Source of the DNA: Acidobacteriota bacterium
GTDB taxonomy: Bacteria > Acidobacteriota > Terriglobia > Bryobacterales > Bryobacteraceae
DNA: 54,095 nucleotides
Direction of reading: 5' to 3'
Assembly: GCA_025354525.1 (NCBI GenBank)
Contig: JANXMS010000399.1
Span: 1 to 54,095 of the forward strand
A program made the position numbers and the translations under genes. This document shows, in pieces, positions 1-54,095 of the stretch (its first letter is position 1; every line of letters starts with the position of its first letter). Under the pieces are notes generated by a model, which saw nothing but the letters and a program-made list of their open reading frames with translations, had not been told where the DNA came from and did no database searches.

Positions 1-128
1 AAACGAGCGGAGGCTTCTTTCAAGAAAATTTCGTGGTCGGTGCCTTTGGGGACAACGGCCATGAGGGTAGCCGTATTGAGTCCATCGGGGCTCTGGATAC
101 GGAAGCGCTTAACATTCGTAATTGCCAT
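1..128 (-). CDS. Unknown protein, 5' part only (runs off window)
   Basis: This is an open frame of 42 codons that starts at ATG 128 and leaves the window at base 1. The protein begins MAITNVKRFRIQ and continues as a soluble, mixed-charge sequence without a signal peptide. I do not recognise the family. A -10-like box lies just upstream at 138-143 with no clear Shine-Dalgarno. The gene lies 22 nt downstream of the epimerase gene on the same strand, so it could also be read through from there. Confidence 0.6.
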   Translation of the reverse strand, partial: MAITNVKRFRIQSPDGLNTATLMAVVPKGTDHEIFLKEASAR

Positions 129-137
129 AACCTATCT

Positions 138-143
138 AGCATA
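138..143 (-). promoter_or_regulatory. Possible -10 box of a leaderless or short-leader transcript
   Basis: Read on the minus strand this is TATGCT, 9 nt before the ATG at 128. No convincing -35 or strong Shine-Dalgarno accompanies it. It is one of eight similarly placed TANNNT boxes in the window. Confidence 0.3.
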
Positions 144-150
144 GCATGCG

Positions 151-1047
151 CTACGGATAAATAGCGGCCAAGGCGGCAGGGAGTTGCGGAAATTGGAACG
201 GAAAGCCGGCTTTGAGGGCTGCTTGGGGTTTAACTCTCTGGGAAGCGAACAGCATTTGCGCCATTTCGCCGTAGGCGAGCTTGACGGCGAACTCCGGTGC
301 GGGCAGGAATGCCGGACGATGGAGGGCGGAGGCAAGTTCCCGGGTGAATTCGCGGTTCGTGACCGGGTTGGGGGCGACGCCGTTGAGGACCCCGGAGACG
401 GACTCGTTTTCGGCGGCGAATTGAATCATGCCGGCAATATCATCGACATGGATCCAACTCATCCACTGCTTGCCGCTGCCCAGGACGCCGCCGAGGCAGG
501 CGCGGAACAGTGGCGTCATCGATTGCAGGGCTCCGCCGTCGGGTGCAAGTACGATGCCGATGCGGATTTTGACCACGCGGAGGCCGTGTTCGATGGCGCG
601 GTCGGCTTCGGCTTCCCACGCGGTGCAGACGTCGGGTAAGAAGCCGGAGGCGGCTGGGGTGCCTTCGAGGAGGACTTCGTCGCCGCGATCGCCGTAGATA
701 CCCACGGCGGAGGCGCAGATGAGCGTCTTGGGGCGGTGGAGAAGCTTGCCGATGGCCGAGACGAGGTTTCTGGTGCCGATGACGCGGGAGTCCCGGATGC
801 TGGTTTTCGCTTCCGGGGTCCAGCGCTGGGCGACGGGTTCGCCCGCGAGGTGGATGATGACTTCGGAGCGCTGCAGGAGTTCCCGGCTGGGTTCGGCTGC
901 GGTCGGGTTCCAGTGGCCGAACTGAAAGAGTGGACTCAGTTCGGGGTTCTTGCGCCCCAGGATGATGACCGAGTGCTTATCCGGCGGGTAGATCTTCAGA
1001 AGGCGGCGGCCGATGAGGCCGGTAGCGCCGGAGATGGTTAGAAACAT
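151..1047 (-). CDS. TIGR01777-family epimerase (NAD(P)-binding SDR, YfcH/SulA-like)
   Basis: A 298-residue extended short-chain dehydrogenase of the TIGR01777 family, whose substrate is unknown. The N-terminus MFLTISGATGLIGRRL carries the Gly-rich Rossmann motif (GATGLIG). The family segment with HLAGEPVA and RW lies near residues 68-80, then SAVGIYGDRG near 115, and MSWIHVDD in the C-terminal half. ATG 1047 is chosen because it begins exactly at the Rossmann strand; a much longer frame upstream is only the antisense of the photolyase gene. The start overlaps the end of the class II photolyase gene by 10 nt, so the two are probably cotranscribed and translationally coupled. Length is normal for the family. 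Confidence 0.9.
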   Translation of the reverse strand: MFLTISGATGLIGRRLLKIYPPDKHSVIILGRKNPELSPLFQFGHWNPTAAEPSRELLQRSEVIIHLAGEPVAQRWTPEAKTSIRDSRVIGTRNLVSAIGKLLHRPKTLICASAVGIYGDRGDEVLLEGTPAASGFLPDVCTAWEAEADRAIEHGLRVVKIRIGIVLAPDGGALQSMTPLFRACLGGVLGSGKQWMSWIHVDDIAGMIQFAAENESVSGVLNGVAPNPVTNREFTRELASALHRPAFLPAPEFAVKLAYGEMAQMLFASQRVKPQAALKAGFPFQFPQLPAALAAIYP

Positions 1048-2465
1048 AACTGGGAAGCTCCCGGAGCCGCGTCGAGACCGGTGCGCTGGATCTGGGCGAT
1101 GTCGCGAAGGTAGGCGTCGACGTCGGTTTTTCTTTTCATGCCATCGAAGCCCATGAAGCGGACCATACCAAAGATGCTGCGTTCTTGCCAGGGTCGATCG
1201 TGGAGGCCGAAGCACCAGAGAACGCCGGTGTAGGTGTTCGGGTCGCGGCCATCGAGAGCGTAGATGTCGTGAATCTTGAGCATAGTGCGGAGTGCATCGG
1301 CATGAGTGGCGGACCACTCGATGATCTTCTTGCCCCAATACATCCGGTAGTAACCGTGGATCTTGCCGCGTAGGAGCATCTCTTGCTGGCAGGCGTTCCA
1401 GAGCGGGTCGTGTGTTTGGGCGGTAAGAAACTGCTCTTCAGTGTAAACATATTCGCGACGGTCGGGGGCATGTTTGGCCAAAGTCTTCTGGGCCCAGTCC
1501 GGAAGACACTCCAATTGATCGTAGTTTGGGGTGAAACGGGTGAAATTGAAGGCGAGTTCTCGGCGGACGATGAGCTCTTCGAGGAACTCGACGGCGATGA
1601 GTTTGTGCTCGGCGGCGTAGCCTTCGACGGCGAGGGCGACTTCAAGGGAGCTGATGATGCCGAAATGGAGATAGGGGGAGAGTTCGCTTGTGACGTGATT
1701 CGAGGGAGAGTTCTTGTCGCGGGCGTAGCGGGAGAGGCGGTCGACGAGAAAGCGTTGGAGGGCCAGTTCGGCGGCCGCGCGACCACCGGGGAAGGCGATG
1801 GAGGGCGCAATGGAATGGTCGATGGCGCAGGCGGCGACGAGGGAGGCGACGTTTTGGGTGGTGACGTGGGTGTGCCATTCCGGGCGAGAGGCGGAGAAAC
1901 GATGTTTGGGGCGCAGGGGGGGGACGGGTTCGAGATGATCGGGAAGCATGCGCTTCACTTTGGGGCGGATGGAGTAGGCGGCCCACTCGCGCTTTTCGTA
2001 TCGATTCATCGGAATGATGCAACTGGAATCGACGGCGTGATAGGCGAGGCCGAGCTTAGCCGGGACGGAGGAGTTGTGCCATAAGGCGATGAAGGTGGGG
2101 TAGTCGTCGGTGACGAGGAGGGCGGCGTGGGCGGCGAGTTGGTAGAGGACGTCGTTGGCGTCGGAGGGTTGTTGGCGGAGATAGAAGCAGTAGCCGATGC
2201 CGAGAGCTTCGAGGGCTAGTTGGGTCTCGGGGACTCCGGCGACGACAAAGGTGTGGATGCGGTCGTTGGCGTGGGGGTAGGTGCAGGTAAGGCCCTCGTA
2301 GAAGAGGACGGGTAGGCCCAGTTCGTTTGCCTTTTCGACGGCGTAGTAGAGGGCGTGGTTTGATTCGACCCGCCGGTTCATTTGGGACCAGTAGAGGACG
2401 TAGGCCGCGCCGGATAAGCGGACGGGGGCATCATTTAACGGTCGGACGCGATGTTCGAGGATCAC
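1038..2465 (-). CDS. phr: Class II CPD photolyase
   Basis: A deoxyribodipyrimidine photolyase that splits UV-induced cyclobutane pyrimidine dimers using FADH- and blue light. The 475-residue protein has the class II layout: N-terminal YVLYWSQMNRR followed by ESNHALYYAV (residues about 22-45), then a C-terminal helical FAD domain. The class II signature YYRMYWGKKIIEW lies near 375, followed by DGRDPNTYTGVLWCFGLHD. The frame opens at GTG 2465, and MILEHRVRPLNDAPVR matches the usual class II start; no closer ATG exists. It is divergent from the radical SAM gene with about 50 nt between starts. It overlaps the downstream epimerase gene by 10 nt. A second, unrelated photolyase-like system lies at 14.25-15.5 kb. 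Confidence 0.93.
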   Translation of the reverse strand: MILEHRVRPLNDAPVRLSGAAYVLYWSQMNRRVESNHALYYAVEKANELGLPVLFYEGLTCTYPHANDRIHTFVVAGVPETQLALEALGIGYCFYLRQQPSDANDVLYQLAAHAALLVTDDYPTFIALWHNSSVPAKLGLAYHAVDSSCIIPMNRYEKREWAAYSIRPKVKRMLPDHLEPVPPLRPKHRFSASRPEWHTHVTTQNVASLVAACAIDHSIAPSIAFPGGRAAAELALQRFLVDRLSRYARDKNSPSNHVTSELSPYLHFGIISSLEVALAVEGYAAEHKLIAVEFLEELIVRRELAFNFTRFTPNYDQLECLPDWAQKTLAKHAPDRREYVYTEEQFLTAQTHDPLWNACQQEMLLRGKIHGYYRMYWGKKIIEWSATHADALRTMLKIHDIYALDGRDPNTYTGVLWCFGLHDRPWQERSIFGMVRFMGFDGMKRKTDVDAYLRDIAQIQRTGLDAAPGASQLCF

Positions 2466-2514
2466 CCTGCAATAGATGCTTTGGATGCTTCGTGCGCTGC
2501 AATAATGGAAATTG

Positions 2515-3594
2515 ATGCGAATTTGGAATCGCGCGAAATTATTGGGTGCCTACTTAAGCGGCCAGGAGCGGGTGAACGCCCTGCCGGTGGAGTACATTGT
2601 CGAGACGACGGCGAAGTGCAACCTGTATTGTCCGATGTGTCCGCGCGAGACGCATAAGCAGCCGAAAGAAGATATGACCGGGGAGATTTTTGAGCGCCTG
2701 GTGGAGGAGGCGGGCCAGACCGGTGAGCATATGATGCTGATCGGGTTGGGTGAGCCGTTTCTGGATCCGAAGATCTACGAGCGGATTGAGTTTTGCGAGC
2801 GCCATCAGGTGTATACTCTGCTGTCGACGAATGGGACGCTGTTAGACGCCGAGGCGACGGAGCGGATTCTGGGAAGCACGCTGGAGCATCTTACGTTGAG
2901 CTTCGATGGGTCGACGAAAGAGAGTTTTGAGTTTTATCGCAAGGGTGCCAAGTTCGAGCGGGTTCGCGATAACTTCCTGCATTTCTGCAAGCGTAAACAC
3001 GAGACGAAGGCGAAGATTCAAGTGGTCGTGCAGATGGTTCGGATGGAGAAGAACTGGAACGAAGTGGACGACTTCATGCGGTTCTGGTCGGCGGTGCCGG
3101 GGGTGGATCAGGTGCGGGTGAAGGCGGACGAGACGAACCTGATGCGCCCGGAGGCGGGGCACGCGGCGGCGGATTGGGCTCACCCTTGCCACTACCTGTG
3201 GCGGGGGGCGATGTATGTGAAGCACAACGGGGATGTTTACCCGTGCTGCCAGAGCTACATGCTGGACGGGAAGCCGATGGGGAACATTGGCCGCGAGACC
3301 TTGCCGGAAATTTTCAACGCGCCCGAGATGCGGCGGATGCGACGGCTGCATACGCAGGGTAAGGCGGGCGAGATTGATATCTGCGCACGCTGTTGCACTA
3401 CGATTCCGCATCCATTGCTGGTGGCGGGGAGTTTGTTGTTTCACGGTAGGACGGTGCGAAAGTTGTTGCCGTTGGTTGAGCGGCTGGTCTACCTGACGAA
3501 GCTGCCGGGGCGGTGGTTGAAGCCACAGGCTCCGCTGCCGCCTAAGAACGGAGATGAGCTGGTACAGATTCGCGGGACCCGAGAATCGCGTTGA
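2515..3594 (+). CDS. Radical SAM protein with SPASM-like C-terminal Cys domain
   Basis: A 359-residue radical S-adenosylmethionine enzyme. The CxxxCxxC cluster motif is CNLYCPMC (Cys 35, 39, 42), followed by GLGEPFLDP (the GGEP equivalent) and LSTNGTLL. The C-terminal part has further cysteines in HPCHYLW, DVYPCCQS and ICARCC, as expected for an auxiliary SPASM/Twitch Fe-S cluster. The reaction is unknown; SPASM proteins modify peptides or act on small substrates. ATG 2515 is preferred over the TTG directly before it. The last 14 codons (3553-3594) lie in a 202-bp copy of the nuoM 3' end read in antisense, so the original C-terminus may have been replaced. No precursor peptide is obvious next to it. 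Confidence 0.85.
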   Translation: MRIWNRAKLLGAYLSGQERVNALPVEYIVETTAKCNLYCPMCPRETHKQPKEDMTGEIFERLVEEAGQTGEHMMLIGLGEPFLDPKIYERIEFCERHQVYTLLSTNGTLLDAEATERILGSTLEHLTLSFDGSTKESFEFYRKGAKFERVRDNFLHFCKRKHETKAKIQVVVQMVRMEKNWNEVDDFMRFWSAVPGVDQVRVKADETNLMRPEAGHAAADWAHPCHYLWRGAMYVKHNGDVYPCCQSYMLDGKPMGNIGRETLPEIFNAPEMRRMRRLHTQGKAGEIDICARCCTTIPHPLLVAGSLLFHGRTVRKLLPLVERLVYLTKLPGRWLKPQAPLPPKNGDELVQIRGTRESR

Positions 3595-3754
3595 CGGGTT
3601 GAGCGAACCATTGGTGTAACGGGCCGGGTTGGAGTCCGAGGCAGGAGATGCCGATGACGAAGGCGGCCATCATGACGATGTCGTGGAGACTGAGATCGTC
3701 TAGCTGGTAGAGCCAGATGGCGTACGCGCCGGTGAGGTGGATGTTGAGGATGGC
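3542..3754 (-). pseudogene. NuoM C-terminal fragment (decayed duplicate)
   Basis: Read on the minus strand, this encodes a degenerate copy of the last transmembrane region of the neighbouring NuoM. AYAIWLYQ, DLSLHDIVMM and LGLQPGPLHQWF correspond to AYVLWLYQ, DLSLREIVMM and LGLQPALLLHWF in the intact gene. The frame stays open through the fragment, but the nuoM stop codon is lost and the frame ends at 3542. No start codon with a ribosome site or membrane-domain body is present. It is either the leftover of a second tandem nuoM paralogue or a partial duplication; I consider it non-functional. Confidence 0.75.
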
Positions 3755-3989
3755 GATGAACTGGGTACAGACTAGCGGGACCGGAGAATTGTGTTGACGG
3801 GTTGGGTGAACCAATGGAGGAGTAAGGCGGGTTGGAGTCCGAGCCAGACGATGCTGATGACGAACGGGGTCATCATGACGATCTCGCGGAGGCTTAGATC
3901 GGCTAGGCCAGTTGGCTTCGTTTCGCCGAGCATGGTTCGCTGGTAGAGCCAGAGGACGTAGGCGGCACCGAGGAGGATGCCGAGGATGG
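3553..3989. repeat. Imperfect tandem duplication of the nuoM 3' end
   Basis: Two direct copies abut. The left copy is about 3553-3754 and the right copy about 3755-3989; the right one is the functional nuoM end. Both begin with GATGARCTGG-TACAGA and share long stretches such as TTGACGGGTTG and GGGTTGGAGTCCGAG. The left copy lacks an in-frame 33-nt segment (11 codons between WLYQ and the DLSL motif). The copies differ at many positions, so the duplication is not recent. Confidence 0.8.
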
Positions 3990-5208
3990 CACTGGCGGCC
4001 CAGAGCGGTGAAACTCCGTAGACGCCTTGAATGAGGACGACTTCGCCGACGAAGCCGTTCAGAGGGGGCATGCCCATGGAGCTTAAGATGGCCACGAGAA
4101 AGACGGCAGCGAAGATCGGCATCGACTTGCCGAGGCCCGTGTAGGCGGCAATAGCGCGGGAGCCATGGCGGTCGTAGGCGGCGCCGACGAGCAGGAAGAG
4201 CAGCGCGCTGGCGATGCCGTGGTTGACTTGCTGAAAGAGCGATCCGGCAAGGCCGTTAGGCGTGAAGGAGAAGATGCCGAGGGTGCAGAAGCCCATGTGG
4301 CTGATGGAGGAGTAGGCAATGAGGCGTTTCCAATCGGTCTGCATGAGGCAGACCAGGGCACCGTATAGGATGGCGACGACTGAAACGGCGGCGAGAAAGT
4401 CGGCGGATTCGCGGGCGGCGAGGGGAAAGAGGGGGAGGGAGAAGCGGAGGAGGCCGTAGGTGCCGAGCTTCAATAGAAGCGCGGCGAGCATGACGGAGCC
4501 CGCGGTGGGGGCTTCGGTGTGGGCGTCGGGGAGCCAAGTGTGAAAGGGAAACATCGGGATCTTGACGGCGAAGCCGACGAGGAAGAGCCAGAAGAGCCAG
4601 CGCTGGGCTTCGAGGGGCAGGGGTGTAGCGAGGAGCGCCGGGAGGGCGAAGGTCCGTTGCTGGGTGAGGAGAAAATGCTGGTGGTGGAGGGCGACGATTC
4701 CGATGAGCAGGAAGACGGAGCCGAGAACGGTGTAGACGAAGAACTTCATGGCGGCTTGGGGGGCGCGTTCGCCACCGTAGCCGGCGATGAGGAAATACAT
4801 GGGGATGAGAACTACCTCGAAACAAAGGAAGAAGAGGAAGAGGTCGAGGGAGACGAAGGTGCCGAGCAGGGCTGCTTCGAGGAGGAGGAACCAGGCGTAG
4901 AAGGCCTTGTCTTTGTTGGGGAGGAGGAGCGTAAGAAAGGAGATGCTGGTGGTAAGGAGGACGAAGGCGAAGCTGATGCCATCGACTCCGATGAGGTATT
5001 GGGCTCCGAGGGAAGGGATCCAAGGCGCTTGTTCGACCCATTGGAAACCCCGAGCGGGATCGAAGGAGGGGAGTAGGGAGAGGGACAGGGCGAGTTCAGC
5101 AGCCGCCACGACGGTGGCGACCAAGCGGGAGAGAGAAGCTGGGAGGAAGAGAACGAGGAGGAGACCGACAAGCGGCCCGGCCAGGAGGGCCGAGAGGGGA
5201 TGGTCCAT
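3772..5208 (-). CDS. nuoM: NADH-quinone oxidoreductase subunit M (complex I antiporter-like subunit)
   Basis: A polytopic inner-membrane protein of 478 residues, one of the antiporter-like proton-pumping subunits of respiratory complex I. The conserved glutamate region is FEVVLIPMYFLIAGYGG, followed by VKIPMFPFHTWLPDAHTEAP with the key lysine and by GSVMLAALLLKLGTYGLLRF. ATG 5208 (MDHPLSALLAG) is preferred because the first membrane helix follows directly; an in-frame ATG at 5256 would add 16 polar residues. No other nuo gene lies in the window, so this copy is an orphan. Its 3' end is tandemly duplicated downstream. It could be an extra NuoM or part of a related membrane complex. Confidence 0.88.
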   Translation of the reverse strand: MDHPLSALLAGPLVGLLLVLFLPASLSRLVATVVAAAELALSLSLLPSFDPARGFQWVEQAPWIPSLGAQYLIGVDGISFAFVLLTTSISFLTLLLPNKDKAFYAWFLLLEAALLGTFVSLDLFLFFLCFEVVLIPMYFLIAGYGGERAPQAAMKFFVYTVLGSVFLLIGIVALHHQHFLLTQQRTFALPALLATPLPLEAQRWLFWLFLVGFAVKIPMFPFHTWLPDAHTEAPTAGSVMLAALLLKLGTYGLLRFSLPLFPLAARESADFLAAVSVVAILYGALVCLMQTDWKRLIAYSSISHMGFCTLGIFSFTPNGLAGSLFQQVNHGIASALLFLLVGAAYDRHGSRAIAAYTGLGKSMPIFAAVFLVAILSSMGMPPLNGFVGEVVLIQGVYGVSPLWAASAILGILLGAAYVLWLYQRTMLGETKPTGLADLSLREIVMMTPFVISIVWLGLQPALLLHWFTQPVNTILRSR

Positions 5209-5276
5209 GGGGTAACTACTCAGTGTAGCTGGCCCGGCGGGGCAGGGTATTGCCATCGCCGGGCCAGCGCCGCGGA

Positions 5277-6986
5277 CTATTGGTAGTTAACGCCTTTGAA
5301 GTTCAGCGCGGTTTGGAGAAACAAGGCGAGGTCCAGGTTCGAGGCGGTGAAGCGGCTGGGCTCGCCCGCGACGCCTACGCCAATCTGGCCGGTGGGGACG
5401 AGGTCGCCGCCTGCTCCGGGAGCCGCCGTGTTGCGCGGCAGCGCTAGGAGTACGGAAGCGGGAACGGTGAAGCGGCCCGCGCCGCCTCGTTCGTAGCAGT
5501 AGAAGCCAGCGCCGGCCTTGTTGGCCCCATCGAAGGAGAAGCCGAAAATGAAGACCCTCGAGTTGGCACCCGCACCGCTCCATGTGATCTCCTGGCCATT
5601 GGCCCGATTGACATTGACGACGGCCGCTTCATTGCTCCAGGCGAAATTGCCAGGAATGGTCAACTGGGAGCGGAAACCGCCAACGGTTGCGCCCGCGCCG
5701 TTGTCGACGGTGAATGCACCGGCATCAAGAAACGGCCCCGAAGCGCCGGCCCCGGGCAAACCGGGAATACTCGGCAAGCCGGGGATGGAGGGGAGCCCCG
5801 TGGAGAAGGTGGCGAAGTAGGTACCGGTGGTGGCTTCCTTCAGGATTTCCCGAGTACCGGAGGGGCCGGTTACGTTCAGCTTGGGGCCGGCATCAAGGAG
5901 GGTACCGACGATGGGGTCAGCGGGCAGGCCGCTAGCTTGCTCGCCGCCAGTGAAGGTTAGGCAGGTGCCGGGGGGCAAGGAGTCATTCGCCGCGAATTGG
6001 GAGGCGGCGATCTGGGCGGCGTTGTAGCGATAGAACGAACCGGTACCGGCGTCGAGCTTGATTTCCTGCGTCCCGAGCGGGCCGAGCGAAAGCTTCGTCG
6101 AAATCCGAGAGAGGGCGACGTTACCGATGCTGAGGGTGCCACCGTTTGCCACTTTCTGCAGGTCGGCATCGGAGAAGGGAGTGCCGGCCGAGCAGAGGCC
6201 GCCGCGTTCGCTGATGGCGAGATAGGTGGAGTTGCTGACAACGTTGCCGATTTTGACGGTCAACGGAGTGTAGCAGCCAATAATACCGGCGGGGACGTCG
6301 AAGACGATCTGGTCAATCGCAGCGCAACAGCCGGAGCGACCGCGGTACCGGACGGTTGCCGGACGGTTGCCGACGAGGACTTCAACCCCGACGCTCAGTT
6401 CGCCGGGAGCGGCACCAGCGGCATCGTCACTGCTAATGGGGCCGAGGCCAGTCCCCCAAAGGGTGATGGTCTGGCCGGGCTTGGCGGAGTTTAGGATGGA
6501 GTTAATGGGTTGGTCGGTTTGCGAATTAAAATTCTGGGCGATGCCGGGTCCGCTGCCGCCTTGGTTTGAGGTGAAGATACCGAAGCTGGAGCGGACAATA
6601 TTGACCGCGAAGTTGGCGCTGGTCTGGCCGTTGAAACTGACGGTGAGTTGACCCGCGCCGATGGGGGTGTTCGACGGGATGATTGCGCCTACCTGAGTGG
6701 CGAGGCTGTAGGTCAGGATCAGGTCGACGGTAGTTCCACCGGAGGTGAGCTTGGCCGAGGTACCGCCGAGAGTGCTGGGCAGGGGAAAGCTCGTGGCTTG
6801 GGCAATGGCCGAGGGGCCAATGTTGCGGCCGAAGATGGCGATCATGGAGCCTTGGGCCAAACTGCCGTTGGGCAGGGCGGCAAGGGCATAACTAGCGGTG
6901 TTTAAGGCGCCGGTTACGACAGGTTGCGCCGCAGCGGCGGCAGCCAGAAGGCAAGCCATGCCGAGGAGAGGGAGTATGCGTCTCAT
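5277..6986 (-). CDS. Large secreted protein with Solibacter-type TIGR03437-like domains
   Basis: A 569-residue exported protein. The signal peptide MRRILPLLGMACLLAAAAAAQ is followed by a domain with GALNTASYALAALPNGS, AQGSMIAIFGRNIGP and FPLPSTLGGTSAKL. A second related part has QTITLWGTGLGPI. These phrases are typical of the extracellular beta-rich C-terminal modules common in Solibacter-type Acidobacteria (TIGR03437), whose function is unknown. A Gly-Leu-Pro repeat (GLPSIPGLPSIPGLPGAG) sits in the middle of the second half. Paired cysteines (for example CC near residue 224) suit an oxidising compartment. The start ATG 6986 has a -10-like box 8 nt upstream and no Shine-Dalgarno. It is probably cell-surface or periplasmic. 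Confidence 0.8.
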   Translation of the reverse strand: MRRILPLLGMACLLAAAAAAQPVVTGALNTASYALAALPNGSLAQGSMIAIFGRNIGPSAIAQATSFPLPSTLGGTSAKLTSGGTTVDLILTYSLATQVGAIIPSNTPIGAGQLTVSFNGQTSANFAVNIVRSSFGIFTSNQGGSGPGIAQNFNSQTDQPINSILNSAKPGQTITLWGTGLGPISSDDAAGAAPGELSVGVEVLVGNRPATVRYRGRSGCCAAIDQIVFDVPAGIIGCYTPLTVKIGNVVSNSTYLAISERGGLCSAGTPFSDADLQKVANGGTLSIGNVALSRISTKLSLGPLGTQEIKLDAGTGSFYRYNAAQIAASQFAANDSLPPGTCLTFTGGEQASGLPADPIVGTLLDAGPKLNVTGPSGTREILKEATTGTYFATFSTGLPSIPGLPSIPGLPGAGASGPFLDAGAFTVDNGAGATVGGFRSQLTIPGNFAWSNEAAVVNVNRANGQEITWSGAGANSRVFIFGFSFDGANKAGAGFYCYERGGAGRFTVPASVLLALPRNTAAPGAGGDLVPTGQIGVGVAGEPSRFTASNLDLALFLQTALNFKGVNYQ

Positions 6987-6994
6987 ATACGTCG

Positions 6995-7000
6995 ATCATA
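6995..7000 (-). promoter_or_regulatory. Possible -10 box of a leaderless transcript
   Basis: TATGAT on the minus strand, 8 nt before ATG 6986, with no Shine-Dalgarno in between. It is the best match to TATAAT of the series. Confidence 0.4.
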
Positions 7001-7008
7001 CGCCTAAG

Positions 7009-8358
7009 CTAGTCCTTTGGCGCAATTCCGAGTGCTTTCATTTTCCGATAAAGATGACTTCGTTCGAGTCCGAGTAGCTCAGCTGTGCGACTGACGTTAC
7101 CTTTGGCCTCATCCAGTTTCTTGAGTATGTACTCCCGCTCGGCGGCTTCGCGAACTTCCTGTAGACTGGAAAACGTTTCGACAGGGGCCCGACGGGAGCT
7201 TGGCAGCGGGACGTGGCGAGCGTCGATTTTTATCTGCGGGTTCATGATGACGATTCGCTCGATTAGGTTACGGAGTTCCCGCACGTTGCCGGGCCAGGCG
7301 TAGTTTTGGAGAAGGCCCATGGCGTCCGGCGAAAGCTCTTTCGGCTTACGGCCGTAGGCGGTGGTGAATTCGCGCAGAAAGTGTTGGGCGAGGAGCGGAA
7401 CATCTTCGACGCGGTGACGCAGCGGCGGAACGTAAAAAGGAATTACGTTGAGGCGATAGAACAGGTCTTCCCGGAAGTTGCCGCGGTCTATTTCTTGTTC
7501 CAACTGTTTGTTGGTGGCGGCCATGACGCGGCAATCGACTTGGATGCTGTCGTTGGCGCCAAGGGGTTCGACGCGTTGCTCGTCGAGGACGCGGAGCACC
7601 TTTGCTTGGGTGCGGAGACTCATGTCGCCTACTTCATCGAGGAAGAGCGATCCGCCGTCGGCCTTCTGGATTTTACCGATTTTGTCTTCACTGGCTCCGG
7701 CGAAGGAGCCGCGTCGATGGCCGAAGAGTTCACTTTCGATAAGGTCTTCGGGGATAGCGGCGCAGTTGACTTCGACGAAGGCTTCTTTTGCGCGCTGGCT
7801 GAGGGCGTGGATGGAATGAGCGACCAACTCTTTCCCGGTGCCACTTTCGCCGAAGATCAGGACGCGGCCGTTGGTGGCGGCCATGAGGCCGAGCTGCTGG
7901 CGGACGGCTTTCATGGGGACACTGTCGCCGATGATCGGGTAGCGGGTGGTTGATTCGGCGAGCCGGGAGAGTTCGCTGGCCATGCGGCGTTGTTGGATGG
8001 CGTTGCGGAGGACGACCAAAACCTTTTCGATGGTGAGCGGTTTTTCGAGGAAGTCGAAGGCTCCAAGTTTGGTCGCGCGAACGGCGGACTCGATGGTGGC
8101 GTGCCCGGAGATCATGACGACGGCGGGGCGGTCGACCTCTGGCCGCTCTTGAATACGGTTGAGAACCTCCATGCCATCAAGGCCGGGCATCCAAACGTCG
8201 AGTAAGACGCAGTCGAAAATCTGTTCAGCCAGCCGAGCGAGTCCGGCCTCGCCGCTGGCGACTGATTCGGTGATGTACCCTTCATCTTCCAGAACGGCAC
8301 AGAGTGTTTCCCGAATGCCGGGCTCGTCGTCAATGACCAAAATGTGGTGGCGCTTCAT
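7009..8358 (-). CDS. NtrC-family sigma-54 response regulator (NtrX-like)
   Basis: A 449-residue regulator with an N-terminal receiver (phosphoacceptor Asp54 in VLLDVWMPG, Lys106), a central AAA+ domain and a C-terminal Fis-type HTH (AKGNVSRTAELLGLERSHLYRK). Walker A is GESGTGKE at 170-177 and Walker B is LFLDEVGDM at 238-246. The loop that normally reads GAFTGA, and contacts sigma-54 through its threonine, reads GSFAGA at 217-222. The gene overlaps the upstream sensor kinase by 4 nt (ATGA), so the two form an operon. The variant loop may mean altered or lost sigma-54 contact; the rest of the ATPase looks intact. Targets are unknown. Confidence 0.92.
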   Translation of the reverse strand: MKRHHILVIDDEPGIRETLCAVLEDEGYITESVASGEAGLARLAEQIFDCVLLDVWMPGLDGMEVLNRIQERPEVDRPAVVMISGHATIESAVRATKLGAFDFLEKPLTIEKVLVVLRNAIQQRRMASELSRLAESTTRYPIIGDSVPMKAVRQQLGLMAATNGRVLIFGESGTGKELVAHSIHALSQRAKEAFVEVNCAAIPEDLIESELFGHRRGSFAGASEDKIGKIQKADGGSLFLDEVGDMSLRTQAKVLRVLDEQRVEPLGANDSIQVDCRVMAATNKQLEQEIDRGNFREDLFYRLNVIPFYVPPLRHRVEDVPLLAQHFLREFTTAYGRKPKELSPDAMGLLQNYAWPGNVRELRNLIERIVIMNPQIKIDARHVPLPSSRRAPVETFSSLQEVREAAEREYILKKLDEAKGNVSRTAELLGLERSHLYRKMKALGIAPKD

Positions 8359-10421
8359 GCGCTGGCGGTGACCTCTTCCGCTATGAACAGCGGTATCTCA
8401 ATGATAAAGCGAGCGCCGGACGGGGTGTTGTCCTCGACGCGAATTTGAGCGTGGTGATCGCTGAGGATGTGATTGACGATGGCGAGTCCGAGGCCGGTGC
8501 CTCGGTCCTTGGTGGAGAAGTAAGGGAGGAACAGTTTTTCCTTGTCGTCGGCGGAGATGCCGCAGCCGGTGTCGGCGATGGTGAGTTCGACTGATTCGGG
8601 GGTGGGTGCGGCGGTCGAGACGAGCAGGCGGCGAAGCGGCGCATTTTCCATGGCTTCGGCCGCGTTGTCGACCAGGTTGACGATGACGCGTTTGAACTGT
8701 TCCCGGTCGATATTAAGGGGAGGCAAGAAGGGGGCGAGGTTTCTGGTGATGGCGATGGAATCGAGGCGACCGGCGAAGACGGCGAGTGCGGTTTCGACGA
8801 CTTCGTTGAGATCAGAAGCTTGCGGTTGGGCGGCGGGGAAACGCGCGAACTGCGAGAACTCATCGACGAGGGTTTTCACGGTTTCTACTTCGCGAGCGAT
8901 GGTGCGGGTGGACTCGCGGATGACGCGGGCGAACTCGGCGGTGGTGGGGGATTTGTCCAGATGCCGGGCGATCCGTTCTGCGCTGAGGGCAATGGGGGTG
9001 AGCGGGTTTTTGATCTCGTGGGCAATGCGGCGAGCGACTTCGTGCCAGGCGGCGGCTTTCTGAGCGCGGAGGAGTTCGCTTGTATCTTCGAGGACGAGGA
9101 CGAAGCCGGAGGTGACGCGTTGGTCGATGGGGGCGACGGTGACGGAGAGGTGGAGGGTGCGGCCATTGAGGGCGAGGTCGAGTTGGCGGGAGGCGACCCC
9201 GGTGCGGCGGGCGCGATTCATAAGATAGCGCAGTTCGGTTGCGTCGTCGGGGCCGAATAGGTGTTCCAGGCGCGTGGAATCGGTAACGCGGACGCCGGGA
9301 AACATCTGCTGCAAGGCGCCGTTGACGGTTTGTACCCGCCCGTCGGGCGTAGTGCTAATGACGCCGGTGGGGATAGATTCGAGAATGGTTTCGGTGAAAC
9401 GGCGCCGGGCTTCGAGTTCGCGACTCGAAGTTTCCAGCGCTTGGGTCATCTCGTTGAAAGCGCGGATGAGGGTGGCGAGTTCATCAATGGCACCGACGTT
9501 GATGCGGTGATTCAGATTTCCAGCGCGAACTTCGCGGGCGGCGGTTAGGAGGGCGGTGATGGGTTCGGTAATCTGGCGCGACAAGAAGAGGGCTACCCAA
9601 GCGGCTACGAAAAGAATGAAGAGGGTGATGAGGGCGAGGTAGGTGAGATAGACCTGTCTCGTCTCTTTTCGATTGACGCTGAGTTGGTCGTAGTCGGCAA
9701 CATAGCGCGAGATATCGCGTTCGGTAGTTTCGAGGTCGATCGGGAAAAGGGCGGAGACGACGAGGGTGGCACCGGAGACAAGGGCGACGCGGAAGACGCT
9801 GGGCTTGCTGCTTTCGGCCCGGCCCCGGCTATCGTATCCGCACACGGAGAGCCTGGCCGCCTGTTGCGTGATGAGATAGGCTTCGGCGAGGTCGTTATCG
9901 GCACAAAATCGATCAAAGACCTTGGATGCTTTTTCGCCTCCGCTGGCGTAGGTTTCCAGTTCCGGCAGGCGGGCCAACCATTGGCCCTGAGCGCTCAGCC
10001 GGAGTTGAAACTCATTTTTAACGGAACTGCCGAGTTCGATCAGTTCGAGGCGGACACCTTCCGCCGGGCGACTGAACCACTGCTTGATATTCAGGTTCAG
10101 CACCTGATAACTCCATAACACCATGAAGATGACGGGAAGGAAGCTCAAAATCATGGCTCCCATGACCAGCTTGGCTTTGATGCCAGAGCCTTCTCGCTCT
10201 TTACTGCGCTCAATGTACAGCTTGATCAGAATGCGGAACAACAGGAACGCCATCATCACCATGAGCAAGAAAACAAGGGTACTCATGGCCCAGAACAACA
10301 GGACCTGATCGGTGGAGGACGGACCGAACTTGCCCATGTTGAAGGAGCCTTGCCAGGCGACCAGCGCAACCAGGATCAACAGGGTGACAATCGCAGCGAA
10401 CAGAAGCAGTCGCTTCTTCAT
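8355..10421 (-). CDS. NtrY-like membrane sensor histidine kinase
   Basis: A 688-residue kinase. It has membrane helices at about 5-22, 40-65 and 85-105, an extracytoplasmic sensor region up to about 255, then another helix near 260-280. A HAMP domain (about 282-335), a PAS domain (about 340-450), HisKA with phosphoacceptor His468 (RRIAHEIKNPLTPI) and an HATPase_c domain (N box with NLVDNAAEAM, G boxes DTGCGIS and GTGLGLAI) follow. This order is that of NtrY-type kinases. It overlaps the response regulator gene by 4 nt and should phosphorylate it. The signal is unknown; nitrogen control is the textbook role for NtrY/NtrX, but no nitrogen genes are nearby. Confidence 0.92.
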   Translation of the reverse strand: MKKRLLLFAAIVTLLILVALVAWQGSFNMGKFGPSSTDQVLLFWAMSTLVFLLMVMMAFLLFRILIKLYIERSKEREGSGIKAKLVMGAMILSFLPVIFMVLWSYQVLNLNIKQWFSRPAEGVRLELIELGSSVKNEFQLRLSAQGQWLARLPELETYASGGEKASKVFDRFCADNDLAEAYLITQQAARLSVCGYDSRGRAESSKPSVFRVALVSGATLVVSALFPIDLETTERDISRYVADYDQLSVNRKETRQVYLTYLALITLFILFVAAWVALFLSRQITEPITALLTAAREVRAGNLNHRINVGAIDELATLIRAFNEMTQALETSSRELEARRRFTETILESIPTGVISTTPDGRVQTVNGALQQMFPGVRVTDSTRLEHLFGPDDATELRYLMNRARRTGVASRQLDLALNGRTLHLSVTVAPIDQRVTSGFVLVLEDTSELLRAQKAAAWHEVARRIAHEIKNPLTPIALSAERIARHLDKSPTTAEFARVIRESTRTIAREVETVKTLVDEFSQFARFPAAQPQASDLNEVVETALAVFAGRLDSIAITRNLAPFLPPLNIDREQFKRVIVNLVDNAAEAMENAPLRRLLVSTAAPTPESVELTIADTGCGISADDKEKLFLPYFSTKDRGTGLGLAIVNHILSDHHAQIRVEDNTPSGARFIIEIPLFIAEEVTASA

Positions 10422-10428
10422 GGTTACT

Positions 10429-10434
10429 ACTTTA
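10429..10434 (-). promoter_or_regulatory. Possible -10 box of a short-leader transcript
   Basis: TAAAGT on the minus strand, 7 nt before ATG 10421 of the sensor kinase gene, with no Shine-Dalgarno between. Confidence 0.3.
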
Positions 10435-10455
10435 GCGGAAAGTTGAAAGGATGAA

Positions 10456-10791
10456 CTAGGCTTGAGCCGCCTTTGCGGTACGGAATTCGTACTGCTGAAT
10501 TTCCATAGCAGCCCGGCCTTCCTCGTAGCGGATAATTCTGCCGCGGGCGACGAGTTTGAGAGCCGTCTGGTTGTTTAGCTGCGCCGGCCAACTGATGGCT
10601 AGTTCGAGGCGCTTGCCGGGAAGCAACATGTGCTTCGTGGTGAAGTAAACCCCGCTGCTGCTCATGTTCACGGTCTGTCCGACGCCCATCTCGTCCTCGT
10701 TCTTCTTGTTCAGCACTTTGTAACGGATTTCCCTTTCGATGGGAAACCGGTCGGCGGTGCGCCGGTCGCTTTTGTTTTTGTCTTGGTTCAA
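10456..10791 (-). CDS. PilZ domain protein
   Basis: A 111-residue single PilZ domain, the receptor module for cyclic di-GMP. Both binding motifs are visible: RxxxR (Arg11, Arg15 in RRTADRF) and NxSxxG (NMSSSG, about residues 42-47). The start is TTG 10791. It is supported by a strong Shine-Dalgarno, AGGAGG on the minus strand at 10799-10804, 7 nt upstream, and no ATG is better placed. It lies 34 nt upstream of the NtrY-like gene on the same strand and may be cotranscribed with it. It probably works by binding a partner protein, since no output domain is fused. Confidence 0.88.
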   Translation of the reverse strand: MNQDKNKSDRRTADRFPIEREIRYKVLNKKNEDEMGVGQTVNMSSSGVYFTTKHMLLPGKRLELAISWPAQLNNQTALKLVARGRIIRYEEGRAAMEIQQYEFRTAKAAQA

Positions 10792-11131
10792 AATGCAGCC
10801 TCCTAATCTTTGGCTCGCAGCGAAGGCCCGGTCATCAAGCCCCTCTACGGGGACGTGATGAAGACGTCGTTAACGTCTCCACTAGGTTCCTACGCGGCGC
10901 GACGGCGGACAATGGAGCCCCAGATTCAATGTGAACTGGTACGCGGGCGAACGAGGTACCGGGTACGCGGAATCGGTTCGTGCGGTACATTGCGCGGAGA
11001 GAATTTTCCGGGGAAACAAGTCCATGTATTGTAGGATCTTAGCACTAGTCAGTTTAACGTCGGTAGTACTGCTGCTCCTAGGCCATGGTTCTAAGTTTTC
11101 CTACGTATTGGTGGGGTATCCTACACTCAGC
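10792..11131. other. 340-bp intergenic region between PilZ and RidA-like genes
   Basis: No convincing gene is seen here. The region holds an inverted repeat at 10862-10878 (AGACGT, 5-nt loop, ACGTCT), a GC hairpin at 10840-10852 (CCCC, loop, GGGG), an 11-bp palindrome at 10956-10966 (GTACC-G-GGTAC), and a direct repeat GGTACGCGG at 10938-10946 and 10962-10970. It separates two divergent genes, so promoters and operators for both are expected. A small RNA cannot be excluded. Confidence 0.4.
11117..11122 (+). promoter_or_regulatory. Possible -10 box of a leaderless transcript
   Basis: TATCCT lies 9 nt before ATG 11132 of the RidA-like gene, with no Shine-Dalgarno between. The same hexamer at the same distance precedes the LytTR regulator gene. 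Confidence 0.35.
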
Positions 11132-11551
11132 ATGCGCATACTCCTCCTCCTTTTGATGGTTACCACCTTCCTCACTGCGGCCGACAAGAAAGTCGTCGCT
11201 CCCAAAGACGCGAAACCGGGCCGACCGTTCTCTCCCGGCATCCTCAGTGGCGGCACTCTGTACGTTTCCGGGCAGACCGGGGCCGACAAGACCGGCGTTT
11301 ACCCCGAGAAGTTTGAAGAGGAAGTGAAGCAGACGTTAGCCAACATTGAGGAAATCCTGAAGGCGGGCGGGCATACGTTTGCGGACGCGGTGGCCGTGCA
11401 GGTCTATTTAACCGACATGGAGCTGTTCGCCAGGATGAACACAGTCTATATCGCTACTTTCCCAGAGCCGCGGCCGACGCGGACTACGGTAGGCGTGGCG
11501 AAGTTGGTGGGAAAGGCGCGGATTGAGATTACCGTGACGGCGCGGAAGTAG
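11132..11551 (+). CDS. RidA/YjgF-family protein with an export signal
   Basis: A 139-residue member of the RidA family, which in the cytosol deaminates reactive enamines/imines. The RidA core is clear: PFSPGILSGGTLYVSGQ, a helix with QTLANIEEILKAGG, VQVYLTDMELFARMN and the terminal PEPRPTRTTVGVAKL with the Arg used for carboxylate binding. Unlike classic RidA it begins with MRILLLLLMVTTFLTAADKK, a typical signal peptide, so the mature protein should be periplasmic. ATG 11132 is chosen because it starts this signal sequence; the frame is open further upstream without a better site. The stop lies 6 nt from the convergent rarA stop. Confidence 0.88.
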   Translation: MRILLLLLMVTTFLTAADKKVVAPKDAKPGRPFSPGILSGGTLYVSGQTGADKTGVYPEKFEEEVKQTLANIEEILKAGGHTFADAVAVQVYLTDMELFARMNTVYIATFPEPRPTRTTVGVAKLVGKARIEITVTARK

Positions 11552-11557
11552 GCACCG

Positions 11558-12841
11558 CTAAGGTTTTTTCGATTCTCGGATTTCGCGGAGCCGTTCGGCG
11601 ATTTTCTTTTCGACGCCCCGGTCGTTGGGTTGGTAGAACTCGCGACCGGCGAGGGACGGCGGAAGGCACTCCATGCCCGTGACGGCGTCGGCGTATTGGT
11701 GGGCGTGTTTGTAGCCGGCACCGTAGCCGAGGCCCTTCATGAGCTTCGTAGAGGCGTTGCGGAGGTGGAGGGGCACGGGTTCGGCCACGGACTGGCGAAT
11801 TTCGGCGCGGACGGTGTTAAGAGCCTGGTAGGCGGCGTCGGACTTTGAGGCGAGCGCGAGATAGAGGGTTATCTGAGCCAGGGCCTGATCGCCTTCTGGA
11901 ATCCCGAGAAAGTGGGCGGTCTGTTGGCAGGCGATGGCTTGTTCGACGGCGCGGGGATCGGCTAGACCTACGTCTTCGACTGCCATGCGGACGAGGCGCC
12001 GGGCAATGAACATGCGGTCTTCACCGGCTTCGAGCATGCGGCCGAGCCAATAAAGGGCGGCGTCGGCGTCGGAAGCGCGGACCGATTTTTGCAGGGCGGA
12101 GGCAAGATTGTAGTGCTCTTCGCCGCCCTTGTCGTAGAGCAGCACCTTGCGGGAGAGGACTTCCTCAAGGACCGATTCGGCGATTTCGGGGCCGTCGACG
12201 GCGCTGGCGGCGAGGTCGAGGATGTTGTAGGCGGTGCGGGCGTCGCCGTTTGAGAACACGGCGATCTGTTCGAGCAGGTCGTCGCTGGCTTGCTTTTCGA
12301 GCAGGGCGAGTCCGCGGCGAAGCAGGGTAACGACCTGTGCCGTCGTAAGGGCTTGCAGGGTGAAGACGCGAGACCGGGAGAGGAGCGCCGCGATGATTTC
12401 GAAGGAAGGGTTTTCGGTGGTAGCACCGATGAGGGTGACGTCACCCTTTTCGACGTAGGGCAGGAACGCGTCCTGCTGCGCTTTGTTGAACCGGTGGATC
12501 TCATCGACGAAGAGGACCGTGCGGCGGCCGAGGCGGTGGGTCTGCTCAGCGCGGGCCATGACTTCGCGGATCTCTTTGATGCCGCTGAGGACCGCGCTGA
12601 AGGGAACGAAGTCGCCTTTGGTGGTCTGGGCGATGATGAAAGCTAGCGTCGTCTTGCCCACGCCGGGCGGGCCCCACAGGATAATTGAGCCAAGTTGATC
12701 GCTTTCGATGGCGCGACGCAGCGGCTTGCCGGGGCCGAGGATATGCTCCTGGCCGATGTAGTCATCGAGCGACTGAGGACGGAGGCGTTCGGCCAAAGGA
12801 CGCCGGGACGAGTCCGGAGCCGAGTTGCCGAACAGGCTCAT
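11558..12841 (-). CDS. rarA: Replication-associated recombination protein A (RarA/MgsA)
   Basis: A 427-residue AAA+ ATPase of the clamp-loader group that acts at stalled replication forks. Visible elements: RPLAERLRPQSLDDYIGQEHIL at the N-terminus, Walker A GPPGVGKT (57-64), Walker B VLFVDEIHRF, sensor 1 in IGATTENPSFE, and the C-terminal family segment with AACQQT-type helices and MKGLGYGAGYKHAH. The length is normal. It overlaps the upstream RNA methyltransferase gene by 4 nt, so translation is likely coupled. Confidence 0.95.
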   Translation of the reverse strand: MSLFGNSAPDSSRRPLAERLRPQSLDDYIGQEHILGPGKPLRRAIESDQLGSIILWGPPGVGKTTLAFIIAQTTKGDFVPFSAVLSGIKEIREVMARAEQTHRLGRRTVLFVDEIHRFNKAQQDAFLPYVEKGDVTLIGATTENPSFEIIAALLSRSRVFTLQALTTAQVVTLLRRGLALLEKQASDDLLEQIAVFSNGDARTAYNILDLAASAVDGPEIAESVLEEVLSRKVLLYDKGGEEHYNLASALQKSVRASDADAALYWLGRMLEAGEDRMFIARRLVRMAVEDVGLADPRAVEQAIACQQTAHFLGIPEGDQALAQITLYLALASKSDAAYQALNTVRAEIRQSVAEPVPLHLRNASTKLMKGLGYGAGYKHAHQYADAVTGMECLPPSLAGREFYQPNDRGVEKKIAERLREIRESKKP

Positions 12842-13608
12842 GGGCGGTTCCGCTGGCGGCGGGCCTCGTAGAGAACGATTCCGGCAGCGACGGCGGCGTT
12901 GAGGCTTTCGACGGTGCGGGTGGGGATGGTGACGGGCCGGGTGACGGCGAGGATTTCTGGGCGGACGCCGTGGCCTTCGCTGCCGATCACGATGCCGCAG
13001 GGTTGGCGCCAGCCGACCGAATCGATGGGCTCGGCGTCTGCTTTGGCGGTGGCGTAGAGCGGGAACTCAAAATCCGGGAGTGCTGGTGCGGGGACGAACG
13101 GAAGGCGGAAGAGAGAACCGGCGGCGGCGCGGAGTGTTTTGGGATGGTAAGGGCTGGCCGAGCCTTTGAGGAAGACGACTCCGGTAGCTCCGAAGGCTTC
13201 GGCGGCGCGGACGACGGCCCCGGCGTTGCCGGGATCCTGGAGGCCGTCGAGGATGACGACGAGTGCGGGAAAGCCGAGGAGGTCCTGCAGTTCCCATTCG
13301 GGTAGACGGACAAGGGCGAGGAGCCCTTGCGGCGTCTCGGTCGTAGAAAACGTAGAAAACGTAACGGAATCAACCGAAAAGACACGAGTAGTCGTGTAGG
13401 CTTCTGTCGGGGCCAGCCAATTGTGGAGGGCTGCATCGGTGCCGATGACGGTGTCGACGAGGAGATTGCTGCGATAGGCCTCATCCACCAGATGGAAGCC
13501 TTCGACGACGGCGAACCCGTCTTCGGTACGAATACCTTTCTGAATCGCTTTGCGGATGGTGGTGCAGAGGGGGTTGCGGGCGCCGAGGGGAGTTACGTTG
13601 AGGGACAT
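12838..13608 (-). CDS. TrmH/SpoU-family RNA 2'-O-methyltransferase
   Basis: A 256-residue SPOUT methyltransferase. Its N-terminal substrate-binding part contains EGFHLVDEAYRSN. The SPOUT knot motifs are LDGLQDPGNAGAVVRAAEAFG (motif 1, about 117-137), IVIGSEGHGVRPE (motif 2) and IPTRTVESLNAAVAAGIVLYEARRQR (motif 3). The Asn and Arg of motif 1 and the Glu of motif 2 are present. These enzymes methylate rRNA or tRNA ribose; the exact site cannot be told. The gene overlaps rarA by 4 nt, and its ATG lies only 9 nt from the divergent DUF218 gene's ATG. Confidence 0.92.
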   Translation of the reverse strand: MSLNVTPLGARNPLCTTIRKAIQKGIRTEDGFAVVEGFHLVDEAYRSNLLVDTVIGTDAALHNWLAPTEAYTTTRVFSVDSVTFSTFSTTETPQGLLALVRLPEWELQDLLGFPALVVILDGLQDPGNAGAVVRAAEAFGATGVVFLKGSASPYHPKTLRAAAGSLFRLPFVPAPALPDFEFPLYATAKADAEPIDSVGWRQPCGIVIGSEGHGVRPEILAVTRPVTIPTRTVESLNAAVAAGIVLYEARRQRNRP

Positions 13609-13617
13609 TCCAGTAGA

Positions 13618-14229
13618 ATGCTAAGGATACCGCACACGCACTTACAGCGATGGATTCGTTTGGCGCTCGCCTTGGCCTTGTTCGGCCTGTTGGGCTGGCT
13701 AGGCCGAATCACGTTCGAAATTCATAAACAATCGGTGGTGGACGAAGCGACGACGGCGGACGTAATTGTGATCATGGGTGCGGCCGAATACCGGGGTAAA
13801 CCTTCTCCGGTATTGCGAGCCCGGCTGGACCACGGTTTAGATCTATTCCAGCAGGGGTTGGCGCGTCGGATTCTGACGACGGGGGGAGCGGGTGGGGACC
13901 CCGTGTTTACCGAAGGGGCGGTGGGGCGTAATTACCTGATGAACCACGGGGTGCCTCCGGAGGCAATTTTGCTCGAAGAGGTAGGGGAGACGACGGCCCA
14001 TTCGACAACGGTGGTGGCGGAAATAATGAGGCGCTCCGGCTTGAAGAGCTGCATCTTAGTGAGCGATGGCTACCATATCTACCGGGCGAAGAAGATGCTC
14101 GAATTTCGCGGTTTGCAGGTTTTTGGTTCTCCACGGGCCATCAAGCAAGAGACGGGAGTGCAAGATTGGTGGCTTTACTTCCGGCAGGCGGTGGGGTTTG
14201 TGTTGTGGTCGATCGGGATCACGATCTGA
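13618..14229 (+). CDS. DUF218 / YdcF-like membrane-anchored protein
   Basis: A 203-residue protein with one N-terminal membrane helix (about residues 13-33) and a DUF218 (YdcF/SanA/ElyC-type) domain: ADVIVIMGAAEYRGKPSPVL, LDHGLDLFQQGLARRILTTGG and the serine/histidine part LVSDGYHIYRAKKML. DUF218 proteins act on envelope intermediates or nucleotides; the substrate is unknown here. ATG 13618 is chosen because it precedes the membrane helix; the longer frame upstream is antisense to the methyltransferase. It is the first gene of a plus-strand run that continues 21 nt later with the DUF2256/photolyase-like cassette. Confidence 0.87.
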   Translation: MLRIPHTHLQRWIRLALALALFGLLGWLGRITFEIHKQSVVDEATTADVIVIMGAAEYRGKPSPVLRARLDHGLDLFQQGLARRILTTGGAGGDPVFTEGAVGRNYLMNHGVPPEAILLEEVGETTAHSTTVVAEIMRRSGLKSCILVSDGYHIYRAKKMLEFRGLQVFGSPRAIKQETGVQDWWLYFRQAVGFVLWSIGITI

Positions 14230-14250
14230 GCCGGTAGGGCGGTGAAGGGC

Positions 14251-14385
14251 GTGAAGAAGCAACACCTTCCGAGCAAGGTGTGCAAGACTTGCTGCCGCCC
14301 TTTCGTCTGGCGAAAGAAGTGGGAGCGGGATTGGGAGCAGGTGCTGTACTGCAGCGATCGGTGCCGAGGAGGCAAAGCGAAGTGA
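14251..14385 (+). CDS. DUF2256 small zinc-finger-like protein
   Basis: A 44-residue protein, too short for most gene callers. It reads [17 protein letters not shown], then [11 protein letters not shown], then [14 protein letters not shown], which is the DUF2256 pattern: a CxxC pair (Cys11, Cys14) and a CxxxC pair (Cys34, Cys38) that probably bind one zinc. The start is taken as GTG 14251, giving a leader like other members; GTG 14242 is an alternative. The stop TGA overlaps the ATG of the next gene (TGATG). From general knowledge, DUF2256 genes are often found beside photolyase/cryptochrome-like genes, and that holds here. Confidence 0.85.
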
Positions 14386-15152
14386 TGCAACGTGATTTCG
14401 GTTCCCGCGAGGAACTAGTGGCGTATGTGACGACCGAGTTTCCGGAGGCGCTTGTTCACGGAGACGAGGTGAGTGAAACGCGCGGAGGCCGGCGGGCGGC
14501 TGAAGTGCTGTTTGAGCGCGTGAATCCGGACCGGTACTCCCGAACACGGAACTTCTTGAACGGAGCGGTGACGCGCTTGGCACCCTATTTGCGCCATGGG
14601 GTGCTGACGATGGGCGAGATCCGGCGGCGAGCGCTGCGGCAGACTAACCCCGAAAAGTTGGTGAAGGAGTACGCTTGGCGCGACTACTGGCGGCGGGTTT
14701 ACGGGCAGATTGGCGCAGGGATCTGGGAGAATCGGGAGGCACCGAAGCGCCAATGGAGGGTTGCGGGGGAGCATCCCGAACTGCCGGCTGACATTGCGGC
14801 AGCCGAAACGGGCTTGGCCTGCATTGATGGTTTTGTTGCGGAATTGCAGGCGACCGGGTACCTGCACAATCACGCTCGGATGTGGTTTGCCTCGTACGTG
14901 ATCCATTGGCGGCGGGTGCGCTGGCAGGCGGCGGCGAAGTTCTTTCTGGCGCATTTGCTGGACGGTGACCCGGCGAGCAATAACTTGTCCTTTCAATGGG
15001 TGGGGTCCACCTTTGGATCGAAGCCCTATATTTTTAATCGGGAGAATCTCGAAAAGTACACCGACGGCAAATATTGCCGCACTTGCAGCCGGAATCGGGA
15101 TTGCCCGTTCGGAAAGTCGTATGAGGAAATCGATCAGGAGCTGTTTCTATGA
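14385..15152 (+). CDS. Photolyase/cryptochrome FAD-binding domain protein without antenna domain
   Basis: A 255-residue protein equal to the C-terminal helical FAD-binding half of photolyases. Recognisable segments are TRNFLNGAVTRLAPYLRHGVL (55-75; flavin phosphate-binding region), KEYAWRDYWRRVYGQI (94-109), ETGLACIDGFVAELQATGY (141-159), HNHARMWFASYVIHW (161-175) and DGDPASNNLSFQWVGST (193-209). No N-terminal Rossmann domain precedes it; ATG 14385 is fixed by the overlap with the DUF2256 stop. The C-terminus has CxxCx5C (Cys231, 234, 240), which may bind metal. The next gene, overlapping by 4 nt, encodes a Rossmann-like domain that could supply the missing half. It could be a DNA repair enzyme or a light sensor. 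Confidence 0.88.
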   Translation: MQRDFGSREELVAYVTTEFPEALVHGDEVSETRGGRRAAEVLFERVNPDRYSRTRNFLNGAVTRLAPYLRHGVLTMGEIRRRALRQTNPEKLVKEYAWRDYWRRVYGQIGAGIWENREAPKRQWRVAGEHPELPADIAAAETGLACIDGFVAELQATGYLHNHARMWFASYVIHWRRVRWQAAAKFFLAHLLDGDPASNNLSFQWVGSTFGSKPYIFNRENLEKYTDGKYCRTCSRNRDCPFGKSYEEIDQELFL

Positions 15153-15520
15153 AGACGATCGTGTGGGCGCACGAAGACGGGCTCCGTCCGCTGCTCCCGG
15201 GGGCTCCGGCCATTTTTGTGTTCGAGGACAAAGGACATTCGTTGAAGCGACTCGTTTTTCTGTACGAGTGCCTGCTCGAGATGGACGTCGTGATCGAGAA
15301 GGGAGATGTGGTTTCGCGCGTGCGTGATTTCGCTGCCCGCCACGGGGCGGAGCGCATTGTGACGACGTTTACGGAGTGCCCCCTTATCACGGCGCAGGCC
15401 CGCCAGTTGGGCGCGGAGATGGTGAACGACGACCCGTTTATTGCCACCGCCGGGCCGTACGATCTGAAACGGTTCTCTCGCTACTGGCAGCGGGTGGAGC
15501 GGAAGGCGCTACAGCTTTAA
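15149..15520 (+). CDS. Small Rossmann-like protein, probable stand-alone photolyase N-terminal domain
   Basis: A 123-residue alpha/beta protein. MKTIVWAHEDGLRPLL and PAIFVFEDKG resemble the first strands of the photolyase antenna domain. It continues with LKRLVFLYECLLEMDVVIEKGDVVSRVRDF and HGAERIVTTFTECPLI, the pattern of a domain that reads strand - helix - 'KGD' - helix - strand. DLKRFSRYWQ near the end recalls photolyase linkers. I infer that it pairs with the FAD-domain protein encoded directly before it (4-nt ATGA overlap). This is homology by eye and less certain than the FAD domain. Its 3' end overlaps the convergent LytTR gene by 12 nt. Confidence 0.65.
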   Translation: MKTIVWAHEDGLRPLLPGAPAIFVFEDKGHSLKRLVFLYECLLEMDVVIEKGDVVSRVRDFAARHGAERIVTTFTECPLITAQARQLGAEMVNDDPFIATAGPYDLKRFSRYWQRVERKALQL

Positions 15521-16294
15521 CAGCGACCGCAGCTTCTTCGTCTGGACCCGGCTAACGGGTACTTCGGTGCCGCGCTTGTCGTCCATCTTCAATTGGAAGC
15601 TGGACTTGAACCACGGAATCACTTCTTTGATTCGATTGGTATTGACGAGCCAGGACCGATGAACTCGCCAGAACGTTTCGGGGTCCAGCGTCGATTGCAA
15701 CTCTTCGATCGTCTTGTAAGTCGACTCGCCTTCGATGCCTTGGCAGACGACCGTGATGAGCCCATCGTCGATAGTGGCGTAGATGATGTCCTGCGAGTCG
15801 ACGATGAAATTGCGGTTATCGCGGCGGACGAGGATTTTCGCCCGGACGGGGCCAGCCCGTACGATGGTGGGCGCTTCGGCCAGCGGCTTCTGCCGCTCGG
15901 CGATGTTGCGGCGGGCCCGTTCGATTGCGTTCGCAAGCCGATCCTTTTCAATGGGCTTAAGCAGATAATCCATCGCCTCGAGCTGGAACGCTTCGACGGC
16001 GTAGTTGTCGAAGGCGGTGGCGAGGATAAAATGAGGAAGCGGAATGTCTTTTTCGCGGAGACGTTTGATGACGGCGAGACCGTCCAGGCCGGGCATTTGC
16101 ACGTCCATAAAGACGAGGTCGGGTTCGATGTCTTCGATGAGCTTGACGGCTTCGATGCCGTTTGCGGCGGTGGCGGCAATCTCGATTTCGGGGAAATCGC
16201 GGAGCAGGAACGCGAGTTCATCACGGGCCAAGGCCTCATCATCAACGAGAATGGTGGTGATGGCTTGCACGGGAGCAGTGACGCGACTTTGCAT
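15509..16294 (-). CDS. LytTR-type response regulator
   Basis: A 261-residue regulator with an N-terminal receiver domain (Asp64 in LVFMDVQMPG; Lys113 in LLKPIEK) and a C-terminal LytTR DNA-binding domain (about 152-258: ILVRRDNRNFIVDSQDIIY, FWRVHRSWLVN and PVSRVQTKKL). It binds DNA through a beta-fold. ATG 16294 is chosen because it has a TATCCT box 9 nt upstream and is close to the receiver domain; a GTG at 16333 would add 13 residues. No cognate LytS-type kinase lies nearby, so it is an orphan. The 3' end overlaps the convergent Rossmann-like gene. Confidence 0.9.
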   Translation of the reverse strand: MQSRVTAPVQAITTILVDDEALARDELAFLLRDFPEIEIAATAANGIEAVKLIEDIEPDLVFMDVQMPGLDGLAVIKRLREKDIPLPHFILATAFDNYAVEAFQLEAMDYLLKPIEKDRLANAIERARRNIAERQKPLAEAPTIVRAGPVRAKILVRRDNRNFIVDSQDIIYATIDDGLITVVCQGIEGESTYKTIEELQSTLDPETFWRVHRSWLVNTNRIKEVIPWFKSSFQLKMDDKRGTEVPVSRVQTKKLRSLLKL

Positions 16295-16303
16295 TCCGAT
16301 GCT

Positions 16304-16309
16304 AGGATA
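16304..16309 (-). promoter_or_regulatory. Possible -10 box of a leaderless transcript
   Basis: TATCCT on the minus strand, 9 nt before ATG 16294, the same box and distance as at the RidA-like gene. It would make the GTG at 16333 unusable as a start. Confidence 0.35.
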
Positions 16310-16349
16310 GCAGGGCGGGGGAGATTTTTTCACTGCGCGTCTTTTTTAC

Positions 16350-17333
16350 ATGAAAGTTTTGGTAATTGGCGGCACGCTTTTCATTGGACGCTTACTGGTA
16401 ACCGAGTTGGTGAAGGCAGGTCATGACGTCACGGTGCTGCACCGGCGTGCCAGCCATGACCTGGGTTCAGTCGGCAAAAAGACCATTGCCAATTTGATGG
16501 CGGATCGGAACGATCCGGCACAGATACGCGCGGCATTGGCAGGGCAGCAGTTCGAAGTGGTCTTCGACAATGTCTATGACTGGGAGCGCGGCACGACGGC
16601 GGCGCAGGTGGAGGCGACGGCATTGGCGGTGGGCGACTCTCTGCGGCGGTACATTTTTGTCTCGAGCGTGGCGGCGTATGGCGAGGGGCTGAACCACTAC
16701 GAGGGCGACGGCTTGGCGCAAGAGAATCATCCAGATGCCTACGTGCGGAACAAGGCAATGAGTGAGCGGGTTCTGTTTCGGTTGCATCAGCGCTACGGGA
16801 TGCCGGTTGTGACGTTGCGGCCGCCGTACATCTATGGGCCGGGGAATCCGTTTCACCGGGAGTCGTTTTTCTGGGAGCGTTTTCGGGATAACCGCAAGAT
16901 TGTGATTCCAGGCGACGGGCGGCGGTTGATGCAGTTTGTCTTTGTGAAAGATATGGTGACGGCCGCGATGGCGGCGATGACGACTCCAGCCGCCGTTGGC
17001 CACGCGTTCAACATCGCGAGTCCGAAGGCGATTACCCAAGTGGATACTGTGCATGCTTTGGCGGAAGCGGCAGGCAAGAAGGGCGTTGAGCTGGTGAAGG
17101 TTTCCCGCGAAAAATTGTTGAAAGCCGGCGGCCATCCGATGGGGCCGAAACTATACTTCGGCTTCTATTTTGACCTGCCCCCGATTACGATGCTCGTGAC
17201 GAAAGCACAGAGAGTGTTAAAGTTCAAGCCGACCGAGTTTGGAGCCGGATTGAAGGAGACTTACAAGGCTTGGAAGGCGATTTCGGGCAAGCTGCCGGTT
17301 CCCGATTACACCTACGAAGACAGCGTTTTATAG
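16350..17333 (+). CDS. NAD-dependent epimerase/dehydratase (extended SDR)
   Basis: A 327-residue extended short-chain dehydrogenase. The N-terminus MKVLVIGGTLFIGRLL has the GGTxFIGR motif of the atypical group near plant CSP41. The catalytic pair is in YVRNKAMSE (Tyr and Lys four apart, near residue 130), preceded by FVSSVAAYGE and followed by RPPYIYGPGNP. The substrate, probably a nucleotide sugar, cannot be read. The C-terminal 22 nt overlap the convergent HDAC-like gene. Confidence 0.87.
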   Translation: MKVLVIGGTLFIGRLLVTELVKAGHDVTVLHRRASHDLGSVGKKTIANLMADRNDPAQIRAALAGQQFEVVFDNVYDWERGTTAAQVEATALAVGDSLRRYIFVSSVAAYGEGLNHYEGDGLAQENHPDAYVRNKAMSERVLFRLHQRYGMPVVTLRPPYIYGPGNPFHRESFFWERFRDNRKIVIPGDGRRLMQFVFVKDMVTAAMAAMTTPAAVGHAFNIASPKAITQVDTVHALAEAAGKKGVELVKVSREKLLKAGGHPMGPKLYFGFYFDLPPITMLVTKAQRVLKFKPTEFGAGLKETYKAWKAISGKLPVPDYTYEDSVL

Positions 17334-18196
17334 GCTTCGCGGGCGGTGTTGACGTGGATCGAGACGGTGTCTTCGACGCGACGCGCGTAGCCACCGGCGA
17401 GAGTGGTGACGGAGGGGATTCCAGCGCTTCGAGCGGCGGAGAAGACCACGGCATCGCGGGCGGCCAATCCTTCGATCGAAAGCGCGAGGCCACCGAGTTG
17501 ATCGTCGCGGTAGGGGTCCGCTCCGGCAACGTAGAACAGCATGTCGGGACGGAAATCGGCGATAGACTTTGTCACGGCTGGTTCAAACGCGGCGAGATAC
17601 TCGTCTTCCTCTACGCCGTCTGGGAGATGGATGTCGAGGTCCGACGGTGGCTTCTGGGCGGGGTAGTTGCTGAACTGATGGATCGAGAAAGTGAATACGC
17701 TCGGATCGATCGCGAAGATAGCCGCTGTGCCGTTGCCGTGGTGTACGTCGGCATCGACAATGAGGGCCCGTTGGATTCGCCCATCCGCCTGGAGTCTGCG
17801 GACAGCAACGGCGACATCGTGGATCGCGCAGAAGCCTTCGCCGTGGTCGGTAAAGGCGTGGTGAAAGCCGCCGCCGATGTTGTAGGCGGCTCCGGCCGAC
17901 AACGCCAATTCGGCGGCCAGAATCGTACCTCCGGCGGCGAGCCAGAAGCCGCGCGCCATAGCGTCGGACCAGGGGATTTCGAGGGTCCGAATCTGCTGCG
18001 GCGTTAAGGTGCCGTCCCGCAAGGCTGTGGTCCAGGCGCGGGAGTGAACACGGAGTATGTCTTCGTCGGTGGCCGGTTCTGGGGTGTGGACGGGCCAATC
18101 GGCGAGGGCTTCCCGGATCAGTCGATACTTCTGCGCGGGGAAGACGTGGGCGCCCAGGTTGAGGTCGTAGTCGGGATGGTAGACGAGGGGGAGCAT
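17312..18196 (-). CDS. Histone-deacetylase-superfamily amidohydrolase
   Basis: A 294-residue zinc hydrolase of the HDAC/acetoin-utilisation superfamily. The active site is complete: the His-His pair in IGGGFHHAF (His112, His113), zinc ligands in VDADVHHGNGT (Asp148 or Asp150, His152) and AGADPYRDDQLGG for the third ligand. Bacterial members deacetylate acetyl-lysine, acetylpolyamines or similar amides. The ATG overlaps the stop of the upstream pta gene by 1 nt (TGATG), tying deacetylation to acetyl-phosphate metabolism. The 3' end overlaps the convergent epimerase gene by 22 nt. Confidence 0.9.
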   Translation of the reverse strand: MLPLVYHPDYDLNLGAHVFPAQKYRLIREALADWPVHTPEPATDEDILRVHSRAWTTALRDGTLTPQQIRTLEIPWSDAMARGFWLAAGGTILAAELALSAGAAYNIGGGFHHAFTDHGEGFCAIHDVAVAVRRLQADGRIQRALIVDADVHHGNGTAAIFAIDPSVFTFSIHQFSNYPAQKPPSDLDIHLPDGVEEDEYLAAFEPAVTKSIADFRPDMLFYVAGADPYRDDQLGGLALSIEGLAARDAVVFSAARSAGIPSVTTLAGGYARRVEDTVSIHVNTAREAYKTLSS

Positions 18197-19116
18197 CAGG
18201 ATTGCAGGGCGGTGACGAGGGCGACGGCGTAAATGTCGTCGGCGGAACAGCCCCGGGAGAGGTCATTGACTGGTTTGGCGAGCCCTTGGAGAAAGGGTCC
18301 GTAGGCGGCGGCCCCGGCGAGACGTTCGACGAGTTTGTAGCCGATGTTACCGCTAGCCAGATCCGGGAAAATCAGAGCGTTGGCCAAGCCGGCGATAGGC
18401 GAGCCGGGGGCCTTGCTTTGGGCGACGGAGGCGACGAGAGCAGCGTCCACTTGCAGTTCGCCGTCAATGCGCAGATCGGGCGCACGCTCGGCCACGATGC
18501 GAACGGCTTCCTGAACCTTGGTGATCGAAGAGTGTTGGGCGCTGCCCTTGGTGGAGAAAGACAGGAGCGCCAATGCGGGCTCCTCTTTCATGACGGAGCG
18601 GACGCTGGCTGCCGTGGCGATCGCGATCTCCGCCAATTGGACGGCCGACGGATCAACAATAATGGCACAGTCGGCGAAGGCGAGAACGCGATCCGGGGCG
18701 CAGAGGAACATGACGCTGGAGACGGTCCGGACGCCTGCCGCGGGGCCAACGCACTGAAGGGCCGCGCGGACCGTATCGGCGGTGGTATTGGCCGCTCCGC
18801 CGACGAAGCCATGGGCGTCTCCGGCGGCGACCATCAACGCTGCATAGTACAGCGGCGTACGAGCCAAGGCGCGGGCTTCGAGTTCGGTGGTGCCCTTGGC
18901 GCGGCGGCGTTCGTAGAGGATTCGCCAATAGCGGTCATCCTGCGGGCCGGAGACGAGGACGGGTTCGATGAGTTGTTCCTGCCGAAGACGGTCGGCCGCG
19001 GCGATAACCCGGAGGTCACCCCCCTCTGGAAACACTATTTTCCGAGTGGGGCTGAGGTTTCGAACTCTCTCTCTCTGCAGCTCGAGAAATCGCTGCTCGG
19101 TGGCGGGTAGGCTCAT
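18196..19116 (-). CDS. pta: Phosphate acetyltransferase
   Basis: A 306-residue phosphotransacetylase (acetyl-CoA + Pi to acetyl-phosphate + CoA), short single-domain type. Family segments: [19 protein letters not shown] at the N-terminus, [30 protein letters not shown], and near the end [19 protein letters not shown] with [19 protein letters not shown] phosphate butyryltransferase is a less likely alternative. No acetate kinase gene follows; instead the stop overlaps the start of the HDAC-like gene. The two may have a common role in acetyl-group turnover. Confidence 0.92.
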
Positions 19117-19175
19117 AGGCTCTTTTCATTGTAGAGTGCCAGGAACGAAAGCAGCCGCTGCTACGTTTCTACTAC

Positions 19176-20009
19176 GTGCGCGTTTCCATAATCATTCCCT
19201 TCTTTGTATTTGCAGCCTTCGGACAGGATCCGAAGGACATTTTTCGTCGTGCCGTGGAAAAGGACGAGCGGAACTACGCCGTCCGGGATCAATACACGTT
19301 TCGCGAGGACTCCACGGTCGAGTTCTTCGACAAAGACGGCAAGAGGAAGTCCGTCGAACGGACGACCAAGGACGTTCTGTTTTATGACGGGACCAAACTC
19401 GAAATGGTGGTCGCGCGGAGCGGTAAGTCATTAAACGAGCGAGAACTCCGCGAAGAGAAGGGCAAGATCGACAAGGAGATTGCCAAGATCAAGAAGGAGA
19501 CGCCAGCGGCCCGGGCCAAACGCCGGGGCGAATCGGCGGGCGCGCAAAAAGAGGAACTGGAGGGGCGACGGCAATTGCTCGAAGCGTTTGATCTTAAGCT
19601 GCTTGGCGACGCGGTTGTCAATGGCAGACCGTGCTGGCTGATCCGAGGTGTTCCGCGGGACAGCTTTAACCCCAAAGGCCGACGAGCCGACCAGTTAAAA
19701 AAATTTCAGGGCGAAGCGTGTGTCGACAAAACGACGTCTGACTGGATGCGGCTTGATATGAAAACGACCGACACGATCTCGCTCGGCCTGTTCCTTCTGC
19801 GCTTACAGCCGGATGCCGCCGTGAAGATCGACCAGACACGGATGAACGATGAAGTTTGCTTCCCCAAAACCGTAAGCGTCTCGGCGAACGCCCGGTTACT
19901 CGGCATGATGAAACGCGTCCGAATTGAAGTTAATTACAGCGACTTCAAGAAGTTCTCGGCCGAATCAACGATCACCTTTCAAGAGCCGAAAGTGTCCTCG
20001 CAGGACTAG
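19176..20009 (+). CDS. Secreted protein of unknown function
   Basis: A 277-residue protein starting at GTG 19176 with a signal peptide (MRVSIIIPFFVFAAFGQ). The mature part is rich in charged residues, with a predicted coiled helix around residues 87-125 (LNERELREEKGKIDKEIAKI) flanked by beta-like segments such as FTFREDSTVEFFDKDG and VRIEVNYSDFKKF. The layout recalls periplasmic outer-membrane-lipoprotein-sorting folds, but I cannot assign a family. Two Cys occur in GEACVD and DEVCFPK. The 3' end overlaps the convergent gene by 4 nt. Confidence 0.7.
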   Translation: MRVSIIIPFFVFAAFGQDPKDIFRRAVEKDERNYAVRDQYTFREDSTVEFFDKDGKRKSVERTTKDVLFYDGTKLEMVVARSGKSLNERELREEKGKIDKEIAKIKKETPAARAKRRGESAGAQKEELEGRRQLLEAFDLKLLGDAVVNGRPCWLIRGVPRDSFNPKGRRADQLKKFQGEACVDKTTSDWMRLDMKTTDTISLGLFLLRLQPDAAVKIDQTRMNDEVCFPKTVSVSANARLLGMMKRVRIEVNYSDFKKFSAESTITFQEPKVSSQD

Positions 20010-20923
20010 CGGACGCAACCCCGAACACTGGCTCCATCGAACCGCTGGGCCGTCAGGCAACCCTTGGTGGCGCCGTTGAAGCCGATCTTCTGATTGCCCT
20101 CGCTGATGGAGAACCCACGTGGCGAGGCCCCATTGATCCGGACGGTAGCGGGATCAATCTGCGCCGCGAGAGCTCCGCGGACGGCGAGTTGGCCGTCTTC
20201 GACTGCTAACTCCGCGTCCAAGTGGGCAAAGACTTGCACGTTGAGATCGGCACCTTTGTTCCAAGTCTTGCCGTTGGCGGCGTACTCACCCGCGAACTTC
20301 CCTTCGGTGTCGTAAAGGAACAGCTTGTCATCGGCCCCGTCCTGACGGGCGGAGCTTTTGGCCGCATTGGCACCGTGGGTGAACCACGCCTGTTTGTCCC
20401 GACCGGTACCGAGGGCCCCGAACCGATAGGTATCGCCACCGGCTACGGCGACGTTTAAGTCAGAGAAGTCGACCTGCCAGATACGATAGTGGGCACCGAA
20501 ATCGTCGTAGAGCGGAGCGCCTTCCATGACGCCATCGGCAATCTGGACCTGAGCCGATGCTTCATTGCTGCCGGGCTGAAGATCGCCACTGGCGACCTTG
20601 TTCAGGTCGCCTGCCGCCGGGCCGAAGTAGAGTCGGACGTTTGAATAAAAGTCGCCCAAGGTCGCCGGGTCAACTCCGCGGGCTCCGGGGACGGTCCAAA
20701 CGCGGACCTTGTCAACAACCCACTTCTCGCCGGGTTCGCCCAGGCGAATCTCGTCGGCGACAAAGCCTTGCTCGTACAGCGTCCAGCGAACGTTGCTCCG
20801 TTCGGTGACGCCAGCGGCGTTATTCCAGTTGGCTTGGGGCAGGCCGCGATCAACAACCAAAGTGGAAGGATCGGCCGCTACGGCCGCCATCGTCGCGATG
20901 GCGAAAAAAGTGACAAGCTTCAT
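20006..20923 (-). CDS. Secreted protein of unknown function
   Basis: A 305-residue exported protein with signal peptide MKLVTFFAIATMAAVAADPS. The mature part is acidic and beta-rich, with repeated Trp/Tyr and Asp-Gly turns (DEIRLGEPGEKWVVDKVRVW, YRIWQVDFSDLNVAVAGG). It looks like a carbohydrate-binding or choice-of-anchor type extracellular module. Two cysteines close to the C-terminus (GCLTAQ, RGCVR) could form a disulfide. I do not recognise a named family. ATG 20923 has AGGGA close by and a TAGGAT box upstream. Confidence 0.7.
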   Translation of the reverse strand: MKLVTFFAIATMAAVAADPSTLVVDRGLPQANWNNAAGVTERSNVRWTLYEQGFVADEIRLGEPGEKWVVDKVRVWTVPGARGVDPATLGDFYSNVRLYFGPAAGDLNKVASGDLQPGSNEASAQVQIADGVMEGAPLYDDFGAHYRIWQVDFSDLNVAVAGGDTYRFGALGTGRDKQAWFTHGANAAKSSARQDGADDKLFLYDTEGKFAGEYAANGKTWNKGADLNVQVFAHLDAELAVEDGQLAVRGALAAQIDPATVRINGASPRGFSISEGNQKIGFNGATKGCLTAQRFDGASVRGCVR

Positions 20924-20929
20924 ATCCCT

Positions 20930-20935
20930 ATCCTA
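20930..20935 (-). promoter_or_regulatory. Possible -10 box close to start codon
   Basis: TAGGAT on the minus strand, 6 nt before ATG 20923. The intervening AGGGAT could also serve as a weak Shine-Dalgarno. Confidence 0.25.
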
Positions 20936-20940
20936 GCAAC

Positions 20941-21516
20941 TCAATTTGCTCCGCTGACTTTGCCTAATTCGGTGTGGATGGACTGGAGGCCGAAGGGGAG
21001 GGGGATCGGCTTGGTCGTGTCGAACTTCTCCGCCTGGCGCGACGCTACGGCCGCAATCATTTGCTCGACGACGAAGGCCGGAATCCGAACGCTCTCGAAG
21101 GAGGCTTTTTCCACTGAAAACGTGGTGACGCCAACTTGGGGCTGGAGTCGTACGTCGACTTGAATCGCCCGCTTGCCATTCAAGATTGGCCGGAGCAGCG
21201 TCGGCACCGTTCCAGGGCGGAATCGCTCGACCGCGTCAAAGTCGACAGTAACCAGCGTGGCCAAATAGTTACTTGGGTAAAATTGCACGCGCATGTTATC
21301 CAGGCCCGGCCGCGGATTTACGGTCAGCGCGTGGCGGAGATACTCATTGATCTCTCCGTCGGTCAGTGTGAAGCTGACCTTTTTGACGCGCCCAGCGGCT
21401 TTTTCGTTTTTGGCAACGTTCAAATCGTTAAACAGTGTCAGGACCTTGGTCACGGCTGGAGACTCGGCTTTGATCGCCACGGACAGGAGGAGTGCGGAAA
21501 GGATCACAGTGCGCAT
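20941..21516 (-). CDS. Secreted protein of unknown function
   Basis: A 191-residue protein with signal peptide MRTVILSALLLSVAIKA. The mature part reads as a lipid-binding-like beta/alpha fold: VKKVSFTLTDGEINEYLRHAL, then VQFYPSNYLATLVTVDFDAVERF, then GKRAIQVDVRLQPQVG. This pattern (a 'self-assembly' strand pair plus helix) recalls DUF2993/LmeA-like proteins, but the match is too weak to assign. It ends 17 nt before the start of the downstream secreted protein gene on the same strand, so the two probably form an operon. Confidence 0.68.
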   Translation of the reverse strand: MRTVILSALLLSVAIKAESPAVTKVLTLFNDLNVAKNEKAAGRVKKVSFTLTDGEINEYLRHALTVNPRPGLDNMRVQFYPSNYLATLVTVDFDAVERFRPGTVPTLLRPILNGKRAIQVDVRLQPQVGVTTFSVEKASFESVRIPAFVVEQMIAAVASRQAEKFDTTKPIPLPFGLQSIHTELGKVSGAN

Positions 21517-21586
21517 GCTCTACTATCTTGTGATATCTTTGCCCCCGGCGGCTACTGTGCCAGCCAAAAAGACAGGAGACGCAATT

Positions 21587-22431
21587 ATGAAATGGATGGC
21601 AATGCTATGAGTTCTAGCCCTTCCGCTAGCCGCGCAAGAGCTTTGGGAGAATCCCGTCAAGAAGTTGATTCGCGAAGGTAAGCCGGTGATCGGCGCTACG
21701 GTGACGGTGGCGAGCGCGGACGTCGCGGCGACGCTAGCGAACATGGGCTTTGATTTTTTATGGATCGAGATGGAGCACTCGCCCATTACCCTTGAAACGG
21801 CGCGCAATATGGTGCTTGCGACGCGGGGGTTGAAGGCGGTCCCGTTTATCCGCGTGCCGGTGAACGAGCTTTGGACCGCGAAGCGAGCCTTGGACGCCGG
21901 GGCGCTGGGGGTCGTATTTCCCTTCACTTCGACACCGGAATTGGCCAAGCAAGCGGCCGATTCGACGAAGTATCCGCCCATGGTCGCCGCGGTTCGGGGC
22001 CCGGTTTGCCCTCACTCCGCTGGCCGGCCCCGGAAGGCTATGCCGATTTCGCTGATCGCAATGCCATCACCATCATCATCATCGAAGAGGTTCGGGCGCT
22101 CGACAGGATCGACGAGATTACGGCAACCAAGGGCGTCGACGTAATCTTTATCGGGACGAACGACCTCTCTTATTCAATGGGCCTCCGGGGCAAAACAGAC
22201 AACCCGGCCTATCAAGCGGCGCTGAAGAAGATCGTCGCCTCGGCCAAGAAGAATGGGAAACCGGTGGGTCGCCCAGCCGGTACGCCCGAGCAGATCAAAC
22301 AGTACATGGACGAAGGCTTTACTTTTTTCCAAGGACCGAGTGAACTGGTGCTGATGCGTACCGGTGCTGAAGCGCTGTTAAAGTCGCTCGGCAAGACCGG
22401 CTTCGATAGCAAGGATAAGCCGCTGTACTAA
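21587..22431 (+). pseudogene. Broken HpcH/HpaI-family aldolase gene (nonsense + frameshift)
   Basis: The gene would encode an exported class II pyruvate aldolase-like protein. ATG 21587 follows a good Shine-Dalgarno (CAGGAG) and starts a signal peptide, MKWMAML, but codon 8 is TGA (21608-21610). The same frame then continues VLALPLAAQELWENPVKKL and the aldolase body GFDFLWIEMEHSP, FIRVPVNE and DAGALGVVFPF. After YPPM (about 21980) one base is missing, and the protein continues in another frame with RWPAPEGYADFADRN, GVDVIFIGTNDLSYSMG and FTFFQGPSELVLM. Restoring one G after ATGG rejoins the family sequence. The rest is well preserved, so inactivation is recent or the lesions are sequence errors. 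Confidence 0.82.
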
Positions 22432-22844
22432 GCCAATTGTGCGAGCCGGATCTCGTCCTCGACCTCGTAAATCTTATCCTCGAGATTCTTGGTCGGAGAT
22501 CCGACCGCCTTCGCTGCCTCGAACTTCTTGCGGGCTCCGGCGAGGCGCCTTTCGAGCGGGCCTAGCTTCGGGTTGGGAGCGGAAGGGGGCGGGGGAGGGG
22601 CCGCCGCCACGGCTACCGGAGCGGGCGGTTTCGCCTTCTTCGCTCCTCCCGCTTTGAACTCAAACGCCGCCACGCCGGCTGGTAGCTTGAGGGCGACGCC
22701 GAAGTCAGCCCGATACTCTTCGGCGATCTGAATGGCTTCGGTCAGCAATTCGCGATAGCGCGATTCCATCGCTCGCATCGCCTCTGTCCGCAAACCTTCT
22801 CCCTGGGCCTTCCAATGGTGGTATTCAGCAATCACATCTTTCAT
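22428..22844 (-). CDS. Unknown protein with helical ends and Pro/Ala-rich middle
   Basis: A 138-residue protein without signal peptide. Residues 1-50 form an amphipathic helix (EYHHWKAQGEGLRTEAMRAM, then RELLTEAIQIAEEYRADFG). Residues 68-95 are a Pro/Ala/Lys linker, and 96-138 are a second predicted coiled helix (LERRLAGARKKFEAAKAV, KIYEVEDEIRLAQLA). I do not recognise it. It lies 6 nt downstream of the ferrochelatase gene and overlaps the convergent aldolase pseudogene by 4 nt. A TACGAT box lies 8 nt before the ATG, inside the end of the ferrochelatase gene. Confidence 0.65.
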   Translation of the reverse strand: MKDVIAEYHHWKAQGEGLRTEAMRAMESRYRELLTEAIQIAEEYRADFGVALKLPAGVAAFEFKAGGAKKAKPPAPVAVAAAPPPPPSAPNPKLGPLERRLAGARKKFEAAKAVGSPTKNLEDKIYEVEDEIRLAQLA

Positions 22845-22850
22845 CGCTCT

Positions 22851-23855
22851 TTATCGTACCCCTGGTCGGCCCGCCGGGCGCGGACAGCAATCGACCGGGC
22901 AGCCCATGGGCCGGGGAGGCAGCATGCCTACGGAAAGTGACGGAGCACCGTGAAGGTACTCCAAAACAAGTTCCCGAACCATAGTGACGAAGCGCGGATG
23001 AGTGCCGGCGGTGGCTGCGCGGAGAAACGGCAGACCCAACTCTTCGGCCAATTGCTGCGCTTCGTAGTCGAGGTCGAACATGACTTCCATGTGGTCGCTG
23101 ATGAAGCCGATGGGCTGCACCACGACGGCCGCGGTGCCCGCTGCCTTCTCGGCCCGCAGCGCGTCGAGGATGTCGGGTTCGAGCCAAGGCTGAGTTGGGG
23201 GGCCGCTACGGCTTTGGTAGACGAGCCTCCAGTCCGAAACGCCGGCACCTTCGGCAACGAGGCGGCAGGCTTCCTGCAACTGAGCGGTATAGGAGCAGGT
23301 ATCGGCCATCGAGTTCGGAATGCTGTGGGCGCTGAAAAGGACTTTGGCACCGGGTAGCGCGGCGATCGCGTCCTTGGCGCTTTCGATCATGACTTCGATG
23401 AATCCAGGGTGATTGAAGAAGCGGCGAATGGTCGTGACCTCAATGTCTCCTACGGACGCGACGGCGTCCGCGAGATTCTCCCGATACTGGCGGCAACCGC
23501 TGTAGGAACTGAAGGCGGACGTCGGAAAAGCGAGCACGCGCTTCACGCCGGCGGCTTTCATCGCGGCCATCGTATCGGGAAGGTACGGGGCCCAGTTTCG
23601 ATTGCCCCAGTAAAGCGGCAGCGTGACGCCATGGGCTGCGAAGTCCGCCGTAACCGCGGCGAGGAGCTCTCGACAGTGGGCGTTAATGGGGCTCACTCCA
23701 TCGAAGTGGTAGTAATGCTCGGCGACGTCAAGCATTCGTTCGGCCGGGACATTGCGACCGCGCAGAACGTTCTCGAGGAAGGGGATAACGTCCTCCCGCT
23801 TTTCCGGTCCGCCGAAGCCGACGAGCAAAAACGCGTCAAAGTTTTGATCTGCCAT
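22851..23855 (-). CDS. hemH: Ferrochelatase (proto- or coproporphyrin)
   Basis: A 334-residue ferrochelatase, which inserts Fe2+ into a porphyrin. The catalytic histidine is in LFSAHSIP (His177) and the acidic partner in ISDHMEVMFDLDYEA (Glu257). The substrate-binding HYYHFDGVSPIN lies at 48-58. The tail has GCPVDCCP (Cys319, 323, 324), a cysteine cluster like the [2Fe-2S] site of several bacterial ferrochelatases. The tyrosine-rich pocket may suit coproporphyrin III, but I cannot decide. ATG 23855 has the Shine-Dalgarno AGGGAAG; the long frame upstream is antisense to the next gene. It overlaps the preceding SDR gene by 20 nt. No other haem synthesis gene is present. Confidence 0.92.
   Translation of the reverse strand: MADQNFDAFLLVGFGGPEKREDVIPFLENVLRGRNVPAERMLDVAEHYYHFDGVSPINAHCRELLAAVTADFAAHGVTLPLYWGNRNWAPYLPDTMAAMKAAGVKRVLAFPTSAFSSYSGCRQYRENLADAVASVGDIEVTTIRRFFNHPGFIEVMIESAKDAIAALPGAKVLFSAHSIPNSMADTCSYTAQLQEACRLVAEGAGVSDWRLVYQSRSGPPTQPWLEPDILDALRAEKAAGTAAVVVQPIGFISDHMEVMFDLDYEAQQLAEELGLPFLRAATAGTHPRFVTMVRELVLEYLHGAPSLSVGMLPPRPMGCPVDCCPRPAGRPGVR
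22853..22858 (-). promoter_or_regulatory. Possible -10 box of a leaderless transcript
   Basis: TACGAT on the minus strand, 8 nt before ATG 22844. It overlaps the 3' end of the ferrochelatase gene. Confidence 0.3.
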
Positions 23856-24633
23856 ATTCTTCCCTAAAGGATGCCGGAATGCCGGTTCGGTAGCTAGGAT
23901 ATTTGAGCGAAATGCCAAGGCGGGATCGGATCGCCGAGCCGTCCACGCGGCGGTCCGCTCGCCGGGTTTCATCGAGCGATCCGGGGGCGACCGATTCGGG
24001 AATCGGCAGGCCCAGAAGGTCGCAACAGAAACGACTGATTTCAAGGGTCGTGCACGGCTCTTCGTCGGCAACGGGCCAGGCACCGTCCAGGTTGCTACTG
24101 AGGGCGGCGAGAGCGTGGGTGGCGAGGTCATCAACGTGAATGCGGGAGACGAAATTACTGCCGTCGCCACCGATCTTCCATTTGCCTTCTCGAATCGAAA
24201 CGTGGGCGCCGCGGCCCGGTCCGTAGATCGCGGCGGGGCGGAGGATGCAGCTTGACCACGGGCCTTCGGCTACCGACTTTTCGGCCTGAATGCGGAGCGT
24301 TTCGCGCGGCGTGCGGCCGCTGACCGGGGTCGATTCGTTGACCTCCCGTGCGTCGCCGTAGACCCCGGTGGTGGAGATGTAGACAACCCGCAGAGCCTTC
24401 CCGCGCAAGGCTGGCACGAGCAGCGGCGTGGGCTCCCAGAGGCCCTCGGGTTGGCGGATCACAGGGATCGAGTGCAGGACGACCCAGTCGTCGCCGGGGA
24501 GCGTGGCTAGAAACGAGACGTCAGGAAGCGGTAGGTTCTGCGAGTTCGTGCATACCACCTTGTGCCCGGCGGCTTCCAGGCGGCGGGCGACGCGCGCACC
24601 GGTAAACCCGGCCCCAAGAATGAGCGCCCGCAA
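23836..24633 (-). CDS. NAD-dependent epimerase-like protein (SDR)
   Basis: A 265-residue NAD(P)-binding protein starting RALILGAGFTGARVARRLEA (a GxGxxG Rossmann motif). It has VVYISTTGVYGDAR, RPAAIYGPGRGAH and SRIHVDDLATHALAAL, the pattern of the YeeZ/YbjT-like SDRs. The usual YxxxK is replaced around RETLRIQAEKSV, so the catalytic tyrosine appears to be absent and a binding or unusual role is possible. The start is inferred as TTG 24633, two bases after the upstream stop, because the Rossmann strand begins there and no ATG or GTG is available. The 3' end overlaps hemH. Confidence 0.75.
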   Translation of the reverse strand: MRALILGAGFTGARVARRLEAAGHKVVCTNSQNLPLPDVSFLATLPGDDWVVLHSIPVIRQPEGLWEPTPLLVPALRGKALRVVYISTTGVYGDAREVNESTPVSGRTPRETLRIQAEKSVAEGPWSSCILRPAAIYGPGRGAHVSIREGKWKIGGDGSNFVSRIHVDDLATHALAALSSNLDGAWPVADEEPCTTLEISRFCCDLLGLPIPESVAPGSLDETRRADRRVDGSAIRSRLGISLKYPSYRTGIPASFREEYGRSKL

Positions 24634-24635
24634 GC

Positions 24636-25295
24636 CTACATCACTCCGTATTTCGCGAAGGCTTCCACCGTGCTCATCCCGTTCTGGATGGCGATGCGGA
24701 CCAGGCTTTCGCCTTCCAGCTTTTCGAGCGCGCGGCGAATGCACTCTTCCTCAGCTGCTCGCGGCACCACCAAAACCCCATCGCGGTCGCCAAAGATTAA
24801 GTCGCCCGGAGAGACGTTAACCTGGCCGAACTGGATCGCGACGCGGAAGTCGGCGACCTCCCCGCGGGGGCCTTGATCCTGGGCGTAGCAACCGGTGGAG
24901 AAGACGGGCATGCCAACTGCGAGGATACCGGCGGTGTCCCGAGAGTAGCCGTCCATCACGGCTCCGGCCGCGCCTAACTGATGGGCACGGGTCGACATGA
25001 GTTCGCCCCAAAGGGCATACGGAGGCATCCCCGCGGCGGCCACATAAACTTCGAGCGGCTTAAGATCGTCGAGCGCCTCCAGCATCAGGCCGAATGGCTT
25101 GCGGAGCGGGTCGGCGTCCTCGGGCAGCGTGATCTCAAGAACCGGCATCGCGCGGCCTGCGACGATCATGTCGTCCCGCAGCGGCGGGGGTAGAAACTGG
25201 TGCAGCAGGCCCATCTTGTCGAGGACATCGCCCAACAAGGCGCTGAATACGCGCTCCCGCAACATCGACATTAATTCAAAATCATTCGGCAACAT
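24636..25295 (-). CDS. RraA-like protein (HMG/CHA aldolase or regulator fold)
   Basis: A 219-residue member of the RraA/MenG-like superfamily. These proteins include 4-hydroxy-4-methyl-2-oxoglutarate aldolase and RNase E inhibitors. The family segments are ALLGDVLDKMG (19-29), MIVAGRAM, GAAGAVMDGYSRDT (with the conserved Gly-Arg/Asp type site), MPVFSTGCYAQDQGPRG and VSPGDLIFGDRDGVLVVP (162-179). The metal-site residues Asp115 and Arg119/Asp120 in MDGYSRD look present, so aldolase or decarboxylase activity is possible. ATG 25295 is fixed by length and a GGAAG upstream. It lies between the ankyrin gene (17 nt upstream) and the SDR gene (2 nt downstream). Confidence 0.85.
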   Translation of the reverse strand: MLPNDFELMSMLRERVFSALLGDVLDKMGLLHQFLPPPLRDDMIVAGRAMPVLEITLPEDADPLRKPFGLMLEALDDLKPLEVYVAAAGMPPYALWGELMSTRAHQLGAAGAVMDGYSRDTAGILAVGMPVFSTGCYAQDQGPRGEVADFRVAIQFGQVNVSPGDLIFGDRDGVLVVPRAAEEECIRRALEKLEGESLVRIAIQNGMSTVEAFAKYGVM

Positions 25296-25312
25296 GCTCA
25301 GGTTCGCTTCCT

Positions 25313-26482
25313 TTAAAGGATTTCGGCCAATTCCGTATACCCATTTTCCTTGGCGATCTCGCGAGGGGATTTGCCCGACTTGTTGCGGAGCCGTCGGTTC
25401 GCCCCGCGTTCGAGCAAAAGTTCGACCACGGCTAACCTTCCCCAAGAGGCGGCGAGAAAGAGTGCCGTCGCACCAGTCTCTCGCTCCTGCAGGTCGATTG
25501 ACGCGCCTCGGTCGAGCAGCAGCGCCGCCGCCGACCGCTGGCCAGCCAGGGCCGCATCGTGCAGCGCGCTCGCCCCAGTGGCGTTTAGCACCGTGACTTT
25601 GCTTCCCGCTCCGAGCAGCACCTGGAGAACCTCCAAGTGCCCCTTCAGCGCGGCATCGTGGAGCAGGGTGGATCCCAATCCAGTGAGCGCGTCGCCGCGA
25701 CCGCCATGGGCAATATACCACTGCACCAGCTCGATTTGCCCTGCGACCACCGCGGCTTCGAGTCGGGACTGGACCTTGTCGAGCTGGGTGCCGCCCGCCA
25801 ACAGGACGTCCGCCACCGCAACCTGGCGAAAGCGCAACGCAAGATCGAGCGGCAGAGTGCCCTCGCCGTCCAACGCGGTCGGTGACGCCCCTGCCGTTAA
25901 CAGTAGCTTGGCTGCTTCGGCGTGACCCTTCTGGGCCGCCGCGTGCAACGGCGTTGCCTTGGTGCGCGGGTTTCGATGCTTGGCGTTGGCGCCGTGCCGA
26001 AGCAAGATCGTAATGATCGTCGCCTGCCCCTTCCACGCGGCTTCTTCCAGCGGCGTCACGCCGCTTTCGTCCTCTTCGTCCACCCTCGCGCCCTTCGTGA
26101 TCAGAAACTCCACCAACTCTTCGTATCCGCGATTGGCGGCGAGGTGAAGAACTGTCGAACCCGCCCGGTCGCGCGCCTCCAATTCGGCACCGCGGTCGAG
26201 GAGCATCGCAACGATTGGCCCGCGATTGGTGATGATCGCGTAGTGGAGCGGGGTCGATCCGCCTTCGGTGTGGCGGGCATTTACGTCGGCTCCGGCCGTC
26301 AGCAGAGCTTCGATAACGTCCCGGTGTCCGCTCCAGGACGCGTCGTGAAGCGCGGTGCCCCCGAGCGTATCCGGCGCCGAGACCGGCACTCCGGAGCGCA
26401 ACAATTCCAACACACGTTGCACGTCTCCGGCGCGTGCTGCCGTATGCAGTTCACTCGCCAGCACCGGCAGCAGCGCCAGCAA
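25313..26482 (-). CDS. Ankyrin-repeat protein
   Basis: A 389-residue protein made almost entirely of about eleven ankyrin repeats, visible by their TPLHxAA-type cores: GGTALHDASWSGH, GSTPLHYAI, GSTVLHLAANRGY, GVTPLEEAAWKGQ, ATPLHAAAQKGH, GSTLLHDAALKGH, GASALHDAALAGQ, GATALFLAASWGR and others. It probably mediates protein contacts. The start is inferred as TTG 26482, 5 nt after the citrate synthase stop, giving the hydrophobic leader MLALLPVLASELHTAARAG; a GGAG lies 12 nt before it. A clear ATG is not available without entering the citrate synthase gene. The short leader may or may not be a signal peptide. Confidence 0.85.
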   Translation of the reverse strand: MLALLPVLASELHTAARAGDVQRVLELLRSGVPVSAPDTLGGTALHDASWSGHRDVIEALLTAGADVNARHTEGGSTPLHYAIITNRGPIVAMLLDRGAELEARDRAGSTVLHLAANRGYEELVEFLITKGARVDEEDESGVTPLEEAAWKGQATIITILLRHGANAKHRNPRTKATPLHAAAQKGHAEAAKLLLTAGASPTALDGEGTLPLDLALRFRQVAVADVLLAGGTQLDKVQSRLEAAVVAGQIELVQWYIAHGGRGDALTGLGSTLLHDAALKGHLEVLQVLLGAGSKVTVLNATGASALHDAALAGQRSAAALLLDRGASIDLQERETGATALFLAASWGRLAVVELLLERGANRRLRNKSGKSPREIAKENGYTELAEIL

Positions 26483-26486
26483 TCCG

Positions 26487-27758
26487 CTACTTGCGATTCT
26501 CCAAAGTGACGTAGTCGCGCTTCCCTTCGCCCAGGAAAATTTGTCGCGGGCGGCCAATTTTTTGATCCTCGTCGCCAAGCAACTCTTCCCATTGCGCGAG
26601 CCATCCGGACGTCCGGGCAACTCCGAACAGAACAGTGAACATGTCTGCCGGGAAGCCCATCGCCTCATAAATCAAGCCGGAGTAGAAATCGACGTTGGGA
26701 TATAGCTTGCGCTTGATGAAATACTCGTCGCTCAAAGCGATCCGCTCGAGTTCCACAGCCACGTCCAGGAGCGGGTTTTTGCCGGTAACAGCGAACACCG
26801 ATTCCGCCGTCTGCTTCACGATTCTGGCGCGCGGATCGTAGTTTTTGTACACCCGATGGCCAAAGCCCATTAAACGGACTTCGCCCGCCTTGACGCGGGT
26901 GATGAACTCCGGAATGTGCTCGACGCTGCCGATCTGGCGGAGCATCTTCAATACCGCCTCGTTGGCACCGCCGTGAAGAGGGCCAAAGAGCGCACCGGCG
27001 GCCGCGGAAAGCGACGTAAACGGATCGGCTTGGGAGCTTCCTACCAAACGCATGGTGGAGGTTGAACAGTTCTGCTCGTGATCAGCGTGCAGAATGAACA
27101 AAACATCGAGCGCACGCACGAGCACCGGATGCGGCTCTTTTTCAAAAAGCATGTGCACGAAATTGTCGACGAGGCCCAGTCCCGCTTTCGGCCGAATCAA
27201 CGGGAGGCCCTGTCCGCGACGGTAGGCGTATGCTGCCAGCGTCAGTACTTGGGCAATTGCCCGCAGAATAAATTCCTTGCGCACCGTTGCGTCTAAAACC
27301 TTGCGCGATTCCGGATAGGCGGCCGAGAGTGCGGCGAGGCCGGCCATCCACATCGACATCGTGTGCGCGTGCTGCTCAAATCCATCGAAGAACCGATCAA
27401 AGAAGGCCGGAAGTTCCACCCGTTCGAGCAGTTCGCCATTAAAGTGCGCCAGTTGACTGGCATTGGGCAGTTCGCCGTACAGCAGCAAATAAGCGCTTTC
27501 GATGTAGGAACCTTCGTCCAGTTGCTCAATCGGATAGCCCCGATAGTTGAGGATTCCCTTGTCGCCATCAATGAACGTGATCCGGCTTTTGCACGCCGCC
27601 GTATTCATGTAGGCGGGATCATAGGTCATCATGCCGAAATCATTGGCGTCGACTTTGACTTGCCTCAAATCGGTGGCCTTGATGGTGCCATCTTTAATGG
27701 GAAGCTCGTATGTCTTCGCGGTTCGGTTGTCGATCAGGGTAAGTGTGTCTGCAGGCAT
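26487..27758 (-). CDS. gltA: Citrate synthase
   Basis: A 423-residue citrate synthase of the TCA cycle (acetyl-CoA + oxaloacetate). Catalytic residues are all visible: His in HADHEQNCSTS, His in MGFGHRVYKNYDPRA and Asp in PNVDFYSG. GPLHGGANEAVL, the substrate loop, is present. It is a type II (longer, Gram-negative-like) enzyme. It is followed after only 4 nt by the ankyrin gene, an odd partner for a TCA enzyme, and lies 44 nt downstream of the thioredoxin-like gene. Confidence 0.96.
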   Translation of the reverse strand: MPADTLTLIDNRTAKTYELPIKDGTIKATDLRQVKVDANDFGMMTYDPAYMNTAACKSRITFIDGDKGILNYRGYPIEQLDEGSYIESAYLLLYGELPNASQLAHFNGELLERVELPAFFDRFFDGFEQHAHTMSMWMAGLAALSAAYPESRKVLDATVRKEFILRAIAQVLTLAAYAYRRGQGLPLIRPKAGLGLVDNFVHMLFEKEPHPVLVRALDVLFILHADHEQNCSTSTMRLVGSSQADPFTSLSAAAGALFGPLHGGANEAVLKMLRQIGSVEHIPEFITRVKAGEVRLMGFGHRVYKNYDPRARIVKQTAESVFAVTGKNPLLDVAVELERIALSDEYFIKRKLYPNVDFYSGLIYEAMGFPADMFTVLFGVARTSGWLAQWEELLGDEDQKIGRPRQIFLGEGKRDYVTLENRK

Positions 27759-27802
27759 GCCGGTAAGAGTCTCTGACAGCTTATCGAATTTTTAACGAGG
27801 AA

Positions 27803-28342
27803 CTATTTCTTTTTCGCTGCGGGCTTCGGGGCCAGCGCCTTGTCGATCTCGGCATCGAGCCCTGAGCCTTCAAAGATGCCGCGGGTAGCCTCGGAATGGC
27901 CAAAATCATTTCGGATGAACCCGCTCTGGTCTATCACGAAAAGATGAGGAACGCTCAAGGAAGGCCGCTGCGGGGTGATCATCATGTACGAGGCTGCGAC
28001 CTGCCCGCAATCGAACAGCATCGGCGAAGTGACCCCGTTCTCCGTCATGTACTTTTTTACGGTGGCTTGATTGTCAGGAGGATTGACGATGTGCAAAACG
28101 GCGATCTTGTTGCCGTATTTCTGCCTCGCCTTCTCAAGCGTGGCAGTTAAAGTCTTGCAGTGCGGACAACTCGTCTGCATGATCTCGATCAAAACCACAC
28201 GACCCCGCAGATCGGCCACATCATGATAGTTCAAGTTCAAGTCAGGCAGTGCAAACCCGGGAGCGCGCCGCCCGGAAAGTTCCCCTTCTGCGAAGAGGGG
28301 CAATAGAGTCATCAAGAGAGCAGCCAAAAGTCGGAAAAGCAT
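27803..28342 (-). CDS. TlpA/peroxiredoxin-like thioredoxin-fold protein, exported
   Basis: A 179-residue protein with signal peptide MLFRLLAALLMTLLPLFAEG and a thioredoxin fold. The active site is SCPHC (redox Cys pair, within MQTSCPHCKTL, residues about 55-65), and the cis-Pro region is VPHLFVIDQSGFI. The PDL...HDVADLRGRVVLIEI segment is of the AhpC-TSA/TlpA type. It probably acts as a periplasmic thiol oxidoreductase. A strong Shine-Dalgarno (GGAGGGG) precedes ATG 28342, and TACACT lies 11 nt before the ATG. Confidence 0.87.
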   Translation of the reverse strand: MLFRLLAALLMTLLPLFAEGELSGRRAPGFALPDLNLNYHDVADLRGRVVLIEIMQTSCPHCKTLTATLEKARQKYGNKIAVLHIVNPPDNQATVKKYMTENGVTSPMLFDCGQVAASYMMITPQRPSLSVPHLFVIDQSGFIRNDFGHSEATRGIFEGSGLDAEIDKALAPKPAAKKK

Positions 28343-28410
28343 ATTACCCCTCCAGTGTACCTCCGGCTACCTCGCGGAGTCCTCCCTGTTTCGCTTCTTG
28401 GAGAAGGAAA

Positions 28411-28438
28411 TAGAAAAGGCCACCGGTTAGGATGGCCT
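28411..28438 (-). terminator. Rho-independent terminator downstream of tRNA-Leu
   Basis: On the minus strand a 7-bp stem (28432-28438 with 28419-28425; GGCCATC and GGTGGCC, one G-T pair) and a 6-nt loop are followed by TTTT at 28415-28418. It lies just 3' of the tRNA and should end its transcript. Confidence 0.7.
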
Positions 28439-28447
28439 GGTCAAAAA

Positions 28448-28534
28448 TGGTGCGGAGGAGGGGACTTGAACCCCTACGAGATTGCTCCCGCTAGCACCTC
28501 AAGCTAGTGCGTCTGCCAATTCCGCCACCTCCGC
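28448..28534 (-). tRNA. tRNA-Leu (anticodon GAG)
   Basis: An 87-nt tRNA with the 3' CCA encoded. The acceptor arm is GCGGAGG/CCTCCGC. The D arm includes GGCGGAATTGGCAGAC. The anticodon stem CTAGC/GCTAG encloses the loop TTGAGGT with anticodon GAG. A long variable arm follows (class II tRNA), then the T arm with GGTTCAAGTCC. It lies between the secG and tlpA-like genes on the same strand. Confidence 0.95.
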
Positions 28535-28551
28535 AGTGGGGAAAACACGAT

Positions 28552-29001
28552 TTACTTCTTCTGCTGTTGTTGCGTCGGCGCAGCGTTCGGGTTTGTCAGG
28601 TCGAGCTTTTGTTCGCCAACCTTCTCGCCCTTCTCATTAAAGAGTTCCACTTTCGGCTCGGCCCCAGGAACGGTGACCGACGTTACCCCGCCTGGCTTGG
28701 TCTGGGCCGCCGCCGGATCCTTTGTAGTTTCCAGTACCGATTTCGAACTGCCACCGCCACCCTGTCTCGTCGAGATAATCGAAAGAGAAAGAGAGGTTAC
28801 CAGAAAGCAACCTGCGGCAATCGTGGTCGCCTTGCTCAACACAGTAGCGGCACCACGCGGCCCAAAGACCGTCTGAGAGCCCATGCCCCCAAATGCCCCG
28901 GCCAGATCGGCCGCCTTGCCGCTCTGCAGCAAAACCACGATCATCAGGAACAAGCAAACAATGACGTGAATCACTGTCAAGACGTAAAAGAGTATCGGCA
29001 T
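28552..29001 (-). CDS. secG: Preprotein translocase subunit SecG
   Basis: A 149-residue SecG with the usual two membrane helices ([20 protein letters not shown] at 6-25 and [20 protein letters not shown] around 58-77) and the conserved loop [16 protein letters not shown] between them. The C-terminus is an extended, Gln/Lys-rich tail (residues 80-149) ending in a QQQQKK run. ATG 29001 is chosen because the first helix follows directly; the longer frame upstream is not supported. SecG forms the SecYEG channel. The tRNA-Leu gene lies 17 nt downstream, a common partner of secG. Confidence 0.92.
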
Positions 29002-29033
29002 GAAACGAACTACCTCACAACAGTATAGGCTAC

Positions 29034-30200
29034 CTACCGATACGCCGCAACACCCGTCACACGTTCTCCAATCACGAGAGTGTGAATATGGTCGGTCCCT
29101 TCGTAGGTTTTCACCGTTTCGAGGTTGCACAAATGGCGCATGATCGGGTAATCGTCCATGATGCCGTTCGCCCCCAATAGGTCCCGGGCGATGCGCGCAC
29201 AGTCGAGCGCTATAGCCACGTTGTTGCGCTTCAGCATCGAAACATGGGCCGCTTCGAGCTTACCCTGATCCTTCACCCGGCCGGCATGCAAAGCCAACAA
29301 CTGCGCCTTCGTAATCTCGCTGATCATGTTCGCCAGCTTCTCTTGCACCAGTTGATGCGATGCCAGCGGCCGGTCGTTAAACTGCTTTCGCAGAATCACG
29401 TACTGGCGCGCTACTTCGTAACATTCCATCGCCGCGCCCAGCACCCCCCAGCCGATCCCGAACCGCGCCTGCGTCAGACAAGCAAGTGCACCCTTCAATC
29501 CTTTCGCGCCGGGCAGCATCGCCGACGCCGGCACCCGACAATTCGCCATCGATAACGACGACGTAACCGAAGCGCGCATCGAAAGCTTTCCGTGCAGGTC
29601 GGTGGTGGAGAACCCCGGTGTTCCCTTCTCAACCAGGAAGCCGCGAATGCCATCTTCTGTCCGGGCCCACACCAGCGCCACGTCGGCCAGCGAGCCATTC
29701 GTGATCCACGTCTTCTCGCCGTCCAGAATCCAGCCGTCTCCGTCCCGCCGCGCTTTCGTCTTCATCCCGCTTGGGTTCGAACCGAAATCCGGCTCGGTCA
29801 AACCGAAGCAGCCGATCGCCTGGCCCGTCGCCAATTGCGGCAGCCAGCGTTCCTTCTGCTCCTCGCTGCCGAACGCATGAATCGGGTACATGACTAAAGC
29901 ACCCTGCACGCTTACGAAAGATCGCAGCCCCGAGTCCGCCCGCTCCAACTCCTGCATCATTAAGCCGTACTCGACATTGCTGACGCCGGCGCACCCATAT
30001 CCCTGCAGGTTGGCGCCAAAAAAACCCATCCGCCCCAATTCCGGAATCAGCTCCATCGGAAATTGAGCGTTGTTGTAAGCGTCCTTGATCAGCGGGACCA
30101 CCCGAGCCTCGACGAATTCCCGCGTCGAACGACGTACGAGCAACTCGTCCTCGGTAAACGAAGAGTCAATCAGGAAGTAATCCACACCAGCAAAGGCCAT
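29034..30200 (-). CDS. Acyl-CoA dehydrogenase, glutaryl-CoA dehydrogenase type
   Basis: A 388-residue FAD-dependent acyl-CoA dehydrogenase. Family segments: [78 protein letters not shown], and near the end [20 protein letters not shown] followed by [14 protein letters not shown], where the Glu of YEGT is the catalytic base. This set resembles glutaryl-CoA dehydrogenase (oxidative decarboxylation in lysine/tryptophan breakdown) more than short-chain enzymes, though the substrate is not proven. It lies 32 nt upstream of secG on the same strand. Confidence 0.88.
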
Positions 30201-30255
30201 CCCTTTATATTGCCTGAGAGAATTTCTGGCTTCATCGCACTACCGTCGGGAAGCC

Positions 30256-32289
30256 ATGCAAACAAGAGTAATCGCACTGTGGCTAGCGCTGGCGGTCGTC
30301 GCAGGTGCCGCTGATCCCGCGTATGTCGTCCTTGAAAAGGCCTACGCCGCTCTCCGCGTCAAGCAGTTTGACCAAGCCGTCGGCTTCTTTGAACAGGCCA
30401 CCAAACTAGCGCCCGACCGAGGAGCCATTCGCAAGGATCTCGCCTATACACTCCTCAAGATCGGCGAAACCGCCGCCGCTCGGGATCAGTTCCGCCAAGC
30501 GATGGAGCTCGATCCAGCCGACCACCATGTCGCCCTCGAATATGCGTTTCTGGCCCATGAAACGCGGCAAGGCATCGAAGCCCGCCGAGTCTTTGATCGG
30601 GTGCGGAAGACAGGGGATCCCGCCAGCCGCCAGACCGCCGAGCAGGCATTTCAAAACATCGATCAACCGCTCCGGGACGGCATAGCACGCTGGCAGCAGG
30701 CCGTAGCCGCTCTGCCTGGAAACTACTCCGGTCACGAAGAGTTGGCCAAGCTTGCCGAGCAGCGCGACGAAGTCGCTCTTGCCGCCGCGCACTTTGAGAC
30801 GGCTTGGCGACTCAAGCCGACGCTGCGTATCTTCCTGCTCGATCTGGGACGCGTTTGGAAAGCCATGGGTAGGACCGAGGACGCAACCTCCGCGCTGCTG
30901 GCCGCCAGTCGAGGGACCGAGCCCCGAGTGGCGGAAGCGGCCCGCGAACTGCTGCCCCAGCGCTATCCCTATGTCTACGAATTTCGGAAGGCTCTTGCCC
31001 TTGATGAAGCCAACGTCGAACTGCGCAGGGAACTTGCCTACCTCCTGCTCGAGATGGGCAGCAAACCCGAAGCGGAAGACGAGTTCCGACGCATCGTCAG
31101 CGCTGCACCCGACGACCTGCTCTCGGTGGCCCAACTCGGCTTCCTCCGTCTCAACCGAAGCGACTTGGCCGGTGCCATGCCCTTGCTCGATCGCGTGCTC
31201 AAACAAGACGACACCGAACTCGCTGACCGGGTTCGTTTTGCACTCAAACTACCTCGGACCCTCCGCAAGCGGGCCGAGGCCCCCCAAGCCGAACGGCGCG
31301 TCGAAGCGAAAGTGCTAGCCGACAAGTCGCTCGAAAAGGGTTACATGAAAGACGCGCTGAAGTACCTCGCAATTGCCCACGAAACGGATCCGCTCGACTT
31401 CGAAGTCATGCTCAAGCTTGGCTGGGCGCACAACATCACCAAGCAGGACTCGGTGGCCGCGCGCTGGTTCGATCTCGCCCGCCGCAGCCCCGACCCAAAG
31501 GTCGCTCAGGAAGCCAACAAGGCCTACCAAAATCTTCAGTCCGCCGGTGCCCGCTTCCAGACTACTTTCTGGCTCTTCCCCATGTATAGCTCCCGTTGGC
31601 AAGACGTTTTCGCATACGGGCAATTGAAGTCGGTAGTAAAGGTGAAGGGTCCCTTGCGCCCCTACTTTTCGGCGCGTTTCGTCGGCGATGCCCGTAGCGG
31701 AACCATGGATCGGTCGCGACTGGTCGCTTCGAGTCCGCTGTACCTCTCGGAAAGCGCCGTCATCCTCGGCCTCGGCGTCGCCACGCCAGTTCATCAAGGC
31801 CTATTCGCTTGGGCCGAGGCCGGCACCGCGCTCAGCTACCTCCGACGCGACGACGTGCCTCGCGCCCGGTCCGACTATCGGGCCGGCCTCAGCCTCACCC
31901 GCTTCTACGGCCCCACCGTCCTCAATACCAAGCCCGGCTGGTTCGCTGAAACCGCCAACGACGCCGTCTACTTCAGCCGCTTCGACCACAACACAATTTT
32001 TCAAACGCAAAACAAATTCGGCCGGAACTTCGGCGGCAGCGAGGACGAAAACACCCTGCGGGCGCAATTGTTCTGGGCCATGAATCTGAACGCTGACTTA
32101 AAGCGCCAATACTGGGCCAATACGGCCGAGACCGGCCCCGGCGTCCGCTTCCGCTGGTCCGCAATGCCGCCCTCAATGGTCTTCACCGTCCAAGCTCTGC
32201 GCGGCGCTCATTTGGTCAACACCGGCAATCCACGCCGACCCAACTATTTCGACATTCGGGCGGGCTTCTGGTATGCGCTTACTCGCTAG
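30256..32289 (+). CDS. TPR protein with C-terminal outer-membrane barrel (NfrA/PelB/PgaA-like)
   Basis: A 677-residue exported protein with signal peptide (MQTRVIALWLALAVVAGAAD). It is followed by a TPR array to about residue 430 (repeats such as AYTLLKIGETAAARDQFRQA and AWRLKPTLRIFLLDLGRVW). The C-terminal region, from about 440, is rich in alternating beta strands and ends with an aromatic pattern (FDIRAGFWYALTR), as in outer-membrane porins. This architecture matches the export porins of exopolysaccharide systems (PgaA, PelB, BcsC) and NfrA. The next gene, overlapping by 17 nt, is glycosidase-like. No synthase or polymerase gene lies nearby. Confidence 0.75.
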   Translation: MQTRVIALWLALAVVAGAADPAYVVLEKAYAALRVKQFDQAVGFFEQATKLAPDRGAIRKDLAYTLLKIGETAAARDQFRQAMELDPADHHVALEYAFLAHETRQGIEARRVFDRVRKTGDPASRQTAEQAFQNIDQPLRDGIARWQQAVAALPGNYSGHEELAKLAEQRDEVALAAAHFETAWRLKPTLRIFLLDLGRVWKAMGRTEDATSALLAASRGTEPRVAEAARELLPQRYPYVYEFRKALALDEANVELRRELAYLLLEMGSKPEAEDEFRRIVSAAPDDLLSVAQLGFLRLNRSDLAGAMPLLDRVLKQDDTELADRVRFALKLPRTLRKRAEAPQAERRVEAKVLADKSLEKGYMKDALKYLAIAHETDPLDFEVMLKLGWAHNITKQDSVAARWFDLARRSPDPKVAQEANKAYQNLQSAGARFQTTFWLFPMYSSRWQDVFAYGQLKSVVKVKGPLRPYFSARFVGDARSGTMDRSRLVASSPLYLSESAVILGLGVATPVHQGLFAWAEAGTALSYLRRDDVPRARSDYRAGLSLTRFYGPTVLNTKPGWFAETANDAVYFSRFDHNTIFQTQNKFGRNFGGSEDENTLRAQLFWAMNLNADLKRQYWANTAETGPGVRFRWSAMPPSMVFTVQALRGAHLVNTGNPRRPNYFDIRAGFWYALTR

Positions 32290-34267
32290 TCTTCTTCTCT
32301 CCAGCCTGGCTCTCGAAGCCGGCCGACCCGCGTTCCAATACGCATTTCACGTCGTGGGCGACGAGCCGACTTCGTGGCCGGCGATCCTGGGATCCATCGG
32401 GATGATGCCCGCCGCCGACGGGTCTTCAAGTCTCATCGTGCTCCCCGGCGGAACCGCCGCCGCGCCCGCCTCCTGGTTACCCCGCATTGAGGCTGGAGCG
32501 CTAGTCATCATCGAAGGCGAAAGCCCCCTCGCTGAAGCCCTAGGCATCCGACCCACCACGAAGCGGGTGCCAACACGCAGCCTAATCGACCGCGCTGACC
32601 CTAAATTGCCCATTGTCTGGGAAAAGTCGATCAACCTGCCGCACTACGAAGTGCCAGCCGACGCCAGCATTTACGCACACGAACGATGGTCGAAGGCACC
32701 CCTGATGGTCGGCATCCGACGCGGTGCGGGTGCCGTTCTCTGGCTCGCCGTAACGCCCGGCAAAGAGGGCCATGAACGCTTCCCCTACACACTCCAGGCC
32801 CTCACCGATCTGGGCCTTCAGCCGCCCTACCGCAGCGGCCGCCTCTGGGCCTTTTTCGATTCCTCCTACCGCCTGCGCGTCGACCCCGACTACTTCGCCG
32901 AACGGTGGCGTCGCGCCGGCATCGGAGCGCTTCACGTCGCGGCCTGGCACTATCACGACCGCGACGCAGGTCGCGACGAGTACCTCCGCAAGCTCATTGA
33001 GGCTTGCCACAAGCGAGCCATCCTGGTCTACGCATGGGTCGAACTTCCCCATGTGAGCGAGCAGTTCTGGCACCAACATCCCGAATGGCGAGAGAAAACG
33101 GCGCTCTTGCAGGACGCCCAACTCGATTGGCGAAAGCTGATGAACCTCCAACACCCCGAATGTGTCAAAGCCATCGCCGGGGGCCTCTCGGACCTCGTCC
33201 GCCGCTTTGACTGGGACGGCATCAATCTCGCCGAACTCTATTTCGAATCGCTCGAAGGCATCGACAACCCGGCCCGTTTCACACCCTTCAACGACAACGT
33301 CCGCGCCGCGTTCAAGAGCCAACACGGCGTCGATCCACTCACTATCGTCACCGAGAAAAAGCACGAACTTCGCAGCGCTTGGCTCGACTACCGCGCCCGT
33401 CTCGCCCAACAGATGCAAGAAGAATGGCTCGCCCGCGTCGAAGCCGAGCGGAAGCGGAAGCCCCATCTCGATATCGTGCTCACCCACGTCGATGATCGAT
33501 TCGATACTCGCATGCGCGAACTGATCGGAGCCGACGCCGGCCGCCTACTGCCCCTGCTAGAAAAGCACGATTTCACGTTCCTCATTGAAGATCCGGCCAC
33601 CATCTGGCACCTGGGTCCCCAGCGCTATCCGCAGATCGCCGAGAAGTATCGTCCCCTCACCTCCCATAGCGAAAAATTGGCGATCGACATCAACATCGTC
33701 GAACGCTACCAGGACGTCTACCCCACCAAACAACAAACCGGCACCGAACTGTTCCAACTCGTACACCTCTCGTCAAAGGCATTCAGTCGGGTAGCACTCT
33801 ACTTTGAAAACTCGATCCTGCCGCAGGATCTGCCGCTGCTTGCCTCCTCTTCGGTCGATGTTCAAAAGGTCGAACGGGTCGCCAACCGTCTTGTCCTGGA
33901 AACCCCACGCGGCGTCGGAATCCCATGGCGAGGGCCGGCGCTGGTGAACGGTCGCGTTTGGCCGATCGCCGATGAGACAACCCTCTGGCTCCCTCCCGGA
34001 CCCGTCGCGGTAGAAGCCTCGTCGGTCGAGCCACCCTTGCGAGTGCTGGACTTTAATGGCGATCTCAAGTCCGCTGCCGTTCAGGGCAGTTCAGTGGATG
34101 TGGCTTATCAAAGCTCCGGTCGGGCCATCGCAATCCTCGATCGCCGACCCGTCAGCATCGAAATCGACGGTGCCCCCGCGCAGCCGATCATCCTGGAAAC
34201 GCTGCCGGGCCGCTTCGCGCTCCTGCTCCCCCGCGGCCAACACCTAGTCACTTTCTGCTCCCGCTAA
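32273..34267 (+). CDS. Exported glycoside-hydrolase-like protein with TIM barrel
   Basis: A 664-residue protein with signal peptide (MRLLASLLLSSLALEAGRP). Residues about 25-185 form an alpha/beta domain with LIVLPGGTAAAPASWL, of glutamine-amidotransferase-like appearance. Residues about 190-530 form a TIM-barrel hydrolase domain: LWAFFDSSYRLRVDPDYFAE, GIGALHVAAWHYHDRD, VYAWVELPHVSEQFW and DWDGINLAELYFES, where the acidic residues at the ends of strands (Asp315, Glu321, Glu325) are candidates for catalysis. The last 120 residues are beta-rich. It resembles the hydrolase partners of exopolysaccharide porins (PgaB GH153, PelA) without their deacetylase domain. It overlaps the porin gene by 17 nt. 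Confidence 0.72.
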   Translation: MRLLASLLLSSLALEAGRPAFQYAFHVVGDEPTSWPAILGSIGMMPAADGSSSLIVLPGGTAAAPASWLPRIEAGALVIIEGESPLAEALGIRPTTKRVPTRSLIDRADPKLPIVWEKSINLPHYEVPADASIYAHERWSKAPLMVGIRRGAGAVLWLAVTPGKEGHERFPYTLQALTDLGLQPPYRSGRLWAFFDSSYRLRVDPDYFAERWRRAGIGALHVAAWHYHDRDAGRDEYLRKLIEACHKRAILVYAWVELPHVSEQFWHQHPEWREKTALLQDAQLDWRKLMNLQHPECVKAIAGGLSDLVRRFDWDGINLAELYFESLEGIDNPARFTPFNDNVRAAFKSQHGVDPLTIVTEKKHELRSAWLDYRARLAQQMQEEWLARVEAERKRKPHLDIVLTHVDDRFDTRMRELIGADAGRLLPLLEKHDFTFLIEDPATIWHLGPQRYPQIAEKYRPLTSHSEKLAIDINIVERYQDVYPTKQQTGTELFQLVHLSSKAFSRVALYFENSILPQDLPLLASSSVDVQKVERVANRLVLETPRGVGIPWRGPALVNGRVWPIADETTLWLPPGPVAVEASSVEPPLRVLDFNGDLKSAAVQGSSVDVAYQSSGRAIAILDRRPVSIEIDGAPAQPIILETLPGRFALLLPRGQHLVTFCSR

Positions 34268-34286
34268 CGGTTACCTTCCGCGGCCG

Positions 34287-35162
34287 CTACCGGTCGGCCG
34301 GTCCGAGTTGCAAAAGCGAAGACGCCGGTGCCGGACTAGCATCCAACTCCTCCGCCCGGTCCACTCCCCGCGCCGAAATCGTGAATCTCCCACTATCGGT
34401 GCGAACGATGAATCCCTGCTCTTTCAAATACCAAATCGTGAACTCGAGGTGCTCACGCGGAATCCCCAGCATCTCTTCCATCTCCTGAATCTGCACGCCA
34501 GGCTGGTCCGCCTCCCGCATGCGCTTTAGATACAGCATCGAGAGAATCCCTCGCCGCTTCTCCTTCTCCGCGCCCACCCCTCCGGAAGCGGTCTGAGAAT
34601 TGAAAATCCGCCACTGCTTTTTCTCAACCCGGGTCCGCTCCACATCGTACGCCGCCCGCTGCACCGGGTCCGCCAACACCCGATACGCCCGGACCAGCGC
34701 CTTGAAAAGTTCCTCACCGCCAGTGTCCTGATTGTCCGGATGGTAGCGCGCTGCCAGAATTCGATACACCCGATGAACAGTTTCCGGCTCCGCCTTCGGG
34801 TGGATCTGCAGGAACTCGTACAAGTCCAAATCCTGCTCGGGAGGGTTCGTGGCGGCATGAGCATGGAACGAAAGTCCAGCCCGAAACAGCTTCCCCACTG
34901 GACTCGCCCACACCACGACGCCCTGCGGTCGGCCCGGTCCGGACGCCACACTCGCAGGCGCACCCTCCACCAGCACCGTCTGCCCCACCCGCAACTCAAC
35001 CGGTGCCAGAATCTCTAATCCACTCTGCGAGAAGTTCTCCACCCGCGCCGGAACCCTTTGCCACTTGCCAGATACGAGTTCCAGCCATAGCTGGATTTCC
35101 ATACTCGCGGGGGCGGGAAGCCTAGCGCGACGACGGCGTTCTTCTACCGATTCTTCGTCCAT
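34287..35162 (-). CDS. PilZ - J domain - winged helix fusion protein
   Basis: A 291-residue cytosolic protein with an unusual domain order. Residues about 9-105 are a PilZ domain that keeps the cyclic-di-GMP motifs RxxxR (Arg10 and Arg14) and NxSxxG (NFSQSG, 43-48). Residues 112-178 are a DnaJ-type J domain with the HPD triad (YHPDNQ, 141-143) and LVRAYRVLADPVQRAAYD. Residues about 203-270 look like a small winged helix (QEMEEMLGIPREHLEFTIWY, then FIVRTDSGRFTISARG). ATG 35162 is chosen on the preceding GGGGGGAA; a longer frame upstream is antisense-like. It is convergent with the porin/hydrolase pair and sits downstream of the GntR gene. Confidence 0.83.
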   Translation of the reverse strand: MDEESVEERRRRARLPAPASMEIQLWLELVSGKWQRVPARVENFSQSGLEILAPVELRVGQTVLVEGAPASVASGPGRPQGVVVWASPVGKLFRAGLSFHAHAATNPPEQDLDLYEFLQIHPKAEPETVHRVYRILAARYHPDNQDTGGEELFKALVRAYRVLADPVQRAAYDVERTRVEKKQWRIFNSQTASGGVGAEKEKRRGILSMLYLKRMREADQPGVQIQEMEEMLGIPREHLEFTIWYLKEQGFIVRTDSGRFTISARGVDRAEELDASPAPASSLLQLGPADR

Positions 35163-35223
35163 TTCCCCCCATTTCGACAAACCTGGAGAAAACGTGAGGG
35201 AAGAAGTGCAATCCCGCAGCGGC

Positions 35224-35856
35224 CTAAGGCCGGAGGATCCGTTGCACTTGCACCTGGTCCCCCGGACACAACGAAACCCGGTGCGCAAGCGGTCGCTGGG
35301 CCGAGTCATACAAAGTATGGATAATTCGCAAAAAGGCCTCCCCTTGCACCACGACCGCCTCGATCGTCTCCTTGGCAAATAATCCGTCCAGAGCAATCCA
35401 CCCCAGCAACGGGGTCGACCCGATCTTGCGCAGTTCCCGCTCGTTTGCCACCGGTAGCCAGATCTGCTCTTCGATCATCCGACTCGTCCCCGAACTCCAA
35501 ACCCGCGCCACCAGGCCGCAGCTCATGCCCACCATCGGCTCCGGAACCACCGCCCCTGCCGCAAGCATTTGCGTCGCCACCAAACGCCCCGTGAGCTTTC
35601 CCTTGAACAGCTCATGCGGATCCTGCAATCGCTGTCCCCCACTCGTCGCCGGCGCGACGAAGCTCCCGGAGCCTACCCGACGGATTACGTATCCTTCCTG
35701 TTGCAGCATCGACACAGCGTGCCGCGCGGTCATCAGGCTTACTTCGAACTTGCCCGCCAGGTCGCGCTCGGACGGTAATTTGTCTCCCGGTTGGAGCTTG
35801 CCGGAGCGAATTTGCTCCAGGATTGTTTGGTGTATTCGGACATATGCAGCCGCCAT
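35224..35856 (-). CDS. GntR-family regulator (HutC-like with UTRA domain)
   Basis: A 210-residue repressor-type regulator. The winged helix (residues 1-70) has IHQTILEQIRSGKLQPGDKL, PSERDLAGKFEVSLMTARHA and QQEGYVIRRVGSGSFV, standard for GntR. The remaining part, with RVWSSGTSRMIEEQIWLPV and LFAKETIEAVVVQGEAF, is a short UTRA-like effector domain. The gene is divergent from the TIM-barrel operon across a 36-bp gap that holds a 15-bp palindrome, so it probably represses that operon and itself. The effector is likely to be a sugar or related metabolite. Confidence 0.9.
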   Translation of the reverse strand: MAAAYVRIHQTILEQIRSGKLQPGDKLPSERDLAGKFEVSLMTARHAVSMLQQEGYVIRRVGSGSFVAPATSGGQRLQDPHELFKGKLTGRLVATQMLAAGAVVPEPMVGMSCGLVARVWSSGTSRMIEEQIWLPVANERELRKIGSTPLLGWIALDGLFAKETIEAVVVQGEAFLRIIHTLYDSAQRPLAHRVSLCPGDQVQVQRILRP

Positions 35857-35865
35857 GAGGAAAGT

Positions 35866-35880
35866 GCTATAGAGTATAGC
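35866..35880. promoter_or_regulatory. Palindrome, candidate GntR operator
   Basis: GCTATA-GAG-TATAGC is a perfect 6+6 inverted repeat around a 3-bp centre. It lies exactly between the divergent GntR start (35856) and the isomerase start (35893), and overlaps TATA-like -10 elements on both strands (TATAGC/TATACT). Binding would block both promoters. Confidence 0.65.
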
Positions 35881-35892
35881 TAATTACGCCTC

Positions 35893-36783
35893 ATGTCCAC
35901 CCTGCCCCTATTACTCCATTCCGTCAGCTACTCCGGTTCCTGGGGACAAACGGCACTCTCCACCGAACAATTCGTCGCCAAAGCAGCCGCCCTTGGCTTC
36001 CACGGCACCATGCTCATGGCCAAGCGCCCGCATCTCAGCCTGCTCGATTTCGACGCCCCCCGCCGTCGCGAACTCCGCCAGCAATTGGCCTCCGCCGGTC
36101 TCACCCACAACGTCCTCGCTGGCTATACCAACTTCACCGCCGACCTCGAACATGCTGAAATTCCCCAGCGCGAAATGCAGATTCACCACGTGGAATCCCT
36201 CGCCCAACTCGGTGCCGACATTGGCGCACCGCTCGTCAGAATCTTCACGGGCTATGAACACCCTGCCATGCCGTTCCCCGCGCAATGGCGCCTGATTGTA
36301 GATGCCCTCCGCGAATGCGCCCGCCGTGTCGCCCCCCTCGGCGTCACACTCGTCTTGCAGAACCACCACGACGTGGCCGTCGGCTACGAGAGCTTTCGAG
36401 ACCTGCTGATCGAAGTGAACGAACCCAATCTCCGCGCCGGCTTTGACGCCTGGGCCCCGGCCCTGCATGGCGATGATCTCGCTCATGCTGCGGCCAGCCT
36501 AGCACCTCTGATGGCCCACTCGACCGTCGCCGATTACCTCCGCAAGCCGCGTTACCGCTACGAGCCCCAACTCGTCAATTACGTCGCCACCACACCCTAC
36601 GTCCAGGCCGTCCCGTTCGGCGAAGGGTTCATCAACTACCGAGCCTTTTTTGCCGCAGCTTGCAAGGCCGGCTTCACCGGCAGCGTGGCCTACGAAATGT
36701 GTTCCCCCCTCGTCGGTGGCGGCGCGGAGGAAAATCTCGACCGCTATGCCCGCTCCTTCGTCGAGTGGATGCGTCAGATATGA
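35893..36783 (+). CDS. Xylose-isomerase-like TIM-barrel (sugar phosphate isomerase/epimerase)
   Basis: A 296-residue AP-endonuclease-2/xylose-isomerase-like protein. Recognisable strands: LGFHGTMLMAK, LRQQLASAGLTHNVLAGYTNF, GAPLVRIFTGYE, VTLVLQNHHDVAVGYE, NLRAGFDAWAP and GSVAYEMCSP. The Glu, His, Asp and Glu at strand ends (metal-site type residues) are present. The substrate is not readable, but this family serves sugar or polyol catabolism. It is the first gene of the plus-strand operon controlled by the GntR palindrome, and overlaps the antiporter start by 4 nt. Confidence 0.82.
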   Translation: MSTLPLLLHSVSYSGSWGQTALSTEQFVAKAAALGFHGTMLMAKRPHLSLLDFDAPRRRELRQQLASAGLTHNVLAGYTNFTADLEHAEIPQREMQIHHVESLAQLGADIGAPLVRIFTGYEHPAMPFPAQWRLIVDALRECARRVAPLGVTLVLQNHHDVAVGYESFRDLLIEVNEPNLRAGFDAWAPALHGDDLAHAAASLAPLMAHSTVADYLRKPRYRYEPQLVNYVATTPYVQAVPFGEGFINYRAFFAAACKAGFTGSVAYEMCSPLVGGGAEENLDRYARSFVEWMRQI

Positions 36784-37976
36784 GCGCGCAAGGCGGCTCC
36801 GAATTGCCAATGGCGATGCTTCTGGTCTTCGGCACCGCCAAGATCATGGGCGAAGTCTTCGGACGGCTCAGGCTGCCAAACATCGTCGGCGAGATCATCG
36901 CCGGAGTCGTGCTCGGCGCGAGCGTTCTCAATTGGGTCGACCCACGGCAAACAGCCGAACTCGCCGACCTCGGCGTCATCTTCCTCCTCTTCCGCGTCGG
37001 GCTCGAAGTGAAGGCCTCCGACCTGGTCAAGGTCGGCCGCGTCGCGTCGCTCGTCGCCGTCTTAGGCGTACTCCTGCCGCTCGCCATGGGCTACGGAATC
37101 TATGTCTACAACGGCTCCAATCAAATCGAGGCCCTCTTCGTCGGCACCGCCATGGTGGCCACCTCTGTCGGCATCACCGCCCAGGTGCTCGCTTCGAAGG
37201 GCCTGCTCAACGTTCGAGCCAGCCGCATCATTCTCGCCGCCGCCGTCATCGACGACATCCTCGGCCTGGTCGTTCTCGCCGTCGTCTCGAGCCTGGCCAA
37301 GGGAGAAATCAATATTCTCCAGTTGACCACCACCGCCGGCATCTCCATCGGCTTCACCATCTTTGTCTTCAGCGTCGGTACGAAGACCATGGGGCGCATC
37401 ATTCCCCAGATGCAGAAGCGGCTCCGAGGCGGCGAATCGCAGTTTTCCCTCGCCATGATTTTGCTTTTCGCACTCGCCGTCTTCGCTACTTACGCCGGCG
37501 TTGCCGCCATCATCGGTGCCTTCCTGGCCGGCGTCGCGCTTTCCGACTCTGTCTCCCGCCGCGTTCACGATCTCGCTCAGGGCGTTACCGAACTCCTCGT
37601 ACCGTTCTTTCTCGCCAGCATTGGGATGGCCCTCGATATCCGGGTCCTCCAAAACCCGCAGACGCTTCTTCTTGCTGCCGTAATCACCGTCGCCGCTGTT
37701 GTTTCGAAAATGCTGGGGTGCGGCCTGGGAGCGCTCTCCCTCGGCTGGCCAGACGCCCGTCGCATCGGCGCTGGCATGGTGCCGCGCGGCGAGGTCGGCA
37801 TGGTCGTCGCCCAGATCGGAGCAGGCATCGGCACCGTCTCCCAAACCACCTACAGTGTCGTCGTCATCATGGCCGTTATGACCACCGTCATCGCGCCGCT
37901 GCTCATCAACGTCACCTTTCGTTCGCTCGGCCAGATGCCCGTCGACCCCGACGACATCCCGATTAGAATTGAATAA
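36780..37976 (+). CDS. CPA2-family cation:proton antiporter (KefB/NapA-like)
   Basis: A 398-residue membrane protein with about 12 helices, starting PMAMLLVFGTAKIMGEVFGR and LRLPNIVGEIIAGVVLGAS. The transport core motif is FVGTAMVATSVGITAQVL with AAVIDDILGLVVLAVVS, where the Asp-Asp pair of the ion site (as in NapA/NhaA) is intact. It lacks the cytosolic TrkA-N domain of KefB. ATG 36780 is fixed by the ATGA overlap with the preceding isomerase gene. Na+/H+ or K+/H+ exchange cannot be separated by sequence. A transport link to the isomerase is likely. Confidence 0.9.
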   Translation: MSAQGGSELPMAMLLVFGTAKIMGEVFGRLRLPNIVGEIIAGVVLGASVLNWVDPRQTAELADLGVIFLLFRVGLEVKASDLVKVGRVASLVAVLGVLLPLAMGYGIYVYNGSNQIEALFVGTAMVATSVGITAQVLASKGLLNVRASRIILAAAVIDDILGLVVLAVVSSLAKGEINILQLTTTAGISIGFTIFVFSVGTKTMGRIIPQMQKRLRGGESQFSLAMILLFALAVFATYAGVAAIIGAFLAGVALSDSVSRRVHDLAQGVTELLVPFFLASIGMALDIRVLQNPQTLLLAAVITVAAVVSKMLGCGLGALSLGWPDARRIGAGMVPRGEVGMVVAQIGAGIGTVSQTTYSVVVIMAVMTTVIAPLLINVTFRSLGQMPVDPDDIPIRIE

Positions 37977-37979
37977 CCC

Positions 37980-38684
37980 ATGCTAATCGAACTGGCGACC
38001 CTAACCCTCTTAGACATTTCGAACCTGGTCGGCCCCACCCACCACGTCCAAGGCATCGACGTCGAGGGCGATGTCGTTTGGGTCTCCGCCGTTGACAAGG
38101 CGACCCACAAAGGCTTCCTCTCTCGCTTCAACTGGAAGACCGGCAAACGGCTCGCCATGGTCGAAGTGCAGGACGGCGAACGGTACCATCCCGGCGGTCT
38201 CCAACTGGCGGGCGAATCCCTATGGCTGCCCGTCGCCGAGTATCGGCGCGAATCCAGCGCTTGGATTCAAAAGCGGAACAAACAGACCTTGGCGCTCGAA
38301 TCGCAGTTCCCCGTAGCCGACCACGTCGGCTGCGTCGCCGTCAGCAACGGCGTCATCTGGGGCGGCAACTGGGACTCGCGCCATTTCTATCGCTGGCGTC
38401 CCGACGGCACCCTCATCGACAAACGCCCCAACCCCACCGGGACCGGTTTTCAAGATCTGAAAGTTCACGACGGGTCGCTCATCGGCAACGGAGTAAAGAG
38501 CCCGACCGTCGGCGCGATCGAATGGATCCATCCCGAATCGCTCGCCGTCCAGCGCTCCATCTCGACCGGACGAACCGATCGCGGCGTCCGCTACTCGAAC
38601 GAAGGCATGGCCATCGACAAGGGCACTTTGTACCTCCTCCCCGAAGACGACCCCAGCCGTCTGTTCCGCTTCCGCCTCCCCTGA
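37980..38684 (+). CDS. DUF6454-like beta-propeller protein of unknown function
   Basis: A 234-residue protein rich in short beta strands with Trp/Gly turns: HHVQGIDVEGDVVWVSAVDK, FLSRFNWKTGKRLAMVEV, YHPGGLQLAGESLWLPVAEY, GCVAVSNGVIWGGNWDSRHF, YRWRPDGTLI and YSNEGMAIDKGTLYLLPEDD. That is a propeller-type repeat. It has no clear signal peptide; an N-terminal hydrophobic stretch (MLIELATLTLLDIS) is short. I associate it with DUF6454 by general resemblance. It is 3 nt downstream of the antiporter gene and 15 nt upstream of the sulfatase gene. Confidence 0.68.
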   Translation: MLIELATLTLLDISNLVGPTHHVQGIDVEGDVVWVSAVDKATHKGFLSRFNWKTGKRLAMVEVQDGERYHPGGLQLAGESLWLPVAEYRRESSAWIQKRNKQTLALESQFPVADHVGCVAVSNGVIWGGNWDSRHFYRWRPDGTLIDKRPNPTGTGFQDLKVHDGSLIGNGVKSPTVGAIEWIHPESLAVQRSISTGRTDRGVRYSNEGMAIDKGTLYLLPEDDPSRLFRFRLP

Positions 38685-38699
38685 TATGCTGTCGAAGCC

Positions 38700-40349
38700 A
38701 TGTTAAACCGTCGTCAATTCCTCGCCGCGGTCCCAGCCGCCAGCGCCCTCTTCGCCGCTCCCGCCTCCCGCCCCAACGTCATCCTCATCATAAGCGATGA
38801 CCAAGGCTACGGAGATTTCTCCCTGCATGGCAATCCGAACCTGACCACTCCCAGTCTCGATGCCATCGCCAAGGCCGGTGCCCAGTTCACCCAGTTTCAG
38901 GTTTGCCCCGTCTGTTCGCCCACCCGCTCCAGCCTACTCACCGGTCGTTACAACTACCGCACCGGAGTCGTCGATACCTTCCTCGGTCGCTCGCTGATGG
39001 ACCCCAAGGAAACCACCATCGCCGAAGTTCTCCGCCGCGCTGGCTACCGCACCGGCATCTTCGGCAAATGGCATCTCGGCGACAACTATCCCATGCGCGC
39101 CATCGACCAAGGCTTTGACGAATCCCTCGTCGCCAACGGCGGCGGCCTCGCCCAACCCGGCGACCCGCCTCCTGGCAATAGCTACACCGACCCCATCTTG
39201 CGCCGCAACGGCAAGTACGAAAAGACGAAGGGCTACTGCACCGACATCTTTTTCCGCGAGGCCGCCCGCTTCGTCGAAGCCAATCAAACGAAGCCATTTT
39301 TCCTCTACATCCCCACCAACGCGCCCCACACCCCGCTCCAAATCGACGAGAGCTATGTGAAGCCATTTCGCAGTCAAGGCCTCGACGATACCACCGCGAA
39401 GGTCTACGGCATGATCAAAAACCTGGACGAGAACGTTGCCCAACTGCAAAGCCTGCTCACCCGCCTCAAACTCCGCGAAAACACGCTCTTCATCTTCCTT
39501 ACCGACAACGGCCCCCAGCAAAAACGCTACAACGCCGGCATGCGCGGCCTCAAAGGAACCGTCTACCAGGGCGGCATCCGCGTCCCCTGCTTCGTCCAAT
39601 GGCCAGCGAAAGTGACGCCGGGCCTTATGATCGACCGCATCGCCGCCCACATCGACCTGTTCCCCACCATCCTCGCCGCCTGTGGCGTCAAGGTCCCCAA
39701 GGTCGCGCTCGACGGCCGAAACCTGCTCCCCTTACTCAGTGGTCGCTCCCCCGCTTGGCCCGACCGCACTCTGCACACCCAATGGCACCGGGGCGACGAA
39801 CCACAACTCTTCCGCGATCACGCCGCCCGCACCCAACGCTGGAAACTTGTCAAAGGCAAGGAACTCTACGACCTTGATGCCGATGCCGCTGAAGCGAACG
39901 ACGTTGCCGCGCAGCAGCCCGAAGTCGTCGCCCGTCTCCGTCGCGAAACCGAAGATTGGTTCCGCAGCGTCTCCGCCTCTCGAGGCGGCTACGCCCCGCC
40001 CCGCATCGCCATCGGCGCTCCGCAAGAAAACCCCGTGCTCCTCACCCGGCAGGATTGGCGTGGCCCCCGTGCCAGTTGGGACGCCGATGGCATCGGCTAT
40101 TGGGAAGTTGATGTTCGGCGATCAGGCACCTATGGCATAGAACTGAAGTTTGCCGCCTCCGCCGCCGCCGGCCAAGCTGTCGTCAAGCTCGGCACAACCG
40201 AAAAATCGGTCGCCTTCCCCGCTGGCGCAACCAGCGCTACGCTCCCCGACGTCAAGTTAAGGCCAGGCCCCGGCCGCCTCGAACCTGTGTTGCGCGTCGA
40301 CGGCAAGGAAAGTGGAGTTCAGTACGTCGAGATAAAGAAGCTAACCTAG
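38700..40349 (+). CDS. Tat-exported sulfatase (arylsulfatase A type)
   Basis: A 549-residue sulfatase. A twin-arginine signal (NRRQFLAAVPAASALFAA) precedes PNVILIISDDQGYGDFS with the metal aspartates (Asp33, Asp34). The formylglycine site is VCSPTRSSLLTG with Cys72 in CxPxR. Other active-site parts are GIFGKWHLGD, PHTPLQI and LFIFLTDNGP. Residues about 430-549 are an extra beta-rich domain (WDADGIGYWEVDVRRSGTYG, KLAAS-type strands) that may bind polysaccharide. Together with the antiporter and isomerase it suggests use of sulfated sugars. A formylglycine-generating enzyme is not in the window. Confidence 0.92.
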   Translation: MLNRRQFLAAVPAASALFAAPASRPNVILIISDDQGYGDFSLHGNPNLTTPSLDAIAKAGAQFTQFQVCPVCSPTRSSLLTGRYNYRTGVVDTFLGRSLMDPKETTIAEVLRRAGYRTGIFGKWHLGDNYPMRAIDQGFDESLVANGGGLAQPGDPPPGNSYTDPILRRNGKYEKTKGYCTDIFFREAARFVEANQTKPFFLYIPTNAPHTPLQIDESYVKPFRSQGLDDTTAKVYGMIKNLDENVAQLQSLLTRLKLRENTLFIFLTDNGPQQKRYNAGMRGLKGTVYQGGIRVPCFVQWPAKVTPGLMIDRIAAHIDLFPTILAACGVKVPKVALDGRNLLPLLSGRSPAWPDRTLHTQWHRGDEPQLFRDHAARTQRWKLVKGKELYDLDADAAEANDVAAQQPEVVARLRRETEDWFRSVSASRGGYAPPRIAIGAPQENPVLLTRQDWRGPRASWDADGIGYWEVDVRRSGTYGIELKFAASAAAGQAVVKLGTTEKSVAFPAGATSATLPDVKLRPGPGRLEPVLRVDGKESGVQYVEIKKLT

Positions 40350-40362
40350 AGTTTCAAAATAA

Positions 40363-41064
40363 ATGCTCTCTCTGAACCTGGAAGGCAAAGTCGTCATCGT
40401 AACTGGAGCTAGTGGTGCGCTTGGCGTAGCGGTCACCAAAGCGTTTCTCGAAGCCGGCGCAAGAGTGGTCGGTGTGGATCGCCTCCCGCGCTCAAAAAGC
40501 CCCGACCACCCCGCCTTGATCCACGTCGCCGTCGCGCTCGAAGACTTCGCCGCCGTCAACCAATTGGTCAATGACGTCATGCTCATTCGCGGCCGCATCG
40601 ATGCGGTCGTCCACCTGGTCGGCGGCTTCGCGGGCGGCCTCCGGATCGAAGAAACCGGCGACGACGTCTGGGACAAAATGTTCGCCGTCAACCTCCGCCC
40701 CGCCATCCACCTGGCCCGCGCCGTCATCCCCGTCATGCGCGCCGCCAAGCGAGGAGCCTTCCTCGCTATTGGAAGCCCTGCCGCGATCGATGCCACCCCC
40801 AACGTTGGTGCCTACGCCGCCGCCAAAGCGGGCCTCATCTCCCTCGTCAAAACCATCGCCGTCGAAAATCGAGATCGCCAAATCCGCGCCAACATCATCG
40901 CCCCCGGCTCGCTCGATACCCACGCTAATCGCGCAGCCGACCCCGACTTCGATTCCACCCGTTGGGTCCAACTCCCCAACCTCGCCAGCCTTCTCGTCTG
41001 GCTCGCGAGCGACGCCGGCTCGGAAGTCACCGGTGCCGTGCTTCCCCTACCCGGAAGAGAATAA
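40363..41064 (+). CDS. Short-chain dehydrogenase/reductase
   Basis: A 233-residue classical SDR. The NAD(P) motif is GASGALG (residues 15-21) after NLEGKVVIVT. The NAG-type segment is VVHLVGGFAGGL, and the catalytic residues are in AIGSPAAIDATPNVGAYAAAKAG (Ser and YxxxK). The C-terminus ends LASDAGSEVTGAVLPL. Substrate unknown, perhaps a sugar or polyol of the same pathway. It is the last gene of the GntR-linked operon, 13 nt after the sulfatase. The region downstream is decayed. Confidence 0.88.
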   Translation: MLSLNLEGKVVIVTGASGALGVAVTKAFLEAGARVVGVDRLPRSKSPDHPALIHVAVALEDFAAVNQLVNDVMLIRGRIDAVVHLVGGFAGGLRIEETGDDVWDKMFAVNLRPAIHLARAVIPVMRAAKRGAFLAIGSPAAIDATPNVGAYAAAKAGLISLVKTIAVENRDRQIRANIIAPGSLDTHANRAADPDFDSTRWVQLPNLASLLVWLASDAGSEVTGAVLPLPGRE

Positions 41065-41074
41065 ACTCTTCTTC

Positions 41075-41658
41075 ATGCGATTCCTGTTGTTGCTGGCTGC
41101 CCTGCCGCTGCTCGCCGCCCGATCAGAATAAGATCGCCGCCGACACCCGGGAAAAGAAAAACGTCGAGACCTTCCAATACAAGCCCGGACTCTCGCTAAC
41201 CATGATGGGTCGCAGCGTCGTCCCCCGTCCCGCTGTCCTCTGAATCCACGGCGGCGGCTAGACCGGCGGCAGACCGGAGATGTTCCTCCCGGCTCTCGAA
41301 AACAACGCGTCCCAAGGTGGGGCTGTCGGCTTCACGCTCCAATTCCGCCTCGGCTCCGTCGCGCCCGCTGTCCAAGACGTCGAAGCAGCCCTCGTCTGGA
41401 TCCGCCGCCACGCCAAGGAACCTGGGCGTCGATCTCCAACGCATCATCCCTGCCCGATCTCACCGGTAAATGGATTAGCCGCACCAGTTCCCTCGGAACA
41501 ATCCCGCCGCCTCTCGCCGCTCTTCCATGTTGACGCCCAGACCCCGCCCGTACTCACCCTTCACGGCCAAAAACATTACGGTGGTGCCCCAAGCTGACCT
41601 TCTACCCCGGTTTCAGCATGCCTTCGTCGTGCCGGACTACACCGCGGCGCTAACTTGA
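41075..41658 (+). pseudogene. Decayed exported alpha/beta-hydrolase (esterase) gene
   Basis: The start ATG 41075 encodes a good signal peptide, MRFLLLLAALPLLAA, but the frame reaches TAA shortly after. In the next frame the family sequence resumes with KIAADTREKKNVETFQYKPG and PAVL. It then hits TGA (41241-41243) before IHGGG, and TAG (41259-41261) after it: the oxyanion motif should be WIHGGGWTGGRPE, so both Trp codons are now stops. Later parts, DVEAALVWIRRHAKE and, in another frame, TVVPQADLL, are still visible. The conserved serine region is lost. The gene is clearly dead. Confidence 0.82.
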
Positions 41659-41710
41659 ATCGGAACGCCCGTCGTGTCGCCAAGCGAAGTGCTACCATCG
41701 CTCAATATTT

Positions 41711-41718
41711 AGGAGGTG
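41711..41718 (+). promoter_or_regulatory. Strong Shine-Dalgarno of the methyltransferase gene
   Basis: AGGAGGTG sits 6 nt before ATG 41725, a near-perfect match to the 16S 3' end and far stronger than usual in this window. It rules against the GTG start at 41716, which lies inside it. Confidence 0.75.
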
Positions 41719-41724
41719 AGGTTT

Positions 41725-42411
41725 ATGTCGGCTTATTCGCTTAAACAGTTTTCCGTTGATGTTGTCCGGCCCGAAACGGCGGCAGCCGTCGTTACCATTG
41801 GCGGCCAGTTGCAACTGGACCTGGCCTTGGAGAATTGGTCGTCAGGAATTAAGGCTAAGCTGCAACGGGGCGAGGTGTATTGGGACCTAGCCTGCGCGTT
41901 GCGGCAGATTGCGGCTGGGATGCAGCCCCAAAGCTATTTGGAGATCGGCGTACGGCTCGGAAAGTCTTCAGCCATGGTGGCCGCGACAGCACCACGGGTC
42001 AATATCATTGCGTTCGATCTTTGGCTGTCTCCCTACGCCGGACTCGATAATCCGGGCCCGGACTTTGTCCGGCGGCAGTTGAAGATCGTCGGTCATCAGG
42101 GAGAAATCACGTTTTTCGATGGAGATAGCAGGGAGACCGTGCCCCTCTATTTGGCGGCCCACTCGGAAGTTCGTTTCGATGTCGTGACCGTCGACGGGGA
42201 CCATAGCGACGAAGGCGCTTGGGCCGACTTAACGACAGTAGTCGACTTTGTCGCACCCGGCGGCTATCTCCTATTCGATGACTTGATTCACCCGCTCCAC
42301 ACGCTGCTCGGCGTCTGGCGGCGCTTCCAGGTAGAGTATGGCGATCGGTTCGAGTTCGTCGAAAACCTCACTGACCTCCATGGCACCGGGGTGGCTCGTC
42401 GTAAGGAGTAG
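41725..42411 (+). CDS. Class I SAM-dependent methyltransferase (Methyltransf_24 type)
   Basis: A 228-residue protein with the Rossmann methyltransferase core: YLEIGVRLGKSSAMVAA (motif I, about residues 76-92), IIAFDLWLSPY (acidic end of strand 2), ITFFDGDS, and FDVVTVDGDHSDEGAWADL (motif with DGDHxxxG, typical of the family). FVAPGGYLLFDDL follows. Such enzymes are often linked to glycan or antibiotic modification; the acceptor is unknown. The gene stands alone between a dead esterase gene and the convergent outer-membrane gene. A hairpin overlaps its stop. Confidence 0.85.
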   Translation: MSAYSLKQFSVDVVRPETAAAVVTIGGQLQLDLALENWSSGIKAKLQRGEVYWDLACALRQIAAGMQPQSYLEIGVRLGKSSAMVAATAPRVNIIAFDLWLSPYAGLDNPGPDFVRRQLKIVGHQGEITFFDGDSRETVPLYLAAHSEVRFDVVTVDGDHSDEGAWADLTTVVDFVAPGGYLLFDDLIHPLHTLLGVWRRFQVEYGDRFEFVENLTDLHGTGVARRKE

Positions 42412-42431
42412 GCGGCTCTGTCGCCGCCTTT
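42410..42431 (+). terminator. Possible hairpin terminator between convergent genes
   Basis: GGCGGC - TCTGTC - GCCGCC then TTT, with an extra A-T pair at the base. It starts at the last base of the methyltransferase stop codon and ends at the stop codon of the convergent outer-membrane protein gene. The T run is short (3), so termination may be weak. Confidence 0.5.
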
Positions 42432-44940
42432 ACCACTGTAGCGATAAGTTGAATCGAAACGCCCGCCCGTCGTTCAAAGTATTCGTAATGAACCCAAACT
42501 CCGGGGTGCCCAGAATGCTCCCCGGTTCGGCAAACTGCGGCGTATTCAGCAGGTTGATCGACTCCGCCCGCAGCAGCAACTGCCAATCTCGCCGCAGCCT
42601 CCAGGTCTTCGCCAGCGCCGCATTCACGTTCCGAATGGCCCCCTTGCGAAAGACGTTCGCCCCCAGGTTGCCCGCCTCCGAACCCGGCGTAATCGTTGCG
42701 AAAGCGCCCCGCGGCAGCCGAGCTACCGAGGTATCCGGGTTCCCAAAACTCCGCCCCAAAATCGAGGGGTCGACCAAGTTCGGACGGTCGCCGCCATTGC
42801 CATCCACGTTGCCGAAGCCAGGCCCATCCAGCGTCGTCAGGTTGAATGGGGTGCCCTGCTTGAGCAGCGCGACCATGCTGATCGTCCAGCCCTTCGGCAA
42901 TTCGTAGCTAACCCTCGCCAGAAACGCATGAGGCTGGTCAAACTGACTACGCGACTTGCGATCCCGATGCGTCTCAAACTCGCTCTGGCTACGGGAAAGG
43001 CGGGAATCAGCGTCGTAAGCCGTGTTCGTGTAGTCAGCACCCAAGTCCATCGCCTTGCTGAACCAGTACGCCGTATCAACCGTGAACCGCTTCACTCTTG
43101 GAGCGACCAGCGTCACTCGGCCAGCATCGAAATAGCCGCGCGATCCATTCAGCACCCACCGCACATCAGCCAGCGCGGTGTTAGCTCGGCGCTCATTGAT
43201 CGTGGCCGTTGTCAGTGGAATTCCCGGCGTCGGATGGGCTCGATTCAAGTACCACATGATCGGCAGCTTATGCGCTCGGCTGCCCACATAACCGGCTTGC
43301 AGCTGCCAACCCGCGCCCAAGCCCCGCTCCCAACTAAAGTTGTACTGGTAGTGGTACGGCGTCGCCAGTTCCGGGTCGATCAGATATAGGTTGCCCTTCG
43401 GTTTCCCGTTGATTCCGCTCCCTAACGGGTTCAATAGGTCCGGTGCCAGAATCACCAACTTCACGCTGCCCGGCGGCGAAAAACGAACCTGGGAATACGA
43501 TACCGGCAAAATCTCGCCGAAGTGCACTCCGGCCGCCCCACGCAAAACGCCCGCCCTGCCCGGCAACTGGTAAACAAAACTCATCCGCGGTGCCATGTTA
43601 TTGTAGTCGGCGCCGTACGGAATCTCGTTCAACCCATGGACCTCGTTAGGTCGGCCAACGAGCTCCCACCGTAGCCCAAACTGAACCGTCAGTCCGTTCG
43701 ATATTTTCCAAGAATCCTGCGCGTACAGGACCCCCATCGTCTGCCGAAAACCCCGGTGTACATTGCCCACCGATGCCAAATACTGCGACGGAGTGCCCTG
43801 CCGCAAGTTCTCAATCCCCGGGCGCCCAAAATCATTCGAAAACGTCACCACCCCCCGATGGGCGTCGCTCTCAGTGCCGTTAAACTGCCGTCGAGTCAGC
43901 CCCGCTCCAACGCTGATCGTGTGCCGGCCAAAGCTGGCCGCATACTGCGCCTCTTGTCGAAAAATATTCTGCGCCCGGTCAATCGGAATCGCCGCCAACG
44001 GCCCCAATGTGCCCAACCCCGCCGTCGAAACCATCGCCCCCACCGCGTTCGGCTCCGGCACCAACAGCGAACCCACACGATCAAAGCCGGTGGAAAGTTG
44101 CAGCTTGCCGTTATGGCTCCACGTCAGACGAGCGCGATGCGAGCGCGTGGTCGTGTCCGGATTTTGACCCGCGATCAGTTGAAAAGCATCGACCGTCTGG
44201 CCCGTAAACTGATAGGCCCCAAATACCCGATTCTTCGTCCCCAAGTCTTGCTCCAGCCGAACGCCCCCATCGTTGCTGTCCACCCGCTGCGGAGCGTTCG
44301 TATTCAGTTGGCGCGTTCCGTTGTTGCGGTTCGGCAACTCCGGCCCGAACGCGTTTAAGTAGCGTTGCACCAATAACCGCCGTGCTGGGTCAAGGACCAA
44401 CGCCGTACGCTCGTCAGCATAGGGCACCAGGATATTGCCGTTTACCTGGCCCCGTAACTTTTCCTGCGTCCCCTGCAACGAAACGAAGCCATTGCGCCAA
44501 GCGCTCCAGCCCGTTTGGAATCCGTAGCGGTTCTCCCGGGCGGGCTTCACGTCGCCCACTTGAAAAAAAGCGCGGGCAGAAAAGACGCTGTTCTGATGGT
44601 TGGCAAACGCGCTGCCATGCCATCCCGCGCGTCCCTGCGCAGCCAACGTCAACGGCCCCGCTGAACCCAGTCCGAACTCAGAACCGAAGTATCCCCTATC
44701 CACCCTAAACTCTTGCACCAGCGTCGCCGTCGCCCCCAGTCGGACGTTGAGCTCTTTCAACGCATTGTTGTCGACCAAGTTGAACTGGATGTTTTCGTTG
44801 CGCCGACTCTCGCCTTTCGCCGCGTCTTCCTTGCCCAGCAGGTTCAGCTCCACCCGCTTCTGCGCCTCATTGGCCTCGGGCTTCTGTGCCCACATCGCCG
44901 CATTCGAAGCGATCATAAGAACTAAAATAAAGTGCTTCAA
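42430..44940 (-). CDS. Oar-like TonB-dependent outer-membrane protein
   Basis: An 836-residue outer-membrane protein with signal peptide (MKHFILVLMIASNAAMWAQ). After a short N-terminal stretch comes a plug-like part (NIQFNLVDNNALKELNVRLG, VQEFRVDRGYFGSEFGLGSAG) and a long beta-barrel with many aromatic strand ends, closing in AFRFNLSLQW (terminal aromatic, as needed for BAM). It belongs to the Oar/carbohydrate-uptake group common in Acidobacteria, but the usual carboxypeptidase-like N-terminal domain is missing. The ligand is unknown. The ATG overlaps the stop of the receiver/XRE regulator gene by 4 nt, so it is probably cotranscribed with that two-component system. Confidence 0.85.
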   Translation of the reverse strand: MKHFILVLMIASNAAMWAQKPEANEAQKRVELNLLGKEDAAKGESRRNENIQFNLVDNNALKELNVRLGATATLVQEFRVDRGYFGSEFGLGSAGPLTLAAQGRAGWHGSAFANHQNSVFSARAFFQVGDVKPARENRYGFQTGWSAWRNGFVSLQGTQEKLRGQVNGNILVPYADERTALVLDPARRLLVQRYLNAFGPELPNRNNGTRQLNTNAPQRVDSNDGGVRLEQDLGTKNRVFGAYQFTGQTVDAFQLIAGQNPDTTTRSHRARLTWSHNGKLQLSTGFDRVGSLLVPEPNAVGAMVSTAGLGTLGPLAAIPIDRAQNIFRQEAQYAASFGRHTISVGAGLTRRQFNGTESDAHRGVVTFSNDFGRPGIENLRQGTPSQYLASVGNVHRGFRQTMGVLYAQDSWKISNGLTVQFGLRWELVGRPNEVHGLNEIPYGADYNNMAPRMSFVYQLPGRAGVLRGAAGVHFGEILPVSYSQVRFSPPGSVKLVILAPDLLNPLGSGINGKPKGNLYLIDPELATPYHYQYNFSWERGLGAGWQLQAGYVGSRAHKLPIMWYLNRAHPTPGIPLTTATINERRANTALADVRWVLNGSRGYFDAGRVTLVAPRVKRFTVDTAYWFSKAMDLGADYTNTAYDADSRLSRSQSEFETHRDRKSRSQFDQPHAFLARVSYELPKGWTISMVALLKQGTPFNLTTLDGPGFGNVDGNGGDRPNLVDPSILGRSFGNPDTSVARLPRGAFATITPGSEAGNLGANVFRKGAIRNVNAALAKTWRLRRDWQLLLRAESINLLNTPQFAEPGSILGTPEFGFITNTLNDGRAFRFNLSLQW

Positions 44941-45566
44941 AAGTCGATCGCTTCCAAAACTTCCGACGGCTTCTTATCAAAGGCCTTAGAAATGGAAAGC
45001 AAGCTCTCCATGCTCGGCAAGTGCGTGCCTCGCTCAATAGCGCTGATCTGCGACACACTCAACTTCGTCGTAGCCGCCAAATCCTTCAAAGACCAATCCC
45101 GCTCCACCCGCAGCATCTTGATCCGATGTCCAAGCCGCTCTCGCAACCGGTCCTGCGGCGTCTTCCCTAACCCAAACGTGTCGATCGCATTCTTCAACGT
45201 CTGCCGCAGTTGAGCAAGCGAAAACGGCTTCGACAGATAATCGAACACGTTCATCTTGAATGTCAACCGCATGTCCTCAAGCGACGGATAGCCTGTTACT
45301 ACGATCACGCACAGCCCCGGCCATCGAGTCTGCAACTGTTCCAGCACCCGGTCGCCCTTGAATTCGCCCATCTTCATATCTAGAAGCACAATATCAGGCA
45401 GATGCTGTTCGTTCGCCGCGAACAGATCGTCAGGGTGCGCGAACAGCCGCACCGTGTAGCTCCCTTCATCCATCAGGAAGTCTTCCATATAATTACGAAA
45501 ATCCAGGTCGTCGTCCAGGATTGCGATCTCGATTTTGAGATCGGTATTCGCGGCATCAGCCTGCAT
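44937..45566 (-). CDS. Response regulator with XRE-type helix-turn-helix output
   Basis: A 209-residue protein with an N-terminal receiver domain (acidic DDD at 18-20, Asp63 in IVLLDMKMG, Thr91, Lys113) and a C-terminal cro/C1-type HTH (about 146-205: RIKMLRVERDWSLKDLAATT, LSVSQISAIERGTHLPSMES). Most response regulators use OmpR, NarL or Fis folds; an XRE output is rare. ATG 45566 is chosen because it overlaps the upstream kinase gene by 11 nt and lies close to the receiver; farther upstream ATGs are inside the kinase gene. Probable regulator of the downstream outer-membrane gene. Confidence 0.88.
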   Translation of the reverse strand: MQADAANTDLKIEIAILDDDLDFRNYMEDFLMDEGSYTVRLFAHPDDLFAANEQHLPDIVLLDMKMGEFKGDRVLEQLQTRWPGLCVIVVTGYPSLEDMRLTFKMNVFDYLSKPFSLAQLRQTLKNAIDTFGLGKTPQDRLRERLGHRIKMLRVERDWSLKDLAATTKLSVSQISAIERGTHLPSMESLLSISKAFDKKPSEVLEAIDF

Positions 45567-47067
45567 AAACGTTGCCTCCCTCCGTTGCATTGGCCTGAAT
45601 AAGCAGCGGTGCCTCCGGCAGATGAATCTCCAGCCGAGCACCCCCTCCGGGCTTATTGCATGCCGAAATCGTGCCGCCATGTTGTTGCACAATTCCTTCC
45701 GATACGGTCAAGCCCAAACCGGTTCCCTTCGAGTCGAGCTTCGTCGAAATGAACGCCTCAAAAATGTCAGGCAGTACATCTTGCGGAATGCCCGGTCCAT
45801 TGTCCTCGAAAGCCAGAACCCACCATCGTTCGGAATGCTTCATTTCAAGTGTCGCCTGCACGACAATCTCCCCTTCGCTGTCGGGAACAGCCTGCAACGC
45901 GTTGCGAACTAGGTTCACAAACACTTGCGTCAGTCGATCACCGTTGCCATAAACGCGGCATTCCGGCGGCACCCTATCATGGAACGCCGTCCGGCTCGCC
46001 TTTTCATCCAGTGAGACCAACTGCCATGCCTCCTCAACCAGCTCTCTTATCGACACGTCTTGCTTTTCCTGCCGACGCACTCGCGAAAAATCAAGCAAGC
46101 CTTCGCTAATCGTTTTCAATCGCGCCACCACCCGCTGCATCCGGCGAAGTCGATCCTGGGCCGCCGCACTATCCACCGTCTCGAGAAGCTTCTCAATCGA
46201 ACCCTGCAGCACCGTCAAAGGTGTGTTCAACTCGTGCGCAACCCCCGCGCTCAGCATGCCCAAACTCACCAATCGGTCTTGGTCCGCCATTTTCCGCTTG
46301 GCCGCCTCCAGCCGGTCCAACGCGCGCTCCAGCTCCGCTTCCTGTCGTCGCAGTTCGGCGACCGTCGCGTTCCTGGAACGCATAATCTGCCCAATCTCAT
46401 CGCCCGGTATCGCCTCCGCCGGTATCATCTCGTGCGTTCGGTCGCCCGTCTGAGAGGCATGATCCGCGTTCAGCATCGCGTGCAACGGCCGATATACATA
46501 AAGCGGCATGATCAGCGTCTCCAGCAAAACTACCGCCAGAATGTAAATCACCCCCAAGACCGCGAAGAGGGCCACGCGGACAAGGTCGAGCGATCGCTCA
46601 TAGTAGGCGTCCGGCATCCGGATTTTCCTATATGTTTCTTTGCCGGGAAGACGCCGATAAGAAACTGTGCCGGAATTGAATGTCTTCTTTTCGGTGTCGG
46701 AATAAGCCTGCCCAGGATGGTTGTCCAACCACGCCATGATGTCTCTTGAGATTCCTAGCGCCTCTGCCCCACCTTCATCAAAGGAATAGCGGGCAAGAAC
46801 TGGAGAAGTGGAAGCGCTCTCCCAACTCTTCCAACTCTGCTCTGCCTCGAACATCGCCATGACCAGCCCCACTTCTCTTGCTCGATCATTCTGCACCCGT
46901 TGCCCCAATAATGGAAAGACAGTAAAATATACTGCACTCGATAGAACGAGGAAGAAAAGGTTGTGGAGGATAATGAGTTTTAGCCGAAGCTGCAAGTTGC
47001 CGAATCGGCGACCGATGTACCCGGGATGGCGCGCCTCCGGTCGTCGAACTGTCCAGCCAGAACTCAT
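45556..47067 (-). CDS. Membrane sensor histidine kinase
   Basis: A 503-residue kinase. Helix 1 lies at about 32-52, then an extracytoplasmic region up to about 160, then helix 2 at about 162-185 and a HAMP-like segment. A coiled linker (ATVAELRRQEAELERALDRL) leads into HisKA with His278 (SAGVAHELNTPLTVL). The HATPase_c domain has FVNLVRNALQAV, FEDNGPGIPQ and GTGLGLTVSEGIVQQHGG. It overlaps the regulator gene by 11 nt. The signal is unknown, but linkage to an outer-membrane transporter suggests sensing of its substrate. Confidence 0.9.
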   Translation of the reverse strand: MSSGWTVRRPEARHPGYIGRRFGNLQLRLKLIILHNLFFLVLSSAVYFTVFPLLGQRVQNDRAREVGLVMAMFEAEQSWKSWESASTSPVLARYSFDEGGAEALGISRDIMAWLDNHPGQAYSDTEKKTFNSGTVSYRRLPGKETYRKIRMPDAYYERSLDLVRVALFAVLGVIYILAVVLLETLIMPLYVYRPLHAMLNADHASQTGDRTHEMIPAEAIPGDEIGQIMRSRNATVAELRRQEAELERALDRLEAAKRKMADQDRLVSLGMLSAGVAHELNTPLTVLQGSIEKLLETVDSAAAQDRLRRMQRVVARLKTISEGLLDFSRVRRQEKQDVSIRELVEEAWQLVSLDEKASRTAFHDRVPPECRVYGNGDRLTQVFVNLVRNALQAVPDSEGEIVVQATLEMKHSERWWVLAFEDNGPGIPQDVLPDIFEAFISTKLDSKGTGLGLTVSEGIVQQHGGTISACNKPGGGARLEIHLPEAPLLIQANATEGGNVYAG

Positions 47068-47309
47068 TTCTAATACCTTAATGCATTCTCGGTCGTCCAG
47101 CCCATGGGAATCCCGCTCCCGCAGAGAAATTCCTGTAAAACTAGAATTTTTGACGATATTGCAGAATCTATACTGCTATGGTAGACCTAGAAGGTGAGAG
47201 TAGTGACGGTCTTCAAGCGAGTCGGCTGTCTTGGTTGCCCTATGAGTAGGAAATTGCGTTTAACCCTTTTTGAAGACCATCCCGGCCGTCAGGAGCTGCT
47301 GTAACGACC
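47068..47309. other. 242-bp intergenic region between sensor kinase and act operon
   Basis: Divergent promoter region without a gene. On the plus strand TTGACG (47150-47155) is followed by TATACT (47169-47174), but the spacing of 13 is short. A further TATGGT lies at 47177-47182. I cannot decide which box serves actA. An AGGAG lies about 15 nt before ATG 47310. Confidence 0.35.
47075..47080 (-). promoter_or_regulatory. Possible -10 box of a leaderless transcript
   Basis: TAAGGT on the minus strand, 7 nt before ATG 47067 of the sensor kinase gene, with no Shine-Dalgarno between. Confidence 0.3.
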
Positions 47310-47957
47310 ATGGAACTTAAATTTTCCAAAAAATCGGATCGAATATTAAGAACGGTGGGCTTGGTCATCGCTTTCGCGGTGATTGGCGGAGCGAGTACCC
47401 TGTACTACGCAACGTTGCCGACCACCCTGGAACCCGGTTATCAGCCCAAACAACCAGTCCCCTACAGCCATAAGCTGCATGCTGGCAATATGGGGATGGA
47501 CTGCACCTACTGCCACACGTCGGTATTAAAAGCTGCCTACGCGTCGATTCCGCCCACGCAGACGTGTATGAACTGTCATACGAAGGTGAAAGAGAAGAGC
47601 GTCGTGCTCGAACCGGTTCGAGCTAGCTGGGCTTCTGGCGACTCCGTGCCGTGGATTAAGGTTCACCGCCTGCCGGATTATGTCTTCTTCAATCACAGCT
47701 CCCACACCACCGTCGGCGTCAGTTGCGTTACCTGCCACGGTCGAATTGACCAAATGGTGGAAGTCAAGCAAGTTCAGACCCTAGCGATGAGCTGGTGTCT
47801 GGAATGCCACCGCAATCCCGCTCCGAATCTGCGCCCGGCTAAATTCGTCACGAAATTGGATTGGAAGCCCGAGGGGGACCCTGCGGTCTTTGGGCGGGAA
47901 ATGATCGCGAAGAAGGGCATTAACCCGCCCGTAACATGTTCAGGGTGTCACCGATGA
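47310..47957 (+). CDS. actA: Alternative Complex III subunit A, pentahaem cytochrome c
   Basis: A 215-residue membrane-anchored cytochrome of the quinol:electron-acceptor oxidoreductase ACIII. One N-terminal helix (about 12-35) is followed by five CxxCH sites: CTYCH (65-69), CMNCH (86-90), CVTCH (139-143), CLECH (163-167) and CSGCH (210-214). Single histidines in HKLH, KVHR and NHSSH can supply sixth ligands. Pentahaem ActA is the standard form. The stop overlaps the start of actB by 4 nt. First gene of the act operon, with a 242-bp upstream region for promoters. Confidence 0.95.
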   Translation: MELKFSKKSDRILRTVGLVIAFAVIGGASTLYYATLPTTLEPGYQPKQPVPYSHKLHAGNMGMDCTYCHTSVLKAAYASIPPTQTCMNCHTKVKEKSVVLEPVRASWASGDSVPWIKVHRLPDYVFFNHSSHTTVGVSCVTCHGRIDQMVEVKQVQTLAMSWCLECHRNPAPNLRPAKFVTKLDWKPEGDPAVFGREMIAKKGINPPVTCSGCHR

Positions 47958-50900
47958 TCCAGATAGAAGGAATTGGCAATCAGACCGGTAAGAAGTTCTG
48001 GCGGAGCCTCAACGAACTCTCTTCCACGCCGAAGTTCCGGCAATGGCTAGGCCAGGAATTTTCGGAGGATGTCACCGATTTACTCGATTCTGGCTCCCGC
48101 CGTCGCTTCATGCAGATCATGGCCGCTTCGATGGGCCTCGCCGGTCTCACGGCTTGTCGTCGGCCGGTCGAGAAAATCCTGCCCTTTTCGAAAGGGGTCG
48201 AAGGCCTCGTTCACGGTGCGCCCCAGCACTACGCCTCGGTCATGTCCCTCGGCGGACAAGCTCACGGGGTCGTGGTCGAAGCCATCGACGGCCGTCCGAT
48301 TAAAATCGAAGGCAATAAGAACCACCGTTTGTCTAACGGTGCCGCCAATGTCTGGGCCCAATCTTCCGTTCTGAATCTCTACGATCCGGATCGGTCGCAA
48401 AAAGTCATCGAGAAAGGCAAAGAAAGCACATGGGAGGCCTTCCAGGTCGCCTTCAAGGGTATGAGTCTTGCCGATGGGGAAGAACTCCGAGTGCTCTCCG
48501 GAGCGGTCGTCTCGCCGACGTTGGCTGGGTTACGCGCCGGGCTCATCGCTAAGTACCCCAAAGCGAAGTGGGTCGAATACGAACCTGTTAACGAAGACGA
48601 GTCGTTGGCCGGTACAGAGCTAGCGTTTGGAGATCGGCTTCGTCCCCAATTTGACCTCAGCAAGGCGGACGTCGTCGTTTCGCTCGACTCCGACTTCCTC
48701 CAGTTGGACAACCCGGGCTTGAATGTGATCCGGGAGTTCGCCCGCCGCAGAAAGGCGGTCGACTCCATGGTCCCCGCTGGCCACGCCACGCCCCACAAGA
48801 CGGCCGCTCATGGCGAAGAACACAAGAGCGAACCTAAAGCGGAGCACAAAGAATCCGCTCCCCCCGCCGCTGGTGAGACCCCTGCCGCCCCGGTCGGCCC
48901 CGGCATTAACCGTCTCTACGTCGTCGAAAGCAACTTTACCCTCACCGGTGCCCAAGCCGATCACCGACTTCGGCTGCGTGCCTCCGACGTCAGCAGTTTT
49001 GCTGCCGATCTAGCCCGCGAAATCTCCGCTCTCCCCCAAGGCCTCAAGATCCTTGGCCAATCGGACAAGTTCCTCTCGGTCGTCGCCAAAGACCTGCTAG
49101 CGCACAAGGGACGAGCCATTGTGATCGCCGGACCCCGCCAGCCGGCTCGGGTTCATGCCCTTGCCGCACTGATGAACCAAGTGCTGGGCAATATCGGTGA
49201 AACTGTCTCCTACACCCGCCCAACCGCGGCCGCTTCGGGAGCAGGAATCGTCGCCCTAGCCAAGGAAATGGCTGCGGGCCAAATAAAGACGCTGGTCGTA
49301 CTGGGGAGCAATCCGGTCTACAGCGCACCTGCGGACCTCGATTTCGGCGCGAAATACAAATCCGTACCGACGACCATCCAGTTAAGTTCCGAACTCGACG
49401 AGACCGCTCTCGCCTCAACGTGGCACCTGCCTGAGTCGCACTATCTCGAGAGCTGGGGCGACGCCGTCTCCTCCGATGGCACCGTATCCCTACAGCAGCC
49501 TCTAATTGAACCGATCTTCAAAACAAGATCGGCGATTGAAGTCGCCGCCCTGCTTGCCGGCACAGCGAGCCCTAAGGGCTACGACTTGGTGAAGTCTCAG
49601 TCCAAGCTTGCCGAGCCCGCCTGGCGTCAAGGACTCCACGACGGCATTGTGGCCGGAACCCAAGCCTCAGCCATTAAGGCTGTCGCCAACGCCAAAGCCG
49701 TCGAAGCCGCCATCGTTGCAGCGCCCAAGCCTGCGCCGGGCCTCGAAGTCACCTTCTTCCCGTCGGCTTCCAGCTACGACGGCAGGTTCGCAAACAACGC
49801 TTGGCTGCAGGAAGCCCCCGAGCCGATGACCAAGGTCGTCTGGGACAACGCCGCCCTCGTCAGTCCCAAGACAGCGAGAGAGCTGAAGCTCGAAGACGGT
49901 GCCGTGCTCAGCATCGAACGCCGTGGCCGCAAAGTGGAAGCGCCGGTCATGATCCAGCCGGGACATGCCGATAACTCCGTCACCCTAACGCTGGGATACG
50001 GCAGAAGCAAGGTAGGCCGGGTCGGAACCGGAATCGGCTACAACGCCTACGCCCTCCGCACGAGCGACGCCATGGGAATCGCGACTGGCGTCACCGTAAC
50101 CAAAGTTGCCCGTACCTACACTCTCGTCACGACGCAAGAGCATCACGATCAAGCGGGTCGCCCTGTCGTCCGCGAAGCCTCGGTGGCGGCTTACAAAGAG
50201 GAGCCCGCCTTCGCCTCCCATGAAGACGCTCACGTCGAACTGTTCCAGCTCTTCGATTCCTACGACTATTCGAAGGGAAATCAGTGGGGCATGGTCGTCG
50301 ACCTCCAATCCTGCATTGGTTGCAACGCCTGCCTGGTAGCCTGCCAATCGGAGAACAACATTCCAGTCGTTGGTCGCGATCAGGTCAGCAGAGGTCGCGA
50401 GATGCACTGGATTCGACTCGACCGGTACTTCACCGGCGGCGAAGAGGATGCCCAAGTCGTCTATCAACCCATGGCCTGCCAACAGTGCGAAAACGCTCCT
50501 TGCGAATCTGTTTGCCCGGTTGCCGCCACCGTTCACAGCCCGGAAGGGCTCAATGACATGGCCTACAATCGCTGCGTGGGCACTCGCTACTGCGCCAACA
50601 ATTGTCCTTATAAAGTCCGTCGGTTTAACTACTACAACTGGCACAAAGACATCGAAGAAGTCAGCAAGATGGTTTTCAACCCTGACGTAACCGTTCGCAT
50701 GCGCGGCGTGATGGAAAAGTGCAATTATTGCGTCCAGCGGGTTCAAGAAGTCAAAATTGCCCACAAGGTCGCAGGTCGTACCCCGATCCAAGATGGCGAT
50801 GTCCTCACCGCCTGCCAGCAGACGTGCCCCGCTGAAGCCATCACCTTCGGAAACATTAACGACCCCAATAGCGCCGTAGCAAAGTTGAAGAATAACAACC

Positions 50901-50989
50901 GCAACTACACGCTTCTTCACGAACTCAACATCAAGCCGCGCACAACCTATCTGGCTAAAGTGCGCAATCCCAATCCGGAGCTTGCCTAA
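47954..50989 (+). CDS. actB: Alternative Complex III subunit B (MoCo-like domain fused to Fe-S domain)
   Basis: A 1011-residue fusion as usual in ACIII. The N-terminal two thirds look like a molybdopterin oxidoreductase without a metal site. An internal twin-arginine-like segment ([21 protein letters not shown], cut here, near residue 48) directs the complex outward. The C-terminal Fe-S domain has four cysteine clusters: [40 protein letters not shown] and [16 protein letters not shown] low-complexity Lys/Glu/Pro/Ala linker (about nt 48780-48905) is an insertion. Start ATG 47954 overlaps the actA stop. Electrons pass from quinol through these clusters to the haems of ActA. Confidence 0.95.
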
Positions 50990-52416
50990 TGGCCGATCTT
51001 ACATTCGATCCCAAGGATGTCGCCCAATTAAGCCCTTCGCTCGTAGACGGTCGTCCGTCCCTCCACGATGTGACCGAAGCGGTGAGCATTCACACCGAGA
51101 TCGAGACCCACCGCAACTGGTACATCGCCCTCGCCATTAGTGGCAGCGTAACCTTGTTGCTCGGCTCGATGCTGGCCTACCTCGTCGCTACCGGAATCGG
51201 CGTCTGGGGCAATAACAATCCCGTCGGCTGGGGTTGGGACATCACCAACTTCGTCTTCTGGATCGGCATCGGTCACGCCGGCACCTTGATCTCGGCCATT
51301 CTGTTTCTGTTCCGTCAGAAATGGAGAACTTCAATCAATCGCTTCGCCGAAGCGATGACCTTGTTCGCAGTCGCTTGCGCCGGCATTTATCCTCTTGTGC
51401 ACGTCGGTCGTCCCTGGCGTGCCTATTGGCTGTTCCCCATCCCCAATGCGGATCTCAATATGTGGCAGAACTTCCGTAGCCCACTCTTGTGGGACGTCTT
51501 CGCGGTCTCCACTTACGCCACCGTCTCCGCCCTCTTCTGGTACGTCGGTCTTATACCCGACTTGGCCACGATTCGAGATCGGGCCACCACAAAACTTCGC
51601 CACACGATCTACGGAATCGCTTCCCTCGGCTGGCGCGGCTCGGCCACCCACTGGAAGAACTACGAAAAAGCCTATATGATCCTCGCGGGTCTCTCGACGC
51701 CTCTCGTGCTCTCCGTTCACACCATCGTTTCGTTCGACTTCGCGGTCTCGATCATTCCTGGTTGGCACACCACCATCTTCCCCCCCTACTTCGTCGCCGG
51801 AGCCATCTTCTCGGGCTTCGCTATGGTGATCACCCTCATGGTCATCGCCCGGTGGGTCTTCAAAGTCGAACACCTCGTCACGATCACTCACCTCGAGAAT
51901 ATGAACAAAGTGATTCTCGCCACGGGCACCATCGTCGGCTACGCGTACGCGACCGAATTCTTCATCGCCTGGTACTCGGGCAACCCATATGAAATGTACA
52001 CCTTCGTAAATCGGGCCATGGGGCCCTACGCTTGGGCATATTGGACGATGGTCTCCTGCAACGTGATCTCACCCCAGTTTTTCTGGTTTAAGAAACTGCG
52101 CACGAGCATCCCGTTCATGTTCGTTCTCTCCATTTTTGTCAATATCGGGATGTGGTTCGAGCGTTTTGTCATCATCGCGACCAGCTTACACCGAGACTTC
52201 CTGCCCTCCTCGTGGGGATACTTCCGCCCCACCATCGTAGACATTCTGACCTTCTTCGGAACCTTCGGTCTGTTCATTACGCTGTTTGTGTTCTTCACCC
52301 GCTTCTTGCCCATCATCGCCGTCAGCGAAGTGAAAGGCATGATGATCCAGGCCGAACACGAGAAACACTATCTGCCTGCAACGACTGGCTCCACTGAGCC
52401 GGTAAAGGTTCACTAG
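50989..52416 (+). CDS. actC: Alternative Complex III subunit C (NrfD-like quinol-binding membrane protein)
   Basis: A 475-residue integral membrane protein of the NrfD/PsrC family with about ten helices, for example [21 protein letters not shown] and [37 protein letters not shown] contains the family's conserved quinol-site region with His and Gly. Later, [20 protein letters not shown] and [15 protein letters not shown] are typical. It should hold the quinol oxidation site and may take part in proton movement. The start codon overlaps the actB stop by one base (TAATG). Confidence 0.94.
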
Positions 52417-52424
52417 AGCACGCC

Positions 52425-52964
52425 ATGGCTGATCAATCCCCCATTCACGGCGTCGTCGCCGACTTCGACTCTCCGGATACCCTTCTCGACGCGGTCAAAG
52501 CCGCTCGGGCAAAGGGCTACACTAAAATGGAAGCCTACACCCCGTTTCCTATTCACGGTATCGATGAGGCGATGGGTGCCAAGCAATCCATCCTCGGCTA
52601 CATTGTGCTTTGTGGAAGCGTCACCGGCTTCACGACCGCAGTCCTGCTGCAATGGTGGACGGGGACCATCGCCTATCCCCTCGTGATCAGCGGCAAGCCC
52701 CTCTTCGCCTTCGAGTTCGGTTTTCCGATTATTTTCGAGCTAACTGTCCTGCTCTCTGCCTTCGGTGCCGTGTTCGGAATGCTTGGCCTAAACGGCTTGC
52801 CCCGTCTAAATCACCCCATATTCAACTACTCCGGCGTGGCCGGTTCATCCGATGATCGGTTCTTACTGGTCATTGAAGCCTCGGATCGAAACTTCGACGT
52901 CACCGCCACCCGTGAATTCCTTTCTACACTCGGCGCCGAAAAACTGGAGGTCATCGAAGCGTGA
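52425..52964 (+). CDS. actD: Alternative Complex III subunit D (DUF3341)
   Basis: A 179-residue DUF3341 protein. N-terminal GVVADFDSPDTLLDAVKAAR and YTKMEAYTPFPIHGIDEAMG are hallmarks. Two membrane helices (about 63-82 and 101-125) follow, joined by a short loop with GTIAYPLVISGKPLF. The C-terminal tail is soluble (DRFLLVIEASDRNFD). ActD contacts ActA/ActC in known structures. It is 8 nt after actC and its stop overlaps the GTG of actE. Confidence 0.94.
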   Translation: MADQSPIHGVVADFDSPDTLLDAVKAARAKGYTKMEAYTPFPIHGIDEAMGAKQSILGYIVLCGSVTGFTTAVLLQWWTGTIAYPLVISGKPLFAFEFGFPIIFELTVLLSAFGAVFGMLGLNGLPRLNHPIFNYSGVAGSSDDRFLLVIEASDRNFDVTATREFLSTLGAEKLEVIEA

Positions 52965-53572
52965 CCAAAAATCTCTTCCCTATCCTCACCGCCCTTGTCT
53001 CCCTGGTTGGCCTGACTGGCTGTCTCACCCCGAGCCGTGACACCACGCCACTCCAAATCTGGGATGACATGAAGAAGCAGCCGAAGTACAAGCCCCAACA
53101 GCAAAGCCCCTTGTTCTCGGACAAACGAACCAGTCGACGCCCGCCAGAGGGCACCGTCGCAATTGGCCAAATGAACGCCGACGACGCTTCCCATTGGGGT
53201 ATCGTTAACTCCCAATACGTCGGACGCAGCCCACTTCCCCTCACGAAAGAGCTGCTGGCCCATGGGCAAAACAAATTCAATATCTACTGCGCGCCCTGCC
53301 ATTCGCAAATCGGCAACGGAAAGGGTATTGTCGCCCTTCGCGCCGGGGCTGTTTTTCAGCCGGCCAACCTTATGGAGCCTCGCGTGAAACAGATGAACGA
53401 TGGCGAACTCTACTCAGTCGCGAGCGAAGGCCGTCGCAACATGATGGGCTATCGGAATCAAACCTCCGACCACGACCGTTGGGCGATCATCGCCTACCTG
53501 CGGGCCCTTCACCGCGCTACCAGCGGCAGCATTGAGGACGTTCCTGACAGTCTTCGGGCGCAATTGAAATAG
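52961..53572 (+). CDS. actE: Alternative Complex III subunit E (monohaem cytochrome c lipoprotein)
   Basis: A 203-residue cytochrome starting at GTG 52961, inside the actD stop (GTGA). The lipobox LTGC (Cys21) predicts a lipid anchor. One haem site, CAPCHSQIGNGKG (near residue 110), and a distal Met in the NMMGY or MEP regions form the monohaem domain. ActE accepts electrons from ActA-type haems and passes them to cytochrome oxidase or a carrier. actF follows 20 nt later. Confidence 0.94.
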   Translation: MTKNLFPILTALVSLVGLTGCLTPSRDTTPLQIWDDMKKQPKYKPQQQSPLFSDKRTSRRPPEGTVAIGQMNADDASHWGIVNSQYVGRSPLPLTKELLAHGQNKFNIYCAPCHSQIGNGKGIVALRAGAVFQPANLMEPRVKQMNDGELYSVASEGRRNMMGYRNQTSDHDRWAIIAYLRALHRATSGSIEDVPDSLRAQLK

Positions 53573-53592
53573 TTCGGACGGAAATTCGAAAC

Positions 53593-53898
53593 ATGAGTAA
53601 ACACCACCACCACGACGCGCCCAAAGACAACTACTACCTCCCCGTCGCTACCTGGGAGAAGGGCCGCAACGTTCTTCTCGCTCTGTTTGTCATCAGTTGG
53701 GTCGCTGCGCTGGCCGGCTTCAGCCTGGATCACAAACAGTTTTTCCCCTCCTACTTGGTCGCCTTCTTTTTCGGCGCAGGCATCATCATCGGCTCAGCGC
53801 TCTTCATCATGATGCAACACCTCACCGGCTCAGCCTGGAGCGTGCCGCTTCGTCGGCTCATGGAAAACATCATGATGACCATGCCGATCCTGGCGAAG
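53593..53898 (+). CDS. actF: Alternative Complex III subunit F, 5' part only (frame lost at junction)
   Basis: The first ~100 codons of the DUF-type membrane subunit ActF (normally ~400 residues with about ten helices). A natural His run (MSKHHHHDAP) precedes WEKGRNVLLALFVISWVAAL and YLVAFFFGAGIIIGSALFIM, then MQHLTGSAWSVPLRRLMENI, all in family style. After MMTMPILA the frame continues with unrelated sequence (KCGSIGHH...) until 54039, and that stretch is the antisense of a GNAT gene. The gene is therefore cut at about 53875-53898. Confidence 0.85.
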
Positions 53899-54095
53899 TG
53901 CGGCTCCATCGGCCACCACATCGCAGAGCCGACCACACGCCCAATGGCATCCTCGGCCACCACGCCATGCCCGAGCCGGATCAGCATCTCCCAATCCTCA
54001 GGCCGGTGCGACCATTGCACTCCGATCGACAGCGCATGAAGGGATGGCACGTCGGCCGCCACGATTGGACGGACCACAAGCTCGTAGCTGTCCAG
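53875..54095 (-). CDS. GNAT acetyltransferase N-terminal fragment, cut at both sides
   Basis: On the minus strand, from the window edge, LVVRPIVAADVPSLHALSIG then VQWSHRPEDWEMLIRLGHG and VVAEDAIGRVVGSAMWWP form the start of a GCN5-related N-acetyltransferase. FARIGMVI should lead into the acetyl-CoA site (QGxGxG/A), but the frame turns into actF antisense there. A GTG lies at 54077, yet the frame is open to the window end, so the true start may be outside. The break coincides exactly with that of actF. Confidence 0.75.

Follow-up and report, generated by a model that had tools for sequence, protein, structure and literature searches.

The right-hand end of this contig raises the question of why two genes on opposite strands, actF of an act operon and a gene for a GNAT acetyltransferase, are broken at the same point, and whether the bases beyond that point belong beside the operon at all. 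The window, by which we mean the whole stretch of 54,095 nucleotides that was analysed, is the complete contig C389 (G000:C389) of a 7.3-Mb genome in 633 contigs, so that its right end is also the end of the contig. This fragmentation suggests that the source genome is metagenome-derived. We conclude with high confidence that C389 ends in a chimeric assembly join, and that the true sequence continues via approximately 10 missing bases into another contig of the same genome, C134. The features concerned are as follows.

47310..53572, plus strand: act operon (alternative complex III), upstream part, from the ORFs
47310-47957, plus strand: actA; match to a QrcA/QrcB/QrcC-type family, below the cut-off
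47936-50989, plus strand: actB, fused; QrcA/QrcB/QrcC-type match below the cut-off, model for a TAT-variant molybdopterin oxidoreductase passed
50989-52416, plus strand: actC; matches the solved ACIII subunit C (6f0k_C), E 3e-208
52425-52964, plus strand: putative actD, named from operon order
52961-53572, plus strand: putative actE, named from operon order and a c-type cytochrome match
53593..53895, plus strand: genuine 5' part of actF (codons 1-101), in amino acids 92% identical to ActF of the same-genus genome G006
53873..53895, no strand assigned: join, 23 bases that fit actF (plus) as well as the GNAT gene (minus), from alignment to relatives
53896..54095, minus strand: tail of foreign affinity, inner 5' part of a gene for a GNAT N-acetyltransferase; 86% (amino acids) and 87% (DNA) identical to a Sphingobium MAG

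A break shared by two genes

On the plus strand, the reading frame from 53593 carries ActF sequence first and then runs on out of its family. A base-by-base alignment with actF of G006 gives 240 identical bases out of 280 over 53593-53872, and actF keeps to its family as far as 53895 (nucleotide homology end 53894-53895). Beyond this the match is at background level, with 48/200 bases identical to G006 and 49/200 to a second genome of the genus, G017, over 53896-54095. The minus-strand GNAT gene, followed inwards from position 54095 where the contig ends, tracks its relative in the Sphingobium MAG (locus L044) as far as 53873, with 172/200 identical bases over 53896-54095 and 23/23 over 53873-53895; the match then falls to 3/13 over 53860-53872. 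An independent BLAST search likewise placed the left limit of GNAT homology at 53873. The two-sided break is thus directly visible in the alignments. The first-pass annotation had held that both genes are broken, and lose family homology together, at a single point; this stands, the alignments ending at 53895 (actF) and 53873 (GNAT), while the coordinates which it gave, 53875-53898, were 2-3 bases off and are here refined to 53873-53895.

Over the same 23 bases the actF genes of G017 and G006 are identical to the window at 21 and 18 positions, respectively. The length of 23 bases is that inferred from relatives of both parents and not from the parents themselves. Codon 96 of actF encodes Thr (ACC), where the relatives examined have Ser or Asn. 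It could be of GNAT origin, and the stretch really shared would then be shorter than 23 bases. Were unrelated sequences joined bluntly, they would agree over 23 bases by chance with a probability of about 1e-12, and the shared bases therefore probably mediated the join. In this genome they occur once; a search for a second copy found none, even allowing 2 mismatches in 22 bases.

The remainder of actF and its neighbours

It had been proposed that the rest of both genes be looked for on other contigs, and for actF the search succeeded. When the C-terminal part of the G006 ActF was used as a query against the same genome as the window, there was one strong match, to contig C134 (6724 bases). The missing part of ActF lies there directly, as 297 C-terminal residues which are 94% identical to G006 and reach base 6722 of 6724, the contig stopping within actF, 10 bases past the join. 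C134 starts directly with actF and has no foreign bases at this end. The gene order which follows is actF, a small protein, and SCO1-, coxB-, coxA-, coxC- and coxD-like genes, the SCO1 and cox names being assigned by reading the sequence. The identity of actF is given by the match of its C134 part to the solved ACIII subunit ActF (6f0k chain F; E 6e-66) and by its position in the act operon, where the upstream ActC matches 6f0k_C.

A comparison with relatives places the two contigs side by side. Up to 53894 (G006 position 74730), practically all of C389 is colinear with contig C125 of G006: C389:41682-53894 aligns to G006:C125:62521-74730, and C134:6722-138 aligns to G006:C125:74744-81353. The sequences of C389 and C134 are also adjacent in G017:C3 (45913 / 45926). 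According to both genomes, exactly 10 bases separate the last good base of C389 from the start of C134, and in both actF is uninterrupted across the equivalents of the two contigs; the ActF frame is uninterrupted in most genomes of the genus. Since C389 and C134 adjoin with the same 10-base gap in G006 and G017, an uninterrupted actF across the two contigs is the natural state of this gene. In a further genome of the genus, G001, a contig also ends within actF, 65 bases past codon 101 (L061 / G001:C147:25781). This was considered as a similar break and rejected; the sequence is plain actF to its end, and we take the position to be due to chance.

The comparison also brought out some irregularities in other parts of the window. 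At 41119-41121 approximately 1.9 kb is absent relative to G006 and G017, both of which are longer by this amount between the flanks. The absence takes out most of a large G006 frame with endonuclease/exonuclease/phosphatase-like, amidohydrolase-like and hydrolase-like parts and leaves its signal-peptide start, after which comes a stop. The rest of the genome has only amidohydrolase paralogues at 52-56% identity, so that the deletion may be real, although it may also be a misassembly. At 3703-3752 and 5226-5297, near strong AT skew, the alignment is interrupted or overlapping in G006 coordinates, which suggests a repeat-length difference. Lastly, the left of the window has a GC skew of about +0.2 and the right one of about -0.17, the turn lying near 20-28 kb (about 20000-28000); this could reflect gene orientation or a replication terminus region.

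Origin of the tail

The GNAT tail begins approximately 8 codons after the start of its Sphingobium relative and runs off the end of the contig. Relatives were sought in the contigs of one genome per species. The nearest is that in the Sphingobium MAG (JAHFPU010000044.1), at 86% amino acid identity and 87% DNA identity over 223 bases, followed by matches in Frigidibacter, Halomonas and others at about 60%; the nearest relatives are in the Proteobacteria. No relative of the tail was found in 18 same-genus genomes, and the family and order yielded only weak matches (E ~1e-3 to 1e-5, approximately 28-37% identity). The foreign affinity of the tail is therefore a direct observation, and the taxonomic affinity differs across the join: the ActF side is 92% identical to the same genus, while the GNAT side has its best match in the Sphingobium MAG. 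The remainder of the GNAT gene, the other half of the proposed search, was not found in the same genome, nor did 198 genomes around the Sphingobium MAG contain a closer donor than that MAG.

The full-length relative is a two-domain protein (Pfam PF13508, PF00583 and PF18014); a Pfam search with the short chimeric 114-amino acid frame gave no match. We also considered whether the tail came from a plasmid and rejected this, the plasmid relatives, mostly rhizobial, reaching only about 62% amino acid identity. Base composition, GC content and GC3 were likewise set aside as evidence, the tail being not clearly different from the act genes in these respects.

Most likely, a stray fragment of an acetyltransferase gene, Sphingomonad-like in affinity, was joined to actF and makes up the last 200 bases; its source is probably a bacterium of that affinity from the same sample.

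Formation of the join and comparison with known systems

The feature is an ordinary assembly artefact and not biology. The true sequence represented by C389 would run from the act operon into actF, then through the approximately 10 missing bases, and on into C134. Where C389 ends, up to 23 chance-shared bases, which read ...MMTMPILA in the actF sense and, on the other strand and by chance, the conserved GNAT segment ARIGMVI, would have let the assembly (or a chimeric molecule in the library) pass into some 200 bases of another organism's GNAT gene. Everything seen would be accounted for by k-mers colliding by chance when a mixed community is assembled, which we take to be the probable mechanism, or else by a chimeric library molecule. 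By a random-sequence estimate, approximately 30 chance-shared 21-mers are expected between this genome and one co-assembled genome of 4 Mb, while a large community would give thousands. Chimeric contigs that arise in metagenomic de Bruijn graphs from k-mers common to several species are a recognised failure (PMC7299287). A simple unresolved fork would, however, give an overlap of k-1 bases between C134 and C389; instead 10 bases are missing, which such a fork does not account for.

A chimeric library molecule, produced by PCR template switching or ligation, would be an artefact of the same general kind, and we regard it as a possible but less likely source. The tail of about 200 bases would be close in length to one read or one insert, and template switching could be primed by the shared bases; nothing specific speaks against such a molecule, which predicts the same foreign tail as does a k-mer collision.

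We consider it very improbable that a horizontally acquired fragment of Sphingomonad-like DNA really interrupts actF in this strain, with the contigs breaking within the insert or at its edges. The tail is indeed foreign to the genus, and the halves of actF are on separate contigs which each stop at this point and leave 10 bases missing, but an insertion is difficult to reconcile with the actF end of C134, devoid of foreign bases, or with a genome in which no further GNAT piece was found. Its boundary would fall within the GNAT reading frame, at a stretch common to both genes and where no mobile-element feature was seen, and it would break a respiratory gene that most relatives keep uninterrupted. 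The inversion or deletion breakpoint in the organism's own chromosome, which the first-pass annotation had offered as an alternative, would also make two genes lose homology at one point, but is scarcely credible given that C389 and C134 adjoin to the base in two relatives, that 18 genomes of the genus lack the GNAT gene, and that the GNAT remainder, which an inversion must place elsewhere, was not found in this genome.

That annotation's other proposal, that the assembly was joined by way of a short stretch common to both genes, is upheld by the rest of actF lying flush at the end of C134 with synteny intact in two relatives, and is further borne out by the foreign GNAT tail whose remainder is absent from the genome. 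It was also right that the final ~200 bases are not the true neighbour of the act operon, as actF continues on C134 in place of the GNAT tail. The finding matters only as quality control. Bases 53896-54095 (the last 200) should be trimmed off, and this organism should not be assigned the GNAT fragment; C389 and C134 are to be regarded as neighbours, and the act-cox gene order is then complete.

The chimeric join resembles the inter-genome chimeric contigs of short-read metagenomes, in which unrelated genomes are joined via a short exact shared stretch (here inferred from relatives), in that the tail is at a contig end and the true continuation is on another contig, C134. It differs from them in that the true contigs, C389 and C134, are without overlap, 10 bases being missing between them. 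The tail resembles the two-domain GNAT N-acetyltransferases (PF13508/PF00583 plus PF18014), being 86% identical to the N-terminal part of the Sphingobium MAG protein; unlike the full proteins it has 74 codons only and is not native to the genome. Unlike the ActF of PDB 6f0k, the actF gene is split over two contigs in this assembly, but its C134 part matches chain F over nearly the whole length, and the operon order, with actF beside the other act genes and followed by oxidase genes, is like that of alternative complex III.
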